A stretch of 34,893 nucleotides of DNA from an uncultured Woeseiaceae bacterium (GTDB lineage Bacteria > Pseudomonadota > Gammaproteobacteria > Steroidobacterales > Woeseiaceae): the NCBI GenBank assembly GCA_937944275.1, contig CALDZH010000026.1, positions 1-34,893 on the forward strand, read 5' to 3'. The position numbers and the translations under genes were made by a program. Every line of letters begins with the position of its first letter. The first letter of the stretch is position 1. The notes beneath the pieces were generated by a model that was not told the DNA's origin, searched no databases, and was given only the letters and a program-made list of their open reading frames with translations. This document shows positions 1 to 34,893 of this stretch, piece by piece.

Positions 1-60
1 GAAATTGGTGGCGGGTGGTGGCGCGTCAAAGACGGCCTCGAGTTCTGCCAGGCTCCTCAT
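1..60 (-). CDS. N-terminus of an unidentified protein truncated by the window edge (MRSLAELEAVFDAPPPATNF...)
   Basis: ATG at 60-58 overlaps the TGA of the upstream hdrB2-like gene (ATGA overlap); reading frame stays open to position 1. Too short to assign. Confidence 0.45.
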   Translation of the reverse strand, partial: MRSLAELEAVFDAPPPATNF

Positions 61-989
61 CCGAGGCCTTTTTCCTTGAGAAACTTCATCGAGTCAGAGA
101 CGTTCTCGTGCACGCCGACTTTTTTCGCCTTGAGACCCAGGGCCATACCAAGCAACTGGGTGAAATAGAGGATCTTGATGTCGACCTTTTCGCCTAGCGT
201 CTTCTCAGCCCGAATCTGGTGCATTTCGAGCCCGGAGTGGCAGGTCGGGCATTCCGTCGCGATGACATCTGCGCCCGACAATTTGGCCGCTTTGAGGATA
301 TTCAGCACGAGCTTCGTCGAGGTGTCACTATCCGAAAGCGTGTGGGCGCCACCGCAGCATGCGGTCTTGAGCGGAAAATCAACGTTTTCAGCGCCAGCGG
401 CGGCCAGCAGATCATCCATGAAGTGCGGCTTGGACGTCGACTCACTGCCCGGTCCCTGATCTTTTTCGGGAAAGATATGGCGTGGCCGCGTGTACATGCA
501 GCCGTAGTAGTTCGCAACCTTGATGCCGCTCAGCGAATTCTTGACGCGCTCAGCCAGGCCTTCCTCGCCGATCGAATCCTTTATCCAGTCGAGCGCGTGA
601 ATGGTCTCGACCTGGCCGGACTCGTAAGTCTTGTGCCCCGCTTTCTTTGACAGGCGATCAACCACTTCGACGGATTCCTCGTCGTTCGCCAGATCGTATT
701 CAGCCTTCTTGAGGTTGTGATAACAGCCATTACATGGCGCCATGACAACATCCATATCCATCTCGTTCGCCGCGGTCGACATGACCCGCGATGACAGATA
801 CGTCTGGATTTTCGGGTCGATGTTCTTGACCTCCATCGCGCCGCAGCAATTCCAGTCCTTGACCTCGACGAGATCGAGACCGAGTTTCTTGCCCACAGCC
901 TTCGTGGAGCGATTGTAAGCGTGGCCGGTTCCCTCGAGCGCGCAGCCCGGATAGTAGGCGACCTTCTTGTATTTGTCTTTCGTAGTCAT
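57..989 (-). CDS. hdrB2: sHdr complex HdrB2-like subunit (two CCG-type Cys motifs)
   Basis: 310 aa; YYPGC, DWNCCGA, APCNGCY, YYGC, TACCGGAHT, TECPTCHSGLEMHQ motifs typical of HdrB; last in hdrC1-B1-A-hyp-C2-B2 order. Confidence 0.9.
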   Translation of the reverse strand: MTTKDKYKKVAYYPGCALEGTGHAYNRSTKAVGKKLGLDLVEVKDWNCCGAMEVKNIDPKIQTYLSSRVMSTAANEMDMDVVMAPCNGCYHNLKKAEYDLANDEESVEVVDRLSKKAGHKTYESGQVETIHALDWIKDSIGEEGLAERVKNSLSGIKVANYYGCMYTRPRHIFPEKDQGPGSESTSKPHFMDDLLAAAGAENVDFPLKTACCGGAHTLSDSDTSTKLVLNILKAAKLSGADVIATECPTCHSGLEMHQIRAEKTLGEKVDIKILYFTQLLGMALGLKAKKVGVHENVSDSMKFLKEKGLG

Positions 990-1000
990 CAGGTTCCTCG

Positions 1001-1768
1001 TCAGGCAGCCACGTCTTGCTTGGCCGTTTCAACCAGTTCGGCAAGACTCAGTGCCTGCGCCTGTTTCTCTTCTTGTTCGTCGATGTATTCCTCGAGCGCC
1101 GCCGATGCCCTCGACCAGTCGCTGGTCCTTGGTGCGAACAGGGTCGCAAGACCCATGCGCGTCAGCAGGCTGACAGGCAGGCCCTTCAGCATGCGCTTGA
1201 CCATTTCAACCATCCACGGCTGCATGAGCGCTTGTCCGGTTCTGGAGAAGAAGCGTCGTATAGTTCGGCTTTCTTCGATCTTGCCTGTCTTGACAATCTG
1301 CTCTGTGAAAACCTCGTCAAAATGCATCGAGGGCGATTTTGTCGTGTGCCCCTTTTTCTCGAGCCAGTGCGCGGTCGCTTTCATAACACCCTCGGGGAAC
1401 ACGTCGCGAGGACAGGCATACGTGCACTTGTTGCACGATACGCATTGCCAGATGATGTCTTTGTCGCGCAGCAATTCCGACTCATAGCCCATGCGGATAA
1501 GGTAGATCCAGTAGCGCGGGTTGAAGTCGGGGTTGATCGCATTGACCGTGCACGAGTTGGTGCAGGAGCCACACTGCCAGCAGCGATGAATGTGTTCGCC
1601 ACCCGGCAACGCCGCGATCTCTTCTTCCATGCTTTCGTTGTAATCCTTAACAACCCGGGTCTCAATGAACGTGCTCCAGTGGCCGGACACGTCGACACCG
1701 TCGAGAACCAGCTCATCGTGCGTGGTGAGATTCTCCGGGCGAATCAGCGATTTTTCATGAATGGGCAT
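1001..1768 (-). CDS. hdrC2: sHdr complex HdrC2-like 4Fe-4S ferredoxin subunit
   Basis: 255 aa; CWQCGSCTNSC and CVSCNKCTYACP 4Fe-4S motifs; adjacent to hdrB2-like gene. Confidence 0.88.
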   Translation of the reverse strand: MPIHEKSLIRPENLTTHDELVLDGVDVSGHWSTFIETRVVKDYNESMEEEIAALPGGEHIHRCWQCGSCTNSCTVNAINPDFNPRYWIYLIRMGYESELLRDKDIIWQCVSCNKCTYACPRDVFPEGVMKATAHWLEKKGHTTKSPSMHFDEVFTEQIVKTGKIEESRTIRRFFSRTGQALMQPWMVEMVKRMLKGLPVSLLTRMGLATLFAPRTSDWSRASAALEEYIDEQEEKQAQALSLAELVETAKQDVAA

Positions 1769-1780
1769 TCAGGTTTCCCG

Positions 1781-2626
1781 TTAGTTCAGCTTGGTGCTGT
1801 CATCAAGAACGAAAGCCTCGCCATTGATGGCCTTCAGACGAGTTCTGCCGTCACCCGGCTGGACCCCGTCCAGGCCAAGCAGGCGACGTGTGTGTTGCAT
1901 GGGATCTTCCGGTGCCGTGAAATCGGCGCGCAGGTAGCTGCCGCCCTGTTCGCAAATGTACTGCGCGTAAATCTGTGCACACAGCACATCAACGTAGAAC
2001 AGGACATCGCGGAAGATGCCATTTTCGCTCAGGAACTGACTAAGCTCCTCTCGCAGCATGATGTAGGTACCGTACCCATCGGCTACGGGTATCGTAATGT
2101 GATCGACGTTGTCACCGTGCCAGATCTCGCGAATGACGCCTGTGTTGGACTTCGCATCCCAAACCCAGCGATTCATGAGCGGCACGCGCTCAGGATCGGC
2201 ATTGTGCAGGAGTTCGACCGCGAGATCCTTCACCCAGCGATGCTTTTTGTCTGTCGGGAAACGACCGCAGAAACGGCTTATGCGGTTCTCGATGTGCTCG
2301 GCGTCATCAAAAAGCTCGACAATGCCCTCGCGCACGTCAACAAATGCATCCTCATTAAGCCACGCGCCGATACGGCGGCGTACAGTCGACATGAACGTGC
2401 AAAGACCTTTAAAGGTTTCGAGATCGAGTTCGGCAACATTGTTTTCGACGAGTGCCTGCTGGAACACCGCGCTCTTCAGTTTCACGGCATCGACGTAGCG
2501 TTCAATTCCGCCAAGCTCTTCGCTGCCATTGACCATGGCCTGGAAACCGGCCCGAATCGCAGGACCGTGAAGGTCGAGCACAGGGCGCTCCAACTCAAGC
2601 GGTTTCATTGCGGACCGGGTTGCCAT
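1781..2626 (-). CDS. Conserved hypothetical protein of the sHdr operon ('hyp')
   Basis: 281 aa without recognisable catalytic motif; lies between hdrA and hdrC2, the position of the conserved hyp gene in sHdr clusters. Confidence 0.8.
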   Translation of the reverse strand: MATRSAMKPLELERPVLDLHGPAIRAGFQAMVNGSEELGGIERYVDAVKLKSAVFQQALVENNVAELDLETFKGLCTFMSTVRRRIGAWLNEDAFVDVREGIVELFDDAEHIENRISRFCGRFPTDKKHRWVKDLAVELLHNADPERVPLMNRWVWDAKSNTGVIREIWHGDNVDHITIPVADGYGTYIMLREELSQFLSENGIFRDVLFYVDVLCAQIYAQYICEQGGSYLRADFTAPEDPMQHTRRLLGLDGVQPGDGRTRLKAINGEAFVLDDSTKLN

Positions 2627-2639
2627 CAGTACGCGCGGC

Positions 2640-3683
2640 TTACGCCGACTTCAGATTCTTCGCGTTGGAAAGCACTGCCATGGCGCAGGCATGCCCTTGT
2701 GCGATCGAATCGTCGATGGTCTCCGGACCCGTCGCCGAACCAGCAACGTAAATACCGGGCCGAGACGTTTCGCCCATCGCGCCGTAGCGATGCGCGACGT
2801 CGATGTAGCCGTGTTCTTCCAGGTCTACGCCGAATGTCTCCGAAATCGCGGGATTCTCGACATTGGGATCCATGCCTATAGCATGCACAACCATATCGAA
2901 CGGAATCGTGATCGGGCGCTTGACCAGCGTATCTTCGCCTTTGACGATTAGCTTCTCGCCATCGGACGTCACTTCGGCGATACGTGCCTTGATGTATTTG
3001 ACTTTGAACTCTTCCTGGCTCTTCCAGTAATACTTCGTCTCGTACAGTCCGAAAGTACGGATATCCATGTAGTAGATGTACACATGGCAATCAGGCAACT
3101 CTTCACGAATTTCCATCGCCATATTCGACGATACGGTGCAGCAAATTTTCGAGCACCACTCGCGGCCAATCTGGCGATCACGCGAGCCAACGCAGAGAAG
3201 AATCGCGACACGTTTCGGCTTGCGGCCATCGGACGGGCAACGCACACCGTCGCCTGACGAGATCATCTGCTCGACCTGCGTAGTCGTGACGACGTCCGGG
3301 TAAGTGCCGAAACCCCATTCAGGCTTGTTGACCGAATCAAAATGCGTGAAGCCACTGCAGAGTATGACCGCCTCGGCTTCGACAGCGTCGCCATTGGACA
3401 GCTTGGCTGTGAAATCGCCCGGCGTACCGTCAAAATCCGTGACGGTTGCGCCCGTTACAACTGAGACACCGGCTTCATCCTCGACGCGTTTGACCATGCC
3501 ACCGATCGCATCTTTCGCCCACTCGCCCGTAGGCACGAGCTTGGCGTAGCCGGACAAAATCGGCGCACCGCCAAGTTTGTCTTCTTTCTCGACGATGACA
3601 CACTCCTTGCCAACCGAGGCAAGACTGTGAGCTGCGGCCAAACCGGCAGGTCCGCCGCCAATAACTAGAACAGGTTTACTCAT
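2640..3683 (-). CDS. hdrA: sHdr complex HdrA-like FAD/4Fe-4S flavoprotein
   Basis: 347 aa; N-terminal VIGGGPAGLAAAHSLA FAD-binding motif, LLCVGSRD...WCSKICC Cys cluster, C-terminal IYVAGSATGPETIDDSI; single FAD domain size fits sHdrA. Confidence 0.9.
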   Translation of the reverse strand: MSKPVLVIGGGPAGLAAAHSLASVGKECVIVEKEDKLGGAPILSGYAKLVPTGEWAKDAIGGMVKRVEDEAGVSVVTGATVTDFDGTPGDFTAKLSNGDAVEAEAVILCSGFTHFDSVNKPEWGFGTYPDVVTTTQVEQMISSGDGVRCPSDGRKPKRVAILLCVGSRDRQIGREWCSKICCTVSSNMAMEIREELPDCHVYIYYMDIRTFGLYETKYYWKSQEEFKVKYIKARIAEVTSDGEKLIVKGEDTLVKRPITIPFDMVVHAIGMDPNVENPAISETFGVDLEEHGYIDVAHRYGAMGETSRPGIYVAGSATGPETIDDSIAQGHACAMAVLSNAKNLKSA

Positions 3684-3692
3684 TTTTATTGC

Positions 3693-5072
3693 CTATGTCT
3701 CTTGGCCCTTATTCTCTATGGCTTTGAAGCCTGGGCCCGATGTAATCATCAAACGCGGGTCGTAAAGGGTCTCGCCCCTGCCCGCTTCCACGTCCTTCAG
3801 GTACAACTCGAACTCTGCTTTTTTCGCCTGCCAGTCGATGCCCAGCTTTTCCATCAGTTGCTCCGTCGGCGAAGCATGCCAGTGCGATTGCACAATCTTG
3901 TAGGGATGCGCGCCACAAACCAGGGCCGCGAACTGGATGTCGGCAAGTACCGGCAGCTCCACCGGTTTACCGACTGCTGCGCCGATCCACTGATTCTTAT
4001 CAAGCGTCGTTATGCAGCCCGTGTCGTGGCCAACCATCATGTCAGCGCGCGCCTCTTCCTGCGCTACCCGCAACTTGCGGTCAATGGCAAACGAACGCGT
4101 GAATTCGCGTTCTGAAATGATGTGGCGGAAACCAAAACCACAGCAGTCGTACCAGGTCGAGTAGTCGATGACCTGCGTACCCAGCGTTTCCAGCACGCCC
4201 GTAGTAACAGCAACGCGATTGCCTTCGAGAATATCGTCATCGTAAATGGCGTCCTCGGGAACCATTTTGTAGACATGACATGCCGGATGCACCGTGGCGC
4301 GAATGTTGCTGCAATCGATGACCTGGTGTTCCTTAATGCGATCGCGCATCACGTGCACCCATTCCGAATAATGCACAACCTCTTCCGGAATCAGGAGTTT
4401 GCCGTCAACGAGACGGCCGAGCTTGCCCAGAATAGTCTTGACGCGTTCGCGTAGCTTCGCTGAGTGCAACAGGTAACCACGTACTTCCTTGTAGTTACCG
4501 AACGACGTGCCGCAATGCACCAGCGGGTAGAAGTAGCCGTCCGGCAACCCCTGCGCTTTCGCGGAGACGTAGGCTTGATGGAAGTTCCGCAGGAATACAG
4601 CCGCCAGGCTCTCGATGTTGCCGATGCCCGAACCGTGGTAGTTCCATGCCGTACATGAGGTCTGGTCAGTCTCATCAAGGTACTTGATGTCCATCTTGTT
4701 CATAAGCCACAAGAGGGATGCGGGGTAACCCGGAATGTTGCCGCACTGGCCGCAGGACTTGTGATGCCAGAGCTGCGTCGTCGGGATCTTCTTGTCCCAG
4801 CCATACAGGGTCTTGACCGTAACCGGTGCGTGCTCGTCCGTGACCCGATGCACGACGATTTCGCCGTCTTTCTCGAGTTCCCACATGGCGTCGCGCACGT
4901 CCTCAACGCGATCCTTGTTTGTCAGCATCGAGCGCTTGTTGACAATTTGCTCAACCCAGACTGTTGCTACCTGGGCATCTTTCTCTGAGAGATTTGCGTC
5001 CGTCCATTCGGCGCCATGGCCAGTAAAACGCTCACCGCCGTTGTTGTCACCGTTACCGTTACCTGTCGTCAT
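3693..5072 (-). CDS. hdrB1: sHdr complex HdrB1-like subunit
   Basis: 459 aa; HPACH...WYDCCGFGF...GCITTLDKNQ CCG-type motif; between hdrC1 and hdrA. Confidence 0.87.
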   Translation of the reverse strand: MTTGNGNGDNNGGERFTGHGAEWTDANLSEKDAQVATVWVEQIVNKRSMLTNKDRVEDVRDAMWELEKDGEIVVHRVTDEHAPVTVKTLYGWDKKIPTTQLWHHKSCGQCGNIPGYPASLLWLMNKMDIKYLDETDQTSCTAWNYHGSGIGNIESLAAVFLRNFHQAYVSAKAQGLPDGYFYPLVHCGTSFGNYKEVRGYLLHSAKLRERVKTILGKLGRLVDGKLLIPEEVVHYSEWVHVMRDRIKEHQVIDCSNIRATVHPACHVYKMVPEDAIYDDDILEGNRVAVTTGVLETLGTQVIDYSTWYDCCGFGFRHIISEREFTRSFAIDRKLRVAQEEARADMMVGHDTGCITTLDKNQWIGAAVGKPVELPVLADIQFAALVCGAHPYKIVQSHWHASPTEQLMEKLGIDWQAKKAEFELYLKDVEAGRGETLYDPRLMITSGPGFKAIENKGQET

Positions 5073-5092
5073 AATTCATTCACCTCAATCGG

Positions 5093-5839
5093 TCAGTCGT
5101 CGTCCTGTTCATCCATCCAATCCTCATAGTCATCACGTTTTTCATCCATAATGTCGAGAATTACGTCGAACAGGTTTTCGTCGATGGTTTCAAGACTGTC
5201 GAGCACGCCTGTCTCTTCCCAGATCGTGTACAACTCAACCGATGTCTTGAGATTTACTTCCCACGCTGTCTTGGTTGTGTGCAGTGTGGGCATGGGGATG
5301 GCTTTGCGCAGAGTTGCCAGTGGAGCGTCAACCTTGGAGACATTCGGCCCCCAGTCCGCAAAGCCTTCGGGATTGATCATGTCGGGTGACAGTTGGTTAC
5401 CCGTCGAGATGAGCTTCAGCATGACCCGGCTGAACGGACGCAGCACGCTCTTCGCGGACTCCATGCCGTGCTTAATGGCGGTCTCGCGCATGAGCATGAC
5501 CAGGCCACCGGGGGAATTGCCAAAGGGGCAGCGTGCCGCACACGTGTAACACTGTGCGCACGACCAGATCTTCTCCTGCATCGCATCGTAGATGCCTTCG
5601 AGATTCTCGGTCCAAAGCAGCTGCACAATCTCGCGCGGGCTGAAATCATAGTAATGCGCCGCCGGGCACGTTGCCGTGCAAATGCCACAGTTCAGGCAAC
5701 CGTTGAGCTCATGGTCGAACCTGAGGTCGCCCTGAATGTCCTGGAAGATTTCCTCCAGTTGTTCACGTTCAACAGGGAGCGCGTCCGATACCGGATCACC
5801 AATGAATTCCTGGATTCGGGACGTTGAGGAATGGGACAT
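5093..5839 (-). CDS. hdrC1: sHdr complex HdrC1-like 4Fe-4S ferredoxin subunit
   Basis: 248 aa; CLNCGICTATCP and CAQCYTCAARCP motifs; acidic C-terminus. Confidence 0.88.
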   Translation of the reverse strand: MSHSSTSRIQEFIGDPVSDALPVEREQLEEIFQDIQGDLRFDHELNGCLNCGICTATCPAAHYYDFSPREIVQLLWTENLEGIYDAMQEKIWSCAQCYTCAARCPFGNSPGGLVMLMRETAIKHGMESAKSVLRPFSRVMLKLISTGNQLSPDMINPEGFADWGPNVSKVDAPLATLRKAIPMPTLHTTKTAWEVNLKTSVELYTIWEETGVLDSLETIDENLFDVILDIMDEKRDDYEDWMDEQDDD

Positions 5840-5858
5840 GTAGTCGGACCTCTAAAAC

Positions 5859-6236
5859 TTAGTAAGACAGAACCCTGCAGTCACCTTCCATGACTTCTTC
5901 GATGAGGTGAGCACCGCCAACGATGCCTTCACACTCGGGAATCAGATCGTCCTTGGTCATATCGAACAGATCGAGATTTGGTGAACAGCAGTAGAACTTG
6001 GCGCCAGCCTCGTGTGCATCCTGGATGAAGCTGTAAACGGATTTCGGTGAGCCTTCCTTGACAAAAAGCTTCTCGGCCACGCCCTTTTTCATGAGCCGGC
6101 CCGAGGTTGCCGTACAAATCACGTCAACTTCGTAGTCCATCGCGGCCGCGACCGTTGCCTGGAAAATGGGTGCGCCGAGCTCCTCGCCATTCCGCGGGTC
6201 AGTATTCGCCATAACAATGATGAGTTTTTCTGCCAT
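5859..6236 (-). CDS. DsrE-family sulfurtransferase-like protein (possibly DsrE3C type)
   Basis: 125 aa; DsrE-like fold pattern (LIIVMANTDPRNGEELGAPIFQATVAAAMDYEVDVI), adjacent Cys83-Cys84 (KFYCCSPNLDLF); directly upstream of hdrC1. Confidence 0.8.
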   Translation of the reverse strand: MAEKLIIVMANTDPRNGEELGAPIFQATVAAAMDYEVDVICTATSGRLMKKGVAEKLFVKEGSPKSVYSFIQDAHEAGAKFYCCSPNLDLFDMTKDDLIPECEGIVGGAHLIEEVMEGDCRVLSY

Positions 6237-6288
6237 TTTATTGATTCCCTTGCGATTAGGCCTTCGCCTAGCAGCGCATTAGCATATC

Positions 6289-7086
6289 CTAAATTACTTG
6301 TGCGTCCAATTCCCCTGCACTCTCCGCCGCTTTTGGCGAGGACATCAGGGACGTGCATTGCACAAGGCCAGTCATTATCGGCACCAGCTGATCCTCGAGG
6401 ACGGTCTGTAGCGCACGTAATTTCTCGAGTTGCTCCGCCGTGTCGGTGGGCACTTCTTCAAACTCCATTATCAGGTCTTCGACCATGCCCAGTTTTATGC
6501 CCGGATTGCCCGAAAAACCAAAAGCATTTTCTCCAACTTGCCAGACTGCGGGCCGGTCGAGATTATCGGTTGCCAACACCGTTGCATGAGCTGGCAATAC
6601 GGGCCAGTCACGCATATAGACAACCTGGTTGAAGTGCTGTGGCAGATACCCGTTGAGCGCATCGTCGTGCGTGCGCGTCGCTGTCAGGATTTCAAACGTC
6701 AGGTCGCGCGCCTCGACACCGCCACCGGCCGCGAGCGCCAGGATTTGAGCTCCAAGCCCGATGCCGACAACCGGCGTACCCTCTGCCAGCGTCTGCCGGG
6801 TCAGCTCGACTTCCTCAGCCAGCGTCGGCAGGTCGCGAGACCCCGCCGCGCCCCAGGGTCCTCCTCCGAGAAGGATCATGGCATCCGCGGGTACGTCGCT
6901 TGCCGGGAGTTTACCGGCGGCAAACGGCCGGAAATACTGGAAGCGGACGCGTCGGCCTTCGAGATGATCCTCCATGCGGCCGAGGTATTCACCGGCTGTA
7001 TGCTGAATCACGGCCACGACGTTCATCGGATCCGCCTCATTAGCGGCGAGAACGAATGCGTCGTCGTTGCTTTTGCACTCCGCCAC
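6289..7086 (-). CDS. Class-I glutamine-amidotransferase-like protein, probably non-catalytic
   Basis: 265 aa; ILLGGGPWGA and VVGIGLGAQILALAAGG match GATase-1 oxyanion/nucleophile-elbow regions, but Cys is replaced by Gly and the usual HPE is replaced by NPG. Confidence 0.8.
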   Translation of the reverse strand: MAECKSNDDAFVLAANEADPMNVVAVIQHTAGEYLGRMEDHLEGRRVRFQYFRPFAAGKLPASDVPADAMILLGGGPWGAAGSRDLPTLAEEVELTRQTLAEGTPVVGIGLGAQILALAAGGGVEARDLTFEILTATRTHDDALNGYLPQHFNQVVYMRDWPVLPAHATVLATDNLDRPAVWQVGENAFGFSGNPGIKLGMVEDLIMEFEEVPTDTAEQLEKLRALQTVLEDQLVPIMTGLVQCTSLMSSPKAAESAGELDAQVI

Positions 7087-7088
7087 TC

Positions 7089-8165
7089 TCAGGCCCCTTG
7101 TCGTTTCGCGAGCGCGTCGTTGATCGACGCGATGAAGTCGTCTGCCGTGACGCTGAGTGTATCGATGCTCGCCTTGGCAAAAAACTTCCTGATGGTTCGC
7201 TCGACGTCCTCGAGCCGGGTTCCAATCAACGTCGCCTCGAGATCGAAAATGGTCCGCGGCGGAGTAACGAAGAAGTCGCCTGTCAACAGGGCACGTTGCA
7301 ATATGCCCAGTGTCGGTCCTTCGAGCTTCACGAATGCATTAATAGTCCCGCCTGCGCCTGTGTGTGTGCCTTCAAGTAGCTTGTCACCGCGGCCGGGATT
7401 GTCGATATCGGCGACAAACTCGTCGGTACCGATTTCTTCATCGTAATGCTCTTGGGCAAGGGCTTCCTCAGCTTCAGTAATCTCGCCAGGTTCGGCCGAG
7501 ATACCCAGGACATCGGTGAACCCCTTGACCAGCGCGGCCTTGATTGTCTCTACATCAGGCAGATCATCACCGAGCAGCTCCTTGAGCGTGACGACGCGCT
7601 GCTCCGCGGTATCCAGGTTGTGTTTCGCTATCTTGGCGGCCGGGATATTCAGTGCGTTGACCATCTGCGCCGGGTTCATGTCTACCAGAACGGTGCCCTG
7701 GTATATCAGGACCTCGCCGTCGAAAAAGCCGCCCGTACCGCTGATCTTGCGTCCATCAACCTCGATATCGTTGCGTGGCCGAAACTTGGCATCGACGCCG
7801 AGTTCTCCCAGGCCGGCGGCTGCCGCATTACATATCTCGCGCGCAAGACATGGCAACTTTGAAATGCCCAGTGACTTGCGGTGGAAGACCAGCTCCCACC
7901 CTAGTTGTCCTTCGTCAAGGTAAATCGCACCACCGCCGGTGATGCGACGGACAGTGCCGATACCGTTTGCAGCGCAATAGTCGAGGTTGATCTCGTGCGA
8001 CAGATCCTGGTGACGACCGAGAAGAGCCGTCGGCGGGAATCGCAAAAAGCGGATGGTGTCCGGTACCTTGTTCTGCTGCCTGAGCTCGATCAGCGCCATA
8101 TCGAACGCAATGTTCGACCGCCCCTCTCGAACGCCCGTGTCAATTAAGCGAAACGGCTTGCTCAT
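7089..8165 (-). CDS. slpl(AB): Lipoate-protein ligase, sLpl(AB)-like (fused LplA- and LplB-type domains)
   Basis: 358 aa; VRRITGGGAIYLDEGQLGWELVF, RNDIEVDGRKISGTGGFF (catalytic Lys motif) and a C-terminal accessory domain; beside LipS-like radical-SAM genes and sHdr. Confidence 0.85.
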   Translation of the reverse strand: MSKPFRLIDTGVREGRSNIAFDMALIELRQQNKVPDTIRFLRFPPTALLGRHQDLSHEINLDYCAANGIGTVRRITGGGAIYLDEGQLGWELVFHRKSLGISKLPCLAREICNAAAAGLGELGVDAKFRPRNDIEVDGRKISGTGGFFDGEVLIYQGTVLVDMNPAQMVNALNIPAAKIAKHNLDTAEQRVVTLKELLGDDLPDVETIKAALVKGFTDVLGISAEPGEITEAEEALAQEHYDEEIGTDEFVADIDNPGRGDKLLEGTHTGAGGTINAFVKLEGPTLGILQRALLTGDFFVTPPRTIFDLEATLIGTRLEDVERTIRKFFAKASIDTLSVTADDFIASINDALAKRQGA

Positions 8166-8176
8166 AAACCTGCTTC

Positions 8177-9472
8177 TTATTTAACCGCAACCGGAATGTC
8201 CAGTTGCTTGCGGATCTTCTTGATGTCTTTCTTTTTCGGTTGGAAGGGATAGCTGGCAATATTGCTCGGCGGCGAATCGCCGTACGGTCGATCGCAGGCC
8301 GAAATGTCGTCCTGGAATTTACCGGGGCAGCCCGATGTCCGAAACGCAATTCCTGCGTCGATGACATCCGCAAGCTCCGCGTCTGAAATTCCGTAGCTCT
8401 TCACTCTGCCCTCGTCATCAAAGCTCATATGATCGACTCGCACGTCGCGATAATCGATCAGGTAACGTGCGAGCTGCACGCGGCGCCATTGGTCTCGCGG
8501 CGTCGCCGGCAGATGATCCATGAGGGAACCGTCTTCCGGGAAGAAGCAGAACATGTGGCTGTGGCCACCGAGATCGACGAGGTCCTGTACAAGATTCAAC
8601 ACCTCGTACTCTGTCTCTCCCATGCCGACGATGATGTGCGCACCGAATTTTTGCGGACCGAAAATATCCTTCGCGTCGAGCATGATCTCCCAGTATTTCG
8701 TCCACTTGTGGGGCGATTGCACGCCTTTGCCGCGCGTTCTGTCGAATAGCTCGGGCGTCGCCGCATCGAGCGCCACGGTAAAGATGTCGGCGCCGAGATC
8801 TTTCGTGCGCTGCACGTCGTCACGCGTCATGGTCGTCGGGTTTGACAGGATGGAGACCGGAATTGCACCCGGATCAATCTTGTCGGTCCATTGCTCCAGC
8901 ACGGTAAATGTGTCCTGCTCCGACCGTGGGTGCGTGATCATCGAGATACACATGCGATGGAACGGGCTGTTCTCCGGGTCCTTCGCGACGATGTCGACAA
9001 TGTCGGCCATCGGCACCGCCGGCCAGTCCACACGGATGAAGTTGCGATCGGCGTAGTCACGCTCCGCTTCGCGATGACGCGCCAGGCCACAATAGGCGCA
9101 GTTGGCCCGGCAACCTTCCGGGTACGTAAGCAACAGATTCAGACAACGTGTGCACTCGCAACGGTACATTCGACCGCCCATGATCCCGAGCGTAATTGCC
9201 GCCGCATTGGAAAGTTGCACGTATTCCGGCGACTTCATGTGCGGTGCGAGGATATTGTTGTTGGGCAAGTACACGCCTTCAGGCGGAATATCATTGGCCT
9301 TGACATGCTTGCCATTGCGCCGATCGATCGGCGTCTTGCTCGGCAATCGCGGCTCCATCACATCGTAGGGATTGTAGTCGGGAGAATCGGGGACAGTCAC
9401 CGTAACTCCGGAGGAGTTACTGTGACTGTCCCCTTTTGTGGCCGGTGACTTTTTGTGCTCTATGCAACCCAT
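8177..9472 (-). CDS. lipS2: Radical SAM protein, BioB-like, LipS1/LipS2-type sulfur insertion enzyme (tentatively LipS2)
   Basis: 431 aa; radical-SAM CRANCAYC (9090-9113) plus upstream CECTRC motif; beside sLpl-like gene. AGGA ribosome-binding-like sequence precedes ATG 9472; alternative ATG at 9358. LipS1 versus LipS2 designation is uncertain. Confidence 0.75.
   Translation of the reverse strand: MGCIEHKKSPATKGDSHSNSSGVTVTVPDSPDYNPYDVMEPRLPSKTPIDRRNGKHVKANDIPPEGVYLPNNNILAPHMKSPEYVQLSNAAAITLGIMGGRMYRCECTRCLNLLLTYPEGCRANCAYCGLARHREAERDYADRNFIRVDWPAVPMADIVDIVAKDPENSPFHRMCISMITHPRSEQDTFTVLEQWTDKIDPGAIPVSILSNPTTMTRDDVQRTKDLGADIFTVALDAATPELFDRTRGKGVQSPHKWTKYWEIMLDAKDIFGPQKFGAHIIVGMGETEYEVLNLVQDLVDLGGHSHMFCFFPEDGSLMDHLPATPRDQWRRVQLARYLIDYRDVRVDHMSFDDEGRVKSYGISDAELADVIDAGIAFRTSGCPGKFQDDISACDRPYGDSPPSNIASYPFQPKKKDIKKIRKQLDIPVAVK
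9389..9433. repeat. REP/REPIN-like palindrome (21-bp arms, 3-nt loop, 20/21 paired)
   Basis: GGGGACAGTCACCGTAACTCC-GGA-GGAGTTACTGTGACTGTCCCC; one C/T mismatch (9401 versus 9421). GGGGACAG-type ends resemble RAYT-associated repeats. Confidence 0.75.
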
Positions 9473-9497
9473 TAGTTTCGATCCTGGTTCGTTCGTT

Positions 9498-10535
9498 TTA
9501 CGCTGCGAATGACGATTGCAGTCGTATCTTTAAATCGCTGCCAACCTTGATCGAGCAACAGGAGTGCGCTTGCTCGAACGGCCGGCCAATTGTATGTGCG
9601 ACGGATACGGCACCGTCGGCGGGAAAGGCAATACCATCCAGCCCGGCCATAATCGCGTAGGCATCAGTCACGCGCTTGTGCATGCCTGGTGGCCGCGCAC
9701 AGCCCAGCAGGACCTGCTGGTCCGGTATCCGCTCGCGTGCCTCGAGGAAGATCCGGCCGACGTCCGACGTCTCCGGCGTTACAAAAGTACCTGGTTTGGC
9801 ATAAAACGGCATGATGACGACCAGCACCAACGCGTTAACGTCGTAGCGACTGACCATATCAAGCGCATATTCCTCGCCGACAATTTGGCCGTAATGCAAG
9901 CCGATGACGATGTGCGGCGTGACTTGCATCGACGTCGTGCACAAAGCCGCCAGCGTTTCCTCAAAGTCATCGACCGGACGCTGCAGTTTGTATACCTGCT
10001 CGATAGTCTCTTGCGCGCCGATTACATCCATCATGACGTTGTCGACACCCGCGGACTCCATTTCCTTTGCGCGCCGTTCATCAAGGAGCGCCGTATGCAC
10101 GGCGATCTTGAGTTCAGGAAAATCACGCTTCAGGCCCTCGACGATCGGCATGTAGCGGCCATACGAAATCTCGTTCTTCCGATTTGAGCCGCCAGACAGG
10201 AGAAAGCCGCTCAACTGCTCAGTCTCTATGAGACGCCGCACTTTCTCATCAAGCATCGCGGGATTGGTCGCGGGGATCATCGGCTCGAGGATCTTCTTCT
10301 GGCAGTGGTCGCAATTGAGCCCGCACTCGCCCGCCGTAATCGAAAATGCAGGGAAACTGTTCTTGCCGCAACCTTCCAGCTCGCTGCTTTCATACTCCTT
10401 GAACGTCGGCGTGGAGAATCGGATCGGCCGTGAGATCGCCACATCAGAGCGACGTTCGAAGTCGGTCACAAGGCCAGCATCGAACTCTGCGTCCTCGAGA
10501 TCTTCTATGCGAGAAAGTGCGTCAAGCCAGCTCAT
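9498..10535 (-). CDS. lipS1: Radical SAM protein, LipS1/LipS2-type sulfur insertion enzyme (tentatively LipS1)
   Basis: 345 aa; CGLNCDHC radical-SAM motif (10302-10325), FLLSGGSNRKNEISYG; C-terminal SCCS; adjacent to second radical SAM and lipoate ligase. Confidence 0.75.
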   Translation of the reverse strand: MSWLDALSRIEDLEDAEFDAGLVTDFERRSDVAISRPIRFSTPTFKEYESSELEGCGKNSFPAFSITAGECGLNCDHCQKKILEPMIPATNPAMLDEKVRRLIETEQLSGFLLSGGSNRKNEISYGRYMPIVEGLKRDFPELKIAVHTALLDERRAKEMESAGVDNVMMDVIGAQETIEQVYKLQRPVDDFEETLAALCTTSMQVTPHIVIGLHYGQIVGEEYALDMVSRYDVNALVLVVIMPFYAKPGTFVTPETSDVGRIFLEARERIPDQQVLLGCARPPGMHKRVTDAYAIMAGLDGIAFPADGAVSVAHTIGRPFEQAHSCCSIKVGSDLKIRLQSSFAA

Positions 10536-10547
10536 TCATCGTTTCCC

Positions 10548-11645
10548 TTATGCCGCCGGTACCAGCGATAATATCTCTTCGCGGATCGGTCCGGTATGCC
10601 GGATATCCGCGAGCGTCGTCAACCATGACTCATCGACATCTTCTTCATCGACAAGATCACATTCCATTGCGCTAAGGTATTCAACCGCATCTTGCGGCAG
10701 CTGCTCCGGGAATTCCCGGCCGCAGATACGACCCCACATGCCTGCCCAGTATCTGGTAACGGTCCATGGATTATAGCCACCACCTCCAAGGATTACCGTC
10801 GGCAGGCCCTTTTCCACCAGGCTGTCGACCGCATCCCAGAGGCTCACGTTCGACAGTTCCATTTTTGACAACGGGTCGCCGGCCAGGCAGTCCGCCCCGC
10901 AGCACAGAACCAGTGCATCAGCTCGAACCTCATCAACCAGCGGCAGCACTGCATTCTCAATGAGATAGTCGAATTCACTGTCATTGATCCCGCGTGGTAC
11001 AGACAGGTTATAGGCGCCCGCTTCCGGCCTTGAATGCGCGCCACTGAACGGCCAACGCTTGGCCTCGTGGATCGACAACGTCGTCACCCGGCGCTCTTCA
11101 AAGAATGCGTCTTCGACACCATCACCATGGTGCGCATCCAGATCGATATACAGCACGCTTTCGCTGCCATGCTTGAGCAGCGTCAGAATCGCAAATACCG
11201 GATCGTTGAAATAACAGAAACCGCTCGCGCGATCCGTGCGGCCATGGTGCGTGCCGCCTGAGGGATGAAAAACAACCCGGCCCTGGGTGGCGAGCTCGGC
11301 CGACAGGATCGAACCGCCCACCGTCATCGACGCACGCTCAAACAAACCTGGAAAGAAGGGGTTTTCGAACGTACCAACCTGGTAGCGCTCTCGCACATCC
11401 GGTTCAACCTTACCTGTGGCGTTTGCGTATTGCAGTGCTCGTACATACGCCCGATCATGGAACTCGAGTAACTGCTCGATAGTCGCGGGCTGGCTCTCGC
11501 GAAACCTCGTTTCGTCCAACCAGCCAAGCATCTGCAACAGATCGTTAACAGCCGCATGGCGAACGATATTTAGTGGGTGATTGAAACCAAATGCGGGTTT
11601 CCGGTAGATGTCACTACCAACAAAAAAAGGTTCGGCATCGGGCAT
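10548..11645 (-). CDS. Histone-deacetylase/AcuC-family deacylase
   Basis: 365 aa; GGTHHGRTDRASGFCYFNDP, LYIDLDAHHGDGV, CCGADCLAGDPL and GGGGYNP motifs: metal ligands and catalytic residues appear intact. Confidence 0.92.
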   Translation of the reverse strand: MPDAEPFFVGSDIYRKPAFGFNHPLNIVRHAAVNDLLQMLGWLDETRFRESQPATIEQLLEFHDRAYVRALQYANATGKVEPDVRERYQVGTFENPFFPGLFERASMTVGGSILSAELATQGRVVFHPSGGTHHGRTDRASGFCYFNDPVFAILTLLKHGSESVLYIDLDAHHGDGVEDAFFEERRVTTLSIHEAKRWPFSGAHSRPEAGAYNLSVPRGINDSEFDYLIENAVLPLVDEVRADALVLCCGADCLAGDPLSKMELSNVSLWDAVDSLVEKGLPTVILGGGGYNPWTVTRYWAGMWGRICGREFPEQLPQDAVEYLSAMECDLVDEEDVDESWLTTLADIRHTGPIREEILSLVPAA

Positions 11646-11651
11646 CGATCG

Positions 11652-11673
11652 AGAATATTATATTTCACTAATA
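11652..11673. promoter_or_regulatory. Candidate regulatory element, copy A (AGAATATTATATTTCACTAATA) in the divergent sHdr/dsrE-tusA intergenic region
   Basis: 18/22 identical to the sequence at 16411-16432 upstream of aprM; AT-rich intergenic DNA. Confidence 0.4.
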
Positions 11674-11736
11674 AAGACAATTCTGATAGTCTAATATGAC
11701 GTTGGTGTATACCCCTTAAACTACGAGGTTATAAAA

Positions 11737-12225
11737 ATGTCCGCTGAAGAAAAAAGCATGTCAATCATTGTGACCAAGGGGTCGCTTGACTGGGCATATC
11801 CGCCTTTCATCCTGGCAACCACAGCGGCCGCGATGGGCCTCCCGGTTACCATGTTTTTCACCTTTTACGGTTTGCCTCTGTTGCTAAAGAAACTGAATTT
11901 GCAGGTGACGGCTGCGGGCAACCCGGCTATGAAAATGCCTATGATGGGTATGCACATGGGCCTGCCCAATCTGCTGACCGCAGTCCCCGGTGTCGACGCC
12001 GGCTGCTCGATCATGATGAAGAACCTGATCAAAAAGAAAGGCGTTGCGTCGATAGAAGAACTTCGTGAAATGGCCGTTGAGGCGGAAGTTCGCATGATCG
12101 CCTGCCAGATGACTCTCGACCTGTTCGAGTACGACAAGGCGGACATGATCGAAGGCATCGACATTGGTGGCGCCGCGACATACATCGAGGTAGCGTCGCA
12201 GTCTGATATCAACCTGTTCATCTAA
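11737..12225 (+). CDS. DsrE2/DsrE3A-like sulfurtransferase
   Basis: 162 aa; SIIVTKGSLDWAYPPFILATTAAAMG, Met-rich MKMPMMGMHMGLP, conserved Cys in RMIACQMTLDLF; followed by tusA; GAGG before the ATG. Confidence 0.85.
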   Translation: MSAEEKSMSIIVTKGSLDWAYPPFILATTAAAMGLPVTMFFTFYGLPLLLKKLNLQVTAAGNPAMKMPMMGMHMGLPNLLTAVPGVDAGCSIMMKNLIKKKGVASIEELREMAVEAEVRMIACQMTLDLFEYDKADMIEGIDIGGAATYIEVASQSDINLFI

Positions 12226-12252
12226 TTGCCAAAGAATACGGAGTAATAATCA

Positions 12253-12480
12253 ATGGCTGACCACACTCTTGACGCAAAAGGCCTCAACTGCCCATTGCCC
12301 ATCCTGAAAGCCCGCAAGGCCCTGAAAGAAGTACCTGACAACGGAACGCTGGAAATTCTCGCGACCGATCCCGGTGCCGTGGCTGACTTCGAGGCATTCT
12401 GCCGCCAGACTGGCAATGAACTCCTCGAACATTCAGAAGACGATGGTGTTTATCGCTTTCTGATCAAGAAGGCCGCCTGA
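12253..12480 (+). CDS. tusA: TusA-family sulfur carrier protein
   Basis: 75 aa; LDAKGLNCPLPILKARKAL with CPxP motif. Confidence 0.93.
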   Translation: MADHTLDAKGLNCPLPILKARKALKEVPDNGTLEILATDPGAVADFEAFCRQTGNELLEHSEDDGVYRFLIKKAA

Positions 12481-12503
12481 GTAACAGGACCTCTGAAGCA
12501 ATT

Positions 12504-13262
12504 TCAAGCACCAACCGTCCTTGTGTGACTGACAAGGTCGGTCGCGCCGGACAGTTGGTGCAGCATGTAGACGGGTCGACCCCCGGCCTCGACTTCATCG
12601 ACACCTTTGCGAACATCCACGGCCACACTTGGCATTATGCGTGCCTGCGTGCCGGCCCACTCCCGTTCGACCGGCCAGTGCACGTGTCCGCAGAGCAACC
12701 CGGCCACCTGTGGATGCCGGCTCACAATGTCCTCCAGTGCCGCAGCCTCTTCAGGACGACGATAGCCCCCGACGTAATGATCACCAACATCGAACGGCGG
12801 ATGGTGGATAAACAACAGAGTCGGCCGGTTGGGCTGCTGGCCCAGTACCCCGTCGAGCCAGTCCTGTCTCGCTGTGCAGAAACGCCCCTTGCGCTCGCCG
12901 ACGAGCGTTGAGTCGATGCCGACGAGGCGAATATCGTATTCGTCGATCACGTAGTGCAGGAATTCGCCGGTCCCCGCTATGTAGGGACAGTCACCAAATG
13001 CAGCGCGTAATTCGTTCTTGTCATCGCGATTGCCGGGAACCAGGTAGACAGGTGCATCGAGCGGCGCCAGTAATTCGCGCAGGTGCGCATACTCTTCTGG
13101 CTGGCCGTGCTGGACCGTATCGCCGGTAATAACTACCGCATCGGGATGCTGTTTATTGATGTCCGCAACGGTGCGCCGCAGGCAATCACCCCGCAGCTCA
13201 GCTGCGGAGTGCTCTGCTTCCGGTACCAGGATGTGGGTATCGCTGATCTGGGCGATTAGCAA
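12504..13262 (-). CDS. CpdA-like calcineurin-type metallophosphoesterase
   Basis: 252 aa; AQISDTHI, ITGDTVQHG, VPGNRDD, GHVHWP motifs; starts 9 nt after aprA stop. Confidence 0.85.
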   Translation of the reverse strand: MLIAQISDTHILVPEAEHSAAELRGDCLRRTVADINKQHPDAVVITGDTVQHGQPEEYAHLRELLAPLDAPVYLVPGNRDDKNELRAAFGDCPYIAGTGEFLHYVIDEYDIRLVGIDSTLVGERKGRFCTARQDWLDGVLGQQPNRPTLLFIHHPPFDVGDHYVGGYRRPEEAAALEDIVSRHPQVAGLLCGHVHWPVEREWAGTQARIMPSVAVDVRKGVDEVEAGGRPVYMLHQLSGATDLVSHTRTVGA

Positions 13263-13271
13263 TACGCTGAC

Positions 13272-15116
13272 CTAGTCGACAATGTGGTATACGGGAGCCT
13301 TCTCCATCGCCCACTCGCCCGTTTCCTGGTGATACTGCGACAACGTGAAGCAGTGCCAGTCATTGTCATCCAGCTTCATGTGATCGCCGCGATAGTAGTA
13401 GCCCGGCCAGCGCGTCTCTTCACGGAACATCGTGTGATGTGTTACGGATTCAGACGCCAGCAAGCGATGCTTCAATTCCCACGCACGTTGCAACTGGTGC
13501 AGATCCTCGGCTCCGATCTTGTCCAGGTCTTCGCGCAAAGTGCCCAGCAGTTCGAGGCCGCGCGTGAGCAAAGGCTCGTTGGTCATGTAGCCGGTGCTGA
13601 TGCCGCCAACATATTCATCCATGATCTTCTCGAGACGCTGCAGACCCTGAATCGGCAGGAGGTAGCTCGGCGATACGGTGCCCGCGACGATTTCGTTGCG
13701 GCCAATCTCGTAATTCTCGAGCGGCTTGTACACCTCTTTCCTGAGGTTCTCGTACTCGTCCTCGCTGACCTGCGGTGCATCCTTGCCCATATCCTTGATG
13801 TAATTGACCGCAGCCTTGGCAGCGATGCGGCCTTCCGTGAACGAACCCGAGGAGAACTTATGGGCCGTGCCACCGATGGTGTCACCGGCACCAAACAAGC
13901 CGTCGACAGTCATCATGCGGTTGTAGCCCCACTGGTACTCATCAGGCGCGTAGTCTTCCGGCCCACTCGCCCAAGCACCTGAACACGTGGCATGCGAACC
14001 CATGACGTAAGGTTCGGACGTCGTCAGCTCGGGGTTCGTGTATTTGGGATCGATATCCTGCGCCGCCCAGACAACGGCCTGCCCGACCGTCATTCCAAGG
14101 AAGTTCTCCCAGCCGACCGTTTCCTTGTGCGGATCCTGGAAAGCTTCTTTCGTGACCATGCGGATAGGTCCACGGCCAGCCTTCAACTCTTCGAGGAACG
14201 CATGGTTTCTGAGGCAGGTCGGTACAGGATGACGATCAACGTAATCCCCGACCAGTGCCTTGGTATTTTCGTACCAGGTCGATTCGTATTCGTTGCCGTA
14301 AGCGTTTTCCGTGTACGTCTTCAGATGCAGGAAGTAGGCACCAACCGGCCCGTAACCATCCTTGAAGCGCGTCAGGACGATACGGTTCTCCATTTGCGTC
14401 ATCTTGGCGCCGACCTGGATCGGTAACGCGTACGCGGAGGCGCTGCTCCACGGTGCGTACCATGTACGGCCCATGCCCTCGCCAACTGCGCGTGGTTTGT
14501 AGATGTGCGAGGCGCCGCCCGCGGCCACGATCACGGCCTTCGCACGGAACACATAGAAATCACCCGTGCGGACGTTGAAGCCAACGGCGCCAGCCACCCG
14601 GCCTTCCTTTTCCTTGTCCATAAGAAGGTGCGTCACCATGATGCGGTTGTACACCTTGGTGGCAGCCTTACGCGCGGCTTCGGCGACGATCGGCTTGTAG
14701 CTCTCGCCATGAATCATGATCTGCCACTTGCCTTCGCGCACGTAGCGACCCGTTTCCGGGTCTTTCATCATCGGCAGACCCCACTCCTCGAACTTGTGCA
14801 CTGAGGAATCAACATGCCGGGCAATGTCATAGCCCAGGTCCTCGCGCACAAGCCCCATGAGGTCATTGCGAGCATAGCGGACATGATCCTCGGGCTGATT
14901 CTCGTCCCACTGCATGCCCATGTAGCAGTTGATCGCGTACAAGCCCTGGGCGACCGCGCCGCTGCGCTCGATATTCGCTTTTTCTACGCAGACAATATTC
15001 AGGTCACGGCCCCAGTGCCGCGCTTCGTAAGTGGCGCCGCAACCAGCCATGCCACCGCCAATGACAAGAACGTCGGAATCCACAAAATGTGTTTTTCTTC
15101 GAGAGAACAGGCCCAT
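13272..15116 (-). CDS. aprA: Adenylylsulfate (APS) reductase alpha subunit
   Basis: 614 aa; DVLVIGGGMAGCGATYEARHWG FAD motif, full-length AprA features (RAKAVIVAAGGASHIYKPRAVGEGMGRTWYAPW); TAATG overlap with aprB. Confidence 0.95.
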   Translation of the reverse strand: MGLFSRRKTHFVDSDVLVIGGGMAGCGATYEARHWGRDLNIVCVEKANIERSGAVAQGLYAINCYMGMQWDENQPEDHVRYARNDLMGLVREDLGYDIARHVDSSVHKFEEWGLPMMKDPETGRYVREGKWQIMIHGESYKPIVAEAARKAATKVYNRIMVTHLLMDKEKEGRVAGAVGFNVRTGDFYVFRAKAVIVAAGGASHIYKPRAVGEGMGRTWYAPWSSASAYALPIQVGAKMTQMENRIVLTRFKDGYGPVGAYFLHLKTYTENAYGNEYESTWYENTKALVGDYVDRHPVPTCLRNHAFLEELKAGRGPIRMVTKEAFQDPHKETVGWENFLGMTVGQAVVWAAQDIDPKYTNPELTTSEPYVMGSHATCSGAWASGPEDYAPDEYQWGYNRMMTVDGLFGAGDTIGGTAHKFSSGSFTEGRIAAKAAVNYIKDMGKDAPQVSEDEYENLRKEVYKPLENYEIGRNEIVAGTVSPSYLLPIQGLQRLEKIMDEYVGGISTGYMTNEPLLTRGLELLGTLREDLDKIGAEDLHQLQRAWELKHRLLASESVTHHTMFREETRWPGYYYRGDHMKLDDNDWHCFTLSQYHQETGEWAMEKAPVYHIVD

Positions 15117-15580
15117 TAGACGACTCCCTTCTTGAGTTGGTCCGGAGTCAGCGCGGGTAACCCACCATCAATATTCAGTACATCCGGTTCGTGTGCGAGC
15201 TCCTGGCTCTTGTAGTCTTCCTCGCTCGGCGGCGGCAGTTCAGCCGGCGATGGAATCGTTCCCCACTTGGTCGTCCGGATCGGGGATTCGAAGTTTTTCT
15301 CATGGCCATTCCGGAACTTGACCTTCCAGGAGATGGTGCCCTTGTCTTCCTCTCGAAGCACTCGGACACTGTGGCCCAGAGGCGCAAAGTCGGCATAACC
15401 GCGAGCATCGATTGCATTCTGCGGACAGGCCTTAACGCAGGAGTAGCACTCCCAGCACATGTTCGGTTCGATGTTGTAGGCACGGCGATAGGTCTTATCG
15501 ATGTGCATGATGTCGGACGGGCAGATGTCAACGCAATGTCCGCAACCGTCGCAACGTGTCATATAAACAAATGTCGGCAT
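15116..15580 (-). CDS. aprB: APS reductase beta subunit (2x 4Fe-4S)
   Basis: 154 aa; CDGCGHCVDICP and CWECYSCVKACP; AprB-type C-terminal tail. Confidence 0.95.
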   Translation of the reverse strand: MPTFVYMTRCDGCGHCVDICPSDIMHIDKTYRRAYNIEPNMCWECYSCVKACPQNAIDARGYADFAPLGHSVRVLREEDKGTISWKVKFRNGHEKNFESPIRTTKWGTIPSPAELPPPSEEDYKSQELAHEPDVLNIDGGLPALTPDQLKKGVV

Positions 15581-15595
15581 GGTATTGCGTTCCTT

Positions 15596-16378
15596 CTAAT
15601 AGTTACGGGGCTGACGATCGACTTTGCCAAATTGCTCGGGCTGGTCGGCCGGCGCCGGCAGGTTGTTTCTCGTGCCATTGGCAGCCGATAAGCGTTTTTC
15701 GAAAGCAGCAGCAGGCTTGAAGAACATGTGCGCAAACTTGGACCAGGGCACAGAAACGAACAAGACCGTCGTGAAGATGATATGCAGCCAGAAGGCGATC
15801 ATCGTCCAGTCATGGCCCTTCGCCTGCAGGTAACCCCAAACCAGCGCGAACGTAGCGCTGCCAAGCAGCGAGAGAATGAACAGGTCCGCTTTCATGAGCC
15901 GGAACGGCGAGTTGCCCTCGGCGGCGACATCAACGCGAATGAAAAACCAGAACCAGTAGCCACCGACACAGACCATTGCCGCACCGAGCCACCAGAGTCG
16001 CGGCCAGATTGCGGGAGTTGCGACATCACTGGTCGGATAGAAGAACACCATTGTGGCGGTCGCCAGCGCAAACAGGATAAATCCGTACATTCCCAAAAGG
16101 TGCGCAATGCGTCGTTTCTGGTTGCAGAATTCACCCGAGAGTGCAACGTCAACGACAGCCGTCTTGACGGCCATCGATATCTTTTCCCCGCCACCGACCT
16201 TGGTGCCTGCGGCTTTGGAGCGGGCCATATTGGCGCGAAAATACTGGGCGCTTTTCTTATGCAGGACGTCGTATATCGTGCCGAGCGCGACCAAAATGAT
16301 CATGACGACGATGTACGTCTGCATGAAATACGGTGCTATCAACGCCGACAGCTCGGCGAAGGGATTGCTCGTGAACAT
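15596..16378 (-). CDS. aprM: AprM-like membrane anchor of APS reductase
   Basis: 260 aa, multiple hydrophobic helices, directly upstream of aprBA; GGGGAG ribosome-binding site before ATG. Confidence 0.85.
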   Translation of the reverse strand: MFTSNPFAELSALIAPYFMQTYIVVMIILVALGTIYDVLHKKSAQYFRANMARSKAAGTKVGGGEKISMAVKTAVVDVALSGEFCNQKRRIAHLLGMYGFILFALATATMVFFYPTSDVATPAIWPRLWWLGAAMVCVGGYWFWFFIRVDVAAEGNSPFRLMKADLFILSLLGSATFALVWGYLQAKGHDWTMIAFWLHIIFTTVLFVSVPWSKFAHMFFKPAAAFEKRLSAANGTRNNLPAPADQPEQFGKVDRQPRNY

Positions 16379-16410
16379 TACATCTCCCCAACGAAGGTTC
16401 GGGCCACCTT

Positions 16411-16432
16411 AGAATATTCTATTTTTCTAATT
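16411..16432. promoter_or_regulatory. Candidate regulatory element, copy B (AGAATATTCTATTTTTCTAATT) upstream of aprM
   Basis: 18/22 identical to 11652-11673; contains the perfect 10-bp palindrome AGAATATTCT; lies 33-54 nt upstream of the aprM ATG. Confidence 0.4.
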
Positions 16433-16498
16433 TTCTGAGAATACTTTGTAATTCTTTCCGGGTTGTTCTGTCAATTCGAGATACTACTGATTGCCCGC

Positions 16499-17662
16499 CT
16501 AGCCGTAAAATTCGCGCAGCACGGCGACCACCTCATCGCGGCTGAACTCGGGCGGAATCGACTCTCCGTTGGCGAACATCTCGCGCAGTCGCGTGCCGGA
16601 GATTGCCAGGCGATCCTCGGCAGAATGCGGGCAAGTCTTGCCAGTAGCCATGCCGTTGCATCGGTAGCAGAAGAACGTGATGTCGATCTTGAGAGGCTCG
16701 GTTTTCAGGCTGCCCGCCGCCAGTGTGTCAAAGATATGATGCGCATCGAAAGGCCCGTAGTAATCTCCGACACCCGCATGGTCGCGGCCCACGACCAGGT
16801 GCGAACAACCGAAATTCTGGCGCAGGACGGCGTGCAGCAAGGCCTCGCGTGGGCCCGCATACCGCATCTCGATGGGGTAGCCTGCCTGCACGATCGTGCC
16901 GTCGACGAAATAATGCTCGACGAGCGTATCGATTGCCCTGACCCTCACCTCGGCCGGGATATCGCCCGGCTTGAGTGCACCCAGCACCTGGTGAATCAGC
17001 ACGCCATCGCAGATCTCGATGGCGATCTTGGCCAGGTATTCGTGGCTGCGATGCATCGGGTTGCGCGTCTGGAACGCCGCCACCTTCGACCAACCCTTTG
17101 CCAGAAAAAGCGCCCGCGTTTCGGCCGGACGATGATAGAGACCGGCATAGGTCTCGGGGAAATGCCCTTCGGATAGTGTGCGGACCGGTCCACCGAGATT
17201 GATCGCCCCCTGCGACATGACTTTTTCAACGCCAGGATGCGCCGTGTCCGCGGTGCGGAAAACATGTGAACACTCGAATTCGCGGTCTATCGCGTATTTT
17301 TCCTCGACTGTAAGAATCCCGAGCAGCTCGTCGGTGTCGCCGTCAACGAGCGCGACATCCTCACCGATACCGATACCGTCTGCGAGGTCCTGCGCGCACG
17401 AAAGCGTGATCGGGATTGGCCAGAACAGCCCATCCGCGAGCGTCATGTGCTCACAGCAGCCGCGCCAGTCCGCCTCGCGCATGAATCCGTCGAGTGGCGT
17501 GTACGCACCCATGCCGAGCATGAACAGATCCGACACTTCGCGGCTGGACAATGGAACGCGTTTGAGATGCGCGGCCCGCTTTGCCTCTTCTGCCCTTTCC
17601 GTTTCAGGCAAAAGGAGCGGCATTAAAGAGTCCGAGCCATGTGGAGGAACGAGATTCAGCAT
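16499..17662 (-). CDS. sat: ATP sulfurylase (dissimilatory type)
   Basis: 387 aa from ATG at 17662 (MLNLVPPHG); [13 protein letters not shown] and [21 protein letters not shown] motifs. The supplied ORF start 17998 overlaps yeiH and is judged an overextension. Confidence 0.95.
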
Positions 17663-17670
17663 TTTCTTGA

Positions 17671-18663
17671 CTACCTCAGGAATGTGATGCCGGCAATGAC
17701 GAGCGCAGCGAGTAAGAGCGTCTGTATCACCATGACGCCGATCGGCGCCGGGCCGACATCGGCGAGCGCTTTCAGGGAGGTTTTTACACCCAGCGCAGCT
17801 ACCGCCGTCAGCAGGCACCAGCTGGACACCGGCGTCAACGCAGAATTCACGTCCGGCGAAACCCAACCCATACTGTTGACGATTACGAGGACAACGAAAG
17901 CCACGAGAAACCATGGCAGCAGCGGTCGTTTGTCGGGTGACTCGGCGCGGCTGCGATGGGTTATCAGCGAGATCATCAATACGACCGGCACCAGGCAAGC
18001 GACACGAATGAGCTTCACCAGCGTGGATATTTCGCCCGTTTGATCGGAGATGATGTATCCGGCACCGACGACCTGCGCCACATCATGGATCGTCGCCCCG
18101 AGGAAAATACCTGCGGTCGCGTTGTCATACTGCAGGTAGGTGACGAAAACCGGGTAGGCGACCATGGCTACTGTGCTCAGGGCGGTAACGCCGGCGACAG
18201 TCATGATCGTGTTGCGTTCATGATCCTTGTGCGACGGCAGTACGGACGCAATCGCAAGCGCTGCCGACGCGCCACAGATGGCAACCGCGCCAGCCGATAG
18301 CACGGACTGGTCACCTTTCAGGCCGAATGCGCGCCCGATCAGCCCACCAACGACAATGGTGGCCACGACGCTCGCCACGATGAGGGCAACGACCGGCCAG
18401 CCGAGTTCCGTCACGTCACCTGTCGTAATTCGCAGGCCGAGCAACGCGACCCCGAAACGAAGAATGTTGCGGCTCGCAAAGTAGATTCCTGCCGCGAAAC
18501 GTTCATCCTCGGTAAGAAAGTTGAACGCCATCCCAAACAGCAGCGCATACAACATCGCCGGACCACCGAGCTGGTCACTCACAAATCTCACAGCAAGCGC
18601 GATAGTTGCGCTCAGGAGTAAGCCGGGTATCGCCAGGCGTACCGTATCAATCGTTCTGGTCAT
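17671..18663 (-). CDS. yeiH: YeiH/UPF0324-family putative sulfate (or sulfite) exporter, membrane protein
   Basis: Polytopic protein with [21 protein letters not shown] and [19 protein letters not shown] motifs typical of the YeiH family; ATG at 18663 preferred over the TTG at 18687. Confidence 0.87.
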
Positions 18664-18717
18664 TGATGATCTCTTTTGCTCTGGCAATTGCCGACGGGGC
18701 CAGTAAACTGTGGATCA

Positions 18718-18741
18718 GTATATTATAATTACCACATATAC
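18718..18741. promoter_or_regulatory. Short inverted repeat GTATAT-N12-ATATAC in the yeiH/sulfite dehydrogenase divergent promoter region
   Basis: Perfect 6-bp arms in an AT-rich intergenic region between divergent genes. Confidence 0.3.
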
Positions 18742-18775
18742 CCGAATTTTGTCGTAATTGGAGCTGGAGAACCTG

Positions 18776-20092
18776 GTGGGCGATAAGAAACGCGGCATTC
18801 ACGAACTCTACCGTGCAGACCCCGTGGCTGCAGACAATCAATTGTGGGGACGAAAAAGCGACCCGCTGACACGACGTGGTTTTTTGACCAAGGGCAGTCT
18901 CGTCGCCATGTCGACAGCGGTCGGCGCCTCGATTCCGTTTGCGCACCTGATGCCATCGGGCCTGATTCCGGCGGCACTCGCCCAAGCAGACGCACCGTTC
19001 GAGATTCCGGGCAAAGAAGGCCTGGTCATCCTCAACGACAGGCCGGTCAACGCCGAGACGCCGGCACATCTTCTGGACGATAGGGTCACGCCCGCCAAAC
19101 ACCTCTTTGTCCGCAACAATGGCACCCCCCCGGCTACCGATGGAATTGACGTGGACGCCTGGGAGTTGTCGTTCGGCGGCGAATCAGTCGAACAGCAAAT
19201 AACACTGACGATTCGCGAGCTCAAAGATAAATTCAAACACTACACCTACCAACTGCAGCTGGAGTGTGGTGGCAACGGCCGCAGCGAGTTTGTGCCGCCA
19301 GCCTCGGGCAACCAATGGTCCACGGGCGCGATCGGCTGCCCGGAGTGGACCGGCGTACGCCTGAAAGACGTGCTGAAACATGTCGGCATAAAGGATGACG
19401 CGGTGTACGTCGCTTACTACGGGGCCGACGTTCATGCGAGCGGCGACCCGAGCAAGGTACCTATCTCCCGTGGTGTGCCGGTCGAAAAAGCGCTCGAAGA
19501 CGAGTCCCTGATTGCCTGGGCGATGAATGGCGAAGATATCCCGGCAATGAACGGCTATCCCCTGCGCCTCGTCATCGCCGGCTGGCCGGGATCTGTAGCC
19601 GGAAAATGGCTGAAAAAGATTGTCGTGCGCAACCAGGTGCATGATGGGGCGAAGATGACCGGCACGTCGTATCGCGTACCCTGCAAATCCGTCGCGCCGG
19701 GCACGACCGTACCCGACGACGAAATGTGCATCATCGAGTCGATGCCCGTGAAGTCGCTCATTACATTCCCAAAATCCGGCATCGAAAAAGCTGTGGGACA
19801 AACCCTCGCCTTGCGTGGCCATGCATGGGCGGGCGATCGTGATGTCACCGAAATGCATGTGTCGATCGACTTCGGTGCGACCTGGATCAAAGCCGGACTG
19901 GAACCAGCGGCCAACCGATTCGCATGGCAGCATTGGAGCGCAGAGGTAGCGTTCACAGAGATTGGCTATTACGAAATCTGGGCCAGGGCCACCGACAGCG
20001 CCGGCCATTCACAGCCCATGGTGCTACCCGGATGGAATCCCAAGGGCTACCTGAATAACGCCTGCCACCGTATCGCGATACAGGTTGTGTGA
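18776..20092 (+). CDS. SorA/SoxC-family molybdenum sulfite dehydrogenase, Tat-exported
   Basis: Twin-arginine TRRGFLTKG signal, QLECGGNGRSEF (Mo-ligand Cys region), AMNGEDIPAMNGYPLRLVIAGWPG motifs. GTG at 18776 preceded by GGAGA preferred to TTG 18758. Confidence 0.9.
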   Translation: MGDKKRGIHELYRADPVAADNQLWGRKSDPLTRRGFLTKGSLVAMSTAVGASIPFAHLMPSGLIPAALAQADAPFEIPGKEGLVILNDRPVNAETPAHLLDDRVTPAKHLFVRNNGTPPATDGIDVDAWELSFGGESVEQQITLTIRELKDKFKHYTYQLQLECGGNGRSEFVPPASGNQWSTGAIGCPEWTGVRLKDVLKHVGIKDDAVYVAYYGADVHASGDPSKVPISRGVPVEKALEDESLIAWAMNGEDIPAMNGYPLRLVIAGWPGSVAGKWLKKIVVRNQVHDGAKMTGTSYRVPCKSVAPGTTVPDDEMCIIESMPVKSLITFPKSGIEKAVGQTLALRGHAWAGDRDVTEMHVSIDFGATWIKAGLEPAANRFAWQHWSAEVAFTEIGYYEIWARATDSAGHSQPMVLPGWNPKGYLNNACHRIAIQVV

Positions 20093-20505
20093 TGCGGCAC
20101 ACTGCGTCCATTGCAGGCATATTGGGAGTTGTCCTGCTTTTCTCGGGCTGTTCGAACGAGGAGCCCGCGCCCGAGCCCCTGGCGGAACCGGAAACGCTTG
20201 TCAGGACTGAGCCCGAGTTCGATCCGGTGACGGGTCTCAAGATGACGGGTGACTGGGAAATCGTGCGTGCCAACTGCATGGCTTGTCATTCCGGGAAACT
20301 GATCACGCAGCAGCGCGGCAGCGCGCAGCAATGGCTGACTATGATTCGCTGGATGCAGAAGAAGCAGAACCTGTGGCAGTTCGATCCTGCGACCGAGGAA
20401 AAGATCATTACCTACCTCGCCGACAACTATCCGCCGAGTGATGCCCAACGCCGGGCCGCATTGCCTCACGACCTCATGCCACCCAACCCCTATTCATCGG
20501 AGTAA
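20092..20505 (+). CDS. Monohaem c-type cytochrome lipoprotein (SorB-like electron acceptor)
   Basis: LLFSGC lipobox, single CMACH haem motif, TGATG overlap with preceding dehydrogenase. Confidence 0.85.
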   Translation: MRHTASIAGILGVVLLFSGCSNEEPAPEPLAEPETLVRTEPEFDPVTGLKMTGDWEIVRANCMACHSGKLITQQRGSAQQWLTMIRWMQKKQNLWQFDPATEEKIITYLADNYPPSDAQRRAALPHDLMPPNPYSSE

Positions 20506-20509
20506 CACC

Positions 20510-20902
20510 ATGCTGGTACCTCCTTCAGACGTCGTTGCAAAAGCCAAAGCAACCATCAAAGAATGTTCTGTAACAGACGCAAAGAACTGCCGGGACTCAG
20601 GCACATTGCTGATCGATATCCGCGAAGTTGCCGAGTACAACCGCGGGCACATCAAGGGTGCCACCCTGTCCTGCCGCGGCATGCTTGAATTCGAAATACA
20701 CGGCATTGTCGAGCGCGCCTGCGCGGATACGTCAGTGGCACCGGAGGACTGCGATATCGTGCTGTATTGCGGCACTGGCGGCCGGTCAGCGCTGGCGGCA
20801 CTGTCTCTCGATGCCATGGGCTATCGCAACGTCAAATCGATGTCGGGCGGCCTCGTCGCCTGGGCTGCCGCGAAACTGCCGTTGGAAACGCCTACGGCGT
20901 GA
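20510..20902 (+). CDS. Single-domain rhodanese
   Basis: LIDIREVAEYNRGHIKGA and YCGTGGRSALAA active-site loop; start at ATG 20510 immediately after the cytochrome gene. Confidence 0.88.
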   Translation: MLVPPSDVVAKAKATIKECSVTDAKNCRDSGTLLIDIREVAEYNRGHIKGATLSCRGMLEFEIHGIVERACADTSVAPEDCDIVLYCGTGGRSALAALSLDAMGYRNVKSMSGGLVAWAAAKLPLETPTA

Positions 20903-21824
20903 CGCAGGCGAGATCCTCGGCAAGGATGACCTCACGCTTGTAGCGCTCGCGCACGAGCGCGACGTTTTGCTCGAGACCCGCCAGGCTGCGGGCCATGAAA
21001 TGGCTAAGGACCAACTTGCCTGGGGCCGCCGCCGCCGCAATCTCGCCGATAACACTGGGCGGTGCATGCAGGCGGCGCCCCACCCCCGCCACATTCTCTG
21101 GCACGACCATGTGCATGACGAGCACGGAAGCCCCTTTCGCAAAGTCCGCAAAGGCGGGGTTGCCGCCGTTCTGATCGGTGGCGAACACTAACGTCTGATC
21201 ACCAGCACGTACCCGGAAGGCCGCCGCCGGTACGATACCGTGCGGAACCCTCAGGGCATCAATGTTCAGATCGTCGCTCGTGTATACCGCTACTGCCTGA
21301 CCCTGCGGAACCTCGCGCGGCGTCAGCATGGGGGTGCTGGACGTCCCATCGAGAAAAGCCGACAGGTACGCGTAAGCGCCGTGGTCTTTTCCCAACATTG
21401 ATTGCAGGAAGTCCTTCAGCCCCGGAAATGCCCCATCACCCTGCGGCCCGGCGATGGACAGCGACCGGTCTCGATCCGAAAAATTGCCGGATTTGATCAA
21501 CGCCGGGAAATCGGCCGAGTGGTCTGTGTGGAAATGACTGAGACCAATAAAATCAAGGGCTTCAAATGTCGCGCCTGCCTCGCCAAATCGCAGGAAAGTG
21601 CCGCCACCCGCATCAATCAGTACGCGCGATTTCCCATCAATCCACACGATATAGCCTGAAGACGCCCGTGAATCATCGGCGATCGGCCCCCCGGATCCGA
21701 GAATTTGCAATGCGACGCCCTCGGCTGGCGGGCACGTTGTCGCGGCCTGAGTACATGCCACCAGGGCCAGCCATGCTATCGGCAGGGAAACGATCTTGAT
21801 GAAAATGCGTATTGTCATATTCAA
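20892..21824 (-). CDS. Exported metallo-beta-lactamase-fold hydrolase (RNase Z/arylsulfatase-like)
   Basis: 310 aa with N-terminal signal peptide; GLSHFHTDHSADFPAL (HxHxDH) motif. Confidence 0.85.
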   Translation of the reverse strand: MNMTIRIFIKIVSLPIAWLALVACTQAATTCPPAEGVALQILGSGGPIADDSRASSGYIVWIDGKSRVLIDAGGGTFLRFGEAGATFEALDFIGLSHFHTDHSADFPALIKSGNFSDRDRSLSIAGPQGDGAFPGLKDFLQSMLGKDHGAYAYLSAFLDGTSSTPMLTPREVPQGQAVAVYTSDDLNIDALRVPHGIVPAAAFRVRAGDQTLVFATDQNGGNPAFADFAKGASVLVMHMVVPENVAGVGRRLHAPPSVIGEIAAAAAPGKLVLSHFMARSLAGLEQNVALVRERYKREVILAEDLACVTP

Positions 21825-21870
21825 GCCTCAGGCGTATTCGTATTAACCGACATAGGTTTTGCGCAGTACA

Positions 21871-21892
21871 TCTATTAGTTTTTGCTAATAGA
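21871..21892. promoter_or_regulatory. Perfect inverted repeat TCTATTAG-TTTTTG-CTAATAGA upstream of the hydrogenase operon
   Basis: 8-bp perfect arms, 6-nt spacer, just upstream of the likely hynD start (21906). Confidence 0.5.
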
Positions 21893-21905
21893 GGCAACAA
21901 AAAAA

Positions 21906-22406
21906 ATGACCAGCGAAGCGAAATCCATCGCCGTCGTTGGAATCGGAAACAGCCTGCTCACGGATGACGGCGCCGGTATCCACACGCTTGAGCGATTTGC
22001 TGAAGACAACAACGACGATGGTGTCTGTTGTCTCGATGGCGGCACCGTGGGCCTCGCTTTGCTCGATCGTCTCTCCAATCTCGATGGACTCGTCGCACTG
22101 GACGCGATGATTCTCGGCAAACGTCCGGGCGCCGTGACCGTATTGCAGGGCGAGGATATGGATTCCCACCTGCGTAATCAACGCGGCAGCGTACACGAAG
22201 TCGGATTGTCCGACCTCATGGACGCGCTGCGTCTGCGCGGAGAACTCCCGAAACACCGGGCGCTGATCGGGATCGAGCCCGAAGACATGGACTGGGGCAC
22301 CGAACCGACGCCCAAAGTGGCAGCCGCTGTCCCCAAAGCGGCCGCGCTGGCTGAAAACCTCGTGCGCGAATGGCGTACTGACGGAAACCCGGAGGTACGC
22401 GCATGA
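21906..22406 (+). CDS. [NiFe]-hydrogenase maturation endopeptidase (HyaD/HynD family)
   Basis: VVGIGNSLLTDDGAG, ALDAM, and IGIEPEDMDWG motifs; start ATG 21906 rather than TTG 21882. Confidence 0.9.
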   Translation: MTSEAKSIAVVGIGNSLLTDDGAGIHTLERFAEDNNDDGVCCLDGGTVGLALLDRLSNLDGLVALDAMILGKRPGAVTVLQGEDMDSHLRNQRGSVHEVGLSDLMDALRLRGELPKHRALIGIEPEDMDWGTEPTPKVAAAVPKAAALAENLVREWRTDGNPEVRA

Positions 22407-22795
22407 CAACTCTTGAGGGTATTCAGGGCGCGGCATTTCCGTTTCACGGAAATGTCCGCCCAATTCTGAATGAAGTCATCCACGCCATCGACAAACTGCT
22501 CGATACCGGCGAAGCGACGACGATTGACCTTGCCAGTTTGCCGTTTGGACCGGGCGAACTGGAACACCTGGAGGCGACGCTCGGGACGGGCGAGCTTTCT
22601 GCAAAACTGGATGCGCTGGGAACCAGCCGCATCCGCGAAACGGCCTATCCGGGCGTCTGGTGGTTGGAGCACCGCAACGCCCATGATGAGGTAGTTGGCC
22701 GCTACCTGGAAATAACTCGTACGCCTGAAATACTGAAATCACAGGATGCCGACATTGCTGCCGGCCGCGCTCGCCTGGACGATCAGTCCGAGTAA
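22403..22795 (+). CDS. HyaF/HupH C-terminal-domain-like hydrogenase maturation protein (short, single domain)
   Basis: 130 aa; YPGVWWLEHRNAHDEVVGRYLEITRTPEIL matches HupH C-domain pattern; ATGA overlap with protease. Confidence 0.78.
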   Translation: MTTLEGIQGAAFPFHGNVRPILNEVIHAIDKLLDTGEATTIDLASLPFGPGELEHLEATLGTGELSAKLDALGTSRIRETAYPGVWWLEHRNAHDEVVGRYLEITRTPEILKSQDADIAAGRARLDDQSE

Positions 22796-22821
22796 CAGAA
22801 TATTTGCGGGAGGAATACAGC

Positions 22822-23877
22822 ATGAAAAAAACACCGACCGTTGGTGAGATATTGCAAGCGAAGGGGGTTTCGCGACGCGGTTTTCTGAAGTATTGCGCCA
22901 CGACAGCGTCAATACTTGCACTGCCGCCCAGCATGATTCCACGTATCGCCGAAGCGATAGAGAACGCGCGCCGGCCCTCAGTCATCTGGCTGTCATTCCA
23001 GGAATGCACGGGGTGCACGGAATCGCTGACGCGATCCGCGTCGCCTACCGTCGAAGGGCTGATCTTTGACGCGATCTCGCTCGACTACCATCACACGCTG
23101 CAAGCAGCCGCCGGAGACCAGGCAGAGGCTGCTCGCCACGCGGCGATGGAAGAAAACGACGGTAGCTACCTCGTCCTTGTTGACGGGTCCATCCCGCTCG
23201 CCAATCCGGGCTATTCGACCATTGCCGGTATCAGCAATGTCGACATGCTGAAAGAAACAGTCGCCGGTGCAGCGGCGGTCGTATCGATCGGCAGCTGTGC
23301 TGCGTTCGGCGGTATCCCCGGGGCAGACCCGAATCCGACGGGTGCCGTTTCGGTCATGGACATCGTGACGGACAAACCGGTTGTCAACGTGCCCGGATGC
23401 CCGCCGATCCCGATGGTAATGACGGCTGTGCTGACGCAATTCCTGACCTTCGGCACGCTGCCGGATCTGGACAAGCACGGGCGCCCGATGGCGTTCTACG
23501 GCAAGACGATTCACGACCGTTGCTATCGCCGGCCATTCTACGAGCAGGGCAGGTTCGCCGAGACCTTCGACGACGAAGGCGCAAAAGCGGGCTGGTGCCT
23601 GTACAAGCTCGGTTGCAAGGGACCAATAACCTACAACGCCTGTGCCACGACCAAGTGGAACAGCGGCACGAGCTTCCCGATCGAGTCGGGTCATCCGTGT
23701 CTGGGTTGTTCCGAGCCGAACTTCTGGGACAAGGGTGGATTCTACGAGCCGCTCTCGACCGGCAAGTTCGATAGTGGCGAAAGACTCGCAGGTGCTGCCG
23801 CCGCTGGCGTAGCGCTAGGTGTCGCCGCCGCCGCAGCCGGACGTCGCAAACAATCAAAATTCGCTAAGGAGGGATGA
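22822..23877 (+). CDS. hynS: [NiFe] hydrogenase small subunit (Isp-type, group 1e-like), Tat-exported
   Basis: SRRGFLKYC Tat signal; ECTGCTES, GSCAAFGG, GCPPIP, CxLGCKGPITYNACATTKWN, GHPCLGCSEPNFWD motifs; Ala-rich C-terminal hydrophobic segment. Confidence 0.95.
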   Translation: MKKTPTVGEILQAKGVSRRGFLKYCATTASILALPPSMIPRIAEAIENARRPSVIWLSFQECTGCTESLTRSASPTVEGLIFDAISLDYHHTLQAAAGDQAEAARHAAMEENDGSYLVLVDGSIPLANPGYSTIAGISNVDMLKETVAGAAAVVSIGSCAAFGGIPGADPNPTGAVSVMDIVTDKPVVNVPGCPPIPMVMTAVLTQFLTFGTLPDLDKHGRPMAFYGKTIHDRCYRRPFYEQGRFAETFDDEGAKAGWCLYKLGCKGPITYNACATTKWNSGTSFPIESGHPCLGCSEPNFWDKGGFYEPLSTGKFDSGERLAGAAAAGVALGVAAAAAGRRKQSKFAKEG

Positions 23878-23878
23878 C

Positions 23879-24532
23879 ATGGACCTTCTGGAATTCGCAA
23901 GAGGCCCCGCACTTCAGTGGGCCGCCTACATACTCGTCGCAGGTTCGATCTGGCGCATCGTCGGCATCCTCCTGCTTAAGGAAAAGTCAGACTTCTCCGA
24001 GCCACGCAAACGAGCAGGCCTGGGCTCTGCTCTGAAGGTGGTCTACACGCGCAGTTTTACAGCGCCACCGTTTGCAAAAGCAACTATGTACCCGAAGATG
24101 ATGGCTTATGTGCAGCATGTTGGCCTGTTCGCGGTCGTCTTCCTGTTCGTGCCGCACATCATGTTTTTCAAGGGATTCCTGGGATTCGAGTGGCCGGGAT
24201 TGCCGAATAGCGTCATCTACGTGTTCGGCGTCGCAGCGGTCGTGGCAAGCCTTGCTCTCCTGATCCGACGCGTAACGAGCCCGGTGCTAAGACTGATCTC
24301 GAACTTCGACGACTACTTCAGCGGTTTCGTTGCAATCCTGCCAATCGCGACGGGACTCCTGATCCCGGTGCGATTGGGGATTCGTTACGAGGACCTGCTC
24401 GCCATCCACATTCTCTCCGTCGTGCTCTTCATGATCTGGCTTCCTTTCGGCAAGTTGGGGCACGTCTTCCTCGTGTTCATAACACGTGGAACAACCGGAA
24501 TAGCGTTTGAACGCAGGGGGGCCAAGACATGA
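23879..24532 (+). CDS. isp1: Isp1-like cytochrome b-type membrane subunit
   Basis: Hydrophobic NarI/DsrM-like protein; ATG 23879 right after the hynS stop; between hynS and isp2. Confidence 0.88.
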   Translation: MDLLEFARGPALQWAAYILVAGSIWRIVGILLLKEKSDFSEPRKRAGLGSALKVVYTRSFTAPPFAKATMYPKMMAYVQHVGLFAVVFLFVPHIMFFKGFLGFEWPGLPNSVIYVFGVAAVVASLALLIRRVTSPVLRLISNFDDYFSGFVAILPIATGLLIPVRLGIRYEDLLAIHILSVVLFMIWLPFGKLGHVFLVFITRGTTGIAFERRGAKT

Positions 24533-25890
24533 CCACCGTTGACGGAAGACACAAACTCGATCGTGAAGCTGAACGGCTGGCGTATAAACCACCAGAGGTT
24601 CGTCACGACAAGCAAGGAGACATGGACTCCAATGAACGCATCGATAAAGCGATGTGGAACTTCCTGAAGAATTTCAATACACAGACGGCCTCTTACCTCG
24701 ATGGATGCCTGCACTGCGGCATGTGTGCCGATGCTTGTCATTTCCACGTGCGCACTGATGATCCGCAGTACACCCCGATCTGGAAGATCGAACTGTTCAA
24801 ACGCACGTACAAACGTAATGTTGGGCCGTTCGCTTTCTTCTATCGCCTGCTCGGCCTTAAACGCAAGGTTACGATCGAAGACCTGGAGGAATGGCAACAC
24901 CTGATCTACGACAGCTGCACGGTTTGCGGACGCTGCTCGCTCGTGTGCCCAATGGGTATTGATATCGCCGGACTCGTTTCGATGGCCAGGCACGGCATGT
25001 TCAAGGCAGGCCTGATTCCGCACGAGTTGCACGAAGTTGCCAAGAGAGCCGCCGAGACAGGTAGCCCACTGGGTATTACGCCCGACAAGTTCGAAGATCG
25101 CGTCGACTGGATGGCGGACGAACATGACGTAGAAATACCGATGGATGTCGACAAAGCAGACGTCCTGGCCGTCATGTCATCGATTGAAATTCAGAAATAC
25201 CCGCAGTCGATCGCCGCGACAGCTAAGATCCTCAACGCTGCCGGCGAAAGCTGGACCTTCAGGACAGACGGTTTCGAAGCAACCAACTTCGGCCTGCTAT
25301 CCGGCAATCCGGAATGGCAAAAAACGGCTTCAATGAAGTTGATCGATGCAGCAGTCAAGATTGGCGCCAAAACGCTGGTACTTCCGGAATGCGGACACGC
25401 GTATATGGCGTTACGCTGGATGGGGGCAAACATGTACGGCAAACCGTTGCCGTTCAAGGTCCTGCACATCTCCGAGTACCTCGCTGACGCTCTGAACACG
25501 GGCAAGATAACGGTGAAAAAGGTCGACAAGAGCGTGACCTATCACGATCCCTGCCAGGTTTCACGGCGTGGTGGCGCTACGCAGGCCGCACGTGATGTCA
25601 TCAGGCACCTTGGCGTCGATTTCCGCGAAATGGAATATGGCGGCGACTATAACTGGTGCTGCGGCGGCGGCGGTGGCGTCGTGACAATTACGCGAGCCGA
25701 TCCTCTCAGGCACCGGGTATTCAAGCTGAAAATGGACCAGGTCGAGAGTACCGAGGCCGACGAATTGTTGTCGAGTTGCGCCAACTGTCGTCAGAGTTTC
25801 GACGACTGCCAAGAACATTTCGGCTGGGACTACACCATGGGTAGCCTCATGGAAATGGTTGCCGAAAACCTTGAGGAGGGTCAATCATGA
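24529..25890 (+). CDS. isp2: Isp2-like HdrD/DsrK-family iron-sulfur protein
   Basis: CLHCGMCADACHF and CTVCGRCSLVCPMG 4Fe-4S motifs, plus CCG motif YNWCCGGGGG; ATGA overlaps on both sides. Confidence 0.9.
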   Translation: MTTVDGRHKLDREAERLAYKPPEVRHDKQGDMDSNERIDKAMWNFLKNFNTQTASYLDGCLHCGMCADACHFHVRTDDPQYTPIWKIELFKRTYKRNVGPFAFFYRLLGLKRKVTIEDLEEWQHLIYDSCTVCGRCSLVCPMGIDIAGLVSMARHGMFKAGLIPHELHEVAKRAAETGSPLGITPDKFEDRVDWMADEHDVEIPMDVDKADVLAVMSSIEIQKYPQSIAATAKILNAAGESWTFRTDGFEATNFGLLSGNPEWQKTASMKLIDAAVKIGAKTLVLPECGHAYMALRWMGANMYGKPLPFKVLHISEYLADALNTGKITVKKVDKSVTYHDPCQVSRRGGATQAARDVIRHLGVDFREMEYGGDYNWCCGGGGGVVTITRADPLRHRVFKLKMDQVESTEADELLSSCANCRQSFDDCQEHFGWDYTMGSLMEMVAENLEEGQS

Positions 25891-27608
25891 GCTCTCGAAT
25901 TGTAGTAGATCCTGTTACACGCATCGAAGGTCACCTCCGCATCGAAGCACAGATGGAAGGCAACCAGATCGGCCAGGCCTACTCGTCCGGTACGATGGTG
26001 CGCGGCATCGAAATTATTCTGCAGGGTCGCGATCCACGCGATGCCTGGGCATTTGCACAACGTATCTGCGGTGTGTGCACGCTCGTACATGGTGTGGCAT
26101 CAATCCGTTCCGTTGAAAATGCTATCGGTGCGAAGATCCCGCCCAACGCGGAATTGATCCGTAACCTGATGATCGGTGCACAGTACATTCACGATCACGT
26201 CATGCATTTCTATCACCTGCATGCGTTGGACTGGGTGGACGTTGTATCGGCGCTCAGCGCAGATCCAAAAGCGACAGCCGCACTAGCCACATCACTAAGC
26301 AGCTATCCGCGTTCATCGGAAGGTTACTTCCGCGACGTTCAGAAGAAAGTGAAGGACTTCGTCGAGGCCGGCCAGCTTGGCATATTCGCGAAAGCTTACT
26401 GGGGTCACCCGGAATACAAGCTGCCGCCTGAGGCCAACCTGATGGCTGTCGCACATTATCTCGATGCGCTCGAATGGCAACGCGATGTTGCCCGCCTGCA
26501 CGCGATCTTCGGTGGCAAGAACCCTCACCCGAACTTCGTTGTCGGCGGCGCGCCCTGCCCGATCGACCTGAACTCTGACTCCGCCATTAATTCCAAACGG
26601 CTGTCCGAGGTTCAAGACATCATCAACAAGATGAAGGTATTTGTTGAGCAGGTCTATGTGCCTGACACACTGGCGATTGCGAGCTTCTACAAGGATTGGT
26701 TCTATCGCGGCGAAGGCCTCGGCAACTTCATGTGCTTTGGCGATCTGCCGGGCACGAGCATGGACGATCCGGATTCCTTCCTGTTCCCGCGCGGTGCCAT
26801 CCTGAATCGCGATATTTCTACAGTCCATGATATCGATTTCACGGATGAGAGCGGCATCCAGGAATTTGTGTCCAGCTCCTGGTACGACTACTCGAGCGGT
26901 AAGGAAGCCGGCCTGCATCCGTGGCTGGGCGAGACAAACCTGAACTACACGGGTCCGCAACCGCCCTATGATCAGCTCGATGTCGAGCAGTCGTACTCGT
27001 GGCTGAAGTCACCGCGCTGGCAGGGCCACGCGATGGAAGTCGGACCGCTGGCTCGCGTTCTGATGCTTTATGCGAAGGGGCACGACCTGACGCAGCATCT
27101 TGTGAACAGCACGCTGCAGCAACTCGATATTCCGGTTCGGGCACTGTTCTCGACGCTGGGCCGGACGGCTGCGCGCACCCTCGAAACAGCGGTACTCGCA
27201 GATGGCATGCAGGGTTGGCTCGATTCGCTCATTGGCAATATCAAGGCCGGCGATACGAAGACCTTCGACGAAACTCTGTGGGAACCCGAAAGCTGGCCGA
27301 AGAGCTGCAAAGGTGTTGGTGTCATGGAAGCACCGCGCGGCGCCCTGTCTCACTGGGTCGTTATCGAGAACGGCAAGATCGACAACTACCAGGCGATCGT
27401 TCCGAGTACCTGGAATGCCGGTCCGCGCGATCCGAACGGACAGCCGGGCGCCTACGAGGCAGCGCTGGAGGATGCACATGTCATGTACGATCCCGAGCAA
27501 CCGCTTGAGATCCTGCGCACGATCCACAGTTTCGATCCGTGTATCGCCTGTGCCGTTCATGTGACGGACCCTGAAGGCGAGGAACTGGTTCAGGTGGCCG
27601 TGCGTTAG
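25887..27608 (+). CDS. hynL: [NiFe] hydrogenase large subunit (Isp-type, group 1e-like)
   Basis: 573 aa; RICGVCTLVH (L1) and DPCIACAVH (L2) Ni-Fe ligand motifs; predicted cleavage after His leaves VTDPEGEELVQVAVR. Confidence 0.96.
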   Translation: MSSRIVVDPVTRIEGHLRIEAQMEGNQIGQAYSSGTMVRGIEIILQGRDPRDAWAFAQRICGVCTLVHGVASIRSVENAIGAKIPPNAELIRNLMIGAQYIHDHVMHFYHLHALDWVDVVSALSADPKATAALATSLSSYPRSSEGYFRDVQKKVKDFVEAGQLGIFAKAYWGHPEYKLPPEANLMAVAHYLDALEWQRDVARLHAIFGGKNPHPNFVVGGAPCPIDLNSDSAINSKRLSEVQDIINKMKVFVEQVYVPDTLAIASFYKDWFYRGEGLGNFMCFGDLPGTSMDDPDSFLFPRGAILNRDISTVHDIDFTDESGIQEFVSSSWYDYSSGKEAGLHPWLGETNLNYTGPQPPYDQLDVEQSYSWLKSPRWQGHAMEVGPLARVLMLYAKGHDLTQHLVNSTLQQLDIPVRALFSTLGRTAARTLETAVLADGMQGWLDSLIGNIKAGDTKTFDETLWEPESWPKSCKGVGVMEAPRGALSHWVVIENGKIDNYQAIVPSTWNAGPRDPNGQPGAYEAALEDAHVMYDPEQPLEILRTIHSFDPCIACAVHVTDPEGEELVQVAVR

Positions 27609-27630
27609 CCGGAGCAACGCAACAAGGATT

Positions 27631-27669
27631 CGGGCCCGGACGCAACCAGCGTCCGGGCCCGTTTTTTTT
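27631..27669 (+). terminator. Rho-independent terminator of the hydrogenase operon
   Basis: Perfect 13-bp stem CGGGCCCGGACGC / GCGTCCGGGCCCG, loop AACCA, followed by T8. Confidence 0.95.
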
Positions 27670-27680
27670 CGTCTTCTATC

Positions 27681-28286
27681 TCAGGCGTGCGACCAGTTGT
27701 CGGGATCTGACGAATCACCGGGCGACAAGCCGATGATGTCGCCATCCGTCGCCACGCCCAGACCAAGTACCGTCCGGTTCGCGTAACTGAAATAGGCTGT
27801 GACCTGGTTGATTTCCAGAATCTCCCCGTCGTCGAGCCCGGCTTCTCGCAGCGCGTCGATATCGGCTTTCGCAACCTCGCCCGGATTCAGAGTCAGGCTG
27901 GCGGCGTATTCGAGCCCGGCCAGTTCGGCGCCCGAGAAAGCGTCCGCGGGCATGTGATTCTGCAGCGCCTCCCTGATGTTCGCGGCCCGTTTGTCATCAT
28001 TGAGCAACCGCGCCATGCCGGCGAAATGGTGTTCGACGCAATACTGACAATCATTCAACGAACTGACATAGACACCAATTGCCTCGAGATAGGCTTTCGG
28101 CAGAGCATTTCGAGGATGATGCAGGACATACTTGTACAGCGTCATGTGTCCCTGCATCGTGTGCGGCCGCAAACTGTGGGCCAGCATGATGTTGTCGACG
28201 TTGTTATCCGGACCCTTGATGCGATCGTAGAGGTTCCGCAAGTCACCTGCAGATTCCTCATACGAGACCGTGTTGATCCAGGTCAT
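27681..28286 (-). CDS. Peroxidase-related / AhpD-like (carboxymuconolactone decarboxylase fold) protein
   Basis: 201 aa; SSLNDCQYCVEHHFAGMARLL (CxxC...H) motif. Confidence 0.85.
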   Translation of the reverse strand: MTWINTVSYEESAGDLRNLYDRIKGPDNNVDNIMLAHSLRPHTMQGHMTLYKYVLHHPRNALPKAYLEAIGVYVSSLNDCQYCVEHHFAGMARLLNDDKRAANIREALQNHMPADAFSGAELAGLEYAASLTLNPGEVAKADIDALREAGLDDGEILEINQVTAYFSYANRTVLGLGVATDGDIIGLSPGDSSDPDNWSHA

Positions 28287-30238
28287 GCGTTCTCTCCAAA
28301 ATACATCGGGCCGCCACGGTATGCCGGGAATCCATAGCCATAGACATACACGACATCAATGTCGCTGCTGCGCTGGGCAATACCCTCCTCTACGATCTTG
28401 CCGCCTTCTTCGTACAACGCCCTCGTCAGTCGATCGACGATCTCCTCATCGGCAATCTCGCGCCGCTCGAAGCCGAGTTCAGCCGCTGTCTCCTCGATGA
28501 TTTTGTGCACCTCCGGGCATGGCGTAGGTTTGCGGTGCTCGTCGTAGATATAAAATCCGGAGCCTGATTTCTGCCCGTGGCGGTCAGCCTCCACGAGATG
28601 ATCCAGCACCCGATAGCCTGCCGGGTCACCCTTCTCCGCGTCACTGAGGGCCTGACGAGCCTTGTACCCGACATCCAGCCCCGCGAGATCAAATACGCGA
28701 AGCGGGCCCATGGCCATGCCGAAGGCCTCCATCGCTCCGTCTACTTGCTCCGGCGTTGCCCCCTCGAGCAGCAGCAACTGTGACTGCAACCCGTACGGTC
28801 GCAACATGCGGTTGCCTATGAATCCGTAACAGACGCCCGATACCACGGGGACCTTGCGAATACGCTTTGCCAGTTGCATGCAGGTTGCCAATACATCGTC
28901 TGCCGTTTTCTCACCGCGCACGACCTCGAGCAGCTTCATTATGTGCGCCGGACTGAAAAAGTGGGTGCCAATAACATCTTCCGGCCGACTCGTGGCGGCC
29001 GCGATCTGATCGACATCCTGGTATGACGTGTTGGTCGCGAGAATCGCACCTTTCTTACAGACGCCGTCGAGCCGGGCAAAGATTTTCTTCTTCAGCCCCG
29101 GGTCTTCGAATACGGCCTCGATGACCATGTCAACATCGGCAAGCGCGTCGTAGTCCGTCGATCCGCTGATCAACGCCCGGCACTGCGCGGCCTTTTCTTC
29201 AGTCAGCTTGCCGCGCTTCACACTGCCCGCGTAATTTCTCTCGATGATCGACAGCCCGCGTTCGAGCGCCTCATCGCTGATCTCGATCATGGTCACCGGT
29301 ATACCGGCGTTGGCAAAACTCATCGCGATGCCACCACCCATCGTCCCTCCGCCGATGATGCCAACGCTGTCGACAGCTCTGACCGGGGTGTCTTTCGCGA
29401 GCCCGTCGACCTTGGCCGCCTGGCGCTCGGCAAAAAAGAAATGCCGCAACGCAGCCGACTGTTTGCCCTGCATGAGTTCCGAAAATTTCTGCCGTTCGAC
29501 CTTCATACCCTCGGCGAAGGTCCCTGTTGCGGCCGCTTCGACGCAATCGACGATGGCCAGAGGCGCCACCTGGCCGCGCGCGCGCCGGGTGACCGCTGCA
29601 CGCAGGGCGTCGAAATCGCCGAACTTCGGCGGGTCGATCTCGCTGGTCCGGCGGACTGGCGCGTCGCTGTCGAGCAGTTTGCGCACATAGGTCAACGCGC
29701 CCTCGCGAAGATCGCCTGCCACAATCTCGTCGACGAGTCCGAGCTCTTTTGCTCGGGAGGCTGCCACCGGCACACCTGACGTCATCAACTCAAGCGCCGC
29801 TTCAATACCGGCAAGTCTCGGCGTACGTTGCGTGCCGCCCGCACCGGGCAGCAAGCCCAGTTTCACTTCCGGAAGGCCGATTTTGGCTGATGGAACTGCG
29901 CACCGGTAGTGTGAAGCAAGGGCTGTTTCGAAACCGCCACCCAGGGCTGTTCCGTGGATCGCCGCAACAACGAGCTTGTCCGTCGACTCGATCGCGTTGA
30001 GCAACTCCGGTAACCATGGATCCTGGATCGGTTTCCCGAACTCCGAAATGTCCGCGCCCGCGAAGAAGGTACGCCCCTCGCAGATGATCAGCACAGCCTC
30101 GCTGGCATCGTTTTGCGCCTCGGTGATAGCGTCCAGGAGCCCCTGGCGTACAGCGTGCGACAGCGCGTTCACTGGCGGGCTATCGACCGAAATGACGCCG
30201 ATATTGCCTGTAAGCGTGTATTTGACGGGAGAAGACAT
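28283..30238 (-). CDS. Multifunctional enoyl-CoA hydratase/3-hydroxyacyl-CoA dehydrogenase (FadB/FadJ-like)
   Basis: 651 aa; N-terminal crotonase domain (ALGGGFETALASHYRCA), SVGIIGGGTMGGGIAMSFANAGIPV Rossmann motif, C-terminal HAD domains. Confidence 0.93.
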   Translation of the reverse strand: MSSPVKYTLTGNIGVISVDSPPVNALSHAVRQGLLDAITEAQNDASEAVLIICEGRTFFAGADISEFGKPIQDPWLPELLNAIESTDKLVVAAIHGTALGGGFETALASHYRCAVPSAKIGLPEVKLGLLPGAGGTQRTPRLAGIEAALELMTSGVPVAASRAKELGLVDEIVAGDLREGALTYVRKLLDSDAPVRRTSEIDPPKFGDFDALRAAVTRRARGQVAPLAIVDCVEAAATGTFAEGMKVERQKFSELMQGKQSAALRHFFFAERQAAKVDGLAKDTPVRAVDSVGIIGGGTMGGGIAMSFANAGIPVTMIEISDEALERGLSIIERNYAGSVKRGKLTEEKAAQCRALISGSTDYDALADVDMVIEAVFEDPGLKKKIFARLDGVCKKGAILATNTSYQDVDQIAAATSRPEDVIGTHFFSPAHIMKLLEVVRGEKTADDVLATCMQLAKRIRKVPVVSGVCYGFIGNRMLRPYGLQSQLLLLEGATPEQVDGAMEAFGMAMGPLRVFDLAGLDVGYKARQALSDAEKGDPAGYRVLDHLVEADRHGQKSGSGFYIYDEHRKPTPCPEVHKIIEETAAELGFERREIADEEIVDRLTRALYEEGGKIVEEGIAQRSSDIDVVYVYGYGFPAYRGGPMYFGENA

Positions 30239-30315
30239 GCGAGCTCCTTTGCAAATGGCGGCACACTCTGTATCGTTGAATGCGCTACCCGAAACTACTG
30301 GGTGACTAATAAGAA

Positions 30316-30702
30316 ATGATGTACAGGCAACTCACAGAACAAGCTGAGAAGTACCTGCGGTCCTTGTATCAACAAGACGATATCGCAGGCCAGCTAAAAC
30401 GCAAGCTCGCCGACCTTATGGCGCGTGGTGAAGCCAACGCCGATGCTGCCTGCCGTGCCCTCCGGCTCAGCCGCCGGACGTTGCAGCGCCGCCTCAAGGC
30501 GGAAAAGACCAGTTTTCAGAAGGTCCTCACCGAAGTTCGCGCCGAACTTGCCGTGAACTACCTCAAGGATGCGCGGCTCAAGTCGCTCGAGATTGCCATG
30601 CTGCTTGGCTACTCGAACATCAGTTCGTTTACCACGGCGTTCAAGTCCTGGTACGACGTCCCGCCCGCAGAATACCGTCAGAAGTTTCTCGCGCTGCGCT
30701 AA
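30316..30702 (+). CDS. AraC-type DNA-binding domain protein (stand-alone HTH, no sensor domain)
   Basis: 128 aa; CRALRLSRRTLQRRLKAEKTSF... IAMLLGYSNISSFTTAFKSWYDVPPAEYR. Confidence 0.85.
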   Translation: MMYRQLTEQAEKYLRSLYQQDDIAGQLKRKLADLMARGEANADAACRALRLSRRTLQRRLKAEKTSFQKVLTEVRAELAVNYLKDARLKSLEIAMLLGYSNISSFTTAFKSWYDVPPAEYRQKFLALR

Positions 30703-30711
30703 GACGTCCGC

Positions 30712-31905
30712 CTAGTACTGCACTTTCTCGGCAACCGTTGCCCACCGCTGGTCCTGGACCTGGTACAGGTTTAGGTAGTTGGTCGCAACGTGCTTGGCAG
30801 GCCCCAGCGACAATTCCAGGTTGCCGAACGGGTCCTGGTAGGTGCGTATGCTTTCGAGACCCTCGATAAGCCTCTCCACCGTAAGATCGGGGCCCGCACG
30901 CTCCAGCGCAATGACCGTCAGGTCCGCACAGAGATATCCGATTACCGCCTGGGCAGCCGGTTCTATCCCGAAGCGCTCTTCATAGCTCGCCTGCCAGCGA
31001 CCGACCCAGGTGTCAGGCTCGACGATCGAAAAATCCGGTACATAGAACGGCGCGACAGCGTACATGCCGTTCATTCCGCCATCCGCTGCCGCAGGTATCT
31101 CCGGCAGGTACGGCACCATGTTAGTGACAACCGTGCCCTCCCAACCGGTATCCCGCACCGCGGTATAGAGAAGAATTGTGTCCTTGATGAACGAACCAAG
31201 AAACAGCAGCTCGCAGCCCGAATTCTTGATGCTTGTCGCGGTCCCCACGAAATCGGTTTCCGAGCCCTTGTGACGACCCGCATAGACGCTCTCAAGACCC
31301 AGTTCTTCAACGATTGCCTCGTAGCCCTCGACGGATTCAGCGCCGTAATCGGTCGCCGGCGCCTGCACGCATACTTTCTGGAATCCTTCCTTCTCCACCA
31401 TGTAGCGAATCGCGCCACGTACCTGGTCCTGGTAACTGAGGTTAAACGCAAACTTCAACGGGTGCAGGGGCTCGTACATCGAGCGCGCCGCGGTCAACGG
31501 AAACAGGCTCGGCACATTCGCCTCGAACAAGCGATCAAACGTCGCATGATTCATGGGCGTACCCATCGCACCCAGCATCGCAAAGATCTCATCAACATTG
31601 ATGAGCTTGTTAACCGCTTTCACGGCCAACGGAACCTGGTACTGAGCATCTTCTACGCGGAACTCGACCTTGCGCCCGTGCACGCCGCCTGCTTCATTCA
31701 GCTCAGCAAAGCGCATGCGCATGCCATTGATCATGGGGACCCCCCAGATCGCGAGGGGACCGGAAAGATCATTATGCGAACCGATTGTAATAGCCGTGCC
31801 CGTGACACCACGTGGCAGGTCGCCTGCCGGCTCGCTGTCCCCGCCCCCACAAGCAACCAGCGTTACTGTAAAAATCAGCGTCAAAAATTTCTTCATGCGT
31901 GTCAC
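30712..31905 (-). CDS. Branched-chain-amino-acid-type ABC transporter substrate-binding lipoprotein
   Basis: 397 aa; TLVACGGG lipobox, GTAITIGSHNDLSGPLAIWG, Peripla_BP_6-like pattern. Confidence 0.9.
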   Translation of the reverse strand: MTRMKKFLTLIFTVTLVACGGGDSEPAGDLPRGVTGTAITIGSHNDLSGPLAIWGVPMINGMRMRFAELNEAGGVHGRKVEFRVEDAQYQVPLAVKAVNKLINVDEIFAMLGAMGTPMNHATFDRLFEANVPSLFPLTAARSMYEPLHPLKFAFNLSYQDQVRGAIRYMVEKEGFQKVCVQAPATDYGAESVEGYEAIVEELGLESVYAGRHKGSETDFVGTATSIKNSGCELLFLGSFIKDTILLYTAVRDTGWEGTVVTNMVPYLPEIPAAADGGMNGMYAVAPFYVPDFSIVEPDTWVGRWQASYEERFGIEPAAQAVIGYLCADLTVIALERAGPDLTVERLIEGLESIRTYQDPFGNLELSLGPAKHVATNYLNLYQVQDQRWATVAEKVQY

Positions 31906-33734
31906 CCGCCGTACATACTTTGAATCAGGGTATCGTATTTGTCGCTGACAAAACTGCGCTTCAGCTTCATCGTCGGTGTAAGTTCGTCGTCTTCCGCCGT
32001 TAACAATATATCAATCAACCTGAACCTCTTGATCTGTTCGACTGAAGAAAAGCCCTGATTCACTTCAGCCACGACCCCATCAATCAACCTGACGACCTCC
32101 TTGCGTGCGCACAGCGAACGATAATCGGTGAACGGCACAGAATGCGTCTGCGCATAGTGTTCGACGTTCTCCTGATCGATCATGATCAGGCAGGTCAGAT
32201 ACTTGCGCTGATCGCCGATGACAACGGCATCTGCAATGTACGGCGAAAACTTGAGCTCGTTCTCAATGACCGACGGGGTAATATTCTTGCCACCCGCGGT
32301 AATGATGATGTCCTTGAGCCGGTCCGTGATCTTCAGGTTGCCCTCGTCGTCCATCTCACCGACGTCGCCTGTGTGTATCCAACCGTCGACGACCGTCTCG
32401 ATGGTCTTCTCTGGTTGGTTCAGGTAGCCGGAAAACTGACCGATCGAGCGAACGAGAATCTCGCCCGTTGTCTCGTCGATGCGCACTTCCGAACCCCGCA
32501 TCGCCCGGCCAACCGTCCCGTGTCGAAACTCACCACGGCGCGTCACGGTAACGATACCGGTTTCCGTCTGCCCGTAGGCCTCACGGCACGACAAGCCCAG
32601 CGCAAGGTACCAGCGCAGCAGTGCGACCGATATCGGTGCCGCGCCGGTCAACAGTGTGTGTGCCCGATCCAGACCGAGCACCTTCTTGATATTGCGGAAC
32701 ACAAGCCGATCCGCAAGCTCGTATTTCAGCTTGTCCAACGTGGACAGCGCTTCTCCGGCCAGCAGCTTGTCGGCCCGCCGGTACCCTGCGGCCAGCGCGA
32801 GTTCGTAGGCCTTGCGCCCCGCCCACGTAGCCTCGGACATGGCGGTCGAGATACGAGAGTAGAACTTCTCCCACACGCGCGGCACGGCGAACAGGTAGGT
32901 CGGCGATAATTCGACGAGATCCTGCGCGACTGTCTCCGGGCTCTCGGCAAAGTTGATGGTCGCGTTGCTGTAGATTGGGAGCCATCCCGAAAAGATACGT
33001 TCCGCCACGTGGCACAACGGCAGGTAGGTCAGCAGTTCATCATTCTCGCCCGCACCGTAGTAGTCATCGACCAGCGTAAACTGGTACATCGCGTAACGCT
33101 GCGGCAGCATCGCACCCTTTGGCAGGCCTGTAGTCCCGGACGTGTACACGAGTGCCGCCACATCGTCCGGTTGACTGTCAGCAACGATGCGCTCGACCCG
33201 ACCCGGGTTGTCGGCGCCGTATTTGCGACCCAGTTCGTACAGCGCCTCGACCGGCTCAACCTTGTCGTGCTCAAAGTCGCGCAAGCCCTTCCAATCGAAC
33301 ACCCAGACACGCTCGACGAGCGGGAGATCGCCTTCGATTTCGAGATACTTGTCGAGCTGCTCCTCGTCCTCGACAAACAGGAAGCGTGTTCTCGAATCGA
33401 TCAGTGCATGTTCGACCTGGCGCGCCTGATAGGTCGGGTAAATTCCGCTCGTGGTGCCACCCGCCAGCTGCGTGCCGTAATCCGCAAACAGCCATTCCTT
33501 GCAGTCCTCACTGAGAATGGACGCAATATCGCCGCGCTGCGCGCCGCAGGCGAGCAAGCCATTGGCGATGGCCATCGCGTACTCGCGATAATCATCCCAT
33601 GAGTAACTCTGCCAGATGCCGTAATCCTTCTCGCGCATCGCGATACGCGAGCCGCGTTTGGTGCTGTTCTTGAGAAAGAGCTGCGGCAGGGTTCTGCAGC
33701 CGTCGATGACGAGGGTCGCATCATTCATCGCCAC
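31902..33734 (-). CDS. Long-chain fatty-acid-CoA ligase / AMP-dependent synthetase
   Basis: 610 aa; LVYTSGTTGLPKGAMLP, YGQTETG, GWIHTGDVGEMDDEGNLKITDRLKDIIITAGGKNI motifs. Confidence 0.94.
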   Translation of the reverse strand: MAMNDATLVIDGCRTLPQLFLKNSTKRGSRIAMREKDYGIWQSYSWDDYREYAMAIANGLLACGAQRGDIASILSEDCKEWLFADYGTQLAGGTTSGIYPTYQARQVEHALIDSRTRFLFVEDEEQLDKYLEIEGDLPLVERVWVFDWKGLRDFEHDKVEPVEALYELGRKYGADNPGRVERIVADSQPDDVAALVYTSGTTGLPKGAMLPQRYAMYQFTLVDDYYGAGENDELLTYLPLCHVAERIFSGWLPIYSNATINFAESPETVAQDLVELSPTYLFAVPRVWEKFYSRISTAMSEATWAGRKAYELALAAGYRRADKLLAGEALSTLDKLKYELADRLVFRNIKKVLGLDRAHTLLTGAAPISVALLRWYLALGLSCREAYGQTETGIVTVTRRGEFRHGTVGRAMRGSEVRIDETTGEILVRSIGQFSGYLNQPEKTIETVVDGWIHTGDVGEMDDEGNLKITDRLKDIIITAGGKNITPSVIENELKFSPYIADAVVIGDQRKYLTCLIMIDQENVEHYAQTHSVPFTDYRSLCARKEVVRLIDGVVAEVNQGFSSVEQIKRFRLIDILLTAEDDELTPTMKLKRSFVSDKYDTLIQSMYGG

Positions 33735-34498
33735 GTCTTCCGCTTTTTCCAGCGGCGCCGCCCGCGCACGCCCTCTTCCTTCTTGCCGAGGTAGAACTCC
33801 TTGATGTCATCACTTTCGAGCAGGTGGTCACTCGGACCATCCATGACCATGCCGCCCACTTCCATCACGTATCCGCGTTGCGACACACGCAGTGCCGCAT
33901 TCGCGTTCTGCTCGACCAGCAGGATGGTCAGCCCCTGCTCACGATTCAGGCGCCCGATAATCTCGAAGATCTCGGTACACAAGGCTGGAGACAGGCCAAG
34001 CGACGGCTCATCGAGGAGTAGTAATCGAGGCCGCGCAATGAAGCCGCGGCCAATCGCCAGCATCTGTTGTTGTCCGCCCGACAGGTAGGCCGCGGGCTTG
34101 TGACGCAGGTCCCGCAGGACAGGAAAGTAGCCGTAGACCGTCTCGATATCCGCGTGAACCGCGGCCTTGTCGTGCCGGTTGTAGGCGCCCATTGCCAGGT
34201 TGTCCTCGACAGTGAGGAACGGAAACACCTCCCGCCCTTCGGGGACATGCGCTATTCCCTGCCGCGCCACCCAGTCAGGGTCGCGATTCTGGATCTCCTT
34301 GCCATCGAGCAGTACCCGCCCCTTGCGACTATCCAGAGCACCGGTCGCCGTCTTTAACAAGGTCGTCTTGCCTGCGCCGTTGGCACCGAGCACAGCGACG
34401 ATTTCCCCTTCGTTGACCTCCAGGCTGACGCCGCGAATGGCCATGATAGGGCCATAAAACGTCTCGATATTTCGCAACTCAAGAAGCGGCGTCGTCAT
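33725..34498 (-). CDS. livF: Branched-chain-type ABC transporter ATP-binding protein LivF-like
   Basis: 257 aa; GANGAGKTTLLK Walker A, YLSGGQQQMLAIGR signature, LLLLDEPSLGL Walker B. Confidence 0.93.
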   Translation of the reverse strand: MTTPLLELRNIETFYGPIMAIRGVSLEVNEGEIVAVLGANGAGKTTLLKTATGALDSRKGRVLLDGKEIQNRDPDWVARQGIAHVPEGREVFPFLTVEDNLAMGAYNRHDKAAVHADIETVYGYFPVLRDLRHKPAAYLSGGQQQMLAIGRGFIARPRLLLLDEPSLGLSPALCTEIFEIIGRLNREQGLTILLVEQNANAALRVSQRGYVMEVGGMVMDGPSDHLLESDDIKEFYLGKKEEGVRGRRRWKKRKTWR

Positions 34499-34893
34499 TC
34501 CGCGTCCTCTTCCGTTGCGCCGAGATAGGCCTGCTGTACTTCCGCGTTCTCCCGCACCTCGTCTGGCGTACCAATAGCCAGCAGCCGGCCATCATTGACA
34601 GCCATGACCCGGTCCGCCACCTGCCCAACGAGTCCCATGTCGTGTTCGACCATGACCAGCGTGACGCCGAGATCGTGCTTGATGTCCTCCAGCCAGAAGC
34701 CAACGTCGTCCGTCTCTTCGTTGTTCAGCCCGGAGGCGGGTTCGTCGAGCAGCAGCATGGTCGGTTCGGCGCACAGGGCGCGTGCCAGTTCGACATTCTT
34801 GCGGGCACCGTACGACAGATCAGCAATTCGCTCATCACGGTACTGTGCGAGTTCAAGCAGGTCGATGATGTCTTCCACCTTGCGCCGGTGCTC
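34495..34893 (-). CDS. livG: LivG-like ABC transporter ATP-binding protein, truncated at window edge
   Basis: C-terminal part with LSYGARKNVELARALCAEPTMLLLDEPASGLN; frame open to window end; ATGA overlap with livF. Confidence 0.88.
   Translation of the reverse strand, partial: EHRRKVEDIIDLLELAQYRDERIADLSYGARKNVELARALCAEPTMLLLDEPASGLNNEETDDVGFWLEDIKHDLGVTLVMVEHDMGLVGQVADRVMAVNDGRLLAIGTPDEVRENAEVQQAYLGATEEDAE

Follow-up and report, generated by a model that had tools for sequence, protein, structure and literature searches.

Gene content of the locus

The window, which is the whole stretch of 34,893 nucleotides analyzed here, represents a contig from an uncultured Woeseiaceae bacterium. Its minus strand carries, in this order, a histone-deacetylase-like (HDAC-like) gene, lipS1, lipS2, slpl(AB), lipX, a dsrE-type gene, and the series shdrC1-B1-A-hyp-C2-B2 (Table 1). 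The gene under study is located 3' of slpl(AB) in the lipS1/lipS2/slpl cluster and 5' of dsrE and shdr, and is thus a lipX by position. It also groups with LipX from other sHdr clusters, which form one clade (support 100/99) when the long-branch relative L116 is set aside. This gene has already been named lipX in sHdr/LipS clusters, where its product is labelled a "putative glutamine amidotransferase" by Tanabe et al. (2023; PMC10332631).

Table 1. Features of the lip-shdr region of the window
Feature	Coordinates	Strand	Remarks
shdr genes C1, B1, A, hyp, C2, B2	57..5839	minus	named by gene order, Fe-S motifs and synteny
DsrE-type sulfurtransferase (DsrE3C position)	5859..6236	minus	directly 3' of lipX; order as in H. 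denitrificans
lipX	6289..7086	minus	class-I GATase-fold protein, 265 aa, without catalytic triad
LipX residues 198-208 (KLGMVEDLIME)	6463..6495	minus	signature K198, D204, E208
AFGFSGNPG	6499..6525	minus	where the GFQFHPE strand is expected; H to N, E to G
YMRD	6607..6618	minus	where the W-H-x-D motif is fixed in canonical relatives
Degenerate nucleophile elbow GIGLGAQ	6745..6765	minus	G110 codon GGG (6757-6759) where Cys is expected
LipX residues 39-54 (EDHLEGRRVRFQYFRP)	6925..6972	minus	signature E39, E43, R45, F49, R53, P54
sLpl(AB) lipoate:protein ligase	7089..8165	minus	its end is 2 bp before the lipX start
LipS2 lipoyl synthase subunit	8177..9472	minus	NF053743, 184.8 bits, under the curated cut-off of 270
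LipS1 lipoyl synthase subunit	9498..10535	minus	NF053742, 193.5 bits, under the cut-off of 230
Histone-deacetylase-like amidohydrolase	10548..11645	minus	conserved in the cluster

Genomes, one for each species, were scanned with LipX motifs; of the 209 relatives returned, the best 80 were taken together with their flanks and organism names. In most of these 80 loci (best 80 of 209), the synteny sLpl-lipX-dsrE-shdr is found. An sLpl gene was detected in 74/80 and lies directly upstream of lipX on the same strand in 65, and a DsrE gene directly follows lipX in 64/74; both neighbor counts are held down by short contigs. In related loci, LbpA genes (ESGKWVGPAKS) are found 3' of shdrB2, and the contig of the window stops short of that point. 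No lipT (FAD oxidoreductase) is present among lipS1, lipS2, slpl, and lipX (window 7089-11645), whereas the clusters of H. denitrificans and Thioalkalivibrio contain one.

The HDAC-like gene heads the lip operon in 50/80 relatives (best 80 of 209), and several further genomes have it close to the LysR-linked Cys-less GAT gene described below. The metal site of its product looks intact because the segments DLDAHHGDG and GADCLAGD are present, and the protein is a candidate deacylase for LbpA-bound lipoyl or octanoyl groups. Elsewhere in the window, the look of the translations points to probable aprA, aprB, membrane-subunit, and sat genes (13272-18000) and to a probable [NiFe] hydrogenase (22804-27608), the latter together with Isp-type membrane and Fe-S subunits. 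The window is probably a dense lithotrophy island. Four MAG contigs that bear lip-sHdr clusters (L060, L061, L078, L102) are titled "Bordetella parapertussis" or "Klebsiella pneumoniae"; these titles look mislabelled.

The lipX product retains the fold and lacks the catalytic triad

The original prediction was of a GATase-like protein that has lost its Cys-His-Glu triad within an otherwise intact ORF. The lipX frame indeed runs uninterrupted from a GTG start at 7086 to 6289 and codes for 265 aa. Translation of the minus strand exactly reproduced both predicted replacements, the GGG codon (6757-6759) for the Cys in GIGLGAQ and the NPG (6507-6499) in AFGFSGNPG. In the alignment to class-I GATases, G110 corresponds to the Cys of GICLGAQ, and N194 and G196 correspond to the His and Glu of FH[LP]E. 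The window copy has the alpha/beta fold of a functional class-I GATase but neither a nucleophile Cys in a GxCxG elbow nor the catalytic His-x-Glu (HPE/HLE), which reads NPG. Active-site residues are thus gone from an otherwise conserved and selected fold, as in a pseudoenzyme.

The Pfam GATase match covers only residues 70-128 (E 1.2e-5), and the NCBIfam model PRK07053 matches the full-length protein with 76 bits, compared to a family cut-off of 250. Retention of the fold, likewise predicted, was borne out by the AF2 model (pLDDT 90.2, pTM 0.89), for which the top Foldseek matches in the PDB are all class-I GATases. The closest solved folds are 1o1y, 3m3p, gamma-glutamyl peptidase 1, 3l7n, and DnfC (8khs). 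In the AlphaFold models, strand 106-110 is followed by helix 111-119, which places residue 110 at the strand-to-helix turn, the geometry of a nucleophile elbow.

A comparison to six orthologues gave a dN/dS of 0.10-0.11 for lipX, a value that is approximate because dS is just over 1. The gene is kept under strong purifying selection.

An alternative nucleophile was sought and rejected. The only cysteines of the window copy are C4 in the disordered N-terminus and C244 in the C-terminal helix; neither is conserved in the family, and the core has none. Individual relatives have a single core Cys, with positions 99 and 133 the most frequent, but no such Cys is common to the family or located at the elbow.

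Extent of the loss among relatives

About 30 close orthologues from a first search for relatives all have GxG[LV]GA (one reads GLGTQ) and [NH]PG. The best 80 of the 209 scanned relatives are from Woeseiaceae, Burkholderiales, Acidiferrobacteraceae, Lysobacterales, Rhodospirillaceae, Kiloniellales, Robiginitomaculum, and other taxa. A set of 89 non-redundant LipX sequences from Gamma-, Beta-, and Alphaproteobacteria was compared at the triad positions. The nucleophile position is Gly in 87/89 and Glu in 2/89, with no Cys (0/89). The position of the HPE Glu is G in 87, A in one, and Q in one, so that Glu occurs in none. The His position is H in 63 and N in 26, and within this set N is confined to the Woeseiaceae group (genus) of the window. 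Profile searches of sampled genomes contributed further alphaproteobacterial LipX, which have Gly or Glu and no Cys at the Cys position; one of them (L154) likewise has N at the His position. The canonical paralogues and relatives, by comparison, have Cys, His, and Glu in 23/23 each, and paralogues from related genomes read GICLGAQ together with FH[LP]E. The scan with LipX motifs (best 80 of 209) could overlook orthologues with an intact triad; the search was therefore repeated with profiles, for which genomes were sampled from the phylum and from two classes, and also from the LipS2 side, and no Cys-bearing sequence fell inside the clade.

The predicted loss of the entire triad thus holds for the window copy. 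Most orthologues lack only Cys and Glu and still have the His (HPG), so that clade-wide loss, which the original prediction had proposed to check, applies to Cys and Glu and not to His. Because Cys and Glu are gone family-wide and most relatives read HPG, we consider the loss of Cys and Glu to be the founding change. The loss of His in NPG appears largely to be a local change in the genus of the window. An isolated variant is excluded by the same losses across the 89 non-redundant relatives. The reading as a pseudoenzyme has survived both findings that were named as able to overturn it, an orthologue with an intact triad and an alternative nucleophile.

Several lineages have Glu instead of Gly at the old nucleophile position (L143-L145, L111, L116), with elbows reading GVELGAV, GLELGAQ, and GIELGGQ; the change of Cys to either Gly or Glu recurs. 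L116 (L127:4873-5604, genome G149) combines GIELGGQ with FHPQVK. Its gene adjoins a DsrE2 gene, and the lipS1-sLpl-lipS2 cluster of that genome sits on a different contig.

A Cys-less sister family linked to LysR

A class-wide profile search revealed 21 gammaproteobacterial proteins (L164-L184; 105-150 bits) which are also devoid of the Cys (VxGxGxG[GA]) and whose genes are linked to a LysR regulator. They read FRPExKPGMxED, with Cys replaced by Gly, His by Arg, and the Glu retained. A profile-profile comparison to LipX gave a probability of 99.9 and an E-value of 5e-36 over 241 columns, with 29% identity. At the positions of R159 and D160 of LipX, the family has mostly N/H/P and G, respectively.

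In the loci examined, the genes form a module of LysR, the Cys-less GAT, a 125-aa protein, and an AI-2E-type transporter, which is located outside the lip operon. The 125-aa protein has no Pfam or NCBIfam match. On four contigs, an HDAC gene is found a few kb from the GAT gene, and LipS2/sLpl genes at 6-15 kb. The module of LysR, Cys-less GATase-like, 125-aa, and AI-2E-type transporter genes is represented by L193:8573-11719 and L208-L211, in genomes with LipS2 and sHdr.

In a tree of 79 sequences, computed with the triad columns left out, a single branch (support 97/88) separates all 23 Cys-bearing sequences from the Cys-less ones, and presence or absence of the Cys requires one change. As LipX and the LysR-linked family form one supported clade, a single ancestral loss of the Cys suffices. 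The branch of L116 is long and its placement within the Cys-less side is unsure.

The two Cys-less families share further changes. C110, W157, H158, Q180, and Q192 are fixed in canonical relatives and gone from both. E39, E43, R45, F49, R53, P54, P195, K198, D204, E208, and M248 are near-fixed in both and rare in canonical GATs. None of the triad positions is fixed across the clade (G/E for Cys, H/N/R for His, G/E/A/Q for Glu). Restricted to LipX are the gains R138, R159, and W78 and the retention of D160. Three active-site positions of LipX (110, 193, 196) are Gly, and for this reason the cavity should be wider.

Co-occurrence with LipS2 and sHdr

Of the 166 gammaproteobacterial genomes in a nested sample, 11 have LipS2 and 10 have a Cys-less GAT. 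Both occur in nine genomes, LipS2 only in two, the GAT only in one, and neither in 154 (Fisher p 2.6e-12, from a test that ignores shared ancestry). The two genomes with LipS2 and without the GAT (G1051, G1061) have no sHdrB1 match, and the single genome with the GAT and without LipS2 (G1119) has sHdrB1. Among the genomes with the LysR-linked family (n=21), LipS2 is present in 20/21 and sHdrB1 in 20/21; the one that lacks an sHdrB1 match has a completeness of 75%.

The association with LipS2 and sHdr is not absolute because two alphaproteobacterial genomes (G843, G929) code for divergent LipX-like proteins (L155, L156) and have neither LipS2 nor sHdrB1. These proteins have lost K198 and the ED motif, and a DsrE2 gene is located about 5 kb away. 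The Cys-less GAT goes with sHdr; we do not claim the converse, that sHdr is always accompanied by the GAT.

Proposed role of LipX

With a probability of about 60%, we consider lipX to code for a pseudoenzyme of the sHdr/LbpA cluster, which goes back to a single ancestral Cys loss, is maintained by purifying selection, and acts as a non-catalytic accessory factor. Class-I catalysis is not expected, as there is no nucleophile, no clade-wide acid/base pair, and no set of glutamine-site residues; LipX probably functions without catalysis. A non-catalytic partner role is suggested by the strong selection, by the slot next to the LbpA ligase gene and before shdr, and by the co-occurrence with sHdr even when unlinked. 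On these grounds, we favor a role of LipX as an accessory factor or adapter, either in the maturation of LbpA or in the function of sHdr. Scaffolding on LbpA or the lipoate enzymes, as originally suggested, would agree with the place of lipX in the operon and with its co-occurrence with sHdr/LipS. LbpA, sLpl, or sHdr may be the partner, and the tests single out no one of them.

According to this proposal, the ancestor of LipX would have lost its catalytic Cys once, together with the glutamine-site residues, and the Cys-less protein would then have been retained under strong purifying selection. While LbpA is lipoylated or used, a ligand or partner protein would be bound by the conserved charged residues E39, E43, R45, R53, K198, D204, and E208 and by the remodelled pocket, which is rich in Gly. 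A wider version, which we regard as tentative and lean against, would make the whole Cys-less clade (LipX and the LysR-linked family) an unrecognised component of the sHdr-LbpA system that has given up catalysis and is dedicated to handling LbpA or its lipoyl arm, as chaperone, adapter, or holder, wherever proteobacterial sHdr works, within or outside the operon.

LipX could instead be an enzyme of a new type, whose remodelled pocket (R159, D160, K198, and mostly H194) runs another reaction, for example on a lipoyl/octanoyl intermediate or adenylate. R159, D160, and K198 are near-invariant in LipX, which could signal a different chemistry, and H194 is retained in most LipX beyond the genus of the window. 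The conservation of R159 and D160, however, stops short of the sister family, which also has R in place of H194; for this reason, we treat a new activity only as a rival. Moreover, the group of the window itself has H194 replaced by N, and the residue that occupies the nucleophile position varies from Gly to Glu. We thus judge this alternative unlikely.

We find it improbable that LipX is a ligand-sensing or regulatory protein which binds glutamine, a nucleotide, or a sulfur/lipoate metabolite and so modulates the ligase or transcription. In the gammaproteobacterial loci examined, the sister gene does have LysR regulator and AI-2E-type transporter genes as neighbors, but no LysR gene adjoins lipX in the window, and the glutamine-site residues are gone in both Cys-less families. 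That LipX is an active glutamine amidotransferase, as the literature label has it (PMC10332631), agrees with the fold and the profile matches; as judged from the residues present, it is highly improbable, since Cys, the HPE Glu, and the glutamine-site WH/Q residues are absent in all LipX examined. A decaying pseudogene or an assembly error, which might be suspected in a draft genome that is 62.9% complete and consists of 193 contigs, is refuted by the same residues in dozens of independent assemblies, the intact ORF, and the dN/dS of ~0.1.

The LbpA lipoylation pathway is a recent addition, and the function of LipX in its operon rests on annotation alone. Because the Cys is lost in all relatives examined, its annotation as a "putative glutamine amidotransferase" is probably incorrect. 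The family-wide absence of the catalytic machinery overturns it and shifts the focus from amide chemistry to binding. For a pseudoenzyme that binds a partner, the signature provides targets for mutation (E39, R45, R53, K198, D204, E208), and the parallel Cys-less family with its GAT gene outside the lip operon provides an independent test set. LipX also offers a clear-cut example of how an amidotransferase fold has probably lost catalysis once and stayed in an energy pathway.

Comparison with known systems

The gene, the operon, and the fold are known; we found no description of the family-wide triad loss, the signature residues, the single origin, or the unlinked sister family. A literature search that reached few subscription papers found no report of triad loss in LipX, including in the available parts of PMC10332631, PMC10451225, and PMC11582611. 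According to the respective sources, slpl(AB) and lipX overlap in Hyphomicrobium denitrificans (PMC10332631), lipX of that species is Hden_0687 and adjoins dsrE3C (PMC10451225), LipX is counted among the cofactor-assembling enzymes (PMC11582611), and it is labelled GATase1 (PMC6067878). With an E. coli helper plasmid that carries lipS1-slpl-lipT-lipS2, and thus no lipX, the final insertion of sulfur was of low efficiency (PMC10332631). LipX from H. denitrificans and from other sHdr/LipS clusters occupies the same slot between slpl(AB) and dsrE3C/shdr and carries the same label; Hden_0687 is likened to the window protein by gene order and family label, and is not by name among the compared sequences.

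The stand-alone class-I GATases PRK07053, TM1158 (1o1y), 3m3p, and DnfC share with LipX the full-length fold, the N-terminal motif QH..E.LG, and the C-terminal helix. They retain Cys, WHxD, GFQFH, and E, which LipX lacks, and LipX has gained E39, E43, R45, R53, K198, D204, and E208. The LysR-linked family resembles LipX in the replacement of Cys by Gly, in the common signature residues, and in its occurrence in sHdr/LipS genomes. It differs by the change of His to Arg, the retained Glu, the loss of D160, and its LysR-GAT-125aa-AI2E module outside the lip operon. A GATase domain has also been retained after loss of the catalytic Cys in the carbamoyl-phosphate synthetase I of tetrapods (PMC7657897). 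There, the GATase is a domain of a synthase that has switched to free ammonia, whereas LipX is a stand-alone protein without a known synthase partner.
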